From contig CANSEY010000006.1 of the NCBI GenBank assembly GCA_947646015.1, positions 1 through 64,000 on the forward strand: a DNA stretch of 64,000 nt, given 5' to 3'. The DNA comes from an uncultured Bacteroides sp. (lineage in GTDB: Bacteria; Bacteroidota; Bacteroidia; Bacteroidales; Bacteroidaceae). Both the position numbers and the translations under genes were made by a program. Below, one piece after another: positions 1 to 64,000 of this stretch. Numbering within the stretch: the stretch's first letter is position 1; each line of letters starts with the position of its first letter. The notes under the pieces are model-generated. The model did not search any database and had not been told where the DNA came from. It worked only from the letters and a program-made list of their open reading frames with translations.

Positions 1-190
1 CATCGGCTTGTGGATTCTCCAACCCTACAATTACGCCGTCATCATTCACTCCATAAAACAAACTGCCACCGTCCGTATTGGCAAATGCCGACACGGATTT
101 AAGCCATGACTTTACTTTCTTACGTTCCAGCATTTCCTTGAAATCGTAAGCCGAGCATTCCGCTATCAATGTATTGTTATGTATTTGCAT
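1..190 (-). CDS. AlbA_2/Schlafen-type putative DNA-binding protein, N-terminal part only
   Basis: The gene runs off the left edge; 63 residues are visible from the ATG at 190. The visible part has the pattern of the AlbA_2 (divergent Schlafen AAA_4) domain: a leading EC..DFKE segment, then [19 protein letters not shown], the conserved N-T-x-GG nucleic-acid/nucleotide-binding signature. Full-length members usually add a winged-helix C-terminal half and act as putative transcriptional regulators or ATP-dependent helicase-like proteins; their targets are mostly unknown. The domain call rests on this short signature only. Confidence 0.7.
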
Positions 191-234
191 AGTTTCCTTA
201 TTGTTGTTCGGGTATAACATCCCAATATCATATA

Positions 235-242
235 CAAAGGTA
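235..242 (-). promoter_or_regulatory. Candidate Bacteroides -7 element
   Basis: On the minus strand this reads TACCTTTG, matching TAnnTTTG, about 45 bp ahead of the ATG at 190. No good TTTG -33 box is seen at the usual 19-21 bp, so the call is weak. Confidence 0.35.
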
Positions 243-473
243 AGGATAAAACCGAAGAATCTGTTAAAAACATCGCTTTCTTTTGATTTTTATGCGTTTA
301 CATCTCTTTATTTATGAATAAAAATCGTACTTTTGTGAGCAAGAGCGTGTGTTGCTTATGGATGCTTATTTTCGGGTTTGCGTTATATTTGCAACACGTG
401 TACGCAAGTCGCTGATAGATATATCATGTTGATTTTGAGGAAGTGAAGTAAGATTAGCTGAATTAGTATATAT

Positions 474-512
474 AAAAAGGTGTGTCAGAAAAAGTTCTGA
501 TACACCTTTTTT
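474..512 (-). terminator. Intrinsic terminator, possibly bidirectional
   Basis: The stem is GGTGTGTCAG paired with CTGATACACC, with an A-run on one side and a T-run on the other. It ends 15 bp past the stop codon of the phosphate transporter at 527, so it most likely terminates that minus-strand operon. Confidence 0.75.
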
Positions 513-526
513 ATTTGAAGCTGAAT

Positions 527-1546
527 TTATTTCAGGAACAGAGAAACTACACAATAAATACATGCAGCTAGGAGTCCACTGACAGGAATAGTAAGTACCC
601 ATGCAGTCATGAGGCTTTTAGTTACTCCCCAGCGAACAGCAGATAAACGTTTGGTTGCTCCGACCCCGATAATTGCTCCGGTGATCGTATGAGTCGTACT
701 TACAGGAATTTTCAGCATTTCGGTGATATAAAGTGTAAAAGCACCTGCGGTTTCGGCAACCATACCTTCCAATGGTGTGACTTTAGTGATTCTGGTTCCC
801 ATCGTTTTTACGATTTTCCATCCTCCGGACATCGTTCCCAGTGAGATAGCAGTAAAACAGGAGAACGCTACCCAGTCCGGTAGATCAGAAATACTGTTTA
901 TTCCCATTCCCAGACCCATAGAGTGGGCAGCTATCATTGCAGCGGCAATGATACCCATTACCTTCTGCGAGTCATTCAGACCATGTCCTACACTGAACAT
1001 GGCGGAAGAAACCAACTGTAATCTCTTGAACCACATTTCAGCGGTATGCGGATTTGCACGTCGGCAGATGTAAAGCACAAGTAGAGTAAATCCGAAAGCG
1101 ATAACCATACCGATAAATGGAGCCAGGAAGATAAAAGCGGCAATCTTAAGAATGATATTGAGCTGAATAGCTTCAAAGCCGTTTGCCATGATAGCAGCTC
1201 CTGCAAAACCACCTATAAGCGTATGGGAGGAAGAAGACGGAATACCCTTCCACCAGGTAATCAGATTCCATGAAATAGCAGCAATAATGCCCGCCAGGAT
1301 AATAGGTAGCGTGATGTATTGTTCAACGACTGTCTTTGACACAGTGTTTGCTATGCCAAAGCCACCTATAATGTATTTGGCTATGAAGAACGCAACGAAG
1401 TTAAAGAATGCTGCCCACAATACCGCCTGAAAAGGAGTCAGTACTTTAGTCGATACGATGGTAGCGATCGAGTTTGCTGCGTCATGAAAGCCGTTGATAT
1501 AATCGAATATCAGAGCTAGTATAATGATAGTCACTAATAATTCCAT
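527..1546 (-). CDS. pit: Inorganic phosphate transporter, PiT family
   Basis: A 339-residue integral inner-membrane protein with about ten hydrophobic segments. It carries the duplicated PiT signature: DYINGFHDAANS near the N-terminus and GHGLNDSQKVMG in the second half. PiT proteins import phosphate as a neutral metal-phosphate complex or with a cation, driven by the ion gradient. It follows the DUF47 gene by 12 bp, the usual two-gene arrangement in which the DUF47 protein is needed for or modulates Pit function. The length is typical of the short bacterial PiT form. Confidence 0.93.
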   Translation of the reverse strand: MELLVTIIILALIFDYINGFHDAANSIATIVSTKVLTPFQAVLWAAFFNFVAFFIAKYIIGGFGIANTVSKTVVEQYITLPIILAGIIAAISWNLITWWKGIPSSSSHTLIGGFAGAAIMANGFEAIQLNIILKIAAFIFLAPFIGMVIAFGFTLLVLYICRRANPHTAEMWFKRLQLVSSAMFSVGHGLNDSQKVMGIIAAAMIAAHSMGLGMGINSISDLPDWVAFSCFTAISLGTMSGGWKIVKTMGTRITKVTPLEGMVAETAGAFTLYITEMLKIPVSTTHTITGAIIGVGATKRLSAVRWGVTKSLMTAWVLTIPVSGLLAACIYCVVSLFLK

Positions 1547-1558
1547 GTGTCTTGGCTT

Positions 1559-2206
1559 TTATGAATACTTTACGATCAGGTTTTTTAATATTTTCCCTAC
1601 ATGTTCTGCTGCATCGGTTGTCTTTTCCAGCTCATGCATGATCTCTTTAATTTTAATCAGTTCGATACAGTCTTTTTCTTCTTCAAAGAGTTTGGTGATA
1701 AAAAGCTCGTATACGTCATCTGCCTGATTTTCTATATCGTGTAATTGGGTACAATAGTTGCGCAATGGCTTTGGATTTTTGCGGAAAGTCTCCAGTTCAT
1801 CCATGGCTTTACCTATATTGATAGCCTCCTCGTGAATCAGACGGCTCAATTCTTTTCCACTTTCGGAAATAGGGCGGGGATTATAGATAACAATGCGCTT
1901 GGCGCTACTGTTGATTCCGTCGATAACATCATCCATGCAGGAAGCCAGATCGTGAATATCTTCACGGTCGAAGGGAGTGATGAATGTCGTACTTAACTCG
2001 TCAAAGATTAAATGAGTCAATCTGTCACCTTCACGTTCCATGTCTTTAATTTGTTTGTAGTAATCTGCTCTTTCTGTGGGCAGATCATGTTCCAGACTTT
2101 CAACAAGTAGAACGGATGAGGCAGATAAAACATCTGATAACTGCTTCAGTAGAGGAAAGAACTTTGGTTCTTTGGGCGTGAATTTACTAAAAAAAGAATT
2201 TTTCAT
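1559..2206 (-). CDS. DUF47 (PhoU-like) Pit accessory protein
   Basis: A 215-residue, highly charged, helical cytoplasmic protein, first gene of the operon with pit. It has the DUF47 features: repeated acidic helices and D-x-x-D motifs such as EREGDRLTHLIFDEL and DREDIHDLASCMDDVIDG, which in PhoU-like folds bind metal clusters. Family members are paired with PiT transporters across bacteria and are thought to regulate phosphate uptake. No DNA-binding or membrane segment is seen. Confidence 0.9.
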   Translation of the reverse strand: MKNSFFSKFTPKEPKFFPLLKQLSDVLSASSVLLVESLEHDLPTERADYYKQIKDMEREGDRLTHLIFDELSTTFITPFDREDIHDLASCMDDVIDGINSSAKRIVIYNPRPISESGKELSRLIHEEAINIGKAMDELETFRKNPKPLRNYCTQLHDIENQADDVYELFITKLFEEEKDCIELIKIKEIMHELEKTTDAAEHVGKILKNLIVKYS

Positions 2207-2285
2207 AAATATGAGTACATTAAATTGTTTTTGAGATGTTTAATTTGATGGCCGTTGTTATTAATAAACAAATGAATAAAGTTTT

Positions 2286-2927
2286 TTATTGCTTCGATCC
2301 TAACTTCGCTCGTAATATTTCTATTATTGCAGGCAATATTGAAATAAATATAATAGCGATAATCAAGAGTTTAAGATTTTCCTGTACGAACGGCAGATCG
2401 CCAAAAAAGTAGCCTGCATAGCAAAATAAAACTACCCATATGGCTCCACCTATCAGATTGTAGATCATAAAATAATAGTAATGCATTTTTCCCATTCCGG
2501 CTACAAATGGAGCAAAAGTGCGGACGATAGGCACAAAGCGGGCGAGAATAATCGTTTTCCCACCATATTTTTTATAAAATTCATGCGTTTTATCAAGATA
2601 ACTTTGTTTGAATATCCTGGAGTTGGGATTATGAAAAAGTTTGCGTCCGAAAAAATGTCCGATCATGTAGTTGCAGGAGTCACCTAATACGGCTGCTGCA
2701 AATAAGATTAAAACAAGAATATGAATATCGATCGGCATACCGGGTAATGCGGAAATGGCTCCTGCAACGAAAAGTAAAGAATCACCAGGAAGAAAGGGAG
2801 TGACTACAAGCCCGGTTTCGCAAAATATAATGATGAATAGGAGAGCATATGCCCAAGTATGGTAATCCTGCACTATACTAATCGTGTATTGATCAATGTG
2901 GAGAATAAAGTCTAATATAAATTCCAT
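2286..2927 (-). CDS. DedA/SNARE-associated family membrane protein
   Basis: A 213-residue polytopic inner-membrane protein with DedA hallmarks: an [17 protein letters not shown] segment, the [23 protein letters not shown] segment carrying the conserved arginines, and a G-x-x-W motif in GGAIWVVLF. DedA proteins are implicated in phospholipid (undecaprenyl phosphate, phosphatidylethanolamine) flipping and in envelope integrity. It lies 79 bp upstream of the DUF47 gene on the same strand, probably a separate unit or only loosely coupled. Confidence 0.9.
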
Positions 2928-3077
2928 TATATATCAAGTTATTAATATGTAAAAGTGAAATCGTATGCATATTCCCGGCAATGGAAAAGACTCTTCTTGC
3001 TTTCTTGCCTTGAATATAAAGAGATAAAATGGGCATGAAGATACACTCATCTCATCCCATAGAAGGAAAAGAGATAT

Positions 3078-3518
3078 TTAAATAAGTATTCGTCCTAGTG
3101 TATAGACGTAATATCGATAGGAGAATTTGGTGAGATTTGTGTAGTAGGGGAGACCAGTCCATTTTTCTTTCGGAAATTGATATTTTAAGGAACTTAGTAT
3201 CCGAATTGTAACGGAAGAAACGTTGAATCTTAGAATTTTGGAAAGAGAAGTGGTACGGGATAAAAGTGAGTTTCCTAAAATACCATCGGCAATGTTGCAA
3301 TCATATTTTCCATCATATTTCCCTTCTTGGAAGGAGTTGTTTTCTTTACCGGATTGTTTGACTACAGCTTTGGATCGGTAACTCTGTGACTTATTATGGG
3401 ATTGTATAGTGGTAGTACCGGCTTCTGTCCGGAACTCCTGTAATTCTTTATCGGGCACTAAATTGCATCCCCATATCAGAAATATACCAAATAATATACA
3501 GAAAATGTATTTCACCAT
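3078..3518 (-). CDS. Small putative lipoprotein of unknown function
   Basis: A 146-residue ORF beginning with a lipoprotein signal peptide (hydrophobic run ending IWGC, lipobox cysteine near residue 18). The mature part is basic and serine/tyrosine-rich, with no recognised domain. An overlapping ORF in another frame (3052-3300) is ignored because this frame has the signal peptide. It could be a recent or degraded gene: the C-terminal half has little obvious structure. Confidence 0.5.
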   Translation of the reverse strand: MVKYIFCILFGIFLIWGCNLVPDKELQEFRTEAGTTTIQSHNKSQSYRSKAVVKQSGKENNSFQEGKYDGKYDCNIADGILGNSLLSRTTSLSKILRFNVSSVTIRILSSLKYQFPKEKWTGLPYYTNLTKFSYRYYVYTLGRILI

Positions 3519-3629
3519 AACAGTCGCAAATGTAGAAACTATTTTTATAAGAAATACATATTCGAAAGTATAATTAACAATTAGATTTGGGCTCCGGGGA
3601 ACTGGAATCTAATGGTAATATCTTCTTCT

Positions 3630-4067
3630 TTATTTGTTCGATATGAGTTTCATCGGAGTATAACTGATTCCGTTTGTTTGTTGCCTGTCGTTTGTTTTTT
3701 CAAATCCCAGAGATTCGTAAAACCTGATAGCGTATGTAGATGAGTTTACCGTTATTTCATTTGCCGGACAATCATATTGGGAATAGTCAAATAGTTGCTT
3801 GCCTATCCCTTTTCTATGGAATTCCTTTTTGATGAAAAACAAAGAAATGTGTTTGCCCTCATTCTTGGTTCCCATAATACCTATTAGTTTATTCTCTTCG
3901 AAAGCTCCATAAATGCAGAGTTCATTCATTAATTTATCGTTGAATATAAAACTTTTGAAACTCTCAAGACCTTCGTCTTCGAAATCATCCTGACCACATT
4001 GCAAGTATACTTCTAATGCTAAAGTTGTCGCCTGCTGAAATTCTGCTTTATCTAATTTGCGTATCAT
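3630..4067 (-). CDS. GNAT-family N-acetyltransferase
   Basis: A 145-residue cytoplasmic protein with the GNAT fold signatures: beta4 segment HISLFFIKKEFHRKGIGKQL containing the acetyl-CoA pyrophosphate loop R-K-G-I-G-K, and the C-terminal YESLGFEK motif. The substrate cannot be told from sequence. It is a standalone gene, divergent from the plus-strand gene at 4207. Confidence 0.88.
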   Translation of the reverse strand: MIRKLDKAEFQQATTLALEVYLQCGQDDFEDEGLESFKSFIFNDKLMNELCIYGAFEENKLIGIMGTKNEGKHISLFFIKKEFHRKGIGKQLFDYSQYDCPANEITVNSSTYAIRFYESLGFEKTNDRQQTNGISYTPMKLISNK

Positions 4068-4206
4068 AATTAATCATTTGTTGAGAATATAATTTTTGTC
4101 TGTCGGGCAAGATACTGATTTTTTTTATTTCAGACAATAGGGTATTTGCAGATTGAACGATCTTATTTATAGAAGCAGGAATTATTTACTTTAAAACTTT
4201 ATTAAG

Positions 4207-5463
4207 ATGAAAAAGTCAGTTATACTTTTGGTTGGATGGTTATTAGCTTTTCTATGGATAGGGAGTGCTGATATATGGGCGCAGGATGCAGGAGATTATT
4301 TCACGATTGTCGGAATGGTGAAGGATAAGCAAAATAAGAGAACACTTGAAAACGTGAATGTATCTGTGCAAGGAAGTAATATCGGTACGGTGACAAATGC
4401 AGAGGGAGAGTTTGCTCTGAAAGTCAGGAAAGAAGAAGTGCCGCGAGAGTTGGAAATCTCTCACATAGGCTATATCAATAGTCATGTATCTTTAGATAAG
4501 AATAATTCTTCTAAATTGACGGTCTGGATGATACCTCATACTAACCAGTTGAATGAAGTGGTCGTTTATGCCAATAATCCGCGTACAATTATAGAAAAGG
4601 CGATTGAGAAGATTCCGGTAAATTATAGTGCCAACCGGAATATGCTTACCAGCTTCTATCGGGAGACTGTGCAGAAAGGGCGCCGTTATATCAGTGTATC
4701 GGAAGCTGTACTTGATGTGTCGAAAACAGCATACACCAATCGCACTACGGATTATGATAAACTACAGGTTCTGAAAGGACGCCGTCTGCTAAGTCAGAAA
4801 GTTAGTGATACATTGGCAGTAAAGGTTATGGGTGGTCCTAATATATCTGTAGTTTTGGATATCGTAAAGAATAAAGAGGCGCTGCTGGAACCAGAAGAAT
4901 TGAACAACTATGAGTTCTGGATGGCTGAATCGGCATTGATCGATAACCGGATACAATATGTTATTAATTTCCGTCCGAGAGTTCTTTTACCATATGCGCT
5001 GTTTCATGGGAAATTGTATGTAGATTGTGATAAGCTGTCGTTTACACGTATCGAGATGAATCTGGATATGCAGAATAAATCGAAAGCAATTGCTGCTATT
5101 CTTCATCAGAAACCATTTGGACTGAGATTCAAACCGCAAGAGTTATCTTTTCTGATTACCTATAAAACGATAGATGGAAGGACCTATCTGAATTATATCC
5201 GCAATGATATTCGTTTCAAATGCGACTGGAAACGGAGGCTTTTCTCTACGAGTTATGCAGTAACCTCAGAAATGGTGGTGACAGACCGGAGGGAGAACCC
5301 GTCCGAGGTGATTCCGCGGAATAAAGTATTTACCTCCAATCAGATTTTCTATGATAAAGTCGGAAATTACTGGAGTGAAGACTTCTGGGGAAATTATAAT
5401 ATCATTGAACCTACAGAGTCTCTGGAACATGCTGTCGATAAATTGAAAAAGCAATCTAATTAA
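4207..5463 (+). CDS. Exported carboxypeptidase-regulatory-like domain protein
   Basis: A 418-residue protein with a signal peptide ending near ADIWAQ and a CarboxypepD_reg-like beta-sandwich (about residues 35-115: GMVKDKQNKRTLENVNVSV, SHIGY). These domains usually sit at the N-terminus of SusC-like transporters, but no barrel follows. Instead there is a roughly 300-residue region ending DFWGNYNIIEPTESLE. The protein encoded at 6920-8461 has the same architecture and a similar C-terminus (EDFWRDFNVIPLEEEL), so the two are paralogues. It lies 50 bp upstream of the ECF sigma factor gene and probably shares its operon. Function unknown; likely periplasmic or outer-membrane associated. Confidence 0.8.
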   Translation: MKKSVILLVGWLLAFLWIGSADIWAQDAGDYFTIVGMVKDKQNKRTLENVNVSVQGSNIGTVTNAEGEFALKVRKEEVPRELEISHIGYINSHVSLDKNNSSKLTVWMIPHTNQLNEVVVYANNPRTIIEKAIEKIPVNYSANRNMLTSFYRETVQKGRRYISVSEAVLDVSKTAYTNRTTDYDKLQVLKGRRLLSQKVSDTLAVKVMGGPNISVVLDIVKNKEALLEPEELNNYEFWMAESALIDNRIQYVINFRPRVLLPYALFHGKLYVDCDKLSFTRIEMNLDMQNKSKAIAAILHQKPFGLRFKPQELSFLITYKTIDGRTYLNYIRNDIRFKCDWKRRLFSTSYAVTSEMVVTDRRENPSEVIPRNKVFTSNQIFYDKVGNYWSEDFWGNYNIIEPTESLEHAVDKLKKQSN

Positions 5464-5513
5464 AATCAGAATTGTTTTCTTATATTTGGGAACAATCGTA
5501 AAATGATAGAAGT

Positions 5514-6065
5514 ATGCTGAATGAACTGCTCATACTGACAAAAATAAAGGCAGGTGACATAAAAGCGTTTGAGGAACTATTTCGCTGTTATTATTCTCCC
5601 CTGTGTTGGTATGCGGCAAGCATTACCGGACGGATGGAGGTAGCTGAGGAAATTGTTGAAGAACTGTTTTACGTGCTTTGGAAGGATAGGGAACAGTTAC
5701 AGATTTTCCAGTCTGTAAAAAGTTATCTCTACAGGGCGACACGTAATCAGTCAATTCAATATTGTGAGCATGAAGAGGTCAAGGAGCGGTATAGAGAGTC
5801 TGTGCTGACTGCGTCCTCTTCGGAACAGGCGACAGATCCTCATCAGCAGATGGAATATGAAGAACTTCAGAAGCTGATAAATAATACCCTTGAGAAATTG
5901 CCGGAACGCAGAATGCAAATATTTAAAATGCACCGGACGGAGGGAAAGAAATATGCGGAAATTGCAGTCCAGCTTTCTCTCTCCGTCAAAACGGTGGAAG
6001 CGGAAATGACGAAGACTTTACGAACTTTGCGAAAAGAAATAGAAAATTATATTCAAATGAAATGA
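5514..6065 (+). CDS. ECF-type RNA polymerase sigma factor (Bacteroidetes family)
   Basis: A 183-residue sigma-70 family protein with region 2 (FEELFRCYYSPLCWYAASIT, EIVEELFYVLWKDRE) and region 4 (LEKLPERRMQIFKMHRTEGKKYAEIA followed by the LSVKTVEAEMTKTLRTLRKE helix-turn-helix). Its stop overlaps the start of the FecR-like gene by 4 bp, the classic sigma/anti-sigma pair. In Bacteroides such pairs usually answer a TonB-dependent transporter; here the neighbours are two CarboxypepD_reg proteins without a barrel. Confidence 0.92.
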   Translation: MLNELLILTKIKAGDIKAFEELFRCYYSPLCWYAASITGRMEVAEEIVEELFYVLWKDREQLQIFQSVKSYLYRATRNQSIQYCEHEEVKERYRESVLTASSSEQATDPHQQMEYEELQKLINNTLEKLPERRMQIFKMHRTEGKKYAEIAVQLSLSVKTVEAEMTKTLRTLRKEIENYIQMK

Positions 6066-6904
6066 TGAAAACGGATATTCATAAAATAAAGACGGAGCAG
6101 GCTTGGAATCGGTTGTACGACCGATTGGATAAAGATCATCTGCTTGTAGAAGATCATCGGATGCCTAAAATCCCGGTGTGGGTACGCTATGGCACTGTAG
6201 CGGCGATGGTGGTCGGCTTGGTTTTTAGCACCTTGTATTGGGGATTCGGTCAAAAAGAGGAATTACCGGACTTTATAACACAGGAGAATCAGGATGTTCC
6301 TACATTGGTCACGACTCTGGAAGATGGTTCTGTCGTGTTCTTGGCAAAGGAGACTTCTATCCGATATCCGGAACATTTTGTTTCTGATAAACGGGAAGTC
6401 AGTTTGCAGGGAGATGCCTTTTTTGATGTGGCAAAGAAGCAGAAGCAACCTTTTTGGATTGATACAAAGGAAGTAAAGATTGAAGTATTGGGTACTGCTT
6501 TTAGTGTAAAGAGCGTCGAAGATACTCCGTTCCGTCTCTCGGTGCAACGGGGAACCGTCAGAGTAACCCTTAAAAAGGGGAATAAAGAATGTTATGTTAA
6601 AGCCGGTGAGACAGTGATATTGCAATCACAGCAACTTTTGCTCAGTTCGACTGAAAATGCAGGAGAGTTGAACCGCTATCTGGAGCATGTCTGTTTTAAA
6701 GATGAATCTTTGGGGCATATTCTGAAAGTAATGAATATGAATGCAGGGAGTTCACAGATACGTGTAGCTTCTCCTGCGCTGGAAAAAAGAAAGCTGACAG
6801 TTGAATTTTCCAATGAATCTCCAGAGACTGTGGCTACATTGATAGCCTATGCGCTTAATTTGAAGTGTACACGGCAGGGGGATACATTCATACTGACAGA
6901 ATAA
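6062..6904 (+). CDS. FecR-family anti-sigma factor
   Basis: A 280-residue single-pass inner-membrane protein: a short cytoplasmic N-terminal part, one membrane helix near residues 38-62 (VWVRYGTVAAMVVGLVFS), then the periplasmic FecR domain (VTTLEDGSVVFLAKETSIRYPE, VSLQGDAFFDVAKKQKQPFWIDT, VEVLGTAFSVKS-like core). A DUF4974-like C-terminal domain (SLGHILKVMNMN to GDTFILTE) resembles the STN module. It would sequester the sigma factor encoded just upstream until a periplasmic signal arrives, probably via the STN protein encoded downstream. Confidence 0.92.
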   Translation: MMKTDIHKIKTEQAWNRLYDRLDKDHLLVEDHRMPKIPVWVRYGTVAAMVVGLVFSTLYWGFGQKEELPDFITQENQDVPTLVTTLEDGSVVFLAKETSIRYPEHFVSDKREVSLQGDAFFDVAKKQKQPFWIDTKEVKIEVLGTAFSVKSVEDTPFRLSVQRGTVRVTLKKGNKECYVKAGETVILQSQQLLLSSTENAGELNRYLEHVCFKDESLGHILKVMNMNAGSSQIRVASPALEKRKLTVEFSNESPETVATLIAYALNLKCTRQGDTFILTE

Positions 6905-6919
6905 ATAAAAAAAAGTGAG

Positions 6920-8461
6920 ATGAGGATGGTTTATCGCTATATGGTGATTCTGTGTTTGTTCTTTATCGTACCGGATACGTTGAGAGCTGACGGAGAAGAT
7001 GTGCTGGAGCGTATGATCAGTCTGCCGAAGATGAAAGGAACGGTCTATTCACTGTTAGGCAATATTTCTCAGCAGTCAGGTTATCTGTTTATCTATGACA
7101 GTAAAGTAGTAGATAATGATGTAACGGTGAAGATACGGAAAGGAGAGCGAACCATTCGTCAGGCTATTTATGAGATAACAGGAGATACCAGCCTGGAATT
7201 TAAAGTAATAGGGACTCATATTCTGATAACTTCTTCTTCACCGACCAAACAGCAACAGGCGAAACCTTCATCCGTTCACCCTGTAAATCTGATGCTTACC
7301 GGAACTTTACTGGATAAGGAAACCGGAATGCCTGTTGCTTCTGCATCCGTTGGAGTCCGGAGGACATCTGTGGGGATTATTACTAATCAGGAAGGAGAGT
7401 TCAGACTTTCCTTACCGGATTCTTTGCAAAACGATTCGGTTGTTTTTTCTCATATAGGATATGTTTCACAAACTCTGGAAGTTTCAGTTTTGGCAGGTCG
7501 CCATCATATTCTGAGCTTGGAACCAAAGGTTGTTCCTTTACAGGAAGTAGTGGTTCAATGGGTCGATCCTTATAAGCTGCTGAAAGAAATGGGAAGGCAA
7601 AGAGAGCAGAACTATTCTCATTCTCCTGCCTACCTGACCACATTTTACCGTGAAGGAGTTTTATTGAAAAATAAGGTTCAGAATCTTACTGAAGCAGTTT
7701 TCAAAGTTTATAAGATCGCTTCGCATTCTCCCGTTTCCGATCAGGCGAAGCTGTTGAAGATGAGTCGGCTGAGTAATGTCGAAGCCAAAGACAGTCTGCT
7801 TGTAAAGGTGAAGTCCGGCATTCAGGCATGTTTTCAGATGGATATAATGAAGGGTATGCCTTCATTCCTGATACCTGACGCAGGTGATAACGGTTATCTG
7901 TATACTTCGCAGGGAGTGACATTCATAGACGACCGGTGTGTGAATGTCATACACTTTGCACAAAAGAAGGAGATTATCGAGCCTCTCTATTGCGGAGATT
8001 TGTATATTGATGCCGAGACGAATGCCTTGTTACAAGCTCGTTTTGAGGTAGATCCCCAGCGTGTAAAGAAAGCGTCGGAAATGTTTGTAGAAAGGCGCAC
8101 GCATGGCATTCAGATAATACCGCAAAAGGTGGTTTATACTATTTCCTACAAACCATGGCAAGGTATCTATTATATTCATCATATCCGTGGAGACCTTTCT
8201 TTCAAGGTGAAACGGCGACGGTTGCTGTCTGCTAGTCCGCAGATGCAGATCTGGTTTGAAATGATCACTTGCAAAGTGGATACGGAACAAGTGACTGCAT
8301 TCCCGCGGGCAGAAAGATTACCGACGCGTACTATCTTCTCTGATCTGAATTTCAAATATGATGAAGACTTCTGGAGGGATTTTAATGTGATACCTCTGGA
8401 AGAGGAACTTGGTAAGCTGATTGAGAGAATCTCTTTGAAAATAGAAGAAATCGGCCCTTGA
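6920..8461 (+). CDS. STN plus carboxypeptidase-regulatory domain protein lacking a TonB barrel
   Basis: A 513-residue exported protein with a signal peptide (cleavage near TLRA). A secretin/TonB N-terminal (STN) domain at about 35-110 (ISQQSGYLFIYDSKVV to GTHILITSS) is followed by a CarboxypepD_reg-like domain at about 125-210 and a 300-residue C-terminal region paralogous to the protein encoded at 4207. In FecA-type systems the STN domain touches the FecR anti-sigma factor; here it is detached from any transporter barrel. It is 15 bp downstream of the fecR-like gene, so it is probably the signal-giving partner of this sigma/anti-sigma pair. Confidence 0.85.
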   Translation: MRMVYRYMVILCLFFIVPDTLRADGEDVLERMISLPKMKGTVYSLLGNISQQSGYLFIYDSKVVDNDVTVKIRKGERTIRQAIYEITGDTSLEFKVIGTHILITSSSPTKQQQAKPSSVHPVNLMLTGTLLDKETGMPVASASVGVRRTSVGIITNQEGEFRLSLPDSLQNDSVVFSHIGYVSQTLEVSVLAGRHHILSLEPKVVPLQEVVVQWVDPYKLLKEMGRQREQNYSHSPAYLTTFYREGVLLKNKVQNLTEAVFKVYKIASHSPVSDQAKLLKMSRLSNVEAKDSLLVKVKSGIQACFQMDIMKGMPSFLIPDAGDNGYLYTSQGVTFIDDRCVNVIHFAQKKEIIEPLYCGDLYIDAETNALLQARFEVDPQRVKKASEMFVERRTHGIQIIPQKVVYTISYKPWQGIYYIHHIRGDLSFKVKRRRLLSASPQMQIWFEMITCKVDTEQVTAFPRAERLPTRTIFSDLNFKYDEDFWRDFNVIPLEEELGKLIERISLKIEEIGP

Positions 8462-8466
8462 TTTGT

Positions 8467-8497
8467 TTTGCCATTCGCCGGGATTGCTGTAACTTTG
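8467..8497 (+). promoter_or_regulatory. Consensus Bacteroides promoter
   Basis: TTTG at 8467-8470 and TAACTTTG at 8490-8497 are separated by 19 bp, an exact match to the Bacteroides primary-sigma promoter. It starts 26 bp ahead of the small DUF4250-type gene at 8523. Confidence 0.85.
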
Positions 8498-8522
8498 CGC
8501 CCGGTTTAAAAGATTGTAGAAT

Positions 8523-8699
8523 ATGGAATTGCCTAAAGATCCGATGGTGCTGTTCAGTGTCATCAATATGAAGTTGCGTGACTGTTATTCTTCGCTAGAT
8601 GAGCTTTGCGAAGATATGGATGTAAGCAGAGAAGATATTGTCAGTCAGTTGAAAGCTGCAGGTTTTGAATATAGTGCGGAACATAATAAGTTCTGGTGA
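8523..8699 (+). CDS. DUF4250-type small protein
   Basis: A 58-residue protein starting MELPKDPMVLFSVINMKLRD and ending YSAEHNKFW, the pattern of the DUF4250 family of small cytoplasmic proteins widespread in Bacteroidales and Firmicutes. Function unknown; the helical DELCEDMDVSREDI segment looks like a helix-turn-helix fold. It forms its own transcription unit with a consensus promoter just before it and a strong terminator after it. Confidence 0.85.
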   Translation: MELPKDPMVLFSVINMKLRDCYSSLDELCEDMDVSREDIVSQLKAAGFEYSAEHNKFW

Positions 8700-8738
8700 T
8701 TTTCAGTCAACTTCGGCTTGTATATAAAGAGTTAACAG

Positions 8739-8779
8739 CGCCTCCATGGTCTTGAAAAAGATTATGGAGGCGTTTTTTT
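8739..8779 (+). terminator. Intrinsic terminator
   Basis: The stem CGCCTCCAT pairs with ATGGAGGCG and is followed by seven T residues. It lies 40 bp downstream of the DUF4250-type gene. Confidence 0.92.
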
Positions 8780-8897
8780 ATTCCTTGTATGCCAATGTCA
8801 TATTTCCTCTTTTCTATTAATAAATGTAAAATCGGCTCTTGTGCATTTAACTTCGTTCCTTTTCGGCGTTCTAATAACCAAAGCTCAGAAATAATAG

Positions 8898-9434
8898 ATG
8901 ATAAACGAAGATAAAATCCGAAAAGCTTGTTCCTCAGATCGCGAGCGGGGATTCAGGTTGCTGGTGGACAGTTTTCAGGAACCGATATATAATTATATCC
9001 GGAGAATGGTAGTGTCTCACGAAGATGCGGAAGATGTGCTGCAAGAAGTCTTCATTCGTGTATTCCGCCATTTGGATCAGTTCCGGAATGAAAGTTCGCT
9101 GAGTACATGGATCTACAGAATTGCAACGAATGAGTGTCTTCGGTTATTGAATAGCCGTAAAGAAGAAGTAATATCAGCGGAAGATGTTCAGGAAGAACTG
9201 ATGAGTAAACTGAAAGCTTCTGACTATGTCGACTACGAAGATGAACTGGCTGTAAAGTTTCAGGAAGCTATATTGACTTTGCCGGAAAAGCAGCGGATCG
9301 TTTTCAACTTGCGCTATTACGATGAACTGGAATATGAAGATATCGCCCGTGTTCTGGATAGTAAGGTTGAGACACTGAAAGTGAATTATCACTATGCGAA
9401 AGATAAGATAAAGGAATATATATTAAACAGGTAA
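8898..9434 (+). CDS. ECF-type RNA polymerase sigma factor
   Basis: A 178-residue sigma-70 family protein. Region 2: VDSFQEPIYNYIRRMV and HEDAEDVLQEVFIRVFRHL with the STWIYRIATNECLRLL segment. Region 4: LTLPEKQRIVFNLRYYDELEYEDIARVL. It resembles RpoE/SigW-type envelope stress sigma factors more than the FecI type of the previous locus. The next gene begins 4 bp after its stop and encodes a likely membrane anti-sigma factor, so the unit is autoregulatory in design. Confidence 0.92.
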   Translation: MINEDKIRKACSSDRERGFRLLVDSFQEPIYNYIRRMVVSHEDAEDVLQEVFIRVFRHLDQFRNESSLSTWIYRIATNECLRLLNSRKEEVISAEDVQEELMSKLKASDYVDYEDELAVKFQEAILTLPEKQRIVFNLRYYDELEYEDIARVLDSKVETLKVNYHYAKDKIKEYILNR

Positions 9435-9438
9435 CATC

Positions 9439-9798
9439 ATGGATAAGGATTTTGATTTTGACAATATTGGTAAGCGGACACCTTATCGCACTCCCGATAA
9501 CTTTTTTGAGGAGACACAGCGTAAGATATTGGAACGTACGGTTGGCGAACAACGCAAGAAGCGTCGGCTGAAAAGGATTATTCCTACTGTGATTGCTGTA
9601 GCAGCAGTATTGGCCGGGATTTTGTTTACGCCGTCTCTCCGCTATATGAATACCGACACACCATCTGCTTCAAATATATTGGCTGTCGATAAAAATAATG
9701 TAACTACAGATCCGGTAGATAAATGGATTAAGGAATTGTCAGATGAGGAGTTGGAAGAGCTCGTCAGCTTCTCTGAAAACGATATATTTTTAAACTGA
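9439..9798 (+). CDS. Small single-pass membrane protein, probable anti-sigma factor
   Basis: A 119-residue protein: about 45 cytoplasmic residues with a basic end (RKKRRLKR), one membrane helix (IIPTVIAVAAVLAGILF, roughly 49-66), and a short acidic periplasmic tail. It is tightly coupled to the ECF sigma gene before it. Size, topology and position fit an anti-sigma factor, although no named anti-sigma domain is recognisable, so the role is inferred from context. Confidence 0.7.
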   Translation: MDKDFDFDNIGKRTPYRTPDNFFEETQRKILERTVGEQRKKRRLKRIIPTVIAVAAVLAGILFTPSLRYMNTDTPSASNILAVDKNNVTTDPVDKWIKELSDEELEELVSFSENDIFLN

Positions 9799-9830
9799 AT
9801 AACTCAATTAATTATTAAAACGTGAAGATT

Positions 9831-10415
9831 ATGAAGACTAAGTTTATTTATGTAGTGTTGATGGCTTTATTTTTGGGAAGCCAGATGACCCTTTCTGCAC
9901 AGAATAAAGAAAACAAAGAAAGAAAACAGCATCCTACACCGGAGCAGATGATGCAGATGCAGACCAATCAGATGGTGAGAGCGCTCATGCTGGATGATGC
10001 AACGGCAGCCAAGTTTACTCCGATATACGAGAAGTATCTGAAAGAACTTCGTGAGTGTCGTATGATGAACTTCAAACCCAGAGCGAGAAAAGATGCAGCT
10101 CAAGGTACGGAAGCCAATACTGCCAAAGAAACTCCAAAACCGGTTATGACAGATGCGGAGATCGCTAAAATGTTGAAAGATCAGTTTGCGCAGAGTCGTA
10201 AGATGCTGGACATCCGTGAGAAGTATTATAATGAGTTCAGCAAGATTCTGTCTCAAAAGCAGATCATGAAGATTTATCAGCAGGAAAAGAGCAATATGAA
10301 TAAATTCAGAAAAGAGTTTGACCGTAGAAAAGGACAGAAACCGGGACAAGGTCACAAACCCGGACAAGACCGCCAGAGACAAAGACAGCATACCCCTCAT
10401 CAAACTCAAAAGTAG
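9831..10415 (+). CDS. Periplasmic Spy/CpxP-like protein
   Basis: About 194 residues with a signal peptide (MKTKFIYVVLMALFLGSQ to LSAQ). The mature chain is helical, rich in Met, Lys and Gln, with repeated helices (PEQMMQMQTNQMVRALMLDD; YYNEFSKILSQKQIMKIYQQ) like Spy/CpxP LTxxQ-type chaperones, and a basic Gly/Gln/Arg tail. The ATG at 9831 is preferred to a GTG at 9822 because it gives a normal signal peptide. It is third in the ECF sigma unit, so it is probably an envelope-stress output or sensor. Confidence 0.75.
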   Translation: MKTKFIYVVLMALFLGSQMTLSAQNKENKERKQHPTPEQMMQMQTNQMVRALMLDDATAAKFTPIYEKYLKELRECRMMNFKPRARKDAAQGTEANTAKETPKPVMTDAEIAKMLKDQFAQSRKMLDIREKYYNEFSKILSQKQIMKIYQQEKSNMNKFRKEFDRRKGQKPGQGHKPGQDRQRQRQHTPHQTQK

Positions 10416-10730
10416 ATAATGGATTAGGTATTATTTATTATAGTGTTTTATTTTACTAAAGTCAACACAAATTGGGCATAGGCAGATATATCTATTCTTT
10501 TCAGTATCGTTGATTATTCATTGTGTCTTGTTACTGATAAGTTTTGGCAGCCTATGCACAGTCCGGCAAAGAGAGCTTTGCCGGACGTGTAGTTGATGCT
10601 GACTCATGATACATGGTATTCTGCGTCTGAATCTGCTGGAAGGATAAAGCTGATTAAATATTTATCAGTCTGAAACCTCTGCGGGGTATTAATTGTTGTA
10701 TCCATGCGAAAACAATGAAAACCTTGCTGA
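10416..10730. other. Intergenic region with a perfect hairpin
   Basis: No gene is seen. At 10561-10586 a perfect 11-bp stem (GTCCGGCAAAG with CTTTGCCGGAC, 4-nt loop) occurs without a T-run. It could be a transcript end or an RNA element ahead of the chloride channel gene at 10731. Confidence 0.55.
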
Positions 10731-12305
10731 ATGGAGTTTCGACTGATTAAAAAATTAAAGGACAGAGGACGTTGGCGTATCTTCAAACTCAAATTGATTG
10801 ATGCGCGGCTTTACTTTGTCAGTATCTTCGTCGGGTTACTGACGGGGCTTATTGCTGTGCCTTATCATTACCTGCTTCAGTTCTTCTTCAATCTTCGCCA
10901 TGACTTCTTTGATTCTCATCCTAAATGGTATTGGTACCTTCCTCTTTTTCTGTTAATGTGGGGGATTCTTATATTTGTCTCCTGGCTGGTGAAAAAGATG
11001 CCGTTGATCACAGGAGGAGGTATTCCACAAACACGTGGAGTTATCAATGGAAGAGTTGCGTATAAACATCCTTTCATTGAGGTGATTGCCAAGTTTGTGG
11101 GAGGAATACTTGCGCTAAGCACCGGTTTGTCTTTGGGACGTGAAGGACCTTCGGTGCAGATCGGTTCGTATGTAGGATGTCTGGTTTCTAAATGGGGGAG
11201 AGTGCTTGCCGGCGAGCGGAAACAATTGTTGGCGGCGGGTGCCGGTGCCGGGTTGGCGGCTGCTTTTGCTGCTCCGTTGGCTTCCTCATTGCTGGTTATA
11301 GAATCTATTGAACGGTTTGATGCGCCAAAGACGGCGATTACTACCTTGCTGGCAGGAGTCGTTGCCGGAGGAGTCGCCAGTTGGCTTTTTCCTATCAATC
11401 CGTATTTTCAGATTGATGCGATTGTACCGGGAATGACTTTCTGGTCACAGGTAAAGTTGTTTCTTCTTTTGGCGGCTGTGGTTTCTGTTTTCGGAAAGTT
11501 CTTTTCTGTCACTACGCTTCAGGTCAAACGTATCTATCCGGCCATCAAGCATCCGGAATACGTAAAAATGCTATATCTGCTCTTTATTGCTTATCTCATC
11601 TCTATGGCAGAAGTCAATCTGACAGGAGGTGGGGAACAGTTTCTGTTGGCACAGGCCATGCATCCCGATACCCATATTCTTTGGATTGTCGGTATGATGT
11701 TGTTGCATTTTGTATTCAGTACCTTTTCTTTTTCGTCAGGACTGCCGGGAGGAAGTTTCATTCCTACATTAGTGACAGGAGGGCTTTTAGGGCAAATAGT
11801 TGCATTGATTCTGGTTCAGCAAGGAGTGATTGCTTATGAAAATATCAGTTATATCATGTTGATCTGTATGTCTGCTTTTCTGGTTGCGGTCATACGTACA
11901 CCTCTCACCGCTATTGTGCTGATTACTGAGATTACGGGACATCTGGAAGTCTTTTATCCTTCTATTGTAGTGGGAGGACTGACTTACTATTTCACGGAAA
12001 TGCTTCAGATAAAACCTTTCAATGTGATTTTATATGATGATATGATTAATTCTCCTGCGTTTAAAGAAGAGGCCCGCTACACTTTATCGGTAGAGGTCAT
12101 GAGCGGTTCTTACCTGGATGGTAAAATCGTGGATGAACTTCGCCTGCCGGAACGTTGTATTATTATTAATGTTCATCGTGACCGGAAAAACTGGCCTCCC
12201 AAAGGGCAGAAACTGATGCCGGGGGATCAGGTGCAGATAGAAATGGACTCGCAGGATATCGAGAAACTCTATGAGCCGTTAGTCAGTATGGCGAATATTT
12301 ATTAA
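10731..12305 (+). CDS. ClC-family chloride channel/antiporter with C-terminal RCK-like domain
   Basis: A 524-residue inner-membrane protein with the ClC selectivity motifs: GGGIPQTRG (variant of GSGIP), GREGPSVQIG with the gating glutamate, and PGGSFIPTLVTGG (GxFxP). The gating glutamate is typical of both channels and H+/Cl- exchangers. After about 435 residues of membrane domain there is a TrkA_C-like regulatory segment (VMSGSYLDGKIVDELRLPERC to PGDQVQIEM). It is a monocistronic gene converging with the endonuclease IV gene. Confidence 0.92.
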   Translation: MEFRLIKKLKDRGRWRIFKLKLIDARLYFVSIFVGLLTGLIAVPYHYLLQFFFNLRHDFFDSHPKWYWYLPLFLLMWGILIFVSWLVKKMPLITGGGIPQTRGVINGRVAYKHPFIEVIAKFVGGILALSTGLSLGREGPSVQIGSYVGCLVSKWGRVLAGERKQLLAAGAGAGLAAAFAAPLASSLLVIESIERFDAPKTAITTLLAGVVAGGVASWLFPINPYFQIDAIVPGMTFWSQVKLFLLLAAVVSVFGKFFSVTTLQVKRIYPAIKHPEYVKMLYLLFIAYLISMAEVNLTGGGEQFLLAQAMHPDTHILWIVGMMLLHFVFSTFSFSSGLPGGSFIPTLVTGGLLGQIVALILVQQGVIAYENISYIMLICMSAFLVAVIRTPLTAIVLITEITGHLEVFYPSIVVGGLTYYFTEMLQIKPFNVILYDDMINSPAFKEEARYTLSVEVMSGSYLDGKIVDELRLPERCIIINVHRDRKNWPPKGQKLMPGDQVQIEMDSQDIEKLYEPLVSMANIY

Positions 12306-12335
12306 AAAAGAAGTGAAGCGTTTATTCAACGCTTC
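12304..12335 (-). terminator. Intrinsic terminator overlapping the end of the endonuclease IV gene
   Basis: GAAGCG/CGCTTC stem at 12315-12335. On the minus strand it is followed by a T-rich tract, and it overlaps the last codons of the endonuclease IV gene. The facing ClC gene ends at 12305, so the element may serve both. Confidence 0.6.
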
Positions 12336-13155
12336 TCAACCATGCAATTTCTTCTGCCCACTTGCTTTCATCGGGTGTTTCAAGAATAAGTGGCATATTA
12401 TCGAATCTTGAATCTTTCATTAATCTTTCAAAGAATGCACTCCCGATCAGTCCCTGGCCTATGTTATCGTGACGGTCAACATGACTGCCTAATTCTTTTT
12501 TAGAATCATTCAGGTGCATACCACGCAGATACTCGAAACCTACTTCTTTTTCAAATTCGTCAAAGACTTTATCGTAATCATTCACTATGTCATATCCCGC
12601 TGTATATGTATGGCAAGTATCCAGGCAAATACCTACACGGCTTTTATCATTCACCCGGTCGATGATATATCTTAATTGCCAGAATTCACTTCCTAAATTA
12701 CTGCCTTGCCCCGCAGTATTTTCAATAACGGCCGTTACTCCTTTAGTCTTCTCCAAAGTCAGGTTGATACTTTCTGCAATGAGTGCGAGACAATCCTCTA
12801 TGGAGATTTTATTCAGATGGCTGCCGGGATGGAAATTGAGAAGTTTCAGTCCTAATTGTTCGCAGCGTTGCATCTCATCTAAAAAGGCAGCTCGACTTTT
12901 CTCCAATCCTTCTTCTTCGGGGTGTCCCAAATTAATAAGGTAACTGTCATGCGGTAAAATATAGTCTGTTTGGAAATTGTACTTAGTGCAATTTTCTTTG
13001 AAAAGATGGATGTTTTCTTCTGTCAATGGTTTACTCACCCATTGACGTTGATTTTTAGTAAACAGGGCAAAGGCATTTGCTCCAATCTCATGTGCATTGA
13101 CAGGGGCGAATTCTACGCCGCCGGATGCGCTTACATGTGCTCCAATGTATTTCAT
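12322..13155 (-). CDS. nfo: Endonuclease IV (AP endonuclease)
   Basis: A 277-residue cytoplasmic DNA-repair enzyme that cleaves 5' to abasic sites. It has the family signatures [13 protein letters not shown], the NFHPGS motif, [20 protein letters not shown] and [11 protein letters not shown], which provide the three-zinc site (His, Glu, Asp ligands). The length is typical. It is transcribed away from the heparin locus, separated from it by the first 22-bp repeat array. Confidence 0.96.
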
Positions 13156-13308
13156 CTTTTATTCTATTTAAATTTTATCTGTTGATATAACATTTATGCA
13201 GGTTTCAATGTTTGCGTAGAGTACCAACATAGGCAAAGATACAATTTTTTAGTAGTAAACTCAATGCTCATTATGATAAAGGTACAGTGATCTACTGTCT
13301 TTTTATAT

Positions 13309-13430
13309 CCCACATCTCAGGTATTAATGGTTGAGTTGTCAGATGTTAATATCTGAGATGTCAACTGTTAATACCTGAAAAGTCAGATATTAATACCTGT
13401 CATGGACATTATTAATGCTTGAAATGTGGC
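13309..13430. repeat. 22-bp periodic repeat array 1 (TTAAT series)
   Basis: Five copies of TTAAT start at 13324, 13346, 13368, 13390 and 13412, exactly 22 bp apart. Flanks recur imperfectly (GTCAG/GTCAA before, ACCTG/ATCTG after), so several units form interrupted palindromes such as CAGAT-N6-ATCTG. The array lies about 105 bp downstream of the PL15-type lyase gene and is the main content of the 381-bp gap 13156-13536; no ORF or cas gene accompanies it. Confidence 0.8.
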
Positions 13431-13536
13431 ATAATAAGCATTGTCACCTTCAATAAAAGACAATAAAAGAAAGGAGCTATTCGTAAGTTTATAATAACCA
13501 TTGAATAGCTCCATATTGTGTGCCAGAATTGAGAAA

Positions 13537-16158
13537 TTATATCTCAAAATCCGGTAAATAGTCAGTCAGAACCTTATTGACCTGTTTCCCTTGTACTTGA
13601 TCTGTGATGATAGTCGCACCTTCCTTCTTGCCGGCATCGTATTTCAAAGAAACCTTTTCCGCTTGATGGGTGACGCTGATTGCCGCTTTCCCTTTCTCCG
13701 TCAGATTGCAGGTAATAATCCAGTCGCCTACTTGTACGGTATTGCCTTGGCGAACCACTTTCATATCCGCACGGTTATTTCCATGTGTATCCATAACGGT
13801 GAGGAAACGGGCAGTTTTACATGGAATGGTAGTAGACGAAAAATGCCAGTGATTGGGATACTTCACAGCTTTTCCCAGGGCATTGGTTACATTCTTCCAG
13901 TTGGTTGGAGCGCAGAAGAAGGTATCTACGATGGCCTGTTCCGTCTTTGCCGAACTGAAAAGATGAGCAACAGAGATGCCTCCATCCTTATTCTTTCCCG
14001 TAACTTTCACTTCATCAGGAAGTTCCTGCATTTCCATCGGAAGTTCTACCGTATGCAGCAGATAGCTCCATGTGACCGCTTCTTTTCCTTCCAGTTCATC
14101 ATAAATCACATACACTCCCGTATTGCCTAATTGAATGATGTGCCGACGGAACATCTTCAGTTTGTTCTCATCCCATCCCTTTTCGGGAGTGTACTGCGTG
14201 CCGGAAAGTTCACCACGTTTCAACCAGATAGGAGCTGTGATCTTTCCGTAAGCATTGGAAGCGTCTCCCACCATATACGAAATCTTTTCTCCTTCATACC
14301 AACGGGGAATCCATCCGTAACCTTCCGTCCCGATAGTCTGAGTCATTCCATTGACCAGAATACTGTTGTGTGCACGGGTGTTTCGATAGGAATACATACA
14401 ATGGTCATCGGTAAAACCGGTACGATGTCCGCTGCTATAGAAGATCGCCTTGCCGCCATAGAAGGTATTAAATGCATTCTGATTGGCCAATGCGTGCGAA
14501 GTTGAACCGTATGGACTGGAACGGAATGACAACATTGCGTTCTTTTCTATATCCCCCAACGAAGTATGCATCGTAGCAATTCCCGTTTCATTAAATACTT
14601 TCGTCATCGGCAACTCTGCCAATGAGTGTTCTTCTTTCGGGAGTGCCTTGTCAGTAATGCAGCGATACCAGGTCAGATCACCTGCTTTTCCAAGAAAAGA
14701 CTTTTTCATGATATCCGGTTCTTTCTCTAGAATGGTACGTGCGTAGGCGGCTGCCCACGGATTATTGCATTCACGTGCTAAAGCATCCGCATAGCCGACC
14801 CGTGTCCCGTTCGGTTTCATTTTCGTTTCATGGGAGTTACCGTGTCCCGCAGATTTGGAGAACGGAGGCTGATGATAGATTACATAGAGCGCATTGTTGT
14901 TATACCAGGGATCGGCAAAGAAATCGAAACCGCTGATACGTGAATAGAAAGCGGGAACTTCGATCAATGTACGAAGGTTGACATGGAAATAAGAGTCACC
15001 GTTGTGCCATCCTCCGTCGGTGTTGAGTCCCGGCAGACGGGATACCCATTCGTTATAGCAATAATCTACCCAAGTGGAAGCCATCGGCAATTCACCGTAT
15101 GTAGCAAAAGCTGCCATATTCAGAATACGGAAAGTCATCTGCCATACATGATTGTCGGCAATACGGTTTTCCAGATGATTCACATATTCATGATAAAACT
15201 TATGGGCGTTTTCGCTGATCGTTTCGAGAAGCAACTGTTTCTCGGCAGGCGTTAACAGATTGTACCATGCATCATAAGCGGAAGTACTCATGGACAGAAT
15301 CGTGGAGCGGTTGAAATCTCCTGCGAAGTACTTACTGTCTTTCCACGAAAGAATTTCGGAAAGACGTTTGATACCTTCTTTGTAGTACACTTCGTCTTTC
15401 GTCAGCAGATAAGCGCGTACCATAGCTTCTATGTTCGCTTCTTCGCGGTCTACTATCTTGCGGCTTTCCCGAATCAATGCCGAGCGATATTGTACGATGT
15501 TCGTCAATTTGACTACTTGGGTGGTATCGATTTCCTCTTCCAGATGTTTCAATGGATGATTGAGGCATTTCCTTGCTTTCTGAATATAGAGCTGCGCTTC
15601 CGGATTATTCTTGTTCCGCTCGATGATCTGATCCCAGTCTTTGGCAGCGAGCAGGATACGGGGATGGCTTTGAGAGAACTTCGCCAGCACTTCTTGCAAG
15701 GAGGGAGGATTGAACGTACGTGTCTGCTCGTCCACATAGAAATGATAGACGGGCGACCATTCTTCTTTGCCGTCCTTATCAAGGTAGGCGTGCTGCCAAT
15801 ACCATTTCCCTTTTTCAAAGAGTTTGAAAGGATTGAAGAAAGCCCAGTTTCTTTCGGCGGTCATTACTTCCGATTTAAACTCAGGATCACGTGCGATACG
15901 GATGCGGTATGTCACTTCCGGTTTGTGATTTTCTTCTTCCACTCCGTCAAGCACAGGTCCGAGGTGGGGGAACTTATCCGGCCACATGAAACGCGGCGGA
16001 TTGACTGCTATGTGCTGACCGTCTAGTGGAGAAGGTGTTTCGCGGACTTCATGCATCAGCGTCTGCTGACTCAGACGCAGGATGCTTTTCTGCGCATATC
16101 CACTATAGGAAAGCATAGCTACAAATAACAGGAAAATATAATATCGTTGTTTCATCAT
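13537..16158 (-). CDS. Heparinase II/III family lyase with DUF4962 (PL15-type)
   Basis: An 873-residue protein with a signal peptide (to SGYAQ) and no lipobox, so probably periplasmic. It has an N-terminal DUF4962 region (residues about 40-480, an alpha/alpha toroid) and a heparinase II/III-like beta-sandwich half (FNTFYGGKAIFYSSGHRTG, NTRAHNSILVNGMTQ). By position and architecture it corresponds to the PL15 exo-lyase of the B. thetaiotaomicron heparin locus, which degrades heparan/heparin oligosaccharides by beta-elimination. It is the last gene of the operon, 1 bp after the MFS gene. Confidence 0.85.
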   Translation of the reverse strand: MMKQRYYIFLLFVAMLSYSGYAQKSILRLSQQTLMHEVRETPSPLDGQHIAVNPPRFMWPDKFPHLGPVLDGVEEENHKPEVTYRIRIARDPEFKSEVMTAERNWAFFNPFKLFEKGKWYWQHAYLDKDGKEEWSPVYHFYVDEQTRTFNPPSLQEVLAKFSQSHPRILLAAKDWDQIIERNKNNPEAQLYIQKARKCLNHPLKHLEEEIDTTQVVKLTNIVQYRSALIRESRKIVDREEANIEAMVRAYLLTKDEVYYKEGIKRLSEILSWKDSKYFAGDFNRSTILSMSTSAYDAWYNLLTPAEKQLLLETISENAHKFYHEYVNHLENRIADNHVWQMTFRILNMAAFATYGELPMASTWVDYCYNEWVSRLPGLNTDGGWHNGDSYFHVNLRTLIEVPAFYSRISGFDFFADPWYNNNALYVIYHQPPFSKSAGHGNSHETKMKPNGTRVGYADALARECNNPWAAAYARTILEKEPDIMKKSFLGKAGDLTWYRCITDKALPKEEHSLAELPMTKVFNETGIATMHTSLGDIEKNAMLSFRSSPYGSTSHALANQNAFNTFYGGKAIFYSSGHRTGFTDDHCMYSYRNTRAHNSILVNGMTQTIGTEGYGWIPRWYEGEKISYMVGDASNAYGKITAPIWLKRGELSGTQYTPEKGWDENKLKMFRRHIIQLGNTGVYVIYDELEGKEAVTWSYLLHTVELPMEMQELPDEVKVTGKNKDGGISVAHLFSSAKTEQAIVDTFFCAPTNWKNVTNALGKAVKYPNHWHFSSTTIPCKTARFLTVMDTHGNNRADMKVVRQGNTVQVGDWIITCNLTEKGKAAISVTHQAEKVSLKYDAGKKEGATIITDQVQGKQVNKVLTDYLPDFEI

Positions 16159-16159
16159 C

Positions 16160-17425
16160 TTATTTTTTTAAGAGTTCTTTTAGACTGATTGTCTTGTTGT
16201 TGATCAGCGGACGTGCCCAGAAACCGATGAAGGTGATATATCCCACAAAGAGCAGGATAGACAGCATACCTGTACGCAAGGACGTAGCATCTGCCAATGT
16301 ACTCACAATCATCGGCCCGCCTGCTCCACCCACGATAGCCGAACATAAAATTCCGGCAAATGAGCCGTGATGCTGTGAAGCCGAGTTCAGCGCCAATGAG
16401 AAGACGATAGAGTACATCATGGAAATACTGAATCCGATAGCAGGAAAGGCGATTAGCGAAACATCCTTGCTTCCGAATAAAGCGGCTAGTAACAGCACTA
16501 TCGTCAATACCCCCGAAACCTGTAGCAGGCGTTTGCTGTCAATCAGTTTCAGAAGAATCATTCCGACCAGACAGCCTGCCGTCATCAGTCCCCAGAAGTA
16601 GCTGACTGCCTGCGCACCTTCCGTCTGCGGGTTTACACCGTGATATTGTTCGAGGAAGGTACTCATGAAGATAGAGGTTCCTTGTTCCGTACTGACATAG
16701 CAGAAGATTCCCAGAAAGAACAACCATACATATTTCTGCTTGAACAGGGCGAGGTAGGAATCTTTCGATCCGCTTTTCTCATCTTCTTTCAGTTCAATCT
16801 TCGGGAAATGCGAAACGCCGACGGCAATCAGCATCACCAGCAACAATAAGGTAAATACCCAGTAGAGAGATACCCAAGGCATATCTTGTGGCGTCATATC
16901 CGCCAGCAAGTCAAGGATAAGGCTTTTTCCTGCTGTATAAGTGGCAGGATCAAGTTCCCGAATCAGATAAGTATATGCCAACGGGCTTAGGAAGGAGGCG
17001 ATACCGAACATAAATTGTGCCAGTTCAGCGATGAAAGCATAGTTTTCTTCTCCTCCTACAGTACGTTGGAGCGGATTCAGCACGGTTTGCAGCATTGCCA
17101 TTCCCAGACCGATGATGAAAGATGAAGCTAGCAACATCGGATAAGTATGCATACAGGCGAACAGGATGGTTCCGATAAACGGCATCAGGAATCCACAGAA
17201 CAAGACAGGCTTTTCACCGAAACGGTCGATCAGTAGTCCGGCAGGGATGGACATAATGGCGTAAGCCAGAAAGAAGGAAGTCGGGATAAACCCCGCCATC
17301 GCAAGATCGCTCAGATTGAAATTGTGGATAATGTCCGGAATAAGCGGTCCCAGAATATTGGTAATAAACGAGATAGTGAACCAGAACGCCATAATCAGCG
17401 CCAGCATTCCTAGATTTTTCTTCAT
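16160..17425 (-). CDS. MFS sugar transporter
   Basis: A 421-residue inner-membrane protein with 12 predicted helices and the MFS loop motif GLLIDRFGEKP between helices 2 and 3. It is in the middle of the heparin operon, adjacent to the kinase and lyase genes, so it probably carries the monosaccharides or disaccharides produced in the periplasm (such as GlcNAc or glucosamine) into the cytoplasm. Substrate is inferred only from context. Confidence 0.85.
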   Translation of the reverse strand: MKKNLGMLALIMAFWFTISFITNILGPLIPDIIHNFNLSDLAMAGFIPTSFFLAYAIMSIPAGLLIDRFGEKPVLFCGFLMPFIGTILFACMHTYPMLLASSFIIGLGMAMLQTVLNPLQRTVGGEENYAFIAELAQFMFGIASFLSPLAYTYLIRELDPATYTAGKSLILDLLADMTPQDMPWVSLYWVFTLLLLVMLIAVGVSHFPKIELKEDEKSGSKDSYLALFKQKYVWLFFLGIFCYVSTEQGTSIFMSTFLEQYHGVNPQTEGAQAVSYFWGLMTAGCLVGMILLKLIDSKRLLQVSGVLTIVLLLAALFGSKDVSLIAFPAIGFSISMMYSIVFSLALNSASQHHGSFAGILCSAIVGGAGGPMIVSTLADATSLRTGMLSILLFVGYITFIGFWARPLINNKTISLKELLKK

Positions 17426-17462
17426 AATCTTAAATAAGTTGAGAAGGTTTTCTGCTCTTCAT

Positions 17463-18416
17463 TTAATTCGGTTTTCTATTTAAAAAGAGGGAGGCGGCAC
17501 CGATACTTCCGGCTTTGTTGCCTAAAGAGGCCGCCATGATTTCCGTGTTCACGGCACAGTCGGGGATGGCATAGCGAAGGGCTTTCTCACTTACTTTCTG
17601 AATATAAAAGTCTCCGGCTTCGGACAGTCCTCCGCCGATAACGACTCTTTGAGGGCTGAAGATATTAATAAATCCGGCAATGCCGTGACCGAGGAAATCA
17701 CAATGTTCGTTCAGCGACTCAGCCGCAATCTTATCTCCTTGTTTATAGAGACGGACGATCAATTCTCCGTTTATTTCTTCATTCGGATAAGAGATGCCGG
17801 CTTCGGCTATCCGTTTGCTGAAACGACGGACCAGTGCGGCAGTGGAAGCATAATGTTCAAGGCATCCTATTGAACCGCAGGCGCAAGGTTCACCATTAGC
17901 TATCAAGGGGACATGTCCCAATTCAGTACCTCTATTGGCGTATCCGTTAAACAGTTTGCCGTCAATTATGACTGCGCCACCGATACCGGTTCCTACAGTC
18001 AGAAAGACCACATGAGTGGCTCCGTTTCCGGCTCCGTACATCGTTTCGCCGAGTCCCATCAGATTAGCGTCATTTCCCAGTTGGGTAGGAAGTCCGGTCT
18101 CTTTTTCCATCCGGTCTGCCAGTTTCAGATTTTCCCAGCCTTGAATATTCTCCGCACCTCCCAATACGATACGATTCGTACAATCGACAATTCCCGGTGT
18201 CCCTATCCCGATACCGGCTATCGTATATTCCTTTGCTTCGGCAAAGGTTTTCACTTCATTGACTGCCTTGACTAATTGCCCGATGACAGCTTCGGCTGAT
18301 ACGTCGGCATTCGACGGTAGCTTCCCTTGAAAGTGAAATACGCCATTATTATCAATAAGAGCGTATTTCACAGAAGTCCCGCCAAGATCAATTCCTATAG
18401 CGTATTCTTTTTCCAT
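17463..18416 (-). CDS. ROK-family sugar kinase
   Basis: A 317-residue cytoplasmic enzyme with an N-terminal ATP-binding loop (GIDLGGTSVKYALID), the ROK zinc-binding motif (ELGHVPL followed by CACGSIGCLEHYAS) and the sugar-binding VFLTVGTGIGGAVI segment with the GNDANLMG catalytic Asp. ROK kinases phosphorylate glucose, GlcNAc, ManNAc or related hexoses; in a heparin locus glucosamine or GlcNAc is likely. It lacks the N-terminal helix-turn-helix of ROK repressors. The gap to the upstream gene is filled by repeat array 2. Confidence 0.92.
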   Translation of the reverse strand: MEKEYAIGIDLGGTSVKYALIDNNGVFHFQGKLPSNADVSAEAVIGQLVKAVNEVKTFAEAKEYTIAGIGIGTPGIVDCTNRIVLGGAENIQGWENLKLADRMEKETGLPTQLGNDANLMGLGETMYGAGNGATHVVFLTVGTGIGGAVIIDGKLFNGYANRGTELGHVPLIANGEPCACGSIGCLEHYASTAALVRRFSKRIAEAGISYPNEEINGELIVRLYKQGDKIAAESLNEHCDFLGHGIAGFINIFSPQRVVIGGGLSEAGDFYIQKVSEKALRYAIPDCAVNTEIMAASLGNKAGSIGAASLFLNRKPN

Positions 18417-18449
18417 ATAACTAGGTATGTTTTAAATTCGTTTATACTG

Positions 18450-18544
18450 TGCCATGCTTGTGCCACCGTATTGGCACGCTTGTGCCAAAGGCTTGGCATA
18501 GCAGTGCCAACAGCTTGACACAACTGTGCCAACGGCTTGGCACA
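18450..18544. repeat. 22-bp periodic repeat array 2 (GTGCCA/TGGCAC series)
   Basis: GTGCCA starts at 18461, 18483, 18505 and 18527, exactly 22 bp apart, each followed after 6 bp by TGGCAC or a one-base variant (18473, 18495, 18517, 18539). A further GTGCCA half-site sits at 18450, half a period earlier. Each unit is thus an interrupted palindrome. The array fills the gap between the DUF3604 gene and the ROK kinase gene inside the heparin operon. Confidence 0.88.
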
Positions 18545-18576
18545 AGCAAAGCAACTGTTTTCTTTCATATACCAGT

Positions 18577-20205
18577 TTATACTCTTTCTGCCCAGATAGG
18601 TGAACTCCATGCCCATTGCCCGTCACGCTGGCGAACACGCACGTAGTAGTAATCTGTATCACGCTGAGGCTCTTTATCTTCCATATAGTGTTCCACAGTG
18701 AAACAGCTTTCGGGCATAGCACGATTGAAGAGAATCGCTTCGCTCAGCCAGCCGATCATGAAGTGTGAACGTGAGCCTTCGAGTAATTCGCCCAATGTGT
18801 GTTCAAACTTCTTGCCGTTGAAATCAGCAATCACTTTTCCGTCTTTCGGCATCTCTACTTCGAGGATGACAGCCTGCATAGCAGCGGTAGTCGTATTCGG
18901 ATTCTTGCTGCTGTACATATCCAGTTCGGTTTCTTTTTCGCCTGCGGATACAATGCGGTTTACGTGAGTGTGGAATTCTGTTTCTCCTTCTTGCGGAGAA
19001 GTGAAGGCTGCACCGCGGAAACATGGAGTGACGCTCAGAATGCGTCCTTTGTCTACAGACAATTTACCTTGCCAGTGTACATACTGTTCTTCACGGTTCC
19101 ATCCAAAATCTACTTTCACTTTGCAGCGGACAGTATCACCTTCGGGGGCAACCGGAGTCAACGGACCATTCATGCGGGCCAGAATCTGACCGTTCTTGAC
19201 GATATCCACATAGTCGATGCAACTTTCTCCGGTAACGTTCAGATAAATGCGGCGGCTGTTGCCACGTACTACGTCACCCATGAAAGCGTCGTTGAGGCGG
19301 AAGTCAATCAAAATCTTATCGCCGGTTGCGGCGCATACGTGGCGGGTGCGAAGTGCTTCCCATATAGCGTCGCGGGTCAATGACGGAGCCAGTACACCGA
19401 TACGGCCGTCGCCATAACTGCCCGGATAACCCGAATGTTGGTCGGTAGAAGCCATAATACCGAATTTATTTCCCAGTTCCAGACCATATTGAATGGTTCC
19501 TTCCCATTGGCGGGGACCCATATCGTGCAAGTATGGATAGTCACCCTGATCGCTTTCAGCCAGACCGTGACGAGAATACATTTCTACGAACGGGGTTTGG
19601 TCTCCTTCGGTAAAGCATTTCCAGTTATAGCCGCGATAACCACCCTGATAGCCCATATGGTGCGGAGTGATGAATACTTTGTGTCCTTTGGCCTTTTGTT
19701 TCCAGTCTTCGATGGAAGTGCATTCTACAAGCGGTGCATCGAGATCGTAGTTCAAGGCAACATGGTCGCCATGTTCCATGCTGTGTGCTTCATATCCAAC
19801 GAAAGTGAGGAATTCTCCTTCTTTATTATATTCGTTTGTCATGGCTACGTACTTCTCATATCCGCCTCCGCGCAAACGTTTGAAAGCACCGGTATGGTAG
19901 TCGATTACCCATTTCAGGCGTGGATCGTCTGCTCCGGGGATATCCGGCCACATGGCGTGGGGTGTTACACTTACAAAATCCAACTGTCCTTTCGCTGCTT
20001 CAAAAGCATCGCGCATATCGCCGTGTCCGTATGTGATGTTACAATGGTTGTGCAGGTCTCCCCAGTACATTTTGAGGTCACTTGCCGATGGCATTTTCTT
20101 TTTGGCTTCTTTACTTCCTGCCGCACAAGAGCCGAGCAGGCTGCCGGATGCTGCCAGTCCTAAAAAAGACCAGCCAGTATTCTTTATAAAATTTCTTCTG
20201 TCCAT
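18577..20205 (-). CDS. DUF3604 (PHP-like) protein with Tat-type lipoprotein signal
   Basis: A 542-residue protein with a twin-arginine start (RRNFIKN), a hydrophobic stretch and a lipobox (LLGSC), so probably Tat-exported and lipidated. The DUF3604 body begins with WGDLHNHCNITYGHGD, an H-x-H metal motif like that of PHP-domain phosphoesterases, with further His/Asp ligands in STDQHSGYPG and ITPHHMG. Export via Tat fits a protein that needs a metal loaded in the cytoplasm. It sits between the sulfatase and kinase genes, so it should act on a heparin-derived product, but its reaction is unknown to me. Confidence 0.8.
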   Translation of the reverse strand: MDRRNFIKNTGWSFLGLAASGSLLGSCAAGSKEAKKKMPSASDLKMYWGDLHNHCNITYGHGDMRDAFEAAKGQLDFVSVTPHAMWPDIPGADDPRLKWVIDYHTGAFKRLRGGGYEKYVAMTNEYNKEGEFLTFVGYEAHSMEHGDHVALNYDLDAPLVECTSIEDWKQKAKGHKVFITPHHMGYQGGYRGYNWKCFTEGDQTPFVEMYSRHGLAESDQGDYPYLHDMGPRQWEGTIQYGLELGNKFGIMASTDQHSGYPGSYGDGRIGVLAPSLTRDAIWEALRTRHVCAATGDKILIDFRLNDAFMGDVVRGNSRRIYLNVTGESCIDYVDIVKNGQILARMNGPLTPVAPEGDTVRCKVKVDFGWNREEQYVHWQGKLSVDKGRILSVTPCFRGAAFTSPQEGETEFHTHVNRIVSAGEKETELDMYSSKNPNTTTAAMQAVILEVEMPKDGKVIADFNGKKFEHTLGELLEGSRSHFMIGWLSEAILFNRAMPESCFTVEHYMEDKEPQRDTDYYYVRVRQRDGQWAWSSPIWAERV

Positions 20206-20226
20206 GATATGATTGTTTTGGGTTAT

Positions 20227-21837
20227 TTATCGATTTTCCATCAGTCTTCTGTCTCCTTTGAAAAGCACTGTCTCTTTTTCATCGGGATCATTGTCTTTAT
20301 ATTGTTTCTGAGTTTCTTCAAGTAGTTGCATCAACTCTTTTTGTTTCTTAGCATATTCCGCTTTTCCGAAGATATTGTTCATTTCTCTCGGATCGGCTTT
20401 CATGTCATACATTTCCCATTCGTCAATGTCGTTGTAGAAATGAATCAGTTTGAAGTCCTGCGTGCGAATGCCGTAATGACGTTTTACGGAGTGTTCTGCC
20501 GGATATTCATAATAATGATAGTAGGCTGCTTTACGCCAGTCGGCAGGAGTCTTGCCTTCGTTTTCCAATACTGGTTTCAGTGATGCTCCCTGAATATCAG
20601 ATGGCACTTCTACACCGGCAAAGTCAAGGAAAGTGGGGGCGAAGTCTACGTTCATGCTAATGGCGTTGCTGGTGCTTCCAGCTTTAATGGCCTTCGGATA
20701 ACGGATGATAAGCGGCATACGCTGACATTCTTCGTACATGAATCGTTTGTCAAACCAGCCGTGTTCACCCAGAAAGAATCCTTGGTCGGAAGTATAGACA
20801 ATAATGGTATTGTCCAGTTCGCCGATCTTTTCGAGATAATTCAGCAGACGACCGATATTCTCGTCTACAGCCAGAACGGTAGCCAGATAATCGCGCATAT
20901 ATTGCTGGTATTTCCAGCTGATTAATGCCTTGCCTTTCAGGTCGCCTTTGCGGTATTCGGCAATGCGCTGTGCATAGGCGGAATCCCATTTGTCCTGTAC
21001 TTCTACAGGCATGCGCTTATAAACGCTATACAGGCGGTTTGTCGTATCTTTCAGCATTTCTTCGCGAGTGAGCAGTTTTAAGTCCCAGTCATTCGTCAGC
21101 GTATGCTCGATCGACATATCTTGTTCCCGTGCCGCTTTCCCGCGTCCTTCGTAGTCATCGAACAGGTTTGCGGGTTCGGGGAAAATAGTATTGTTGAATA
21201 TACCCAGATGGCGGGGGGCGGGCATCCAGTTACGGTGGGGAGCTTTCTGATGATACATCATGCAGAAAGGTTTGTTCTTGTCGCGGTTTTCGAGGAAATC
21301 GATTGCCTTGTCGGTGATAATATCCGTTGCATATCCTTTTTCTACGATGTGCTTTCCGTCTTCCCAGAAGTCAGGGTCGTAGTAGTCGCCCTGCTCATGC
21401 TGGCCGCTGAGTATGCTCCAGTGGTCAAATCCCTGCGGTTCGCTGATAAGATGCCATTTACCGATCATGGCAGTCTGATAACCGGCTTGTTGAAGTAGTT
21501 TCGGGAATGTCTGCTGATCACCGTTGAAGGTGCTTGCATTATCGGTAAAGCCGTTCTCATGGCTGAATTTTCCGGTGAGGATGCAGGCACGTGAAGGACC
21601 GGAAAGGGCATTGACTGCATAACAATTGTCAAAACGGATACCCTCATTGGCTATACGATCCATATTGGGAGTCTGGATGAGGTTGCCACCATAGCAGGAC
21701 ATAGCTTGGGTGGTATGGTCGTCGGTCATCATGAAGATGATGTTCGGACGTTTGGTTTCTTCTTTTTTCTGGTTGGCACAGGAAGCGAGGCTTAGTGCAG
21801 CCAATGGAAGCAGTAAGGTAGAGGGATTGCTTTTCAT
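20227..21837 (-). CDS. Serine-type sulfatase (formylglycine-dependent), probable GlcNAc-6-O-sulfatase
   Basis: About 536 residues when started at the ATG at 21837, which gives a lipoprotein signal (LAALSLASC); an upstream extension to 21945 lacks a signal and is rejected. It carries the sulfatase signature with serine at the modified position (SGPSR in NALSGPSRACIL), so maturation needs an anSME-type enzyme encoded elsewhere. Also seen are the metal-binding IIFMMTDDH start and the GKWHL motif. Position matches the B. thetaiotaomicron heparin-locus sulfatase that removes 6-O-sulfate from GlcNAc(6S)/GlcNS(6S). A structured 112-bp gap precedes it. Confidence 0.9.
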   Translation of the reverse strand: MKSNPSTLLLPLAALSLASCANQKKEETKRPNIIFMMTDDHTTQAMSCYGGNLIQTPNMDRIANEGIRFDNCYAVNALSGPSRACILTGKFSHENGFTDNASTFNGDQQTFPKLLQQAGYQTAMIGKWHLISEPQGFDHWSILSGQHEQGDYYDPDFWEDGKHIVEKGYATDIITDKAIDFLENRDKNKPFCMMYHQKAPHRNWMPAPRHLGIFNNTIFPEPANLFDDYEGRGKAAREQDMSIEHTLTNDWDLKLLTREEMLKDTTNRLYSVYKRMPVEVQDKWDSAYAQRIAEYRKGDLKGKALISWKYQQYMRDYLATVLAVDENIGRLLNYLEKIGELDNTIIVYTSDQGFFLGEHGWFDKRFMYEECQRMPLIIRYPKAIKAGSTSNAISMNVDFAPTFLDFAGVEVPSDIQGASLKPVLENEGKTPADWRKAAYYHYYEYPAEHSVKRHYGIRTQDFKLIHFYNDIDEWEMYDMKADPREMNNIFGKAEYAKKQKELMQLLEETQKQYKDNDPDEKETVLFKGDRRLMENR

Positions 21838-21867
21838 GATAGAAATAACATCTGATGATAAAAAATG

Positions 21868-21948
21868 ACCAGTGAGGAGCCGAGGCCTTTTCCGTAGCGG
21901 GCATATATCCGCATGGAAATCTGGTCTCAGTGCCTCGCTGGTCACTGG
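21868..21948 (-). other. Large imperfect hairpin between lyase and sulfatase genes
   Basis: CCAGTGA at 21869-21875 pairs with TCACTGG at 21942-21948, and GAGGC pairs with GCCTC further in. A small inner GCGG..CCGC pair lies around 21897-21911. It fills most of the 112-bp gap in an otherwise tight operon, so it could be an mRNA processing or stabilising element. Confidence 0.55.
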
Positions 21949-21949
21949 A

Positions 21950-23950
21950 TTATAATTTATATTTTAATGACTGTTTCTTGCCGTTTACTTTCACTTCTAT
22001 TTCCAGTCCGTTTTCATCGAACGTTTTGTTCTTGAACTTAGCGTCAAATTTAGGGGCATCTGCGCTCTTCTTGACTGGGTAAATAACTGTGATGTAACGT
22101 ACCGCATTCTCATTGTCTTTCTTTACGTTGAATGAAACATTCATACGTTTGTAGCGCTTGCGATATGCAGTAGAACACCATCCCGGCTCTTTTTTCATGC
22201 TCATGCCTTCAGGGCCGAAGCATTGAAGTTTCATGTTGCTTCCATCCTCGAATTGAGTCAGGAATGTCATGTCTTCGCGGCTGTTGGCTATCTCACCTTT
22301 CGGCATCTGATAGTGCAGGTTGACAGAACCTTTGGCGCTGCCTGATACTTCATCTACAATGACAAAGTAGGTATTGTCTACGAAGAAGACCGAACGGCGG
22401 TGCTTGAAGTTCTTGTAGCTTGGGTTTTCTGTAACCAATGTCTGGATATTGCCTTCCGGCTGCCACAGTTTAGTAACAGATTCGGTTGTTTCCAGATTTT
22501 TATTGTCCAGAGTCACGGTGTTGTGTACGGAAGTCTGACGGTGCCAGTTGCGTTGTTCCATCACTTCGCCTTCACCTGCATATACATACGAACCGGAGTC
22601 GGGGAACAGGTTCTTGCCGTTAAACCACATTTCGAAAGTACCGTTATCCGGCTGACAATGCCAGAAACCTTTCGGACCGGCTTTTACTACCATTTGTGTA
22701 GCATCCATTCCCCAGGAATTGCGGAATACAAAGAAACCTGACTTCAGGAAACCTTTCGACATATAATCAGGTAATGCACCCTCTTTGCCGTCTGTTGCCA
22801 AATACTTGATAGTTTCGTTTTTGGGGAACAGTTTGCTCCATTCACGATAGTTCTTCAGCATTTCTTTTTTTTCTGTGATTTTAGCATCACTGAAACATGG
22901 ATTTGTGTAATCCGGGAAAGAAATATTAGCATAGAACATGATCATCTTTTCGATGGTATCCAGATATTCCTGTGGAAATTCATTACGGAATCCGTTAACA
23001 TCCGCAATACCCAGTGCCTTGCAGAAGATATTGATAGCAGCAAGGTGGTAATGCGGGTCAAGTTCAAACTGACCGCCATCGTTGTAAACCTGTACGTTTA
23101 TTTCACGGTTCAGAATGTCGATACCGCTTTTTCTCCAGGCCGGAGCTTCTTTAAATTCCGGGAAGAATGCACCTGCATAAATCATACGCTGAGCTTCGAA
23201 CAACAAGTGATTACCCTGATCAGAGTAATTAGCCAGAATATGTACGGCATGTTTATGATAGTTCACCAGAAATTCAGTCAGGAAATCCGGAGTGAAAGAA
23301 GGAGAGGGGAGGAACAACTGGAACTGTGTAGTCTGATCCTGCAGACGATTACTTACTTCCAGCGGACGCCATGCGAAACGTACATTTTCCACTTCGCCTT
23401 TAATCTTACCGTCACTTACCAGTTCATATTCTTTCTTGTCCATCTTCACCAACGGATTCTTTTTGATCCAGTCGATGTATTGGTATGCCCATTCTTTGGC
23501 ATATTTCTCGTCACCCGATACACGGTATGCCTTACCCATCGGAGTAAACCATTTATGACGGTGCAACTGCCAGCGGAGTTCATTGTCTTTCACCGGCCAG
23601 TATTGCCAGTTGATATCTTCTCCGTAGTTGTAAGAAGGCTGGTAACCTTTGTGAACAAAGAATGTATGTTTCAATCCGTCGTCCGCCCATTGCTGTTCTT
23701 CTTTGCCGATAGTGATCTTTTTCAGATTAATATCCGGAGTCTTCACATTCGTACGTGCACGGTAGTAGTCGAGCAGTGCTTTTGCGGCATCCTCATCTTT
23801 GCCTTCCTGATGTAAGGCTTTTACTTTCTCCAATCCGGGGTAGTCCAGGTTGAGAAGCGAGAATACCTCGCTTTTCAACTCTTGGGCATAGCCTTTGCCT
23901 ACGAAACAAGCAAATGTCAGCAGGACGATATATTTCAGAGTTTTATTCAT
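21950..23950 (-). CDS. Heparinase II/III family lyase (PL12-type), periplasmic
   Basis: A 666-residue protein with a signal peptide ending at GYAQ and no lipobox. It has an N-terminal alpha/alpha toroid (NLDYPGLEKVKALHQEGK to EWSKLFP) and a C-terminal heparinase II/III beta-sandwich with HCQPDNGTFEMWFNGKNLFP and RQTSVHNTVTLDN, the usual PL12 His/Tyr-containing motifs. PL12 enzymes cleave heparan sulfate by beta-elimination. It is about 35-40% alike by eye to the surface paralogue at 32553-34661; this copy would act on imported oligosaccharides. Next upstream is the GH88 gene. Confidence 0.9.
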   Translation of the reverse strand: MNKTLKYIVLLTFACFVGKGYAQELKSEVFSLLNLDYPGLEKVKALHQEGKDEDAAKALLDYYRARTNVKTPDINLKKITIGKEEQQWADDGLKHTFFVHKGYQPSYNYGEDINWQYWPVKDNELRWQLHRHKWFTPMGKAYRVSGDEKYAKEWAYQYIDWIKKNPLVKMDKKEYELVSDGKIKGEVENVRFAWRPLEVSNRLQDQTTQFQLFLPSPSFTPDFLTEFLVNYHKHAVHILANYSDQGNHLLFEAQRMIYAGAFFPEFKEAPAWRKSGIDILNREINVQVYNDGGQFELDPHYHLAAINIFCKALGIADVNGFRNEFPQEYLDTIEKMIMFYANISFPDYTNPCFSDAKITEKKEMLKNYREWSKLFPKNETIKYLATDGKEGALPDYMSKGFLKSGFFVFRNSWGMDATQMVVKAGPKGFWHCQPDNGTFEMWFNGKNLFPDSGSYVYAGEGEVMEQRNWHRQTSVHNTVTLDNKNLETTESVTKLWQPEGNIQTLVTENPSYKNFKHRRSVFFVDNTYFVIVDEVSGSAKGSVNLHYQMPKGEIANSREDMTFLTQFEDGSNMKLQCFGPEGMSMKKEPGWCSTAYRKRYKRMNVSFNVKKDNENAVRYITVIYPVKKSADAPKFDAKFKNKTFDENGLEIEVKVNGKKQSLKYKL

Positions 23951-24005
23951 GATATCATTTATTATTCTGCAAATTACAATTTAGATTTGAATTTTCTCAG
24001 CTATG

Positions 24006-25310
24006 TTACTCAATAACTTTCACCTCTCCATTCTCCAATCTCAACTTCTTCAAGTCCATGAATCTCTTCAATGCTTCCAAATAGTAGTAGTCAGCATAAT
24101 TCAGCGGAGTATCGATTTCAGAACCGTTAGGCAATGATCCGACAGAGTGCATTAAGATGAATCCCTGGTTTTCGCCGACTTTGGCAAGGTATGCGTCGCT
24201 TGAAAGGCTTTTCAGAATTTTTTCTGCATAATCCAGATATTTCTTTCCGTCGGGTACCATTGTGCTAAGTTCAATGAATCCTGCGGCTGTTACAGCAGCA
24301 GCCGAAGCATCGCGTGGAGTCTCTTCGGTGACAGGAGCATCGTAGTCCCAGTAAGGAATTGCATCGTCTGTTTTCACGCGCTCCATGATCATGTCGGCTA
24401 TGTTTACGGCAAAGTTCAGGAAGGTAGTGTCATTTGTTTCGCGGTAGCAGGAAGTGTATCCGTATACAGCCCAAGCCTGTCCGCGCGACCATGAAGAATC
24501 GTCGTTTTTACCCTGGTGAGTCTGTTTGCGTTCTACTGTGCCGTCGTTGTTATAGCTTACTACATGCCAGCAAGTATAGTCAGGACGGAAATGATTTTTC
24601 ATCGTAGTGATAGCATGCTTGATAGCGACATCCTTGTATTTGTTGTCGCCTGTCCATTTGCTTACAGTGAACAGAAGGTCCAGATTCATCATGTTATCGA
24701 TGATTACCGGGAAGTTCCAGCTGCCAAAGTCCCATGAACGGATGGCTCCGATTGAATCGTTGAAACGTCCGCTCAGGTTATCGGCAGTTTCTTTCATGAC
24801 AGCTTTGATGGTATCGTTAGGAGCCAGACGCTCAGCGTTTCCGTAGCTGCAGTTGATCATAAATCCCAAATCATGTGTACCTTTATAATAGCGTACCGGA
24901 TTCAGCAGGTTTGTATATTGAATGGCATCCGCTTTCAGTGTATCATTTCCGGTCAGTTCGTATGCGTACCACAGTGATCCGGGGAAGAAACCGCTTGTCC
25001 AGTCGTATACTACACATAAACGACGTTTGCCCATTTGTTCGGCAGTAGGTTGCGGACGAAGTGAATCCTGAAAAGTGGAAGGATCTCTTTCTAATTGGCG
25101 GCAGAGGAAATCCATGTCATATCCGGTGCGGATTGAACGTGGAAGCTTACCGGTTCCGTCAATTTCTTCTGCTGTAAGTTGTAACTGGGCAGAAGCTACA
25201 TCCAGCCCTTTCTTAATCCAACTGTAGTCTTCCTTTGGAGTTGTCTGGCACGATGCAAGTGCAATGGCAACCGAAGCAAAGAGAACAAGTTTCTTTTTCA
25301 TGTTATTCAT
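24006..25310 (-). CDS. GH88 unsaturated glucuronyl hydrolase
   Basis: A 434-residue protein with a signal of lipoprotein type (ALASC) and the GH88 six-hairpin alpha/alpha barrel (MDFLCRQLERDPSTF; DWTSGFFPGSLWYAYELTGN; HDLGFMINCSYG; SWSRGQAWAVYGYTSCYRET). GH88 enzymes hydrate and release the 4,5-unsaturated uronic acid left at the non-reducing end by the lyases, so it works directly after the PL12 and PL15 enzymes. It has its own promoter region (25347-25402) downstream of susD. An alternative ATG lies 9 bp inside. Confidence 0.93.
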   Translation of the reverse strand: MNNMKKKLVLFASVAIALASCQTTPKEDYSWIKKGLDVASAQLQLTAEEIDGTGKLPRSIRTGYDMDFLCRQLERDPSTFQDSLRPQPTAEQMGKRRLCVVYDWTSGFFPGSLWYAYELTGNDTLKADAIQYTNLLNPVRYYKGTHDLGFMINCSYGNAERLAPNDTIKAVMKETADNLSGRFNDSIGAIRSWDFGSWNFPVIIDNMMNLDLLFTVSKWTGDNKYKDVAIKHAITTMKNHFRPDYTCWHVVSYNNDGTVERKQTHQGKNDDSSWSRGQAWAVYGYTSCYRETNDTTFLNFAVNIADMIMERVKTDDAIPYWDYDAPVTEETPRDASAAAVTAAGFIELSTMVPDGKKYLDYAEKILKSLSSDAYLAKVGENQGFILMHSVGSLPNGSEIDTPLNYADYYYLEALKRFMDLKKLRLENGEVKVIE

Positions 25311-25346
25311 TTTAAGTGATTGTTTTTAGAAGTTTTGTAACTGATG

Positions 25347-25402
25347 CAAAAGTAGATGAATGGGTTTAAATTATGTGATAGGATTGTTTAAAAGGCATTC
25401 AA
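25347..25402 (-). promoter_or_regulatory. Internal promoter with candidate HTCS-binding site
   Basis: On the minus strand TACTTTTG (25347-25354) fits the -7 consensus. Upstream of it, in forward sense, TTGTT (25384-25388) and ATTCAA (25397-25402) lie 13 bp apart start to start, the same spacing and nearly the same distance from the -7 box as at the main operon promoter near 34.7 kb. Confidence 0.6.
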
Positions 25403-25447
25403 TACCTGCTTTTCTAGTTTTGAATTTGTCGAAAATGATTTTAATAT

Positions 25448-25481
25448 TCTCCAATATGCCGTGTCACAAGCATATTGGAGA
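25448..25481 (-). terminator. Strong hairpin after susD, probable attenuating terminator
   Basis: TCTCCAATATG pairs perfectly with CATATTGGAGA around a 12-nt loop, 14 bp past the SusD stop. The minus-strand tail is A/T rich but has no clean T-run, so it may partly terminate or stabilise the susCD message. Confidence 0.65.
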
Positions 25482-25494
25482 GAGTTTTATTCAG

Positions 25495-27168
25495 TTACCA
25501 TTTGGGATTTTGATTAAATTGGATGCACAAGTCCATGTCTCGTTGTGGAATAGGGAACAGCTCATGTTTGCCTTCTTCTGTATAAGTGGCTACTGAATAA
25601 TTTGGTGATCCTGTACCTTCCCACCAATAACCTAATTCTTTAGCGGTCGCTTGCACTGTTTTATAATAAATACCCCAACGGATTAGGTCTTGACGACGGT
25701 GTCCTTCAAATGATAATTCATAACTGCGTTCTTTGCGGACTGCTTCACGAAAACTTGTTTCATCGAGTCCTTGTGGCAGATCGCATGCGCTTGTGTTACT
25801 TGGATTGCCATAACCGCGGCGACGTACGGCATTGATTGCATTATATGCCTCAGCATCGGGACCATGTTTCCATTCGTTTAATACTTCTGCATAAAGCAAT
25901 AATACGTCTGCATAGCGTAAGAAATACCAGTTCACATTAGATTTATCATTGTTGATGAAACTATTTGTTGTTACATACTTCTGAATATCCCATTTTGCAG
26001 GAGTATAGTTTTGCTTATTTTTCTGAGCTTTAGTAGGATCAGCATCTTTCTCTGCTGCACTTTCATCTGTATCACTGGCGCCGGCTACCCAAAGAGATTT
26101 TTTTGTGTCAGTATATTGGTAGTTGGCTATAGATAAATCACGACGGATATCCGATACATCTTCTCTCCAGTCAAGCACAAATGTATGAACTACTTTTACG
26201 TTAGCTGCACAACTTCCGCGTACACCTGCAATAGCGGTTGTTTTAACTCCGTTCCACTTACCGATACGTCCTACCGGATCACTGTTGCCTGATACTGTCG
26301 GTGAGTAAAATGATATTTCAATCAAACTTTCAGTCGGGTCCCAAGTGCCATTACAGGTATTCTTCCATAGTTGTTCGTAATCTTTCAACAGTCCATGTTT
26401 GCCGGATTCTACCAAAATGCGTGCGGTTTTTGCAGCAGCTTCCCATTTGGATTCATCCTTTACCGGATAGCCAGCCCAGGTAGCATAAACTTTGGTCAAT
26501 AAGCCTAATGCTGCTCCTTTTGAGAAACGATAGTCGTTGCTTTCGCGATATTGGTCATCTGTCGCGTATGGTAAAATGTCACAAGCGTACAACAAGTCGT
26601 CTTCTATGTATTCGTATACCTTTTCTGGAGCTGATTGTACATATGTAGCCGGATTCTGATTTGACATCTGAGTACTTGTCATTAAGACAACATTTCCAAA
26701 TCGGCGTACTAATTCAAAGTAGAACATACCTCTTAAAGCTCTCGCTTCCGCAATGTATAAGGTGGCGAGTTTTTTGTCAGTTGTAGTATATGATCCTATT
26801 TTATTTGAGATACGTTCCAGAAAATCATTTGCTCTGTAAATACCGGTATAAAGTGCTGCCCATGTTTGCTGTACTTCAGACTGAGTGGTTGGGAATGAGT
26901 TTGTCGGAATGATACGGAAATTTTCATTACCGCTACCTTCCACTTGTGAAATATCCGTTCCCAGGTTAAAGAGTATGGATAAGTAATATCCATACATGGC
27001 ATCTAAAGTGTTTGTACGATAAACTCCAAGCAATACGTCTTTTGCTTCCTCCGCATTGTTCATGTAGTTTTTCTTTTCTACTTCAGTTCTGGTTTCTTCC
27101 TCAAGTGAACAAGAAAAAGGAAGCAAACACATTACCGACATTGCTATATAGTATATTATTTTTTTCAT
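25495..27168 (-). CDS. SusD-like outer-membrane glycan-binding lipoprotein
   Basis: A 557-residue lipoprotein (signal MKKIIYYIAMSVMCLL with lipobox FSC). It has RagB/SusD TPR-like helices and the C-terminal SusD signature (SFREAVRKERSYELSFEGHRRQDLIRWG, ELFPIPQRDMDL). It forms the lid on the SusC barrel and hands heparin/heparan oligosaccharides to it. It follows susC by 17 bp. A strong hairpin sits just after it. Confidence 0.96.
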   Translation of the reverse strand: MKKIIYYIAMSVMCLLPFSCSLEEETRTEVEKKNYMNNAEEAKDVLLGVYRTNTLDAMYGYYLSILFNLGTDISQVEGSGNENFRIIPTNSFPTTQSEVQQTWAALYTGIYRANDFLERISNKIGSYTTTDKKLATLYIAEARALRGMFYFELVRRFGNVVLMTSTQMSNQNPATYVQSAPEKVYEYIEDDLLYACDILPYATDDQYRESNDYRFSKGAALGLLTKVYATWAGYPVKDESKWEAAAKTARILVESGKHGLLKDYEQLWKNTCNGTWDPTESLIEISFYSPTVSGNSDPVGRIGKWNGVKTTAIAGVRGSCAANVKVVHTFVLDWREDVSDIRRDLSIANYQYTDTKKSLWVAGASDTDESAAEKDADPTKAQKNKQNYTPAKWDIQKYVTTNSFINNDKSNVNWYFLRYADVLLLYAEVLNEWKHGPDAEAYNAINAVRRRGYGNPSNTSACDLPQGLDETSFREAVRKERSYELSFEGHRRQDLIRWGIYYKTVQATAKELGYWWEGTGSPNYSVATYTEEGKHELFPIPQRDMDLCIQFNQNPKW

Positions 27169-27185
27169 GTGATATGTTTTATGAA

Positions 27186-30100
27186 TTAGAATTGAAGATC
27201 GATACCAAATGTAAATACTCTACTTTTTGGATAAGCACCCCAGTCCAGTCCCGGAGTCATCGGGGTATTGCTTGCGCTGTTTACTTCCGGGTCATAGCCG
27301 CTATATCCGCTTACGCAGAACAGATTCTGACCGGTTGCATACAAACGGAGTCTGGATACATGAAATTTACGAGTCCATTTGTGCGGCAAAGTGTATCCTA
27401 AAGTTACATTCTTCAGACGTAAGAATGATCCGTCTTCTATAAAGCGGGAATATACATCATTTACAATATATCCATCCTGTGAAGGAACCAGGTTGGAAGT
27501 ATTTGTCGGGCTCCAACGGTCAGCTACTTCAGCCAGCATATTTCTACGTCCGTTTCTGGATTGTGTAGAATATAGACGAGTTGCATTATATATGTCATTG
27601 CCATAGTTGAACTGAAGCATGAAGCTGAAGTCGATACCTTTATAGTCAAATGTATTTGTAATACCACCAAACCATTTGGGCATAGCGTTACCAATTACCG
27701 TGCGGTCATTGGTCGTGATTATGCCGTCGCCATCTTGGTCTTTATATTTAACTACTCCTGGTTTCACAGTGCCATATCGTGCATTGTTTGTAACACCTTC
27801 TTTCAATATCAGTTGATTGTCTGGCGTAGTATAGAAGTCAGAACTTTGATAAACTCCATCGAATTCATATCCATAAATCAAGCCGAGTGATTGGCCTACA
27901 GTAGCAATATAATCATAAGCAGTAAAGTTGCTGTCGAATCCGGAGCGGGCGTACATCGATTCAACGCCTGAAGCTAATCCTTTTAATGTGTTTTTGATAA
28001 ATGAAATATTGAAGTTGGTTTGCCAACTGAAATCACGTGTCTGAATATTAGTCGAATTTAAGCTTAGTTCAATACCCTTGTTCTGAATCTTACCGATGTT
28101 TTGCATCTGTGAATCAAATCCGGTAACATGGGCAAGTGACTGTGCTAATAATAAGTCTTTAGTGTTTTTGACAAAGAAGTCGGCAGTAACATTTAATCTG
28201 TTATCAAGAAAACCTAAGTCAACACCCAAGTTGATAGTGCTTGAACCTTCCCACTTCAAATTAGCGTTTTTCAGTTGTTTAGGAGTCAATACAGTTACCG
28301 TATTGTTGCCTACGCCATATTTACTAGCTTCGTAAAGATCCATAGAAAGGTAGTTGGAGATACGGTCATTGCCTACAATACCCCAACCCAAGCGAACTTT
28401 GAAGTTAGATACCCAATCAACATCTTTCATGAATGCTTCCTCGGAAACACGCCATGCGGCAGAAAATGAAGGGAAGAATCCCCATTTATTTTTGTTAGAG
28501 AAAACAGTAGAGCCATCAGCACGAACTGTTGCCGTCAGTAAATAACGGTTATCGTAGTTATAATTTCCACGTGCAAAGAATGATAGCAACATTTTTTCGC
28601 TATAGCTGCTTTCTACTTTACTAGGTGTTGCACCCAGACCAAGGTAATCATTTCCTAAGTTATCGAATGGGAAATCCATTGCTTCGCCTAGTAAATATTC
28701 AGTGCTTCTGAAAGAAACTTCATGCCCTAACATAACATCGTAGTTGTGTTTCTTAACCTTCTGTTTCCAAGTCAGATTATTGAAGTTCGTCCAACGTACG
28801 TCGCGTCCCATTTGTGTACGTCCATAAGGCTTCTGACCGTTACGATAAGCCTCCTTGGAACCATCTTTGTAGAAAATATTTGTACGGTTATTAGTGGTGT
28901 TATAGGTTCCGGCAGTTTTAAATGTCAATCCTTTAATAATCTGCCAGCTTATCGAACCATTACCAGACCACATTTCGGCACGTTTGGTATTTGTTACTGA
29001 TTCAGTTTGTTTCACTGGATTCACTTGTGCCAAGCTTTCGCCAGATTCGAGCATTTCAGGGTCAATAGCTGAATCAAGAAGTTCATCATCAGTCAGCTTT
29101 AATCCTCCAGTAGGACGGGCACTTAAAATCTGCGCTAACATATTGAAACGACCGGAGTCTGCGGATGTACCTACACCTTTACGGTTAGTCAGTGCATAAT
29201 TGACGGTGATATTGAAAGACAAACTTTTACTTAACTTTTGGTCAAGGCGAAACTTTCCTGTAGTTTTATCGAAACCACTGTTCTTGAAAATACCGTTTTC
29301 AATATAGCGTGAGAATGATGCGTTGTATTTAGAATCATCTGTACCTCCCATGATTGACAAACTATGGTCTTGTGACCAGGTAGGATTGAATGTTTCATCC
29401 TGCCAGTTAACACCTTTAACACCCATATAGTCATCAAGTGACTGATAACGGTAGGGAATATCATTATCGTCATTTCCCGGCTTGAAGTAGGAGTCTGAAT
29501 ATTTTGAATTAACTTCTCCTTGTAACTTAACAAATTCGTATGGGGAAAGAACGTCTAGCTTTTTAGATATTTTACGATAACTGGCTGAACCATTGTAGGT
29601 AATTGTCGGTCTTCCAGTTTTACCGGATTTGGTTGTGATTAATACCACGCCATTAGCGGCACGCGCACCATAGATAGCGGAAGAAGAAGCATCTTTTAAA
29701 ACTTCAATAGATTCGATATCAGAGTTTGACAAATAGTCGATATCGTCTACTTCAAAACCATCGACAATATAAAGTGGAGAAGAATCTCCTGTCAATGTGC
29801 CGACACCACGAATATTGATGCTGAAGCCAGCGCCTGGAGTACCGTCAGTTGAAGTGATTTGCACACCGGCAATCTGACCTCCTAATGCGCCTGCTACAGA
29901 ACTTGTCTTGAAGCCTTCTACATCTTTGGCGGCGATAGAAGCTACGGAACCTGTCAGGTCACTGCGTTTCATAGTACCATAACCTACTACAACCACTTCA
30001 TCTAGTGTCTGATTGTCAGGAATCATCTTTACGTTAAGCGGCGATTGACCTGTGAATTTAATTTCCTGTGTCTTATATCCAATATATGAGAATGTAATAA

Positions 30101-30329
30101 CCGCACCTTTATTAGCTTTGATTGTGTAATTTCCATCAAAGTCGGTTATACTTCCCGTTGCGGTTCCCTTAACCTGAACAGTTGCTCCAATGAGAGGAGT
30201 ATCTGTTTCATCTACAATAACACCTTTTACAGTAGCGTTCTGGGCATGTAAGCTGATCGATATGATCAGTGCCAAGAGGGTGAACAACCCTCTTGCGCTA
30301 ATTGATTTTATTATATTTGTATAGTACAT
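27186..30329 (-). CDS. SusC-like TonB-dependent outer-membrane transporter
   Basis: A 1047-residue protein: signal peptide (to SLHAQ), CarboxypepD_reg domain (about 30-110), plug domain with the SusC-type TonB box region (VVVGYGTMKRSDLTGSVASI) and SIEVLKDASSSAIYGARAANGV, then the 22-strand barrel ending in FTFGIDLQF with the terminal aromatic. It imports oligosaccharides across the outer membrane using TonB energy. It is cotranscribed with the glycan-binding protein gene upstream and susD downstream. By position it is the heparin-locus SusC. Confidence 0.97.
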   Translation of the reverse strand: MYYTNIIKSISARGLFTLLALIISISLHAQNATVKGVIVDETDTPLIGATVQVKGTATGSITDFDGNYTIKANKGAVITFSYIGYKTQEIKFTGQSPLNVKMIPDNQTLDEVVVVGYGTMKRSDLTGSVASIAAKDVEGFKTSSVAGALGGQIAGVQITSTDGTPGAGFSINIRGVGTLTGDSSPLYIVDGFEVDDIDYLSNSDIESIEVLKDASSSAIYGARAANGVVLITTKSGKTGRPTITYNGSASYRKISKKLDVLSPYEFVKLQGEVNSKYSDSYFKPGNDDNDIPYRYQSLDDYMGVKGVNWQDETFNPTWSQDHSLSIMGGTDDSKYNASFSRYIENGIFKNSGFDKTTGKFRLDQKLSKSLSFNITVNYALTNRKGVGTSADSGRFNMLAQILSARPTGGLKLTDDELLDSAIDPEMLESGESLAQVNPVKQTESVTNTKRAEMWSGNGSISWQIIKGLTFKTAGTYNTTNNRTNIFYKDGSKEAYRNGQKPYGRTQMGRDVRWTNFNNLTWKQKVKKHNYDVMLGHEVSFRSTEYLLGEAMDFPFDNLGNDYLGLGATPSKVESSYSEKMLLSFFARGNYNYDNRYLLTATVRADGSTVFSNKNKWGFFPSFSAAWRVSEEAFMKDVDWVSNFKVRLGWGIVGNDRISNYLSMDLYEASKYGVGNNTVTVLTPKQLKNANLKWEGSSTINLGVDLGFLDNRLNVTADFFVKNTKDLLLAQSLAHVTGFDSQMQNIGKIQNKGIELSLNSTNIQTRDFSWQTNFNISFIKNTLKGLASGVESMYARSGFDSNFTAYDYIATVGQSLGLIYGYEFDGVYQSSDFYTTPDNQLILKEGVTNNARYGTVKPGVVKYKDQDGDGIITTNDRTVIGNAMPKWFGGITNTFDYKGIDFSFMLQFNYGNDIYNATRLYSTQSRNGRRNMLAEVADRWSPTNTSNLVPSQDGYIVNDVYSRFIEDGSFLRLKNVTLGYTLPHKWTRKFHVSRLRLYATGQNLFCVSGYSGYDPEVNSASNTPMTPGLDWGAYPKSRVFTFGIDLQF

Positions 30330-30353
30330 AACGTGTATTTTTGCATGTATTTA

Positions 30354-32534
30354 TTAGAACTTAGTATCAAACCAAATAAATATCGGAGAAACCCGTGCCC
30401 CGCTTGTTGCAGCTTGTGGATCTTTTCCGGTGACGTCATAGGTTATCTGACCAATCATGGCCCCGTTAGCGTAGCCGTCTTTGTTGCGCCACAGATTTGG
30501 GTTAATGTGTACTTTGAAGTCTGTCTGGTCAATGTAACCTAACGCTTTGCTTAAATTAGTAGTGTTTTCAAAGTAAGACATCGGTTTTCTGGATGTACCG
30601 GCTGTCGCATCATAAGAATTCCACATTTCCGATAAGAAGTTATCTACTTTTTGTGCCAATGCCCCGCTTATATGTGAATCCGGACCTGCTATATTATAGT
30701 AGAAGAAGTCACGGCGATAGTCTAATCTGAATGTAGATTTATCTATACCTGCTCCTAAACTTGGAGCTATTGACTCACCACCTCTTGCCGGATTTACCTG
30801 GAAGACAAACGGAGTATACTCTAATTGTACATTACTGTCTGAAATCATTGAGAAATGGAAAAATACAGGTTGTTTTACAGAAACTGCCGTTTTTCCTTCT
30901 CCGGCTGTTGCGGTAACCATTACCATGCCACATTGTCCTTGTTTTAATCCGGTTATTGTAATCTGTCCGGTAGATTCATTAATAGTCGCTTTTGTATTAT
31001 TGGGATTATGTTTCAATTCTACTTCCCACTTTAGTGAAGACAAACCATCTTTGGCATCTGTTGCTGTTGGAACCGGTTTTACAGAGTTAAGTTTACCGCC
31101 TGCCTCAATTCTGAATTGATCGGCATAGTTTTCAATAGGAGTTAATCCGAGGTTATTTCCGTAGCGGAAATAAGTAAAATAGTTCGGATTTGCTGTGATT
31201 GTTAATGTAAATGTAGCAGTCTCTGAACCTTTGGTATTGGTAGCCATAACCTGAACTGTATATTGCCCGACAGGAATTTTGTTTCCCTTCTTAATGGCGA
31301 TGTTTCCATTCAGATCAAGAGCTAATTCACCTTGAAGGTCAGTTGGCAGATTTACAAATTCATATTTCACTTCATCACCTTTGAAATTCTCATTTTTGTT
31401 AATGTCGATTTCTACAGCTTGTACATTGTTTACATCAGCGTATCCGAAGTTAGCTATCGGTTCTATAAATTCAACTGTATTTAGTGTGAATACATTCTCG
31501 AATACTACGCCTTCTGGGGAAAATTCATTGATAGCCTTCACACTGATTTGATATTTTTCTCCATCCTTGAATTCATGATGAGCCGCTACAGACAATACGC
31601 CCGTTGTCGGATCAATTGTGATTTTATCCGTATTCGGACTAACTGAACTGATACTGTATACAAGCCCTTCCGCAGAACCTTTTAATGCGGGAATATTACT
31701 TTGGAAAGTGGTCTCAGGACTACGCTCTCCTTCTTCCTCTATTTTTCCTTCATCAGGAGTGTATATTAATGAAAGTGGGCGGGAAGTTACATTGATTTCC
31801 AGCGCATTCTCGAAAATTCCTTTTTCAGGATCCTCTCCAGTTGCGGCAGTTGTCAGTTTGAATGATAGGATGTACTTACCAGGCTGAATGTTTTGATTTC
31901 CTTTGATGATGGAAATTTCACCTTTATCTGATACGGCAAAGTAGTCTTCGGGACTTTCTACTGCAACTCCATTCCACATTGCAGAAGCAATGGTGTAGTT
32001 TGAAATAGAAATATGATTTCCTTCAGTTCTAATTTGAGAGGTGGGCAGTTCATTGCTGTTTTCTGTGTCGATAATATCTGCATATTCTACCTGCAGTTTC
32101 TCCGGATCTGTTTTGATTCCATCAGGCACAGGTTTCATCATGTTGATTTCCACAATGTCGGTATATTCATATCTGTTATTGTTGGAATAACATGCGACAG
32201 ATAGTTTGTATAGGCCGACAGGAGTATTGCTTGTACTATTTAAAGTGATTTTTCCTGTTTCCGAATCAATGGCGAAGATGCTATCGGAAAACGGTTCTCC
32301 ATCAAGAGTGATTCTGGTAATGGCAAAATCGTATGGAGCACTGCCTTTGTAAGTCGGGCTACTGATAACTCCTGTCATAGATGGACCGATATCAGTCATT
32401 CCTGTATAATAAATGGTAAACTTCGTAGAGTCAGTAGTTTCTGTATCCGAACAGGAACTATTGACTATTGTCACTGCAATTACTATGAGGACTCCTAGTA
32501 ATCTTGAAGTAATGTTTAGTAATTTAGATCTCAT
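30354..32534 (-). CDS. Surface glycan-binding lipoprotein of the heparin locus
   Basis: A 726-residue lipoprotein (lipobox VNSSC near residue 28). The body is four or five cadherin/Ig-like repeats marked by IDPTTGVLSV, IDSETGKITL, AVSDKGEISI and LDLNGNIAIKK strings, with a larger C-terminal domain (DUF4958-like) that probably binds the glycan. It occupies the SusE-like position between the surface lyase and SusC genes. In the B. thetaiotaomicron locus the corresponding protein binds heparin at the cell surface. No catalytic motif is seen. Confidence 0.85.
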   Translation of the reverse strand: MRSKLLNITSRLLGVLIVIAVTIVNSSCSDTETTDSTKFTIYYTGMTDIGPSMTGVISSPTYKGSAPYDFAITRITLDGEPFSDSIFAIDSETGKITLNSTSNTPVGLYKLSVACYSNNNRYEYTDIVEINMMKPVPDGIKTDPEKLQVEYADIIDTENSNELPTSQIRTEGNHISISNYTIASAMWNGVAVESPEDYFAVSDKGEISIIKGNQNIQPGKYILSFKLTTAATGEDPEKGIFENALEINVTSRPLSLIYTPDEGKIEEEGERSPETTFQSNIPALKGSAEGLVYSISSVSPNTDKITIDPTTGVLSVAAHHEFKDGEKYQISVKAINEFSPEGVVFENVFTLNTVEFIEPIANFGYADVNNVQAVEIDINKNENFKGDEVKYEFVNLPTDLQGELALDLNGNIAIKKGNKIPVGQYTVQVMATNTKGSETATFTLTITANPNYFTYFRYGNNLGLTPIENYADQFRIEAGGKLNSVKPVPTATDAKDGLSSLKWEVELKHNPNNTKATINESTGQITITGLKQGQCGMVMVTATAGEGKTAVSVKQPVFFHFSMISDSNVQLEYTPFVFQVNPARGGESIAPSLGAGIDKSTFRLDYRRDFFYYNIAGPDSHISGALAQKVDNFLSEMWNSYDATAGTSRKPMSYFENTTNLSKALGYIDQTDFKVHINPNLWRNKDGYANGAMIGQITYDVTGKDPQAATSGARVSPIFIWFDTKF

Positions 32535-32552
32535 ATTTTAAGAGTTATTAGT

Positions 32553-34661
32553 TTATAAGGTATAAGATAATGTATGTGTCTCTCCATTCACACTTACTTC
32601 TACAGAAGCGCTGTTTTCGAAATATCCGCTATCTATGAATTTGGCTGAGATACTGGATGTATCAGTACTTCCATTGACTGGAAGGATAACTGTAATATAA
32701 CGTGCGGTTTCATCAGCACTCTTATTCATATCGATGGTGTAAGATTGACGTGTGTTGTAAGCCCCGTCTACGAGATAGGCTATACGTCCCGTGAATGGAG
32801 AACAGGTTACTGCTTTATTGGCAAAAGTGCGGACTATAATGTTATTATTATTGCTGAATGCTGTATGGACTCCATTTTTATCTGTATCCATAACAACTTC
32901 GCTGGCAGTGCCTTCGCAAAGATTGAAACTTAGATTAATAGTACCTTCTGCATTTCCAATACCTTCATCTACTAATACAAAGAATTTTTTGTTTACGTAA
33001 AAGACTGCACGACGGTGCTTTAAGTTATCATATCCTTGATTCTCAAATACAACTAATTCAGTCGCTCCTTCCTCTGATTTCAACAGTTTGCCTGCTGCTT
33101 TTTTGATATTCTGTTTTCCGATTGATAAAGTATTGTGTTTATCGATACCACGGAACCAGTAACGTAAGTCATTGTCTCCACCGCTGGTATAATAAGTACA
33201 CACACCTGAATCAGGGAAAAAATTTCGTCCGTTATGGTATAGTTCGAAAGTACCATTATCTGGCTGGTTATGACTATAGGCACTAAGTGAATTAGAAGCA
33301 TCATTACTCTTGTTATTGCTTAAAATCATGACTGTAGAAGCCGGTGTCCAACCATTTCGTAATACATAATATCCTGCCTGGTCGAATAGCTTCATATCAT
33401 TATTGGGGGTACGTCCCTGTGCTGTTCCACCATTCCCGGCAGTTTGCATATATTTCAATTCTTCACTATCCGGGAACATTTCCACATATTGCTTAAAGTT
33501 CGTATTTTTAAGGACATTACGTGTCCGGCTCCATGAGTCGTTGAACATTGGGACCACATTATCAGAACCCTTGATAAAGTAATTAGGATATGTGAAGTAC
33601 ATCACTACTTCTGCTGCTTTACGCAGTGGTTCTGTAAAATCTGACGGCAATTTACTGGAGAGTTGGTTTGCCTCTGCTAATTTCATAGCCTCGTAGAAAT
33701 CCGCAACGATACCGATATGATAGTGGAGCGACATTTCCTTGTGCCATCCGTCACTCATAATTTGATTTTGTACTTCTTCGCTAAGTATCTGATATCCTGT
33801 ATTCATCCATTTCTCCGCATTCTTAAATTCCGGCATTAACGTTCCGGCAGTAGCCAATGCATTCGCTTGTGATATAAGTATGTTACCTCCTGATTCATAC
33901 GGATAATCTACGAGAAAATCTGCTTGTTCTGCAAATTCTACCAAGAATGTAGAAAGCCATTCCGGAGTAAAATTAACAGAGTTCTTGAAGTATTCAAGCA
34001 ATTGTACCTGGTCACCGATACGGGTAGATACCTGTAACTGCCACCATGAGGTAGTATTAGGTCCTGTTGTAGGCTTCGGATTGTTTTCTATCCAATTCTT
34101 ATATACCTCAATCCATGATTGAATGTATTTCTCATCTCCACTTACACGGTAAGCTTTGGCTTGGGGGATGAACCACTGATGGCGATGAAGTTGTTTCTGA
34201 TATTCATCAGATGCATCTTTCGGTGAATACTCCCAGTTTATACCTCCGTCTTGTTTTACTGAATAGGGTTTCAAGGTTTCCTTATCTTCATAGAAGTTGT
34301 TAACATGAAAGCGATAATCTACCAGTGCATAATCAGCTTTTGCCTGCTCTGCTTCTGAGATCGTCACATTAATTAAAGATAAGTTCGGATTAGTAACATT
34401 GGTTCTCGTTCTATAGTATTCCAATAAAGCATTGGCTGCATAATAATGTTCGCCTGCCTCGTAGAATTCTTTAACTTTTTCCAGTCCGGGGTAGTTGAGG
34501 TTAATAGCCTCGAATACTTGAGGATCAACAACATCGTTTGGTTTGGCATCAGGAAGCAGATCTATATCTACATTCCCTCCGGTTAATAGATCATCATCAT
34601 CGTCTGCGCATCCACTAAATGCGAATAGCGCACAAAAGCAAATAAAGAAGATGTTCTTCAT
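32553..34661 (-). CDS. Heparinase II/III family lyase (PL12-type), surface lipoprotein
   Basis: A 702-residue lipoprotein (lipobox FSGC followed by an acidic ADDDDD stretch, like the surface-export signal of Bacteroides lipoproteins). An N-terminal toroid (NYPGLEKVKEFYEAGEHYYA) is followed by a beta-sandwich half with HNQPDNGTFELYHNGRNFFP and DKHNTLSIG, matching the periplasmic PL12 paralogue at 21950. The acidic lipoprotein export signal suggests it makes the first endo-cuts outside the cell. It is the first gene of the operon, directly behind the regulator-controlled promoter. Confidence 0.9.
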   Translation of the reverse strand: MKNIFFICFCALFAFSGCADDDDDLLTGGNVDIDLLPDAKPNDVVDPQVFEAINLNYPGLEKVKEFYEAGEHYYAANALLEYYRTRTNVTNPNLSLINVTISEAEQAKADYALVDYRFHVNNFYEDKETLKPYSVKQDGGINWEYSPKDASDEYQKQLHRHQWFIPQAKAYRVSGDEKYIQSWIEVYKNWIENNPKPTTGPNTTSWWQLQVSTRIGDQVQLLEYFKNSVNFTPEWLSTFLVEFAEQADFLVDYPYESGGNILISQANALATAGTLMPEFKNAEKWMNTGYQILSEEVQNQIMSDGWHKEMSLHYHIGIVADFYEAMKLAEANQLSSKLPSDFTEPLRKAAEVVMYFTYPNYFIKGSDNVVPMFNDSWSRTRNVLKNTNFKQYVEMFPDSEELKYMQTAGNGGTAQGRTPNNDMKLFDQAGYYVLRNGWTPASTVMILSNNKSNDASNSLSAYSHNQPDNGTFELYHNGRNFFPDSGVCTYYTSGGDNDLRYWFRGIDKHNTLSIGKQNIKKAAGKLLKSEEGATELVVFENQGYDNLKHRRAVFYVNKKFFVLVDEGIGNAEGTINLSFNLCEGTASEVVMDTDKNGVHTAFSNNNNIIVRTFANKAVTCSPFTGRIAYLVDGAYNTRQSYTIDMNKSADETARYITVILPVNGSTDTSSISAKFIDSGYFENSASVEVSVNGETHTLSYTL

Positions 34662-35085
34662 ACTTTATTAGGTTTTATAATTATTAAAAGTGTTATTTTA
34701 CTGTTGCAAATGTAGCCTCATTAATTAGATTCTTTAATTTAGGTTGTTCATACTTTGTTCAAAAATGATTTTTTTGATATCAAATTTGTTGAGACATATG
34801 TTGTTTTTGTTTAAAAGAGCTGTTTATCTCCTGTATTTTAGTTTTTTATGTGTCATAATGTTATGGATTGTAATATGATATGGAATAGGTTCTGTACAAT
34901 TTAGGTTGTTTGGATGGATGATTTTAAAGTCCGTCATCATTCAATAAAAGAAGAAAAAAACGTGTTTTGAGGTATAATAGTGCGATACCAAATGTGGTAT
35001 ATGGTACAAGGCAGGTGCATTTTTCTTTCGGAAAAAGACAAAAAACACGATTGCTATAAAAGACTCTATACTGTATGTCTAACTA
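34662..35085. other. Regulatory gap between heparin operon and its regulator gene
   Basis: No gene. It contains the operon promoter and regulator-site candidate (34708-34762) and, further up, a perfect dyad ATACCA-N4-TGGTAT at 34985-35000 that could be another protein-binding site. The rest is AT-rich with no clear structure. Confidence 0.6.
34708..34762 (-). promoter_or_regulatory. Main heparin-operon promoter with candidate HTCS-binding site
   Basis: Minus-strand TACATTTG (34708-34715) fits the -7 consensus, about 45 bp ahead of the lyase start; no TTTG -33 box is seen, as expected for an activator-dependent promoter. TTGTTCA occurs twice 11 bp apart (34744 and 34755, forward sense), and the TTGTT-N8-GTTCAA pattern recurs at the GH88 promoter. 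Confidence 0.65.
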
Positions 35086-38000
35086 CTATCCTTTTGATTT
35101 CTTGATATACTCCGTAGGTAAGCATCCGAAGTACTTCTTGAAACTGGTGGCAAAATATGACGGTGTATTGAATCCTACCATAGTACTGACTTCCGCTACC
35201 GTATATCGTCCGTCTTTCAGTAGCTTGGCTGCTTCATTGAAACGAATCTTACGGATAAAGTCAATGGTTGATTCTCCGGTAATTGCTTTTAGTTTCAGAT
35301 GCAGATTAGAACGGCTCATGTTCATTTCTCTGGCGAATTCGTCGGTAGAGAATTCGATGTTATCCATATTCTTTTCCACAATCGCCATGGCACGTTTCAG
35401 CAAGGCTTCATCCATTGCATTGAATGTGATTTTCTCAGGTTCTACTTCCAATGATTTGGCGTACTTATCGAGCATCCGTCTGCGTGTACGCATCATGTTC
35501 TGTATCTTGGTTGTCAGGATGGCAAGAGAGAATGGTTTGGGGATATAGTCATCCGCACCCATTTGCAGACCTTCCATCTGATCTTTGATATCGGTCTTTG
35601 CGGAAAGAATAATAACCGGAATATGGCAAGTCCGGATATTTTGTTTCACGTTCTTGCATAGCTTGATACCATCCATAACCGGCATCATGACGTCGGTGAC
35701 AATCACATCCACTTCGTTGTCTTTCAGTTTTTCCAGTGCTTCTTCACCGTTCCCGGCTTCCAGTGTGTTGAACAAATCCGCCAGTCCGTTACTCAGGTAA
35801 CGGCGGATTTCATTATTATCTTCTACGATCAGAATTGTTCCGCGCTTCTTATCACCGGATTCCACAGATTCGTTTTCCACTTTCTCCGTGTCGATGAAAT
35901 ACATTGCTTTCGAATTGGTAGAATACACTTGCTCTTCTTCATTCTGTTCGTTATTGGAAGCTAACTCGGAAGGTTTGTAAACCGACAGATCCTGTGGCAG
36001 ATAGACAGAGAATGTACTGCCTTTGTTTTCTTCGCTGTCCAGTTCGATGCGCCCATGATGAAGTTCTATCAGACGTTGTACTAACGAAAGTCCGATACCA
36101 CTTCCTACGTGTTCACTTTCTATCTGATAGAAACGTTCAAATATCTTTCCCTGTTTGTTGATAGGGATACCTATGCCTGTATCGCTGACTTGTAACAATA
36201 GCCAGCCGTTCTCCTCTTTCAGAGTCACGGTAATGCTTTGCCCGCTTTCCGTATATTTAAAGGCATTGGAAAGGAGGTTGTTTACTATCAGTTCCAGATA
36301 GTTGGCATCAAAAAGAACTTCTTTGTCTTCCAGTTCAGAGTGTAGAGTATAAGTAATCTTTTTGTGACGTGCCAGTTTATCGTAGAAGAGGAAGTTGTCC
36401 TGTATCAGTTGATGAGCGTTTCCTTTTTTCGCTTTTAGTTCGAACACTCCGAGTTCAGCACGGCGGTAGTCCATCAATTGGTTGACCAGATGCAGCAGGC
36501 GGTTTGCATTCCGTTGGATATATTCCAGTTGGTTACGTGTCCATCGGTCGCTGATTTTGTTAATGATCTCTTGCAGGGGAGTCAGAATCAGCGTCAAAGG
36601 TGTACGAAGTTCATGCGAGATGTTGATGAAGAAACGCATCTTCATCTGATTGATTTCTTCCTGATGTTCTTTGTCTCTGCGTTCTATTTCAAGCTGGGCT
36701 TCCATACTTTTGCGCATCCAGAAGAAGCGGAAAACAAAAGTGATGAAACCTGCGAAGGTTGCGAAGAAGATGAGTAGTGCCCACCAGGTCTTATACCAGA
36801 TTGGCAGAACGATAATCTCCAATGCTGTAGGGATAGGATTCCATTTGCCATCGCTGTTGGCTGCTTTGACAAGGAACTGGTAGGTTCCCTGTGGCAGGTT
36901 AGAGTAGGAGACGGTGCGGCTGTCCGTCAGATAATACCATTCCTTATCATAACCTTCCAGCTTATAGGCGAAAGTATTATGTTGTCCTGAGATATAATTG
37001 GATACCACGAACTCAATGGAAAAAGCAGTTTGCCAGGATTTCAGTGTGATACTTTTCGTTTCACTGATGTTCTTGGTCAGAATACCGGTCTCATCATCCG
37101 GGCGGACTACCTTATTGAACAGTTGCAGTTTGGTGATAACCACCGGAGGCGTATAAGGATTGTCGAGCAATAATTCCGGACGGAAAGTCGTGATTCCGTT
37201 GATACCGCCAAAATACATTTGTCCCACAGATGTACGGCAATAAGAAGCGGTATTGAACTGATTGCTTTGCAACCCGTCCGATTCTGTAAAGTTACGGAAT
37301 TTTTCCGTTTCCGGATTAAAGCAGGAAATCCCCCGGTTGGTACTTAACCAGAGTCTTCCGAAGGAATCTTCCAAAATACCGTATACTACGTTATTCGGCA
37401 GACCGTTGGTCGTGTTATACCGTTTGATCTGCTTGTCTTTTTCATTGAAACAATAAAATCCTTCGCGTGTACCTACCCAGATGATTCCGTTGGAAGCCTC
37501 GTAAATACAGTTCGTAAAGAGCTTCGTGACGTTGGAAACCGGAAGTATGGATGCTTTTTGTATATCCAGACCTTCTTGCTTAAAGACTGATAGTCCCTCT
37601 TCTCCACCGATCCATAAGCGTTTATGGGAGTCGCGGAATAGTGTCGTGATTTGTTTGGAGACGACCGGAGTGCCATCTTTCTCTTTTTCAATCGTAGTAA
37701 AACTCCGTTGTTCCGGATTAAAACGAACCAGTGCACTGAGTGTTCCCAACCAGAGATTCCCTTCTCCGTCGGGAAGGATGGCATAGACATTCTCATTCAC
37801 CAGCTGGCTGTTGCGTTGGTTAAAGTTTTCTACCTGACCGCTGTTGCGGTGAAGGATACTCAGTCCGCCGGCATGAGTACCTATATATACCAAAGATTTC
37901 TTTTCGTCTACATATACCGCCTTGATATTGTTGGAACCGATGCCTCTTGCACTTTCATCCTCTTGCAGTGTATAAGATGTAAATCGCTGTGTAATCGGAT

Positions 38001-39147
38001 TATAAAGATTCAATCCTCCGTCATTCGTTCCTATCCACAGGTTTTTGTCTTTATCTTCGACAATACAGCTTACTACATTGTCGCTTAACGAGTTTTTATA
38101 AGGAATATTGCGGATATTCTTGAAGCGGTTCCGGATAGGGTGATAATAGTTCAGACCACCGAAATAAGTTCCCAGCCACATACCGCCCTGAGAATCCATA
38201 AAGATACTGCGCACCGAACGTTGTGACAGACTGCCGTTTTCTACGGGGTTACTGCTGTACGAGGCAAAAGAATCAGTACCTTCATGATAAATATTCAAGT
38301 CGTTGAAAGTTCCGATCCATAAACGGTTTTGTGAATCCATTGCCAGTGAGCGGATGTAATTGGAACTGATACTCTTCGGATTGGAAGGAGAATGCAGATA
38401 ATTCTTTATTTCCTTCGTTTTCGGATTAATCAGGAACAGTCCGGCTCCTTCGGTTGCCACCCAGATGCGGGTAGGGGATTGCTGAAGAATAGCCTGAATC
38501 TGTTTAGTCCCTAAAATGGGGATCACTTTTTCAAAAGTTTTCTGAGTAATAGAGTAAGTATAGAGTCCGTCGGTCGAAGTTCCGATATAAATTTGGTCAC
38601 CCTGTCTGTAAAGAGTGGAGGCGATTGTCTTATGCATCGCTGTGCTGAAAGAATCATCTATAAATTTGGATTCTTTGATATCGAACATGATCAGCCCTTC
38701 CGGAGTACTGATAAGTAACTGTTCCGGTGAGATCTCTTCGATACCGTTAACTTGCAAATGTTTCCCATTCTTTTCATAGAAGAAGTTCTGGAATATGTCT
38801 TTTTCCTCATCATAACGGGACAAACCATCACGTGTACCAATCCATACCCGTCCCTGACTGTCTGTTTTTACAATACGGGAGATGTCGTTGGCGATACTGT
38901 TCGGGTCATCCTCATTATGCTGATAAACCGTAAATGCATATCCGTCGTATTTGTTAACTCCGTCATAAGTGGCAAACCACATATTGCCCCTTTTATCCTG
39001 ATCGATGGAGAACACCGTACTTTGTGATAGTCCCTCATTGATGGAAATATAGGAAAATGTGATTTGTTCCGGAGTTTCAGAAAAGGCGGAATGCATTCCT
39101 AAGCATAGGAAAAACAAGTAGATTACTATCTTCTTAAGCTTGCTCAT
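35086..39147 (-). CDS. Hybrid two-component system regulator of the heparin locus
   Basis: A 1353-residue fusion of sensor and response regulator. Order: signal peptide (to SAFS), about fourteen Reg_prop propeller repeats (GLSRYDEEKD, WIGTFNDLNIYHEG, GEGNLWLGTLS and so on) to about residue 690, a Y_Y_Y domain, one membrane helix (WWALLIFFATFAGFITFVF, near 790), HisKA with NISHELRTPL (phospho-His near 850), HATPase (NLLSNAFKYT, DTGIGI), a receiver domain (VTDVMMPVMDG, Asp near 1150) and an AraC-type helix-turn-helix at the C-terminus. The periplasmic propeller senses oligosaccharide; the AraC part should activate the adjacent operon. Confidence 0.95.
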   Translation of the reverse strand: MSKLKKIVIYLFFLCLGMHSAFSETPEQITFSYISINEGLSQSTVFSIDQDKRGNMWFATYDGVNKYDGYAFTVYQHNEDDPNSIANDISRIVKTDSQGRVWIGTRDGLSRYDEEKDIFQNFFYEKNGKHLQVNGIEEISPEQLLISTPEGLIMFDIKESKFIDDSFSTAMHKTIASTLYRQGDQIYIGTSTDGLYTYSITQKTFEKVIPILGTKQIQAILQQSPTRIWVATEGAGLFLINPKTKEIKNYLHSPSNPKSISSNYIRSLAMDSQNRLWIGTFNDLNIYHEGTDSFASYSSNPVENGSLSQRSVRSIFMDSQGGMWLGTYFGGLNYYHPIRNRFKNIRNIPYKNSLSDNVVSCIVEDKDKNLWIGTNDGGLNLYNPITQRFTSYTLQEDESARGIGSNNIKAVYVDEKKSLVYIGTHAGGLSILHRNSGQVENFNQRNSQLVNENVYAILPDGEGNLWLGTLSALVRFNPEQRSFTTIEKEKDGTPVVSKQITTLFRDSHKRLWIGGEEGLSVFKQEGLDIQKASILPVSNVTKLFTNCIYEASNGIIWVGTREGFYCFNEKDKQIKRYNTTNGLPNNVVYGILEDSFGRLWLSTNRGISCFNPETEKFRNFTESDGLQSNQFNTASYCRTSVGQMYFGGINGITTFRPELLLDNPYTPPVVITKLQLFNKVVRPDDETGILTKNISETKSITLKSWQTAFSIEFVVSNYISGQHNTFAYKLEGYDKEWYYLTDSRTVSYSNLPQGTYQFLVKAANSDGKWNPIPTALEIIVLPIWYKTWWALLIFFATFAGFITFVFRFFWMRKSMEAQLEIERRDKEHQEEINQMKMRFFINISHELRTPLTLILTPLQEIINKISDRWTRNQLEYIQRNANRLLHLVNQLMDYRRAELGVFELKAKKGNAHQLIQDNFLFYDKLARHKKITYTLHSELEDKEVLFDANYLELIVNNLLSNAFKYTESGQSITVTLKEENGWLLLQVSDTGIGIPINKQGKIFERFYQIESEHVGSGIGLSLVQRLIELHHGRIELDSEENKGSTFSVYLPQDLSVYKPSELASNNEQNEEEQVYSTNSKAMYFIDTEKVENESVESGDKKRGTILIVEDNNEIRRYLSNGLADLFNTLEAGNGEEALEKLKDNEVDVIVTDVMMPVMDGIKLCKNVKQNIRTCHIPVIILSAKTDIKDQMEGLQMGADDYIPKPFSLAILTTKIQNMMRTRRRMLDKYAKSLEVEPEKITFNAMDEALLKRAMAIVEKNMDNIEFSTDEFAREMNMSRSNLHLKLKAITGESTIDFIRKIRFNEAAKLLKDGRYTVAEVSTMVGFNTPSYFATSFKKYFGCLPTEYIKKSKG

Positions 39148-39175
39148 TATTAGTTCACGAGATTAATAATGACGC

Positions 39176-39183
39176 CAAAGATA
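39176..39183 (-). promoter_or_regulatory. Candidate -7 element of the regulator gene
   Basis: Minus-strand TATCTTTG fits TAnnTTTG, about 29 bp ahead of the regulator's ATG at 39147. No clear -33 box. Confidence 0.5.
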
Positions 39184-39260
39184 GTAATTTCCTTTAAATA
39201 CCCCATGAATAAAGTACAAAAGACTGTATTCTTTTGGATAGTTTCGTAGAGATAATAAAT

Positions 39261-39283
39261 AAGCCCGGCATCATACCGGGCTT
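39261..39283 (-). terminator. Intrinsic terminator after the TrpB-like gene
   Basis: AAGCCCGG pairs with CCGGGCTT around a 7-nt loop, followed on the minus strand by a TTATTTATT tail. It lies 35 bp past the stop of the gene at 39318 and insulates the regulator gene. Confidence 0.85.
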
Positions 39284-39317
39284 TTATGCTTACAGAATTC
39301 GGTTCAGAAACCGGGGC

Positions 39318-40688
39318 TTACTTGGATAAGTCTCCTATTTCATCCAGATTCTTCTGAATATCTTCGTCAGTCAGTGCGTAGTTCACTAAATCGCCTGCCA
39401 GATATTTGTCATAAGATGCCATATCGATCAGACCGTGTCCGGACAGGTTGAACAGAATCACTTTCTCTTCTCCTGTTTCCTTGCACGCCTTTGCTTCGCG
39501 TATAGCGGCAGCAATCGCGTGACTGGATTCCGGTGCCGGAATAATACCTTCCGCCTGTGCGAACAGACAGCCGGCTTCGAAAGATTCCAGTTGCTGGATA
39601 TCTACCGCTTCCATCAGATTGTCTTTCAGTAATTGGGAGACGATGACGCCTGCACCGTGATAGCGAAGACCGCCTGCATGGATATGTGCAGGAGCGAAGT
39701 TGTGTCCTAATGTAAACATCGGGAGCAGCGGAGTATATCCGGCTTCATCACCGAAGTCATATTGGAATTTACCGCGGGTCAGCTTCGGGCACGAAGCAGG
39801 TTCGGCAGCAACGAAACGCGTTTTCTTTCCTTCCAGGATGTTGTGACGCATGAATGGGAAAGAGATACCTCCGAAGTTGGAACCGCCTCCGAAACAACCG
39901 ATTACTACGTCCGGATATTCGCCCGCCATTTCCATTTGCTTTTCAGCTTCCAGACCGATAATGGTTTGGTGGAGAGTAACGTGGCTGAGTACCGAACCAA
40001 GAGTGTATTTACAGTTGGGAGTCATTTGTGCAAGTTCGATAGCTTCCGAGATGGCTGTACCCAGAGAACCCTGATAGGTGGGGTGAGCCGTCAGGATATC
40101 TTTTCCCGCACGGGTAGACATAGACGGAGAAGGAGTGACCTGCGCGCCGAAAGTCTGCATAATGCTGCGGCGGTAAGGTTTTTGTTCGTAGCTGATCTTT
40201 ACCTGATAAACTGCGGCTTCGAGACCAAAAACTTTGGCAGCATAAGAAAGGGCGGCTCCCCATTGGCCCGCACCGGTTTCGGTAGTAACGTTCGTGACGC
40301 CTTCTTCTTTGCAATAATATGCCTGAGCCAGCGCAGAGTTCAGTTTATGAGAACCGATCGGGCTGACACTTTCGTTCTTGAAATAGATATGTGCCGGAGT
40401 TCCGAGCGCTTTTTCCAGTCCGTAAGCGCGTACAAGCGGCGTACTGCGATAATATTTATACATTTCGCGTACATCTTCCGGTATTTCGATCCATGCGTCA
40501 GTCTGGTTAAGCTCCTGATGACACAGTTCTTTGGCAAAGATTGGATACAGATCTTCCGCTTTCAGCGGCTGTTTTGTTCCCGGGTGCAACGGCGGCATTG
40601 GCTTGTTCACCATATCAGCCTGAATGTTGTACCAGTAATGTGGAATTTCTTCTTCCGGTAGGATATACCGTTTTCTTTTGTCACTCAT
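39318..40688 (-). CDS. TrpB-like PLP enzyme (TrpB2-type tryptophan synthase beta chain)
   Basis: About 456 residues from the ATG at 40688 (MSDKRKRYILPEEE); an in-frame upstream ATG at 40730 overlaps the promoter and is rejected. Signatures: the PLP-lysine segment GSHKLNSALAQAYY, ETGAGQWGAALSYA, CFGGGSNFGG and the C-terminal NLSGHGLIDMASYDKYL. The long N-terminus and these motifs are those of the TrpB2 group, which makes tryptophan from indole and serine, often without a TrpA partner. No other trp gene is adjacent, so it is a stand-alone copy. Confidence 0.92.
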   Translation of the reverse strand: MSDKRKRYILPEEEIPHYWYNIQADMVNKPMPPLHPGTKQPLKAEDLYPIFAKELCHQELNQTDAWIEIPEDVREMYKYYRSTPLVRAYGLEKALGTPAHIYFKNESVSPIGSHKLNSALAQAYYCKEEGVTNVTTETGAGQWGAALSYAAKVFGLEAAVYQVKISYEQKPYRRSIMQTFGAQVTPSPSMSTRAGKDILTAHPTYQGSLGTAISEAIELAQMTPNCKYTLGSVLSHVTLHQTIIGLEAEKQMEMAGEYPDVVIGCFGGGSNFGGISFPFMRHNILEGKKTRFVAAEPASCPKLTRGKFQYDFGDEAGYTPLLPMFTLGHNFAPAHIHAGGLRYHGAGVIVSQLLKDNLMEAVDIQQLESFEAGCLFAQAEGIIPAPESSHAIAAAIREAKACKETGEEKVILFNLSGHGLIDMASYDKYLAGDLVNYALTDEDIQKNLDEIGDLSK

Positions 40689-40717
40689 GTTATTGTGGTT
40701 TATTAGTTTTCTGCTGC

Positions 40718-40725
40718 CAAAAGTA
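40718..40725 (-). promoter_or_regulatory. Candidate -7 element of the TrpB-like gene
   Basis: Minus-strand TACTTTTG matches the consensus, about 30 bp ahead of the ATG at 40688. It is divergent from the TrkH promoter element at 40790. Confidence 0.6.
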
Positions 40726-40789
40726 GGCAAAATTTTTAATATTCGTGTAATTTTGTCAACAAAGAATCGAATTCGATTGTTATTTTAGT

Positions 40790-40797
40790 TAAGTTTG
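40790..40797 (+). promoter_or_regulatory. Candidate -7 element of the trkH-trkA operon
   Basis: TAAGTTTG matches the consensus, about 36 bp ahead of the ATG at 40834. It shows that a TTG start at 40795 would lie inside the promoter, which decides the start codon. Confidence 0.6.
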
Positions 40798-40833
40798 CAC
40801 GGCATAGCAAATACGACAATAAAAAAATGTGAT

Positions 40834-42663
40834 ATGAAGATTTATCATAAATTTCTGTTATATCAGAATAAGCTTCTCAAGCCCTATGTACGTATCCTGC
40901 TGGGGTTGGTAGAAGCACTCACTTATCTGGCATCTCTGTTGTTGATTGTCGGAGTGGTTTACGAACATGGTTTTCCATTGTCCCCGGTCGAGGTACAGCA
41001 GATACAGATCTTGTATAAAGCCGTATGGATTATCTTTTTAATTGATGTCACCCTGCATATTTCGCTGGAATACCGGAATACGAAAAAGCAATATCGAAGG
41101 CTGGCATGGATATTGAGCGTATTGCTTTACCTAACTTTGGTTCCCGTCATCTTCCATCGTCCGGAAGAAGAGGGAGCAATTCTGCAAGTCTGGGAATTCC
41201 TTCACGGGAAGTTTTATCATTTAATATTATTGTTGGTTTTTTCTCTGCTGAACCTGTCCAATGGCTTGGTGCGTCTTTTAGGACGCCGTACGAATCCGTC
41301 TTTGATACTGGCTGTCAGCTTTATGGCTATTATTCTGATCGGGACGGGATTGCTGATGCTTCCACGATGTACGGTCAATGGCATCACTTGGGTCGATTCT
41401 CTGTTTACAGCCACCAGTGCCGTCTGTGTGACGGGCTTGGTGCCGGTAGACGTATCCACCACTTTCACCACCAGCGGACTTGTAGTCATTATCCTGCTCA
41501 TTCAGATCGGCGGACTGGGAGTGATGACATTAACCAGTTTCTTTGCCATGTTCTTTATGGGAAATACTTCCATTTACAATCAGCTCGTTGTCCGTGATAT
41601 GGTCAGTTCCAATTCGTTGGGGTCGTTACTGTCCACGCTACTATATATCCTTGGATTTACATTGGTCATCGAAGGCATTGGCATGGTGTCCATCTGGTTC
41701 AGCATTCACGATACGCTTGGGATGAATCTGGAAGAGGAACTGGCTTTTGCCGCCTTCCATTCCATTTCGGCTTTCTGTAATGCGGGTTTCTCCACACTTT
41801 CAGGCAATTTAGGAAATTCGATGGTGATGACCAACCACAACTGGCTGTTCATCTCCGTCTCTTTACTGATTATCTTGGGCGGTATCGGCTTTCCGATTCT
41901 GGTTAATTTCAAAGATATCGTATTATACCATTTGCGCCATTTCTGGACGTTTGTGCGTACCCGCAAACTGGAAAGACATAAGATGCAGCACCTCTACAAT
42001 CTGAATACGAAAATCGTATTGATCATGACTTTCCTGCTTTTGCTGATCGGTACACTGGCCATTGCTGCTTTTGAGTGGAATGCCTCTTTTGCCGGTATGT
42101 CTGTGGCCGATAAATGGACGCAAGCATTCTTTAATGCGACCTGTCCGCGAACGGCTGGGTTTAGCAGTGTCGATCTGGCATCATTGAGCGTGCAGACGCT
42201 GTTGGTTTATCTCTTCCTGATGTGGGTCGGCGGCGGTTCGCAGTCTACGGCAGGCGGTGTCAAAGTGAATGCTTTTGCAGTGGTAGTGTTGAACCTTGTA
42301 GCCGTATTGCGGGGAAGTGAACGGGTGGAGGTCTTCGGCAGGGAATTGTCTCATGACTCTATCCGGCGTTCCAATGCGACGGTCGTCATGTCGCTGGGCG
42401 TATTGTTTCTCTTCATCTTCATATTGAGCATACTCGAACCGAAAGCCTCTTTGCTGGCACTGACCTTTGAATGTGTTTCCGCCCTTAGTACGGTAGGATC
42501 GAGCCTGAATCTGACGCCTCAATTGTGCGATGCCAGTAAATTGCTGGTATCGTTGCTGATGTTTATCGGACGTGTCGGTCTGATTACGTTGATGCTGGGC
42601 ATCGTCAAGCAGAAAAAGAATACAAAATACCGTTATCCGAGTGATAACATCATCATAAACTAA
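40834..42663 (+). CDS. TrkH-family potassium uptake channel
   Basis: About 609 residues from MKIYHKFLLYQNK. A large integral membrane protein with the four-fold TrkH/KtrB pore design: pore loops with TSAVCVTGLVPVD, SISAFCNAGFSTL, CPRTAGFSSVD and SALSTVGSSLN, each carrying the selectivity-filter glycine. It has about 130 extra N-terminal residues holding added membrane segments. The next gene encodes the regulatory TrkA-type NAD-binding subunit, 4 bp after the stop, so the two form one K+ uptake system. Confidence 0.93.
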   Translation: MKIYHKFLLYQNKLLKPYVRILLGLVEALTYLASLLLIVGVVYEHGFPLSPVEVQQIQILYKAVWIIFLIDVTLHISLEYRNTKKQYRRLAWILSVLLYLTLVPVIFHRPEEEGAILQVWEFLHGKFYHLILLLVFSLLNLSNGLVRLLGRRTNPSLILAVSFMAIILIGTGLLMLPRCTVNGITWVDSLFTATSAVCVTGLVPVDVSTTFTTSGLVVIILLIQIGGLGVMTLTSFFAMFFMGNTSIYNQLVVRDMVSSNSLGSLLSTLLYILGFTLVIEGIGMVSIWFSIHDTLGMNLEEELAFAAFHSISAFCNAGFSTLSGNLGNSMVMTNHNWLFISVSLLIILGGIGFPILVNFKDIVLYHLRHFWTFVRTRKLERHKMQHLYNLNTKIVLIMTFLLLLIGTLAIAAFEWNASFAGMSVADKWTQAFFNATCPRTAGFSSVDLASLSVQTLLVYLFLMWVGGGSQSTAGGVKVNAFAVVVLNLVAVLRGSERVEVFGRELSHDSIRRSNATVVMSLGVLFLFIFILSILEPKASLLALTFECVSALSTVGSSLNLTPQLCDASKLLVSLLMFIGRVGLITLMLGIVKQKKNTKYRYPSDNIIIN

Positions 42664-42667
42664 CATC

Positions 42668-43354
42668 ATGAAGTATATTATTATTGGTCTAGGAAATTAC
42701 GGGCATGTACTTGCCGAGGAATTATCGGCATTGGGGCATGAGATCATTGGAGCGGACATCAGCGAAAGCCGTGTCGACTCAATCAAAGATAAGGTTGCCA
42801 CTGCTTTTGTCATAGACGCTACGGACGAACAGTCGTTGTCGGTGCTGCCTTTGAATAGCGTAGATATTGTTGTTGTGGCGATTGGCGAGAATTTTGGAGC
42901 ATCGGTACGTGTTGTCGCGTTGTTGAAGCAGAAAAAGGTGCCTCGTATTTTTGCCCGTGCCATTGATGCGGTGCACAAGGCAGTGCTTGAAGCGTTTAGT
43001 CTGGAGAAGATTCTGACACCGGAAGAGGATGCTGCCCGTAGCCTGGTGCAGTTGCTCGACTTTGGGGCGACGATGGAAGCGTTCCGTATTGATCAGGATT
43101 ATTATGTCGTGAAGTTTACTGTTCCGAAGAAGTTTGTAGGATACTTTGTGAATGAGCTGAATATGGATGAAGAGTTTCATCTGAAACTGATCGCACTGAA
43201 GCGTGCGAACAAAGTCACTAATTGCCTGGGCATTTCTTTGATGGAGCGTCATGTCAAGAATGAGTTGCCCGGAGATGAGAAGGTGGAAGAAGGAGACGAA
43301 CTGGTCTGCTACGGTAAATACCGTGATTTTCAGTCTTTCTGGAAAGCTATTTAA
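42668..43354 (+). CDS. TrkA-type potassium channel regulatory subunit (RCK)
   Basis: A 228-residue cytoplasmic protein. Rossmann nucleotide-binding start (MKYIIIGLGNYGHVLAEELS, G-x-G-x-x-G), the acidic ribose-binding end of strand 2 (IIGADI) and DATDEQSL, then a TrkA_C domain (KFVGYFVNELNMDEEFHLKL to EEGDELVCYGK). It gates the TrkH channel encoded just upstream in response to nucleotides. Confidence 0.93.
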   Translation: MKYIIIGLGNYGHVLAEELSALGHEIIGADISESRVDSIKDKVATAFVIDATDEQSLSVLPLNSVDIVVVAIGENFGASVRVVALLKQKKVPRIFARAIDAVHKAVLEAFSLEKILTPEEDAARSLVQLLDFGATMEAFRIDQDYYVVKFTVPKKFVGYFVNELNMDEEFHLKLIALKRANKVTNCLGISLMERHVKNELPGDEKVEEGDELVCYGKYRDFQSFWKAI

Positions 43355-43382
43355 AGATACATCACGCTAAATAATAAATGAA

Positions 43383-44414
43383 ATGCGATTAACCAACTTA
43401 CTATTTACGACACTTTTACTATTTGTTTCCGTCTTTGCACGAAGTCAGAAGAGTAATGAATTTACAGTACTGCAATGGAATGTATGGCAGGAAGGTACGA
43501 TGGTACCGGGAGGATATGACGCTATTGTCAATGAGATTGTTCGCCTGAAACCGGACTTTGTAACTTTCAGTGAAGTCAGGAATTACAATAAGACGAATTT
43601 CACAGCCCGCGTCTGTGCTTCGCTGAAAGAGAAGGGGCTTTCGTATTATTCTTTTTATAGTTATGACACGGGGCTGCTGAGCAAACATCCTATCACCGAT
43701 TCCCTGACTGTTTTTCCCGAGAAAGACGATCACGGAAGTATCTATCGCCTGACCAGTTCGGTAAACGGGCATAAGGTAGCGGTTTACACGTCACATCTGG
43801 ATTATCTGGATTGTGCATACTACAATGCCCGCGGCTATGACGGTTCTACCTGGAAGGAAATACCGTTGCCGGCATCGGTAGAAGAGATACTGAAAGTAAA
43901 CGTTGCTTCCCAGCGTGACGATGCTATCCGTTTGTTTATCACTCAGGCTGAGAAAGACCTGGCAGCAGGGTATAAAGTGATTATCGGCGGTGACTTTAAC
44001 GAACCGTCTCACCGTGACTGGATAGAGAAGAATAAAGATATGTACGATCACAATGGCTTCGTTGTGCCCTGGACGGTAACGACTTTGCTCGAAGAAGCCG
44101 GATTTGTAGATAGTTACCGCAAGATATATCCCAATCCCTTGACACATCCCGGCTTTACTTATCCTTCGGACAATCCGGCAAAAACTCCGGAGAAAATCAC
44201 ATGGGCTCCCAAAGCAGACGAGCGGGACCGGATCGACTTTATTTTCTATAAAGGCGAAGGACTGGATGCAAGGAAGGCGGTCATCTTCGGACCGAAAGGT
44301 TCTATTGTCCGCGCACAGCGCGTGCAGGAGACATCCAAAGATAAGTTCTTATTGCCGCTTGATGTATGGCCAACCGATCACAAAGGATTGTTGGTTACGT
44401 TTATCTGTAAATAA
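43383..44414 (+). CDS. Secreted endonuclease/exonuclease/phosphatase-family hydrolase
   Basis: A 343-residue protein with a signal peptide (to FARSQ) and the EEP fold: LQWNVWQEG (metal Asn), FSEVRNY (metal Glu), VYTSHLDYL, GGDFNEPSHRDW and the final WPTDHKGLLV (catalytic Asp/His). This superfamily includes DNases, sphingomyelinases and phosphoinositide phosphatases; being exported, it is more likely to act on a phosphodiester in the periplasm or outside than in DNA repair. It lies 28 bp after trkA and may be cotranscribed. It is the last gene before the accessory island. Confidence 0.85.
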   Translation: MRLTNLLFTTLLLFVSVFARSQKSNEFTVLQWNVWQEGTMVPGGYDAIVNEIVRLKPDFVTFSEVRNYNKTNFTARVCASLKEKGLSYYSFYSYDTGLLSKHPITDSLTVFPEKDDHGSIYRLTSSVNGHKVAVYTSHLDYLDCAYYNARGYDGSTWKEIPLPASVEEILKVNVASQRDDAIRLFITQAEKDLAAGYKVIIGGDFNEPSHRDWIEKNKDMYDHNGFVVPWTVTTLLEEAGFVDSYRKIYPNPLTHPGFTYPSDNPAKTPEKITWAPKADERDRIDFIFYKGEGLDARKAVIFGPKGSIVRAQRVQETSKDKFLLPLDVWPTDHKGLLVTFICK

Positions 44415-44528
44415 TATCAGTAGCATCTATATTTTCTTCATCCTATATAAATAAAAACAAATATTATCTGTCACCTGTCACTGTTTTAGATGTAACAGGC
44501 TGATTTTTAGGTATAAATATGGTGACGG

Positions 44529-44585
44529 CAACGAGTGACAGCAGTGTGATGGCAGAATTTGCCGTCACGCTGTTGCCACTCGTTG
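44529..44585. repeat. Left boundary hairpin (25-bp imperfect stem)
   Basis: A 25-nt arm beginning CAACGAGTGACAGCAGTGTG pairs with 44561-44585 with about four mismatches and a 7-nt loop. The same core occurs in the right-hand hairpin at 59014-59074. Confidence 0.75.
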
Positions 44586-44586
44586 T

Positions 44587-44760
44587 AGTTTATTTAGGGG
44601 TATTCTGTAAATGTCCTTATTTTCTATAAATGAATAGGATAATATTAATTTTTAGAGATTTTTCTCTTCATTTTTTATATACAGATCTCAATTATTCTTC
44701 CTTTTTTGATAATATTATTTACATATCTGTATCTTACATCCTGAAATCATGATGTAGGGG
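44587..44760. repeat. Left copy of ~173-bp direct repeat flanking the island
   Basis: This segment matches 58590-58761 in the same orientation at roughly 85% identity by eye, including an identical stretch of about 40 bp (44695-44735 region, with TTTTTTGATAATATTATTTA). It has no coding content. Confidence 0.8.
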
Positions 44761-45433
44761 CCTGCCTTTTAGCAGGAAGTTAATAAACTTTTCCGTTTTT
44801 CATGTATTAGCGCTGATTATGCCGCCAGCCTTTTCTTCTTTTCTATCTTATGATTATACACACATGACTATAGCTACACGTTCAATCTGATATACGTAGT
44901 TTCCTAATGAGAATTGCGCATTGGGTGGCAACGAGTGGCACTAAATTTACGTTGAAAATACTAATACTAGTTAATCTTGAAGAAGTAGGCTGTGTTTTAT
45001 AGCATGTACTGCTTATTTATTATATATTTGCAATAGTTATTTGGTATGAATGATTGTGAAGAATGCAATGATATGCACATATACTGTGAAATGAATGTTT
45101 TTATTTAACGCATTGCTATTGTGCTTGCTACTCAATTATTTGATTATAGTGTGCAAATGTTTAACTATACTAGTGTCTATATAAATGCTACCAGATAGAT
45201 AGCTGGTTTTCATTTATTGGTTCTATATTTAAATTTTTAATATGGTCAAACAATTTGTTTATAGGGATTCTCTCGAAAAGAATCAATCCAATAATATTTT
45301 AGATAATATAAAGGTTTGTTCTAAAGGATTTTAGTATATAATGAATATTGACTCGTCCTGCAGACAAACCAATATACGCATAATTTAAATTAATTTGTAA
45401 TCACCACTTAGACTAATTATAAAGCAATTATAA

Positions 45434-46525
45434 ATGAAATCATTATTTTTAATTTTGTTTTTATCAGTTATGTTTATTTCTTGTAAGGATGATAATAACC
45501 TACGAGAAATTACTGACGACGAGAAGATTTTTGAATATATTGGATTAAAAGATAAAGCAAATGTAATAGAGGCCCAAGAAAAAGTTTGGAATACTTATGG
45601 GCGTCCTTATAGACCGTCTGTTCAAGTAGTTGATGGATATATTTACATAGCAACGTGGTCGGGGATATATCGAAAGCCAGCGAAGTCGTTGAATAACATG
45701 GACTGGGAAAAGTTTGCGTTCTCCGGTCTTCCAGTAATCCAGTTTGTTATGAAGGGGGATTCTATAATTGCAATTACAGCTTGCACTGACGAGAAGGCAT
45801 TTGTGCTTTCAACAGATGGTGGAAAAACTTGTAAGGCGATAACGCCACCGGAGTTTTTAATTGAAGAGAATGAGTTAAAGGTCATACCTTACTCAATATC
45901 TCAAAACTCCCAAAATGCGAATTCACTATTGGCTTTGGTCGAACCTATTGGAGTAGTGAAATCGGTAAATTTTGGAAAAAGTTGGAAGACTATCAGTACT
46001 TTTTATGGCGGCTATCAGAATTGGTTTGTTGGATTTCATCCTCAAGACACTACAAATATTTACAATACAGGGGAAACTATGATATTTGAATCTTTTATTA
46101 ATGCTTCTTGTAATGATGGGAAAGATTGGATAATACTTGAGAATGAAAGAAATAATTGTATACATCATATAGCTTTTGACCCAACTAATCCAAATATAAT
46201 GATATATTCAGGGGAATATTTTTTAAAGAAAACTATAGATAAAGGTCGGATTTGGAATCCTGTTTTGAAGGATGATGTATATTTTTACAAAACAATTTAT
46301 GATAAGAGAAATCCACAAATACTATATTCTACTGGAGTCACCCGTATTCCTAAAGAAGAACATAAATTTACAATTCATCATTCTACTGATGGTGGTGATA
46401 CATGGTCTATACTTTATCAAGCCGATTTATTGGGTGTAGGTGGAATTATTGATATTGAACAATATGATGATATTTTAATACTTTATACTTATACTGATGG
46501 TATTTATATCTATCGAATCAAATGA
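45434..46525 (+). CDS. Lipoprotein with BNR/Asp-box-like repeats
   Basis: A 363-residue lipoprotein (hydrophobic signal with lipobox MFISC). The mature part is built from repeats containing the Asp-box or near variants: STDGGKTCKAI, SVNFGKSWKTI, TIDKGRIWNPV, STDGGDTWSIL. Such repeats form beta-propellers in sialidases, sortilin-like and photosynthesis-stability proteins, but no sialidase arginine triad is evident, so it is more likely a binding or scaffold protein at the cell surface. AT-rich codon use differs from the PUL genes. First gene of the island. Confidence 0.75.
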   Translation: MKSLFLILFLSVMFISCKDDNNLREITDDEKIFEYIGLKDKANVIEAQEKVWNTYGRPYRPSVQVVDGYIYIATWSGIYRKPAKSLNNMDWEKFAFSGLPVIQFVMKGDSIIAITACTDEKAFVLSTDGGKTCKAITPPEFLIEENELKVIPYSISQNSQNANSLLALVEPIGVVKSVNFGKSWKTISTFYGGYQNWFVGFHPQDTTNIYNTGETMIFESFINASCNDGKDWIILENERNNCIHHIAFDPTNPNIMIYSGEYFLKKTIDKGRIWNPVLKDDVYFYKTIYDKRNPQILYSTGVTRIPKEEHKFTIHHSTDGGDTWSILYQADLLGVGGIIDIEQYDDILILYTYTDGIYIYRIK

Positions 46526-46644
46526 ATAATACTTCTCTTGGTCACTTTTATGCAAAATTTCCTAGAGGAAAATTTACAATACTTGCCCGTGCAAAGTACA
46601 ATCAGTTAGGCAGAGAAGAAAGATGCTCCTTATCTAAGTTATAA
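46522..46644 (+). CDS. Possible 40-residue ORF, perhaps a transposase remnant
   Basis: An ATG overlapping the stop of the preceding gene (ATGA) opens a 40-residue frame ending in KYNQLGREERCSLSKL. The YNQLGREER string resembles the N-terminus of IS30-family transposases, where such a segment precedes the helix-turn-helix, so this may be a fragment of one. The ORF is short and the resemblance weak. Confidence 0.3.
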   Translation: MNNTSLGHFYAKFPRGKFTILARAKYNQLGREERCSLSKL

Positions 46645-46752
46645 ATAGTGGCAAAATGTTAGGGTGTTCAGTTTGACATTCTTAATGCAATTGTTATCGT
46701 ACTGTTAAATTCTTCTCTAAAATGAGAACATCAAACTGGGCATCCTAGAACT

Positions 46753-48558
46753 TTAGTAATATAAGAAGAACTGCGATCCGGCATTTACTGTAAATGGCGG
46801 ATTAATGATAACAGTTTGAATAAAATTGAATGTTAAGGTGGCATTATTCGTTACAGTAACATTTTGAGAAAAGATGTTCATTCCAGAAACTGTTTGAGTG
46901 TATGATACCGTTTGGTCATTAAAATAGACATTCTCGCCGCCTGCTAAAGATACTGCTGCATAGGCATCTAGCAAACCATATCCCATTTCATTATTCCAAG
47001 TTCCATTTAATCTGTTAGACGTTGTCGAATATGCATAGTTTCCAACTTTTCGTGCGCTTTTCTCTAGAATATCAACAACCTGTTTTTGAGTTAAGTTGGG
47101 ATTAACCGATATTACTAAAGCCGCAACAGCAGCAGCTGTAGGACAGGAAAAGGAGGTACCACTTATTGAAGTGGAATAATTACTTCCAGTTGTTGTTGTG
47201 CATACATTTTCTCCCGGAGCTACAATATCTAATGCTGTGCCATAATTGCTAAAAGAAGATCTTGAACCATTTCGGTTATTAGAACCTACAGCAAGTATAT
47301 CTGGATTGCAATTAGCGGGATAACCCACTGTTGATGAGTAGTCATTTCCTGTAGCAAACACAACAACGCATCCTTTTCCAGATCGTCCACTTGTTAAGGC
47401 ATTTGAGATTGCGTCGTTAATTATTGAATATGCAACACTTGAACTCCATGAATTTGAGATTACAGAAGCACCGTTTCTCCATGCAAAATTAATCCCGTCA
47501 GCTCTCTTTTGTCTACTATCCGGAGAAGATGCCAATGAATTACTAATTGACATTGACGGGCAATCTGGAGCGAGGGATGCGATACCAATACTATTATTTG
47601 TTTTTGCACTAATGAATCCTGCACAATTGGTGCCATGGGTGCCCAATACTCTACTAGGTGATGTTCCACTTTCTGTATCATAACTGATGGAATGTACATT
47701 TAAGTCGGGATGATCAAGTTGAATGCCTTGGTCGACAATAGCTACAATTACATTTTGACTTCCAGTAGTTATACTTCTGGCATTACAAAAATTCACATCA
47801 ACTCCTATAGTTCCTCCATTCTGACCTGTATTTCTTAAATTCCATTGATAATTTGAGAAATTAGAGTCATTGACACAATTAGGTGTGTCATCACTCATTA
47901 AGTCTGGTTCACTGGCTTCAAACAAATTCGTTTCATAAAACTTATTAGCTAATTCCAAAGCATTGCCAGTCGATTCTTTTGAGCATGATAATGTATACCA
48001 TAAAGGCATATATTCATTATTACCTATTATATCAACTTTATTGATAGATGCTAGTTCCATAAGTTTAGAGACGTCTTTGTCTGACTTTAATTTCACATAA
48101 TACAAGTGACTCAATCCTACTTCAGTTCCATTTTCTGTTTGAAAATATGGGGCTTCATAAATTATTCCGTTTAGTTTGGTTAAGGTCGGTGATGAAGCCG
48201 TTGTTTCAATTGTAGCCCATTTAAGATTTTTGGGTGAAGATTGCAGCTTTTTTTTCATTATCTTATTTGAAAGTTGAAGCAATTGTGGCTCTTTTACGAA
48301 CTTCAGAGTTGTTGCAGAATAACTTTTTAAAGTATTTTCGTTATTCTCATCAAAAAGAATATACTTTTTGTTATTCAATTTATTTATTCCGATTTTTTGC
48401 CCATTATACCAATAATAATCAGTAAAGGACAGTGAGCGAGTAGAAACCTCATTCCCATTCATATCACTAATGTTTTCTATTTTGTCAGAACATCCTGTTA
48501 GGAATATCAACATAAAGGCTGAAAACAAACCATATAATAAAACTGCATTTTTTTTCAT
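46753..48558 (-). CDS. Subtilisin-like S8 family serine protease, lipoprotein
   Basis: A 601-residue lipoprotein (lipobox LTGC, residue 23). A 220-residue N-terminal pro-region is followed by the peptidase S8 domain with all catalytic residues: Asp276 (AIVDQGIQLDHP), His308 (GTHGTNCAGF), Asn404 (FATGND, oxyanion) and Ser469 (GTSFSCPTAAA). A short C-terminal beta-rich tail follows. It should be an active surface or periplasmic protease. The coding is AT-rich, in line with the island. It converges with the Asp-box lipoprotein gene and is preceded by the acyltransferase gene. Confidence 0.9.
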   Translation of the reverse strand: MKKNAVLLYGLFSAFMLIFLTGCSDKIENISDMNGNEVSTRSLSFTDYYWYNGQKIGINKLNNKKYILFDENNENTLKSYSATTLKFVKEPQLLQLSNKIMKKKLQSSPKNLKWATIETTASSPTLTKLNGIIYEAPYFQTENGTEVGLSHLYYVKLKSDKDVSKLMELASINKVDIIGNNEYMPLWYTLSCSKESTGNALELANKFYETNLFEASEPDLMSDDTPNCVNDSNFSNYQWNLRNTGQNGGTIGVDVNFCNARSITTGSQNVIVAIVDQGIQLDHPDLNVHSISYDTESGTSPSRVLGTHGTNCAGFISAKTNNSIGIASLAPDCPSMSISNSLASSPDSRQKRADGINFAWRNGASVISNSWSSSVAYSIINDAISNALTSGRSGKGCVVVFATGNDYSSTVGYPANCNPDILAVGSNNRNGSRSSFSNYGTALDIVAPGENVCTTTTGSNYSTSISGTSFSCPTAAAVAALVISVNPNLTQKQVVDILEKSARKVGNYAYSTTSNRLNGTWNNEMGYGLLDAYAAVSLAGGENVYFNDQTVSYTQTVSGMNIFSQNVTVTNNATLTFNFIQTVIINPPFTVNAGSQFFLYY

Positions 48559-48595
48559 TTTATTTCATTCATTATTATGACACAATAATTATCAA

Positions 48596-49543
48596 TCAAT
48601 TACTTATTCTGTTAAGAATTCGATCTCTGCCTACGAAAAATCTTGATAGATGAAAATAATCCATGATATATGAAATAGCAATACATCCTATCGTGACAAA
48701 AGCCACTGAAACAGATGCGAAACATATCCCCGTTCTATCAAAAGTGAATAGAGGGATTAATAACTTGGACAGAATAGTAAATATGGGAGAGAAAAGGAGA
48801 ATCACAAGCGTATTCTTTCCTATAAAATAAGTGACTTTCTTTAGAATCCCGGAAATATATTTGTGTGTTTCCAAGATTATACATGTTGCCAAATAAATTA
48901 TGGCTATCCCACTCATCTCTGATCTACTAAAGTTATCCGTATTATAACAAATAATACATAACGGTAAAATTGCCCAGAATGATGCTTGAAATATAATCAG
49001 AAAAGAAAAATTGCTTTGTCTCATCCACACCCCAACTAAAAAGTATATTGCATTTATAAATATCAACAATTTGAAATCTTCCTGAGATAACAAGAACAAG
49101 CAAACTGCTAGAATAAAAAATCTTGATATGGGCTTTATCTTCTTAAATAGAAACACCACATAGTACATTACTTCACAAACCAATAGGGTATGCAAGTACC
49201 AATATGGCCCCATGGGTTCCATTAGTACCTTTCTAATTAAAAGTTCTATGCTGAGTCCATCAAAATGTTCTCGAATAGGTAAGACTGATGCTGTAACCAC
49301 ATAGCTCGCTTCCATTAATGAATATGGAATGAAGAGCCATAAAATTTCCCGGATTTTTTTTTTAGTTCCTTTATTGATATTTGTTAGATAACCTGACAAT
49401 ATCAAGAAGACCGGCATATGAAATGCATAAACGAATTGTTTCAGCAATGGATATTTCTCACTAAAATAAGCTAGATGAAATAAAACCATTAATAAAATAA
49501 GGATGCATTTCAGATAATCCAATTCCACAACTCTTTCTTTCAT
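48596..49543 (-). CDS. Acyltransferase 3 family membrane protein
   Basis: A 315-residue integral membrane protein with about ten helices. It has the Acyl_transf_3 N-terminal pattern VELDYLKCILILLMVLFHLAYF, including the conserved catalytic-type histidine, and AFHMPVFLILSGYL. Members O-acetylate or O-acylate surface sugars, peptidoglycan or lipids using cytoplasmic acyl-CoA. The gene lies 37 bp upstream of the protease gene on the same strand, but no glycan locus surrounds it, so the substrate cannot be guessed. Confidence 0.85.
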   Translation of the reverse strand: MKERVVELDYLKCILILLMVLFHLAYFSEKYPLLKQFVYAFHMPVFLILSGYLTNINKGTKKKIREILWLFIPYSLMEASYVVTASVLPIREHFDGLSIELLIRKVLMEPMGPYWYLHTLLVCEVMYYVVFLFKKIKPISRFFILAVCLFLLSQEDFKLLIFINAIYFLVGVWMRQSNFSFLIIFQASFWAILPLCIICYNTDNFSRSEMSGIAIIYLATCIILETHKYISGILKKVTYFIGKNTLVILLFSPIFTILSKLLIPLFTFDRTGICFASVSVAFVTIGCIAISYIMDYFHLSRFFVGRDRILNRISN

Positions 49544-49680
49544 ATTGTAATGGATGTAAAATAACTAAAGGCACCATTCCGTCCCTTGAACAAAATTGTT
49601 AATGAAATAAAATGGAGCCTTTAGTGTTTAGGGCACTTAGATAAAGATTTCGCATTGTCAATAAAAAAATGTACAGCAGA

Positions 49681-50334
49681 TCATTTCTGCATACTCTTCA
49701 GCGTATTAATTTCTTCGGTTAATGTTTTGACAGCATCAATTAAAACTGGAATTAGTGCTGTGTAGTTAATTAATTTTTTTCCATCCGGATCGGTTAAAAC
49801 GAGATTTGGAAAAACTAATTCCACTTCTTGAGCAATTAATCCAATTTCTTTCCCATCGCCACCGACTTTAAAAGTACTGCGATCTGAACTGTCTTGAAAA
49901 TCATACTTAACAGGTTTGAGTTGTAGCAGTTTAGATACACTATTTATACTACGTCCTAATGGTTGGATATTCTTTTTTGCTGCTAAGTCGGAGTAGTTGT
50001 ATACATTCTTCACTTGAATACTATTATATGTATTCGTACCTGTATTATAAAATATAATTTGGTCATAGTGACTTGCTATTCGAGTTGCAGCAGGATTGGT
50101 GTCTATCTGTAAGAAATGTCCTACATTGGGTCCAGCCAACCAAATATTTCCTCTCAGTGTAATGTTATAATCTTTGGTTCCATCATTATATGTACTTGTA
50201 GGACCAAAAGTTAAATATCCATTAGAGGACATTTTAAGTTGGGCATTAGCAGAAATGCTAATTACAGCAAAAAGCATAGCTAATACCAGCTTTGAAGAAC
50301 TTAATTTTTTCATAACATTAATTTTTTTAATCAA
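49681..50334 (-). CDS. Exported protein with tail-fibre type (Peptidase_S74) chaperone domain
   Basis: A 217-residue protein with a signal peptide (ISISANA) and a C-terminal intramolecular chaperone-type domain: SDLAAKKNIQPLGRSINSVSKLLQLKPVKYDF, GLIAQEVELVFPNLV, YTALIPVLIDAVKTL and a closing coiled coil. In phage tail spikes this domain trimerises the fibre and cleaves itself. Bacteroides carry exported non-phage versions of unknown use. The self-cleaving serine is not clearly placed here. Separated from other genes by long AT-rich gaps. If the ATG at 50310 is used the signal is shorter. Confidence 0.8.
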   Translation of the reverse strand: MIKKINVMKKLSSSKLVLAMLFAVISISANAQLKMSSNGYLTFGPTSTYNDGTKDYNITLRGNIWLAGPNVGHFLQIDTNPAATRIASHYDQIIFYNTGTNTYNSIQVKNVYNYSDLAAKKNIQPLGRSINSVSKLLQLKPVKYDFQDSSDRSTFKVGGDGKEIGLIAQEVELVFPNLVLTDPDGKKLINYTALIPVLIDAVKTLTEEINTLKSMQK

Positions 50335-50715
50335 ATAAACTTAAATTCAAAAATCTCTTTATCAGACCTATTCCATAAACATTTATGCAGCTGATTCTTT
50401 TTTATAAAGTTAGGTCTGTAATATTGATACCGATAACTAATATTCTATTATATTCATTGAAATATTGATTCAATTGGACTTACAATTTTTACTCTTTAAT
50501 TCTTCAACAATCTTACAATCATCTCATTATGCACAAGATGTTTTTTGAATACACTACTTATATTTTTGTGTTCCTAGAATACAAAAAATAATTTTAGACA
50601 TTCTACAAACATTGCTTCAATGTGTTTACCATCAGTCTGTTCTCATTCAGATGCGTTTTACTAAAAATGTATTTAATTGACAGAATAGACTGTTTGTTTG
50701 CAAATATATGAAACT

Positions 50716-50731
50716 TACAGTATGTACTGTA
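50716..50731. promoter_or_regulatory. Palindrome resembling the TetR cassette operators
   Basis: TACAGTA-TG-TACTGTA, a near-perfect dyad adjoining a minus-strand TATATTTG box. Its half-site (TACTGTA) is like the one at 55982-55992 in the TetR/oxoamine synthase intergenic region. Confidence 0.45.
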
Positions 50732-51137
50732 TGATTTTGGTTTGTTTTATATAATATTAACTAATGCATGGCATTGTAATAATTATCCAATCGGAAAAGC
50801 CATTGATTATCAATAGCTTGCATACATCTATAACTTATAGGGGCATTGTGGCGAAAACATCAATTTATGTTTTGCTCATTTTTCGCAATAATTAGTGCAA
50901 TATCGTTGCAATAGTAAGAATAAAAAGGAGTGAATTTACACATTCTTTTGGCTGAATAGTTACGACTTTATTGCTACTCAATAATCTTCTGATCAATACT
51001 TTAAAAAAAAAATTAGAAATTACGTGCTTGTTGATTAAATATGTCCTCTGAAGTGAATGCCAAGTTCCCTTCGATGGAAAAGACTATATCAGAACAAGGA
51101 GTTGATATAGTCGTCTTCATCGTATCACCAATCAAAA

Positions 51138-51238
51138 CGCAACTATATACTTTATTGTACCAATCGTTATTACATCTATTATTCTCATTACAAATAATAT
51201 AATCACATAGTATTTGTTGGCTTTACATCAATATAATG
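51138..51238. repeat. Left arm of a long inverted repeat
   Basis: This 101-bp segment is the reverse complement of 55113-55242 with few mismatches; the right arm has 29 extra bp between two TTGG strings. The arms bracket 3.9 kb. Confidence 0.85.
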
Positions 51239-51279
51239 AGATATAAATATCATGCATTTACAATATAACTTTTGTATTA

Positions 51280-52287
51280 TCATGTATTAAAGTACGAAAC
51301 GACATCTTGATTCCAGACGAAAAAACTCATTACTAAATGAGAAAACTCCTCCTGAGTTAAAGAATCATTTGTTTGAAATATCTTCACTCTCTTTCCTACC
51401 TTTCTCACATCTGAACTTCTAACATGAAATCTCATTCTATCAGCAAGCTCACTTTCACTATAAATTCTAATAGCTCCATCACAATGTATAATAGAGCCCG
51501 TATCCTTATTAAAAATCGCATGGAAATATCGGCTTCCTCTAATTGTGCAATTTCCAATTGCAGGTAACTCTTCACATGTAAAGTGTATTTCGTTTTTCTT
51601 CACATTCCAAACATAGTCGGTTATACTATAATCACTATCCTCTTTTTCATTTATAAACTGTCCAAAATCATCATTTTGCAGATTTCTAATTCGGTCCCAA
51701 TTTAGTGGCTTTCCATGAATTGTCATTTTATATGCCATGGGAGTATAATCTTTGATAGGTATCTCAATGAACGGATCTAATCTGATATAGAATTTCTTTT
51801 TGTTTTTAAGTACAAGCTTAATGATTTCAAGGAATAGCCAATAAGTAGAATTATCTAAATTAGTTGATGGACATAAACGATAACCAAAGTTATTATGAAC
51901 AATTCCAATAGGCTTCAAATCAAAAAAAGAAATGTCAACAAGATTTTCATCATTGATTAAAATCTCTTTCAGATTGAGCGAGTTATAGGGTTTAAGTCTC
52001 ACTCCATTTCCTGATAATTCATCTAGTCTTTTACTCGCAATATCCCTATGCAAACGATTGATTAGAAACCAAGCCCTTCTCTCTATATCAATATTAAAAC
52101 TATCTTTAATGTAGAAATCAATTTGTTTTTCAATAACAAATAAAGAGAGTTCTTCTGCATTTATAGATTTCATATCATGGAGTAGCTTATTATATTCTGA
52201 ATGATTAGGGTTATCCAAAACTTGAAATACTTCATGAATTGGATCTGTTAAGTTGTGAGAAAAGTATTGAAGTGTTTTTAATTCCAT
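51280..52287 (-). CDS. Protein of unknown function
   Basis: A 335-residue, probably cytoplasmic protein with no signal peptide or membrane segment. It is rich in charged and aromatic residues, with a helical first third (EYNKLLHDMKSINAEELSLF) and a beta-rich middle (GIVHNNFGYRLCPSTNLDNS; FYIRLDPFIEIPIKDYTPMAY). I do not recognise a family. It lies inside the inverted-repeat bracket together with the broken lipoprotein and the transposase remnant, so it may be cargo of the mobile segment. Full-length reading frame with low-GC codons suggests it is still intact. Confidence 0.7.
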   Translation of the reverse strand: MELKTLQYFSHNLTDPIHEVFQVLDNPNHSEYNKLLHDMKSINAEELSLFVIEKQIDFYIKDSFNIDIERRAWFLINRLHRDIASKRLDELSGNGVRLKPYNSLNLKEILINDENLVDISFFDLKPIGIVHNNFGYRLCPSTNLDNSTYWLFLEIIKLVLKNKKKFYIRLDPFIEIPIKDYTPMAYKMTIHGKPLNWDRIRNLQNDDFGQFINEKEDSDYSITDYVWNVKKNEIHFTCEELPAIGNCTIRGSRYFHAIFNKDTGSIIHCDGAIRIYSESELADRMRFHVRSSDVRKVGKRVKIFQTNDSLTQEEFSHLVMSFFVWNQDVVSYFNT

Positions 52288-52544
52288 AATACATAAATAT
52301 TAGATTGTTAATGAGTTATTAAATACAAAGAACAAAGTTACTAAAAACAATTCAAACGATTGATAATTTAATAAAGTGATAGCTCCCTTTTATTACAATG
52401 CCCTTTTTGATTAACAATTCCTTTTATTTTCTTATTCCCCCCAATAGCGATTAATATGACAAAAATAGGGCATGCCAGTTTCCCAGCATGCCCTACTAAT
52501 ATTTTGATATGAAGTTCAATTACCTATGGCATAGCGCAAACATT

Positions 52545-53456
52545 CTATTGATAAATGCAGGCTCCATTCAAGCGTACGCTTTCTATTTTATTTATTGTCC
52601 AGTTTACAGCATCTGTAGAATTAGTAATATAACCGCCATAGCCTACAGCAATATATTTGCCATTACCATAAACAATACTCTGCCGCAATTCACTATTACC
52701 TGGTCACCCTTTCATTATCCAATTTATGTCATCTGTAGAATATGCAATATAGCCATTATTACCAATCACTACGTATTTGCCATTGCCATAAGCACCACCT
52801 GCCCAAGTAATTAATCCTACGATTTTAGATGTCCAATTAATTCCATCAGTGGAGTATGCAATATATCCTCCATCACCCATTACTATATATTTACCATTGC
52901 CATAAGTAGCACCATATAAGTAACGACAGGAGACTTGTTTGGTCGTCCAGTTTACATCATCTGTGGAATAACAAATATAACTAATGCTTTCATTACCACC
53001 TACTGCTATATACTTTCCGTTACCATAAGCCACTCCATATAACCACATGCCTGTTACTTGTTTGGCTGTCCAGTTTACGCCATCAGAAGAATAACCAATC
53101 ACACCACCACTGACTGCTACATATTTCCCATTACCATAAGTAATATCATTCCATGCATAGTTACTTGCTTAGATGTCCAGTTCACTCCATCGATGGAGTA
53201 TGCAATATATCCACCATATCCTACGGCTACATATCTTCCATTACCATAAGTAACGCCTTGCCAATCATTTGTGTCCTATTATCATATCTATATCTCCTGT
53301 TTTAATTTTAATAATGTCATTGGTAGATGGTGAAGCAATAGGTTCATCTGGTTTTTCAATGGGAGGTGTTATTGGTGCATCTATTTCCTCCTTGTCACAT
53401 CCAATTAACGATAAACTGGTGCAAATTACCATCACATAAAAAGTTTTTATTTTCAT
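52545..53456 (-). pseudogene. Disrupted lipoprotein with YGNGKY / STDGVNW repeats
   Basis: The frame starts at 53456 with a lipoprotein signal (lipobox LIGC) and a short Pro-rich linker, then encodes at least five repeats of the form AYGNGKYVAVG-x-x-GYIAYSTDGVNWT, a propeller-like pattern. It is broken by frameshifts near 53265 (after IIGHK) and near 53160 (within KQVT), and by an in-frame stop near 52708. Repeats continue past each break to a final stop at 52545. The three lesions show a decayed surface protein, unless frameshifting or sequencing errors explain them. Confidence 0.75.
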
Positions 53457-53598
53457 ATTTTAATGAATTATCCCACAACTACTGGGATGAGATTATATGA
53501 AGAAAACGAGTTGCACCTTTGGGCATTTTCTCCTTCTATTTTAGATTTCTACTTTTTCTATGTAACCAGCATTTCCCACTATTATTACATAATTGGGA

Positions 53599-54141
53599 CT
53601 AATGATACTTTCTTCCATTAGTTGCTACGGAGCGTCCTATATTCTTTTTGCCAGTTTTAGAAACTTTACATTTTCTACGTCCTTGGTGCTTTGCACTGGT
53701 TTTGCCACCCATATAGGTTTCGTCCATTTGTGTCATATCATCAAAGGTTGCATCATCATCCTTCATGTTTTTACGAATACGTTGTAACATAAACCATGCT
53801 GTTTTCTGAGTTACGTTGATAGATCTTGCTAATTGGGCACTGCTAAGACCTTTCTTGAATGAAAGGAAAATAGAAATAGCATAGAACCATTGGTCTAAAG
53901 GTACATGAGAACCTTCAAACATAGTTCCTATTGTAATTGTAAATCTTTTACGGCAATCCTTGCACTTATACAAACCTTTAAACTCTCCGTTTTGAGTTAG
54001 TTTATAATGATGCTTAGAAATAGAACCACAATGTGGGCAAATAGGCTCACCATGCCACCTCAACTCTTCAAGATACTCTCTACATTTCTCTTCAGTATTC
54101 AAACTTTGTAGTATTCGGTGGGACGATTTGAATGTTTTCAT
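53599..54141 (-). pseudogene. IS1595-family transposase, truncated at the 3' end
   Basis: 180 residues remain of a protein that is usually about 300. Present are the N-terminal zinc-ribbon (CPHCGS to CKDCRKRF), the IS1595 core WFYAISIFLSFKKGLSSAQLAR, and the first catalytic Asp (MDETYMGGK); the remaining DDE/DDNK residues are missing because the frame ends at NGRKYH. It cannot be active on its own. It marks past insertion-element activity inside the island, just upstream of the broken lipoprotein. Confidence 0.85.
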
Positions 54142-54337
54142 GTGTACAATTATTGATTAATAGAGAAATTGTACATGCAATGGGAGGATAATTTCAGTTC
54201 TGGAGAAGAATCTTAAGAATTTTCACAATAAAATTTAATAGCAACTGATTATTAAGTTGTTAGTAGCATTAAAACGTAGGTTTTTATTTGCTTTATGAGA
54301 GTAAATACATATTTTATCAAATCAAAATTGTATCGAA

Positions 54338-54463
54338 ATGAAAACACTTATAGAAACCCTGAATGAAACGTTGGAGAATACGTTGCAAATAGAAATTGCT
54401 AAAATGGCAGATAGTCAATCAGAAGAGAAACAAAAAGAAACAACAAATGAAGAAAATGATTAA
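54338..54463 (+). CDS. Possible small acidic protein
   Basis: A 41-residue ORF beginning MKTLIETLNETLENTLQIEI, with an acidic, Gln/Glu-rich tail. The Leu/Ile spacing suggests an amphipathic helix. No family is recognised and no clear ribosome-binding site precedes it. It lies alone downstream of the transposase remnant. Confidence 0.35.
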   Translation: MKTLIETLNETLENTLQIEIAKMADSQSEEKQKETTNEEND

Positions 54464-54570
54464 GTTTACTCGAAAATTGGTTGAAACCAAATGTTGTAGG
54501 ATAGTATAATTGTAATAATAATAAATCTTATTTTTTTCATAGTAACAAAACCTATTTCATCTTGATGAGT

Positions 54571-54714
54571 TATATTTGCACCATTATGAAAAAAGCCATC
54601 GTCATAGTGCCAAAATGACAAAGGCTTTGATAGACCTCAAAATCGTGTTGCTACACGATAAGGATGAACTTTAACATTTTACTCCACGGATGTCAGCCAA
54701 AGGCATCCGTTTTT
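54571..54714 (+). ncRNA. Candidate short RNA or attenuator leader
   Basis: TATATTTG at 54571-54578 is a perfect -7 box. About 100 bp on, ACGGATG (54686-54692) pairs with CATCCGT (54704-54710) followed by TTTTTA, an intrinsic terminator, and no plus-strand gene follows. Two tiny overlapping frames lie inside (10 and 19 codons, joined by ATGA at 54615), so it may be a leader with micro-ORFs rather than a plain small RNA. Confidence 0.4.
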
Positions 54715-54723
54715 ATTTGGAGT

Positions 54724-54855
54724 TTAATCCCCCTTCTTATGAATATGGGGTTTCAAAGATGGTGTATTTCCTGGAGTTTGCTTGTTGTCTCTTTGACGAC
54801 GGTCAGGTTTTCCTGTGGAAATAGCAATTCTTTTTGGGCCTGTTTTAATACCCAT
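54724..54855 (-). CDS. Possible small basic protein
   Basis: A 43-residue, very basic ORF, MGIKTGPKRIAISTGKPDRR onward, Pro/His/Lys-rich at the end. AAGGAAAA lies about 9 bp before the ATG, an acceptable ribosome-binding site. No family is recognised. It runs convergent to the candidate short RNA, with which it may share the hairpin at 54686-54710. Confidence 0.45.
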   Translation of the reverse strand: MGIKTGPKRIAISTGKPDRRQRDNKQTPGNTPSLKPHIHKKGD

Positions 54856-55043
54856 AATAATATTTTCCTTAGTTAAACATGTGAATTTCCCTTTTCAACG
54901 GAAGGAACTCCGCCATCTTGATTTCAGAAAGATAGGTGTAAACTGCCGTTATATCCAAAAAAATGAATTTTAAGCAAAACGGAATGCCGATGACACTGAT
55001 AATAACTTTCAAAAACAGTACCAATTAATACAAATAATCTTTA

Positions 55044-55082
55044 ACGCCACAATATCTGCCAAACTGGCAGTCATTGTGGCGT
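55044..55082. repeat. Two-tier palindrome
   Basis: Outer arms ACGCCACAAT/ATTGTGGCGT and inner arms CTGCCA/TGGCAG surround a 3-nt centre, with 2-nt interruptions on each side. A matching CATTGTGGCG also occurs at 50844-50853. Possible element end, recombination site or strong RNA hairpin. Confidence 0.7.
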
Positions 55083-55112
55083 ACTTTGTGTTTTCTCAGC
55101 TAAATCAAGAGA

Positions 55113-55242
55113 CATTGTATTGGTGTAAAGCCAATAAATACTATGTGATTATATTATTTGTAATGAGAATAATAGATGTAATAACGATTGGCACATTAAA
55201 GAGTTATACACAACCGTTGGTACAATAAAGTATATAGTTGCG
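55113..55242. repeat. Right arm of a long inverted repeat
   Basis: A 130-bp segment matching the reverse complement of 51138-51238. It ends exactly at the stop codon of the TetR gene (55243). The 29 bp absent from the left arm lie between CGATTGG and CCGTTGG, as expected of a slippage deletion. Confidence 0.85.
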
Positions 55243-55845
55243 TTATTTTTTTATTAATTGATAAATCTGCATAAATTCCCTCTTCAACTGATCAATTTTG
55301 TATCCGTCTTCATGAACGACTCCTGCAAAAGATGTTCCCAAATATATATTCTGAAATAAATCAACAAATAGCTCTATGTTGATATCATCTTTGATTTCTT
55401 TTTTAGAAATAGCATTTTTTAAAACGATTTCCCAAGTGTTCTTTTCCTTGCACAGCCATTCATTGGCGATTTCTCTCATTTTGGGCAATATATAGAAAGC
55501 GGATATTTCAATGTTTAACATTGCATTATTGACATTTGATATTCCAATCTCTAGCATCTCATCCTTTTCTTTTTGGCAAGTTTCAATAAATTGAGTGATA
55601 AAAAGGCTTAAGTTTGAGTGAAATTTCTCTGAGAGATTGGAAACGCTGTTGCGATCAAAGATAAACTTATTAACAACATTTAAAAATAAATTTTCTTTTG
55701 TTTTAATATGATATAATATTGCACCACGACTTAATCCTGTTACTTCCTCTAAATCGGCAAATGTTACTCTATCATATGGCTTATGGGCGAATAATTTGAA
55801 AGCTTCGATTAGTAGCCTATTTTTTGTTGGTTTTCCGTCTCGCAT
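55243..55845 (-). CDS. TetR-family transcriptional regulator
   Basis: A 200-residue protein with an N-terminal TetR helix-turn-helix (LIEAFKLFAHKPYDRVTFADLEEVTGLSRGAILYHIKTKENL) and an all-helical ligand/dimerisation domain with no recognised ligand signature. It is divergent from the oxoamine synthase gene at 56017, and its own promoter is bracketed by a perfect 14-bp inverted repeat (55851-55893). This suggests autorepression and control of the neighbouring enzymes, perhaps responding to a lipid-like ligand. Confidence 0.92.
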   Translation of the reverse strand: MRDGKPTKNRLLIEAFKLFAHKPYDRVTFADLEEVTGLSRGAILYHIKTKENLFLNVVNKFIFDRNSVSNLSEKFHSNLSLFITQFIETCQKEKDEMLEIGISNVNNAMLNIEISAFYILPKMREIANEWLCKEKNTWEIVLKNAISKKEIKDDINIELFVDLFQNIYLGTSFAGVVHEDGYKIDQLKREFMQIYQLIKK

Positions 55846-55850
55846 ATTTT

Positions 55851-55893
55851 TTAATTATCAGTATGTTCTGTTTGCAAATATACTGATAATTAA
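55851..55893. promoter_or_regulatory. TetR promoter with palindromic operator
   Basis: TTAATTATCAGTAT (55851-55864) and ATACTGATAATTAA (55880-55893) are perfect reverse complements 15 bp apart. They bracket a minus-strand TATATTTG -7 box (55875-55882) of the tetR gene, whose start is 6 bp away. Likely TetR operator. Confidence 0.75.
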
Positions 55894-55966
55894 TAGAAAA
55901 CAACTAAGAAAATATATACTTTTTAATATAAACAACCTTGATAACAACATTTATAGAAAAAAGTTA

Positions 55967-55992
55967 TATATTTGTACCGTATATACTGTATA
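55967..55992 (+). promoter_or_regulatory. Promoter and second operator of the oxoamine synthase operon
   Basis: TATATTTG (55967-55974) is a consensus -7 box 43 bp ahead of the ATG at 56017; no clear -33 box. Right behind it, where transcription should start, lies the palindrome TATACTGTATA (55982-55992), sharing the ATACTG half-site with the tetR operator. Confidence 0.6.
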
Positions 55993-56016
55993 ACGCACGA
56001 AACAATACACTGAGAT

Positions 56017-57285
56017 ATGAGCTACATTGTAAATTTAACGGGAAATAGAACCAGCAAAGATGGATCTATCATGGGTAAAGTCCATGATTTCAAGGAAGAA
56101 ATGGCATTGCATGAGCAAAGCGAGTTGAATGTTTATAGAAAACATCCACAATTGACTGCTTGTGATAGACGTGTAACAGTTTATAATCGCCATACTCAAC
56201 AAAAAGTGCAAGCTATTATGTTCGGATCAAACAGTTACTTGGGTGCAACTATCTTTCCTGAAGCAATTCAGAAGGCCATCGAAGTAACTAAAGAGTTTGG
56301 CATAGGATCAGGTGGTGTTCCTTTATTAACTGGAACATCCATATATCAAGAAGAATTGGAAAAACTTATTGCTAAAATATCAGGAATGGATGATACTATC
56401 CTTTTTTCTTCTGGATATACAGCTAACTTAGGAGTTATTTCAGGACTAATACGTCCAAATAATCTTATCATACATGATAAACTTGATCACGCCAGCTTGC
56501 TTGATGGCACTGTTATGTCCGGTGCAAAAATGATAAGATACAAACATGGTGATATCAATGATTTGGAAAGACTGTTAAAAGATAATAGTCCTCAATATCC
56601 CAATGGTATACTGGTTGTTACAGATGGGGTATTTAGTATGGATGGCGATATAGCAAAACTTCCACAAATTCTGGAGATAACAAGGAAATATGATGCTATC
56701 TTGCTTGTCGATGAAGCGCATGCAACAGGGGTAATAGGGGACAAAGGTGCTGGTACATTGTCACACTATGGGATTACTGATAGAAAAAATATAATTTTAA
56801 CCGGAACATTAAGTAAGGCAATCGGAACGGTGGGGGGGTATATAACGGCTTCACAAGATGTTATTGATTATCTACGGATATATGCAAGAAGTAATATGTT
56901 CTCAACTTCATTGCCGCCAAGTGTATGTGCAGCAGCTATTGAGGTAATAAAAGTGATGCAAAGTACAGAAATTGTAGAGCACTTAAAACAAAATGCTGAA
57001 TATCTACAAAATAAATTGAAAAGCGAAGGGTTTAATATAATGAATACTGAGACTCCCATTATTCCTTTGGTCGTAGGAGACCAAGCTATACTAACTCAAT
57101 TGGCAAAGGATGCTTTTGATAGTGGATTCATTATAAATCCAATTTTTCCACCGGCTGTACCAGCGAATTTGACGAGGTTTAGAATAAGTGTAATGGCAAG
57201 TCATACACAGAAAGATATGGATATGTTGGTTGAATTAATCATTAAACTGTTTGAAAAGTATGACATTTCAAGATTTGTCAAATAA
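56017..57285 (+). CDS. Alpha-oxoamine synthase family PLP enzyme (serine palmitoyltransferase/KBL-like)
   Basis: A 422-residue cytoplasmic enzyme of the family that condenses an amino acid with an acyl-CoA or acyl-ACP and releases CO2. Motifs: FGSNSYLG, GIGSGGVPLLTGTS, His158 (KLDHASLLDG), DGVFSMDGD, the cofactor Asp232/His235 (VDEAHATGV) and the PLP-lysine Lys267 (LTGTLSKAIGTVGG). Length fits serine palmitoyltransferase, KBL, BioF and CqsA-type signal synthases. It is cotranscribed with an N-acyltransferase-like gene (overlap 26 bp) and faces a TetR regulator. The combination suggests a sphingoid-like or aminoketone lipid rather than primary threonine or biotin metabolism. Confidence 0.88.
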   Translation: MSYIVNLTGNRTSKDGSIMGKVHDFKEEMALHEQSELNVYRKHPQLTACDRRVTVYNRHTQQKVQAIMFGSNSYLGATIFPEAIQKAIEVTKEFGIGSGGVPLLTGTSIYQEELEKLIAKISGMDDTILFSSGYTANLGVISGLIRPNNLIIHDKLDHASLLDGTVMSGAKMIRYKHGDINDLERLLKDNSPQYPNGILVVTDGVFSMDGDIAKLPQILEITRKYDAILLVDEAHATGVIGDKGAGTLSHYGITDRKNIILTGTLSKAIGTVGGYITASQDVIDYLRIYARSNMFSTSLPPSVCAAAIEVIKVMQSTEIVEHLKQNAEYLQNKLKSEGFNIMNTETPIIPLVVGDQAILTQLAKDAFDSGFIINPIFPPAVPANLTRFRISVMASHTQKDMDMLVELIIKLFEKYDISRFVK

Positions 57286-58471
57286 CTACTCTATAAAATG
57301 GAGTACATCTGTTAATGATATTACTTTATCTGATTGGGAAGATATATTCGGCAAAAGTATAATTAAAAGTCAACGGTTTTTCATATCTATTGAAAAATCC
57401 GATTTTCAGCAAATTACAATTTATTATTTACAAATATTTGAACATGGGACTGTCGTTGCAATAGTTCCATGCTTTAGTTATGAAATAGACATCTTAAATC
57501 TTACCACATCTCCAATGGTAAAGGCTGTGGTAAAAAAGATAAGAAAAGTCTATATTGATTTTTTCAAGATTAGAGCCTTTGTTACAGGAACATATGCTTC
57601 TAGCTGTGAACATTTTATAGAGTATAAAACAACTTTGTCTGCAGAAAAAAGGCAGATTGTCTTTGATTTAGTAAGGAAGCAATTGAAAAATAAGTGTAGA
57701 CAGACAAAATCGAAGTTTGTCTTCATTAAAGATATCAGAGGGCGTAATATTGATTCAATAAAAAAAATATTAGGTCATGATTTTTACTTTTTTTCATCGT
57801 TTCCAACAAATGTTATTCCAGTATTAAGTAGCCATAAATACCCAGAGATGTTAAAAAGCAAATACAGGAAAAGATTTCAGGATTCGCAAAAAGCATTTAA
57901 TGAGAATTTCATGTGGGAGATATCGACCGATTTTGCAAATCAAACATTATTGTTTACGGAGTTATATAACAATGTGTTAAACAAAGCAGAAAACAAATTT
58001 GAATTTTTAAATGTAACCTTCTTTGAAAACCTAAATATGCTGTTCTCTTCCAAATCTTTTTTATTGATAGCTAAAGACAAGTTAGGGGAAGTAAGATTGA
58101 TGACCTTAATTCTTGAAGATGCAAAAAGCCTTATTCCTCTTTACATGGGGATTAAATATAAAACAGATGATACTAGGGTATTATACATAACTGCATTAGG
58201 AAGAATGGTAGAGGAAGCGGAAATTAGACATAAAGATTATGTAGATTTAGGCCAGACAAGTTACTATCCCAAAGTACTGTCTGGAGCATTTGTGGAAGAT
58301 ATATATTATGGATTTTGGTCAAATCACTATTTATTAAAATGGTTAATCAAAAATGTATTTCCACGAATATTTATTCGGCAGCATATACCAGGAAACGTTT
58401 ATTTAGAGCCATACAAACAAGTGGTATATGATGTGTTAGAAAGTAAGGGATTTGTCTTGCTAAACAAATGA
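57260..58471 (+). CDS. GNAT-fold N-acyltransferase-like protein (BioF2/FemAB-like)
   Basis: About 403 residues from the ATG at 57260; a TTG at 57251 is less likely. No signal peptide or membrane helix. The second half (KYPEMLKSKYRKRFQDSQKAF; FLLIAKDKLGEVRLMTLILEDAK; YITALGRMVEEAEIRHKDYVDLGQTSY) has the layout of the acetyltransf_6/FemAB-like GNAT proteins. It overlaps the oxoamine synthase gene by 26 bp, so the products are made together, and it may N-acylate the amine product as bacterial ceramide synthases do. Family call is by pattern and position, substrate by inference. Confidence 0.65.
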   Translation: MTFQDLSNNYSIKWSTSVNDITLSDWEDIFGKSIIKSQRFFISIEKSDFQQITIYYLQIFEHGTVVAIVPCFSYEIDILNLTTSPMVKAVVKKIRKVYIDFFKIRAFVTGTYASSCEHFIEYKTTLSAEKRQIVFDLVRKQLKNKCRQTKSKFVFIKDIRGRNIDSIKKILGHDFYFFSSFPTNVIPVLSSHKYPEMLKSKYRKRFQDSQKAFNENFMWEISTDFANQTLLFTELYNNVLNKAENKFEFLNVTFFENLNMLFSSKSFLLIAKDKLGEVRLMTLILEDAKSLIPLYMGIKYKTDDTRVLYITALGRMVEEAEIRHKDYVDLGQTSYYPKVLSGAFVEDIYYGFWSNHYLLKWLIKNVFPRIFIRQHIPGNVYLEPYKQVVYDVLESKGFVLLNK

Positions 58472-58480
58472 TAATATATA

Positions 58481-58519
58481 TGCCACTAAGAAAATGACTG
58501 TTGTCACTTATTGGTGGCA
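58481..58519 (+). terminator. Candidate hairpin after the acyltransferase gene
   Basis: TGCCAC at 58481 and GGTGGCA ending at 58519 form an outer stem, with TAAG/CTTA further in. It starts 10 bp past the stop. No T-run, so a factor-dependent or stabilising role is as likely. Confidence 0.45.
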
Positions 58520-58589
58520 AATATAGACTCAAAAAAATAAGGATAATCAAAGAGGATACAGTCTTCATAATGGCCAGCAGTATAATACA

Positions 58590-58761
58590 GTTCTACTTAG
58601 GGATATTCAGTAAATGTCCTTATTTTCTATAAATGGAGAGAGGAGTATTAATTTTTAGAGACTTTTCTCTTCATTTTTTTGTGCAGATCCCAATTTTCTT
58701 CCTTTTTTGATAATATTATTTACATATCTGTATCTTCCACCCTGAAGTTATGGCATAGGGG
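58590..58761. repeat. Right copy of ~173-bp direct repeat flanking the island
   Basis: Same orientation as 44587-44760, about 85% alike by eye. Changes are scattered, so the duplication is not recent or the two are members of a repeat family. Confidence 0.8.
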
Positions 58762-58770
58762 TATAAACTG

Positions 58771-58964
58771 GTTCCATCCATTATATACAGCATCAGTAAG
58801 AAACCGCTTGATAAGTTTCCACTGCTTGAAACTAGAGTTCCATCGGTGAGAAACTGCAGTTTCATTAGTAAGAAACCATAGTTCCAAAGGCTTGAAACTA
58901 AAAGTTTCGAGCGTATGAAACCAAAGTTTCAAGCAATGGGAACTATAGTTTCAAATAGGGAAAC
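58771..58964. repeat. 22-bp periodic repeat array 3 (GTTTC/GAAAC series)
   Basis: GTTTC or GTTCC starts at 58815, 58837, 58859, 58881, 58904, 58926 and 58948: six intervals, five of 22 bp and one of 23. Each is followed after 8 bp by GAAAC or GGAAC (58828, 58850, 58872, 58894, 58917, 58939; last at 58960), making seven interrupted palindromes. A further GTTCC at 58771 lies exactly two periods before the first. The sequence is unrelated to arrays 1 and 2. Confidence 0.88.
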
Positions 58965-59013
58965 GAACTTGGCTTACTATCAGTAGAAGTGCAGAGGGTA
59001 GCTAAAATGAAAT

Positions 59014-59074
59014 AGCAACGTGTGACAGCAGTGTGACGACAATACTTGCCATCACACTGCTGTCACACGTTGCT
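59014..59074. repeat. Right boundary hairpin (perfect 23-bp stem)
   Basis: A 23-nt arm beginning AGCAACGTGTGACAGCAGTG pairs perfectly with 59052-59074 around a 15-nt loop. It shares its core with the left boundary hairpin at 44529-44585. It lies about 95 bp past the stop of the GH2 gene and could also end that transcript. Confidence 0.85.
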
Positions 59075-59167
59075 GTCACGGTCTTATGATTTAATTATCA
59101 GACTATTATCACTCGTTTGGTGACAGGTGACAGCAATTTTTCAAATATATTTCTTTATGTAGACCGA

Positions 59168-61615
59168 TTATTTCGTCAGAAGACGGATACTTCCTGCTTT
59201 CACTCCGCCGGCTTTGGCAGTCAGAATAATTTCTCCGGCTGTTTCATTTGTTTGTACGATAGCTGTAAGCATTCCGTTGAAAGCGTGCATCTTCGGAAGA
59301 TGGAACAGGTCGAGACTCGTGGGGTCACCGTTGGCTCCGGCACGGTATTTTCCGGCACCTTTGACGGAGAAGTTGATCAGACGACTGTCGGCAGGGCAGA
59401 GGTTGCCGTCTTTGTCCACCACTTTCACTGTCACATAAGCGAGGTCTTTGCCGTCTGCCGTCAGTTCGTTCCGGTTGCTGACCAGTTCGATGTGATGAGG
59501 CTTGCCTGCGGTGCGTACACTCTTTTCTGCTACTGCTTTTCCGTCTTTATCGTAGGCTACTACTTTCACTTCACCCGGTTCATATATGGCATCCATCCAC
59601 ATCAGACGGTAGCGGCTTTTCAGTGAACTGTTGTTCTTGCTTTGTTTACCGTAGCTTTTTCCGTTGATAAACAGTTCGGCAGCAGGGTAGTTGGTGTAAA
59701 CAAATACCGGAGTTACTTCACCTTCGCGTCCCGGCCATGTCCAATGCGGCAGGATATGCAGTGTTTCCGCTTCCTTATTCCATATGCTGCGATACAAGTA
59801 ATAGCGGTCTTTGGGGAGACTGGCAAGGTCGATAATACCGAACATGGAACTATGATTGGGCCAGGCATCAGTATCATAAGGGGAAGGTTCACCCAGATAA
59901 TCGAAGCCGGTCCATACAAACTGTCCGATGGTCCAGTGATGATCGTCCGCCAAAGCGAAGTCCTCATCGGGGATGTTGGACCATGAACATGCCTCTACGT
60001 CATAAGAAGAACATTGATGATCATCGTACTGGGCACTTTTCTTATCTTTTACGGGAAACTTGTAGACACCGCGTGAGCTGACGGTGGACGCAGTTTCACT
60101 ACCCAGAATAAGATTTTGCGGAAGTTTGTCATACGCCTCCTGATAGCGATTGGCGCGGTAGTTCAGACCGGGGATATCGATCATGGCAGCAAATCCGTTG
60201 GCTAGAACACAAGTCACTTGGTCCATGCCGCAGGTAACGGGGCGGGTAGGGTCTTCACGGTGGCAGATATCTTGCAGGAACTTGGCTACTTTATATCCTA
60301 CAGGGCTGCATTGCGTGGGGACTTCATTACCGATACTCCACATCACTACACAGGGATTGTTACGATAGTTGTGCAGCATATTCACCATATCGCGTTCTGC
60401 CCATTCGTTGAAGTAACGGTGATATCCGTTTTCACACTTGGCGATGTCCCATTCGTCGAACGGTTCGATCATCATCATGAATCCCATTTCGTCGCACAAT
60501 TCCACGAGTTCGGGAGCCGGCATATTATGGGAAGTACGAATGGCGTCGCATCCCATATCCTTTAAGAGTGTGAGCTGGTGGCGAAGTGCCGCTACGTTGA
60601 TGGCCGCACCCAGCGGACCTAAGTCATGGTGGTTGCATACACCTTGGAATTTGCGGTGTTTTCCGTTCAGGTAGAAACCTTTGTCGGCAATGTATTCAAT
60701 GCTGCGGATACCGAAGTGGGTAGAGTATGTATCTACCAGTTGGTTGTCTGCGTACACTTTCGATACAGCCTTGTAAAGAGCGGGGCTTTCCGGCGACCAG
60801 AGTTGAGGCGCGTTGACGATAAAGTTCTGTTCAAACGGCTGCCCGTGATTGATGCGGCCTTTGTTTTCTTTGCGGGTCACTACCTTTCCATCCGGTGACA
60901 GGATTTCTGTCTCTATACGGATTTCTGTCTTTTCGCCGGCATTCTCTATCTTGGTTTGCAGGCGTACGGCGGCAAATTCATCACTGACATGCGGGGTAGT
61001 AATCTGCGTGCCCCATACCGGAACGTGTACTTTCTCCGTCACGATCAAGTGGACGTTGCGGTACAGACCTGCTCCCGGATACCAGCGTGAAGACTGGGGG
61101 CGGTTTTCGAGGCGTACCGCCAGTGTATTGTTCTTTCCGTCTTTATTCAGGAAAGGGGTGACGTTGCAATGGAAAGAGTTGTAGCCGAAGGGCCAGAAGC
61201 AAGCCTCCTGTCCGTTGACGTATACACGCGCTTCACTCATTGCTCCGTCGAACAGGAGAGTGACTTCTTTGTCGGCGGGAACGTCGAAGCTGGTGCGATA
61301 CCATCCGGTTCCGACATAAGGCAGTCCTCCGGTACGTCCGGTTTTCAGTGATGCCTTCTTCTCAAAGTTCTGTGTGACTGCTACGTTTTGCAGGTCGTTG
61401 TTCATGTCGAAAGGTCCGAAGATGGCCCAGTCATGCGGGATAACGACCGATTCCCATTTAGTATCATTGTAGTCAGTCTGCACAGCTTCCGGAAAATCTC
61501 CTTTACTGAATTTCCAGTTCTTCTCAAGCAGCGTCTCGCTGCGCTGTGCCTGTAGCATACAGGCTGCGCTCATCAAAAGTACAGTAAACAACTGTTTCTG
61601 GTGTTTCATGTTCAT
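59168..61615 (-). CDS. GH2 family beta-galactosidase
   Basis: About 815 residues from the ATG at 61615 (MNMKHQKQLFTV), with a signal peptide ending near LQAQ; an upstream in-frame extension overlaps the GH53 gene. Domains: GH2 sugar-binding (PHDWAIFGPFDMNNDLQ; PYVGTGWYRTSFDVP), Ig-like, the TIM barrel with acid/base Glu in WSIGNEVPTQ and nucleophile Glu in ILGSETAST, then DUF4982-like and an Ig-like C-terminal domain. It should remove terminal beta-galactose from galacto-oligosaccharides made by the GH53 enzyme, in the periplasm. Confidence 0.92.
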   Translation of the reverse strand: MNMKHQKQLFTVLLMSAACMLQAQRSETLLEKNWKFSKGDFPEAVQTDYNDTKWESVVIPHDWAIFGPFDMNNDLQNVAVTQNFEKKASLKTGRTGGLPYVGTGWYRTSFDVPADKEVTLLFDGAMSEARVYVNGQEACFWPFGYNSFHCNVTPFLNKDGKNNTLAVRLENRPQSSRWYPGAGLYRNVHLIVTEKVHVPVWGTQITTPHVSDEFAAVRLQTKIENAGEKTEIRIETEILSPDGKVVTRKENKGRINHGQPFEQNFIVNAPQLWSPESPALYKAVSKVYADNQLVDTYSTHFGIRSIEYIADKGFYLNGKHRKFQGVCNHHDLGPLGAAINVAALRHQLTLLKDMGCDAIRTSHNMPAPELVELCDEMGFMMMIEPFDEWDIAKCENGYHRYFNEWAERDMVNMLHNYRNNPCVVMWSIGNEVPTQCSPVGYKVAKFLQDICHREDPTRPVTCGMDQVTCVLANGFAAMIDIPGLNYRANRYQEAYDKLPQNLILGSETASTVSSRGVYKFPVKDKKSAQYDDHQCSSYDVEACSWSNIPDEDFALADDHHWTIGQFVWTGFDYLGEPSPYDTDAWPNHSSMFGIIDLASLPKDRYYLYRSIWNKEAETLHILPHWTWPGREGEVTPVFVYTNYPAAELFINGKSYGKQSKNNSSLKSRYRLMWMDAIYEPGEVKVVAYDKDGKAVAEKSVRTAGKPHHIELVSNRNELTADGKDLAYVTVKVVDKDGNLCPADSRLINFSVKGAGKYRAGANGDPTSLDLFHLPKMHAFNGMLTAIVQTNETAGEIILTAKAGGVKAGSIRLLTK

Positions 61616-61625
61616 TCTCACTTTT

Positions 61626-62687
61626 TTATTGGATTTTAAAAGCATCTAGTGCAATTGTAGGCGCATTATTATCGAAACAGCCTAGGTTATAACCGTCATT
61701 ATAGCCATTCGGGGCTTGTGGCTCCCAATAGAAGATACCTTCCACATCGGCTTGCATCATTTTTGTAATGAGTTGTTTGCAGGCCTCTGCCTGATCATAA
61801 GGCATACCTATCTCGCAAATCATGACAGGTTTGTTGTATTTCTGCTTGACATGCTTGATATTGGCAATACAGTCATCGGCTACTTTCAGCCAACCACCGG
61901 TTTTGCCTTCCTGCTCTGCCCAATATGGATAGAGCGACATGCCTATCATGTCGTATTTACCTCCATTGGCTTGAAGAATGTCGAACATGCGGTTGTATAC
62001 CCATTGGTCGTTTCCCGCGTCCAGGTGGACAATGACTTTGGCGTCGGGACATATAGCTTTCACGGCATCATATCCCACATTGTTGAGTGCAGTCAGTTGT
62101 TCGGGATTATCAACAGACCCCACAGGAAGCATCATGCCGGGAGTTGTTTCATTACCTACCTGTACCCATTCCGGTGTAACCCCAACCGCTTTTAACGCGG
62201 TAAGAACTGATTTCACATGTTCGCCGAGAGCAATTTTGAGATCATCAAATGAAAGCTCTTTCCACGCCTCCGGCATTTCCTGATGTCCGGGGTCGGCCCA
62301 GGTATCAGAAAAATGGAAGTCGATCATCGTACGTAATCCCAGACGCTCGGCACGTTTTGCTTTCACTATTACGTCATTCATGTTGTTCCAGCCGTCTTTC
62401 GGGTTAACCCATACACGAAGACGGATAGAGTTGACTCCGCAATAATCACGCAAGAGTTCCATACACTCCATCTCTTGGCGATTCTCGTCCGGCGTGTAGA
62501 ACTTGAGTCCTTCCGCTTCCATTTGAGTCAGCCAACTTACGTCTGCACCACGTGCAAAGCCTTCTTCTTTTACAACCTTTTGCGGTTCTTCTTGACGAGG
62601 ATTTGTAACCGGGCCATCTTCACTACACCCGTTTGTAGCCATTGAAGCAATGAGTGCTACTATTGATAATATGCTTGCTATTTTCAT
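61626..62687 (-). CDS. GH53 endo-beta-1,4-galactanase, lipoprotein
   Basis: About 353 residues from the ATG at 62687, which gives a lipoprotein signal (lipobox TNGC); a longer frame to 62750 overlaps the upstream gene and has no signal. It has the GH53 clan-A barrel motifs: GADVSWLTQMEAEG start, NSIRLRVWVNP, DFHFSDTWADPGHQ, acid/base Glu in VQVGNETTPGM and nucleophile Glu in VMICEIGMPY. It cuts beta-1,4-galactan side chains of pectin. Position between the SusE/F-like and GH2 genes fits a galactan locus, with surface cleavage before import. Confidence 0.94.
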   Translation of the reverse strand: MKIASILSIVALIASMATNGCSEDGPVTNPRQEEPQKVVKEEGFARGADVSWLTQMEAEGLKFYTPDENRQEMECMELLRDYCGVNSIRLRVWVNPKDGWNNMNDVIVKAKRAERLGLRTMIDFHFSDTWADPGHQEMPEAWKELSFDDLKIALGEHVKSVLTALKAVGVTPEWVQVGNETTPGMMLPVGSVDNPEQLTALNNVGYDAVKAICPDAKVIVHLDAGNDQWVYNRMFDILQANGGKYDMIGMSLYPYWAEQEGKTGGWLKVADDCIANIKHVKQKYNKPVMICEIGMPYDQAEACKQLITKMMQADVEGIFYWEPQAPNGYNDGYNLGCFDNNAPTIALDAFKIQ

Positions 62688-62697
62688 TGAAACTGAT

Positions 62698-64000
62698 TTA
62701 TTTAAGTGAGTAAGAATAAGTTTGGTGTCCCAAATCAACGGTAAGGACATAGGTTTTGCCTATTTCGAGTTCATCGTCTCCGTCAAATCCTGCTAAGGAT
62801 TCAGAATGCTTCAGGTGCAGAATGCCGGAACCACCGCCGAAGAAAAGGTTCCAGTTGTTATTTATCAGCACTTTTACTCCCCAAGGACTTTTCTTTTCTT
62901 TAATGAACTCGGCTGTAAATATCTCTGGATTTTCTGCAGACTGTGTCATGGGGGATTCAGACCAATTATCGTTAAGTCCGGTAAATGTCACAGTCTGCAC
63001 TTGAGTCAGTTCATAGGTCAATGACTTCATGTTGAAATCCATAACATACAGCCCTTGTGCCGGTGCGGGAATGTTGTCTTTAGACTCTGCAAGGATCAAT
63101 GTGCCGGACAAGTCGGTAGAGCCATCGGCTGCATTATAGGCGGGCTCCCATGCTTGTTCAGTATATGCACGATATCCCCATTCAGAATCTATCCAATGTG
63201 CACCACCATAGCAAAGTCCGGCTTCATCATATAAAGTGAGGTAATCGTCAAAACCTTCCCAATTGGTTATGCCGGAGAAGTACAGATACTGAGAGACTTC
63301 CGGCTGCGGAACGTCTTCTCCGATGCCGATGGTAAATTGAAGAGGATTGGATAAATCAAGAACCAGGAGATTTTCTCCGGCGGGCATAGTTACAGAAATA
63401 TTATCTGCACTCTCACCGAACAAGAGGTTTTGCGAATTGCCGCCAAATGCGACAGTTTGCTCAATAGCAGGTCCTATATCGGTTGTTTCCCGGTTGTACA
63501 GGCTACCCTTTCCTGATACGGAAATGGTCAGGGTAGATTGTGTTGCCAGATTTACCGGCAGTGTCCATTGATTGCTCTGCTTGTTGTAAGCCATTTCGCC
63601 CGTTACATCTCCACTAACTGACAGACTGGCAACATGCAGCGCACTCCACCATCCTTCAACCGTGTTTACGGTAGTGTAATAGCATCCTGACGGATTCGGG
63701 AACCAAAAGTTCCAGTGACTGTCTTCCGATGAAGCATAAAATGTCTTTCCTTCTTCACCAAGATTACCCCACATTACATTATTGGCTTCGCGAAGCCACC
63801 AGTTTTCCCATCCGTTGACGCCCATAAAACCTTTATAAATGCCATCTTCAGCAGGAGAGGCAAGCATCATAGATGTGTTCTTCCAGTCCTTGTCAAGCAC
63901 TTGAGCCAAGACAAGCTCAATGCGATAAGACTGGACCAGAACCTCCATGACATTAGAGTATTCGGGAGCGATGTTGGCTGCCAATGCCGAACGCATCCGA
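62698..64000 (-). CDS. SusE/SusF-like outer-membrane glycan-binding protein, 3' part
   Basis: About 434 residues are visible; the frame continues past the right edge, so the start and any lipoprotein signal are missing. It consists of SusE/SusF-type starch-binding-like beta-sandwich modules (YLYFSGITNWEGFDDYLTLYDEAGLCYGG; VTFTGLNDNWSESP; ILINNNWNLFFGGG-like end) rich in Trp and Gly, which bind glycan at the cell surface. It is probably the surface binding protein of a galactan locus whose susC/susD genes lie outside the window. The gene order from here, GH53 then GH2, matches that of B. thetaiotaomicron. Confidence 0.85.
   Translation of the reverse strand, partial: RMRSALAANIAPEYSNVMEVLVQSYRIELVLAQVLDKDWKNTSMMLASPAEDGIYKGFMGVNGWENWWLREANNVMWGNLGEEGKTFYASSEDSHWNFWFPNPSGCYYTTVNTVEGWWSALHVASLSVSGDVTGEMAYNKQSNQWTLPVNLATQSTLTISVSGKGSLYNRETTDIGPAIEQTVAFGGNSQNLLFGESADNISVTMPAGENLLVLDLSNPLQFTIGIGEDVPQPEVSQYLYFSGITNWEGFDDYLTLYDEAGLCYGGAHWIDSEWGYRAYTEQAWEPAYNAADGSTDLSGTLILAESKDNIPAPAQGLYVMDFNMKSLTYELTQVQTVTFTGLNDNWSESPMTQSAENPEIFTAEFIKEKKSPWGVKVLINNNWNLFFGGGSGILHLKHSESLAGFDGDDELEIGKTYVLTVDLGHQTYSYSLK

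Follow-up and report, generated by a model that had tools for sequence, protein, structure and literature searches.

What is made by a three-gene cassette in a Bacteroides genome that already has sphingolipid genes of its own? The question is raised by a locus in the 64,000-nucleotide stretch of DNA analysed here (the window). An earlier note had placed a TetR regulator, an alpha-oxoamine synthase (AOS) and a GNAT-fold acyltransferase at this locus, and all three open reading frames were found there:

55243-55845, minus strand: 200-aa regulator of the TetR family, transcribed divergently from the two enzyme genes (PF00440; homologues of 37% identity in the same divergent place in loci L014, L015 and L016)
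56017-57285, plus strand: 422-aa alpha-oxoamine synthase that branches as a clade of its own (PF00155, NCBIfam and PDB matches, tree, residues)
57275-58471, plus strand: FemAB_like/Acetyltransf_6-type acyltransferase, GNAT fold by homology, overlapping the AOS stop (alternative starts ATG 57260 and TTG 57251)

The cassette recurs as a unit

The same TetR/AOS/GNAT trio was found in two rumen-type Bacteroidaceae MAGs and in one Muribaculaceae MAG, with identities to the window of about 70% for AOS, 45-47% for GNAT and 37% for TetR. The trio is preserved across four genomes of at least three genera, in differing neighbourhoods. In all four loci the GNAT gene is retained beside the AOS gene and the two reading frames overlap, which bears out that they form a unit. 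The Muribaculaceae AOS gene has a split reading frame. In the g21 pair of genomes, both enzyme genes are under purifying selection, with dN/dS of about 0.013/0.51 for AOS and 0.026/0.37 for GNAT. As the earlier note had seen, no ketoreductase or carrier gene was found among the reading frames adjoining the cassette, and there is no ACP, exporter or tailoring gene inside it.

The cassette lies on an accessory island

The surroundings of the cassette contain two further features:

44416-59166: accessory island with the cassette (uninterrupted junctions in relatives, GC shift)
53599-54141, minus strand: IS1595-type transposase piece upstream of the cassette (PF12760, zinc ribbon only; no catalytic-domain match listed)

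The island, of about 14.7 kb, is missing from three relatives. Two of them (G694 and G737) are continuous from window position ~44,415 directly to 59,167-59,168, and the third (G698) is continuous from 43,352 to 59,166. The GC content is 29-38% within the island versus 45-50% outside. The junctions together with the low GC confirm the accessory location claimed for the cassette. Plasmid records gave 681 with an AOS, all below 60% identity, five with a distant GNAT (E up to 1), and no near match to window positions 52400-59100; 19 phage records had an AOS, again all below 60% identity. Viral contigs matched neither the GNAT alignment, nor the AOS alignment, nor the L063 GNAT. There was no Rfam match at gathering scores between 44000 and 60000, and no tRNA was found in the whole window.

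Elsewhere than in the cassette, the window genome carries core serine palmitoyltransferase (SPT), bCerS-like and CerR-like genes. The core SPT scored above the 640-bit cutoff of the SPT model NF047600 in all four cassette genomes (700.5, 676.4, 677.2 and 660.9 bits), and a bCerS-like GNAT was also present in each, indicating that the cassette is an addition and not a replacement. The cassette had been described as a strain-specific second system: it is indeed second, beside these core genes, whereas its strain-specificity was compared only between species of the genus.

Two palindromes cover or overlap the divergent -7 boxes

The regulator belongs to the TetR family, its TetR_N domain (PF00440) scoring 33.6 bits against a 24-bit cutoff. 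Between it and the AOS gene, we located the following elements:

55851-55893: candidate operator 1, 17-nt arms (55851-55867 and 55877-55893) with a 9-nt spacer and one mismatch, covering the regulator's -7 box
55972-55993: candidate operator 2, a 22-nt near-palindrome, weaker than operator 1, that reaches into the end of the AOS -7 box
55875-55882, minus strand: regulator promoter -7 box, TATATTTG (consensus TAnnTTTG)
55967-55974, plus strand: AOS-GNAT promoter -7 box, TATATTTG (consensus TAnnTTTG)

TAnnTTTG is the Bacteroides-type -7 consensus given in an excerpt of PMC7366714. The two palindromes sit over two divergent promoters of this type, each covering or overlapping one box, and ATATACTG is common to both. 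In the shuffle test, which covers operator 1 only, the 171-nt intergenic stretch was dinucleotide-shuffled 2000 times and no shuffle equalled this repeat; elsewhere in the whole 64 kb, a comparable repeat occurs at two places, 474 and 59018. No repeat matching operator 1 was reported in the other three loci, and the operator sequences vary among the four loci, without conservation. The divergent TetR with paired palindromes holds for the window, the palindromes being putative operators.

The GNAT is by homology a remote FemAB_like relative

Three start codons are candidates for the GNAT gene, TTG 57251 (as listed), ATG 57260 and TTG 57275, the last of which aligns with the ATG of the relatives. 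The window GNAT matched no Pfam or NCBIfam family. Against PF04339 (cutoff 27 bits), neither it nor the L014 GNAT matched, while the L015 and L016 GNATs, 46-47% identical to that of the window, passed with 30.3 and 28.3 bits; the GNAT label is therefore one by homology. In a 13-member alignment, 10 of the 13 sequences matched PF04339 and 8 matched PF13480, and eight columns were invariant, R197, K332 and G336 among them. By homology, the window GNAT can be classed as a distant member of the FemAB_like/Acetyltransf_6 kind. When PDB sequences were searched with it and with two GNAT profiles, there were chance-level matches only and no related solved structure. The structure model built from a four-row alignment (pLDDT 48.8) was too poor for reading an acyl-CoA site, whose absence the earlier note had set against its own proposal.

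FemAB-type proteins are also known for peptidyl transfer, so that fatty acyl transfer by the GNAT is not assured. One distant relative, in a genome of the same genus, lies within a KAS-ACP-B12 radical SAM-aminotransferase cluster, and three further ones adjoin class III PLP enzymes and fatty acid desaturases, settings that fit lipid-like or natural-product pathways. No AOS was found in the stretch around each of three remote relatives of the phylum set (L021, L023 and L024).

The synthase forms a clade of its own

The AOS core is preceded by an N-terminal part of roughly 60 residues. The protein matched PF00155 (E 1.8e-59) and 56 PDB sequences, nearly all named AOS-type enzymes, and by these matches it is a member of the alpha-oxoamine synthase superfamily. 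In the alignment, it has N72, H158, D232, H235, T264, K267 and R389, the residues described as conserved across AOS enzymes in an excerpt of PMC9304779. Retention of these seven positions, with the PF00155 match, agrees with the earlier description of an AOS-type enzyme with its catalytic residues. Position 297 is Thr, shared with the BioF and ALAS rows and standing in place of the Ala of SPT (alignment; excerpt of PMC9304779). In the loop before the substrate-side Gly, the usual Arg (SRFLNG in SPT) is Pro (VPLLTG), likewise in the sister clade described below. A one-residue difference before GTLSK was dropped as a feature, since it depends on gap placement. The structure model from a three-row alignment (pLDDT 39.9) was too poor for interpretation.

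The cassette AOS formed their own clade (support 100/100), and neither tree placed them within the SPT clade. The sister clade consisted of the Persicobacter AOS and those of two relatives in the phylum (L038, L030 and L031), with 99/96, and with 94/90 in the tree without long branches. Past this sister clade, the nearest group was the PigH-like AOS, with only 48/73 in the 29-row tree; the strand ahead of the FGSN motif is longer in both, and in the ALAS row as well. This neighbourhood would suit a pathway to a natural product or to a small signal that diffuses. In it, the AOS would use an acyl group that is unusual or bound to ACP, the GNAT would add a non-fatty acyl or an aminoacyl group and the TetR would be the receptor. 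The divergent regulator layout fits such a system, as do the natural-product-like clusters of the distant GNAT relatives, and the top NCBIfam match of the TetR was the ScbR autoregulator-receptor family, though at 37 bits for a cutoff of 150. However, the cassette is devoid of ACP, exporter and tailoring genes, the CqsA/LqsA-type NCBIfam score of its AOS was 190 bits for a cutoff of 428 (the trees held no CqsA sequence), and the PigH grouping is weak, as the tree without long branches did not settle the order of PigH, the cassette group and SPT. We regard a signal or natural product as possible but rather doubtful.

A second SPT paired with a dedicated ceramide synthase, the two yielding ordinary sphingolipids of different chain lengths, seems unlikely. 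Grouping with the Bacteroidota SPT clade was not rejected (p 0.095; 0.324 including the sister clade; 0.109 in the tree without long branches), and the top single PDB match was SPT 8guh/3a2b (E 1e-81). Nevertheless, the score against NF047600 was 358.3 bits, far from the 661-700 bits of the core SPTs in the same four genomes, and both Thr297 and the Pro of the loop depart from SPT. Finally, a housekeeping-type KBL or BioF enzyme lying by chance beside an unrelated GNAT is very improbable: although BioF gave the highest NCBIfam score (387.5 bits) and Thr297 agrees with it, this score is below the cutoff of 426.45, the genome has a better BioF match (C57, about 408.7-408.9 bits, also under the cutoff), KBL TIGR01822 gave 298.8 bits for a cutoff of 493, the GNAT partner is retained in every locus, and grouping was rejected for BioF (p 0.037, second tree) as well as for KBL (p 0.0049 and 0.0064 in the 29-row tree, 0.032 and 0.038 in the second tree, whose test includes a row nesting in KBL; p 1e-53 without that row was disregarded). 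Branching inside KBL, one of the two outcomes that the earlier note had set against its own reading, thus did not occur (p 0.005-0.04).

A proposed two-enzyme pathway

With modest confidence, we favour a pathway that was gained by horizontal transfer and regulates itself: of its two enzymes, the AOS would make a 2-amino-3-ketone and the GNAT would N-acylate this to a ceramide-like product. The TetR would repress both divergent promoters via the two palindromes and release the DNA on binding a ligand, which might be the product or a precursor. Via its PLP-lysine K267, the AOS would condense an acyl thioester with a small amino acid (serine, alanine or glycine), releasing CO2 to give the 2-amino-3-ketone, and the overlapping FemAB-like GNAT would acylate the amine to a ceramide-like N-acyl aminoketone. 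Since the cassette has no reductase, the keto group would remain or be reduced by the chromosomal CerR-like enzyme. More speculatively, and in our view improbably, the cassette might make N-acylated aminoketones of a new class, which its own TetR would sense as a signal, and be a mobile lipid-signal module exchanged among Bacteroidales; this product might be 1-deoxy, from alanine or glycine, since Thr297 agrees with BioF and ALAS and not with SPT.

Bacteroides sphingolipids act on the host. A CD1d ligand is an example in the abstract of PMC3712910. A rare, mobile and regulated module, its AOS distinct and its acyltransferase unrelated, could supply individual lineages with an additional lipid or signal, and lipid surveys would take this as strain noise. 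Among the papers listed for AOS, acyltransferase and sphingolipid topics, judged by titles and abstract openings and, for PMC11334938, PMC9304779 and PMC7366714, by passages, we recognised no account of this cassette. The set is compact for testing: besides the two enzymes and their regulator, it offers two candidate operators, natural homologues at three other loci and the AOS of the sister clade.

Comparison with known systems

The Persicobacter-type AOS share the Pro-Leu-Leu loop with the cassette AOS but have Ala at position 297. Their neighbours are UbiA, DAGK and AIRS-like genes (with a radical SAM gene in L030), and SDR and P450 genes in L038; in L030 and L031, nothing matched the cassette GNAT or TetR. 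PigH is the AOS of prodigiosin/tambjamine-type clusters. Apart from the strand and the neighbouring position in one tree, PigH-like AOS differ from the cassette in their gene neighbours, ACP, PKS, class III aminotransferase and others, none of which the cassette has. The sulfonolipid synthase SulA (cysteate acyl-ACP transferase) is likewise a Bacteroidota AOS leading to an N-acylated lipid, as proposed for the cassette. However, its Lys281 is Thr297 in the cassette AOS, and a one-clade test, with a single long-branch SulA row, rejected the grouping (p 0.035).

As in the bacterial ceramide pathway (Spt, bCerS, CerR), where AOS and GNAT-type N-acyltransferase genes can be adjacent (L033), the cassette pairs the two enzymes, and the same two-step chemistry is proposed for it. 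In contrast to that pathway, the cassette has no CerR, has an adjoining TetR and is island-borne. Its AOS is below the SPT cutoff, and homology of its GNAT to the GNAT of L033, which we take to be bCerS-like from gene order, was undetectable (hhalign probability 0.2% and 10.7%, one bCerS-like sequence). The likeness to ceramide synthesis that had been claimed is thus one of proposed function only, as an AOS with an acyltransferase-type gene.

Organization and distribution of the cassette

A TetR regulator gene, an alpha-oxoamine synthase (AOS) gene and an acyltransferase ORF (GNAT, a fold assigned by homology) had been described in the earlier note as one cassette on an accessory island. We found that this cassette is conserved and carried on an insertion. 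Its features in the window are as follows:

55243-55845, minus strand, TetR gene (solid Pfam match)
55851-55893, palindrome 1, candidate operator, covering the TetR promoter box
55972-55993, palindrome 2, candidate operator, overlapping the end of the AOS promoter box
56017-57285, plus strand, AOS gene (solid Pfam match), divergent from TetR
ending at 58471, plus strand, acyltransferase ORF (GNAT), overlapped by the AOS gene

The proposed arrangement was borne out by these ORFs, the AOS-GNAT overlap and the TetR and AOS Pfam matches. The GNAT of the window had no Pfam or NCBIfam match at E up to 1; its start candidates are TTG 57251 (as listed), ATG 57260 and TTG 57275, the last matching the ATG of the three relatives. 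As claimed, the AOS has its catalytic residues, since the alignment retained N72, H158, D232, H235, T264, K267 and R389 (window AOS numbering), positions conserved in AOS according to PMC9304779.

GNAT matches were found in 2 of 158 genus genomes (its own and one at 26%), 6/301 family genomes and 5/395 phylum genomes (its own and four remote, 23-28%). Those in the family were its own genome, G047 and G159 (full length, 46-47% identity), G043 and G015 (fragments of 87-117 residues only) and one remote match (22%). When contigs were searched with the GNAT alignment, three loci were recovered, in the G047 and G159 MAGs and in a Muribaculaceae MAG (L014). The order TetR-divergent-AOS-GNAT was kept in all three, with 45-47% (GNAT) and 37% (TetR) identity to the window. 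The AOS of the two g21 genomes (rumen-type Bacteroidaceae) was 70-71% identical to that of the window; that of L014 is broken into two frames (C-terminal piece 72%, N-terminal piece 63%) and is possibly misassembled or a pseudogene. For the g21 pair, dN/dS was about 0.013/0.51 for AOS, 0.026/0.37 for GNAT and 0.041/0.28 for TetR.

The alignment of 13 GNAT members, including distant relatives at 16-23% to the window GNAT, had 8 invariant columns; PF04339 was matched by 10 members and PF13480 by 8. The GNATs of the g21 loci (L015, L016) match PF04339, whereas those of the window and L014 do not. The two GNAT fragments of the family search, from genus g15 genomes, lie at L007 1501-1761 (44% over 87 residues), adjoining ORFs that by eye resemble transposase pieces, and at L008 1501-1857 (36% over 117); both are possible cassette remnants.

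Promoters and candidate operators

The TetR-AOS intergenic stretch contains one TAnnTTTG box per strand, both reading TATATTTG. This promoter consensus (PMC7366714) is not rare in the window, with 35 per strand over 64 kb. The paired palindromes described between the divergent genes were confirmed. Palindrome 1 was equalled or bettered in 0/2000 shuffles of the intergenic stretch, and repeats as good occur at two other places in the window. Both palindromes share ATATACTG, present in 5 copies in 64 kb, two of them at the cassette (chance mean 2.4; 9/100 shuffles reach 5). TAnnTTTG boxes were also present on both strands at the three other loci; a matching operator was not found there, as can be expected from a TetR identity of 37%.

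The island and its edges

Comparison genomes and base composition substantiated the accessory island. In G694 and G737, window position ~44,415 is joined to 59,167-59,168 across about 120-130 bases, and in G698 about 140 bases separate 43,352 from 59,166. G698 being continuous from 43,352, it also lacks gene 43383-44414. G703 has about 4.2 kb of different DNA at the island position. GC is 29-38% inside the island versus 45-50% outside, with 39% in the left-edge bin. G702, which is the closest relative when judged by the GH2 gene (92%), has a contig that stops at this gene and does not span the island site. Two pieces of non-coding DNA from the right end of the island are retained in it on two contigs (window 58806-59022 and 59064-59166, 92-93%), and the cassette GNAT was not found in it by the genus-genome search; therefore, the right-hand boundary of the insertion may be shifted leftward by a few hundred bases in the G702 lineage.

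A Pfam search detected an IS1595-type transposase piece upstream of the cassette. Among other products, the island also encodes a subtilase, a peptidase S74 protein and an acyltransferase_3, and no integrase was found among seven further island ORFs put through domain searches. Since the cassette is rare, low in GC and differently surrounded between genomes, we infer that it was horizontally transferred. A strong inverted repeat with 17-nt perfect arms lies at 59018-59070, just inside the right end.

Placement of the AOS

In a first tree of 29 rows, the four cassette AOS formed one clade (100/100), sister to the Persicobacter AOS and two f17 AOS (99/96), and the whole fell on the opposite side from KBL, BioF and ALAS (96/98). 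One-clade tests gave p 0.0049 with KBL (sister included, 0.0064), 0.035 with SulA and 0.095 with SPT (sister included, 0.324); PigH-like AOS already grouped with the cassette AOS in the best tree (48/73). In a second tree of 24 rows (eight long-branch rows removed, three added), the cassette clade (100/100) and sister clade (94/90) were recovered, branching among PigH, the cassette group and SPT was without resolution, and p was 0.032 for KBL, 0.038 for sister plus KBL, 0.037 for BioF and 0.109 for SPT. These values therefore reject a KBL identity, though only modestly in the second tree, and the synthase does not fall inside KBL; it may still be akin to SPT. The window AOS reached no NCBIfam cutoff among the matches listed (bits/cutoff: bioF 387.5/426, SPT 358/640, KBL 299/493, ALAS 276/339, CqsA-type 190/428).

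At position 297, the alignment shows Thr in the four cassette AOS and in the BioF and ALAS rows, Ala in the SPT rows and Lys in the SulA row. The Thr may point to a small amino acid as substrate, without being proof since the Bacillus KBL row carries it too. In the loop preceding the substrate-side Gly, Pro replaces the common Arg in the sister clade and in the three cassette AOS covering the loop; E. coli BioF and the AOS of a B. fragilis plasmid likewise lack this Arg.

That mobilizable plasmid (L057 3815-5598) has its AOS, outside the cassette clade in the 29-row tree, adjoining a TetR gene and near a MAC/perforin-domain gene. A human faecal sequence with a phage label (L058 4016-5182) contains a BioF-like gene with neighbours biotin-operon-like by their first residues; it is probably bacterial DNA, and its protein groups with the BioF-like enzyme of the window genome (29-row tree).

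Neighbourhoods of relatives

Upstream of the cassette, both g21 genomes encode a second FemAB-like GNAT and a radical SAM protein, the latter found in 2/251 family genomes, namely these two. G760, of the same genus as the window genome, has a distant GNAT within a KAS-ACP-B12 radical SAM-GNAT-radical SAM-aminotransferase cluster, apparently a natural-product cluster:

L015 4832-7623 and L016 4835-7626, beside the cassette, radical SAM gene overlapping the second FemAB-like GNAT
L063 3259-15556 (G760), TetR, KAS, ACP, B12 radical SAM, FemAB-like GNAT, radical SAM, partial KAS, Shikimate_DH+class III aminotransferase fusion, phosphoribosyltransferase

Judged by first residues only, the L063 cluster also has a SAM synthetase and a nucleosidase. 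In G530, a distant GNAT lies one ORF from a homologue (28%) of the G760 B12 radical SAM protein. No AOS was found in the fetched stretches around the remote GNAT relatives L021, L023 and L024. A Nostoc conjugative plasmid (L044 3686-17933) has a distant GNAT relative clustered with a nitric oxide synthase oxygenase, a class III PLP enzyme, a desaturase and a DevC/DevA-type ABC exporter.

Proposed pathway and comparison with sphingolipid synthesis

By family logic, the reading we consider most likely, at slightly better than an even chance, is a two-step pathway in which the AOS would make an aminoketone and the GNAT would N-acylate it. The earlier proposal of AOS and GNAT as one unit is upheld by its conservation in four loci; the product may be a lipid or a signal. 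No homology was seen between the cassette GNAT and the bCerS-like GNAT of the L033 cluster (SPT-GNAT-SDR). The window genome encodes, as other AOS, a core SPT (700.5 bits) and the BioF-like enzyme (408.9 bits, under cutoff), together with a CerR-like SDR (35%). Core SPT (above cutoff) and a bCerS-like GNAT are present in 4/4 cassette genomes, in agreement with the cassette being a second system beside the core sphingolipid enzymes.
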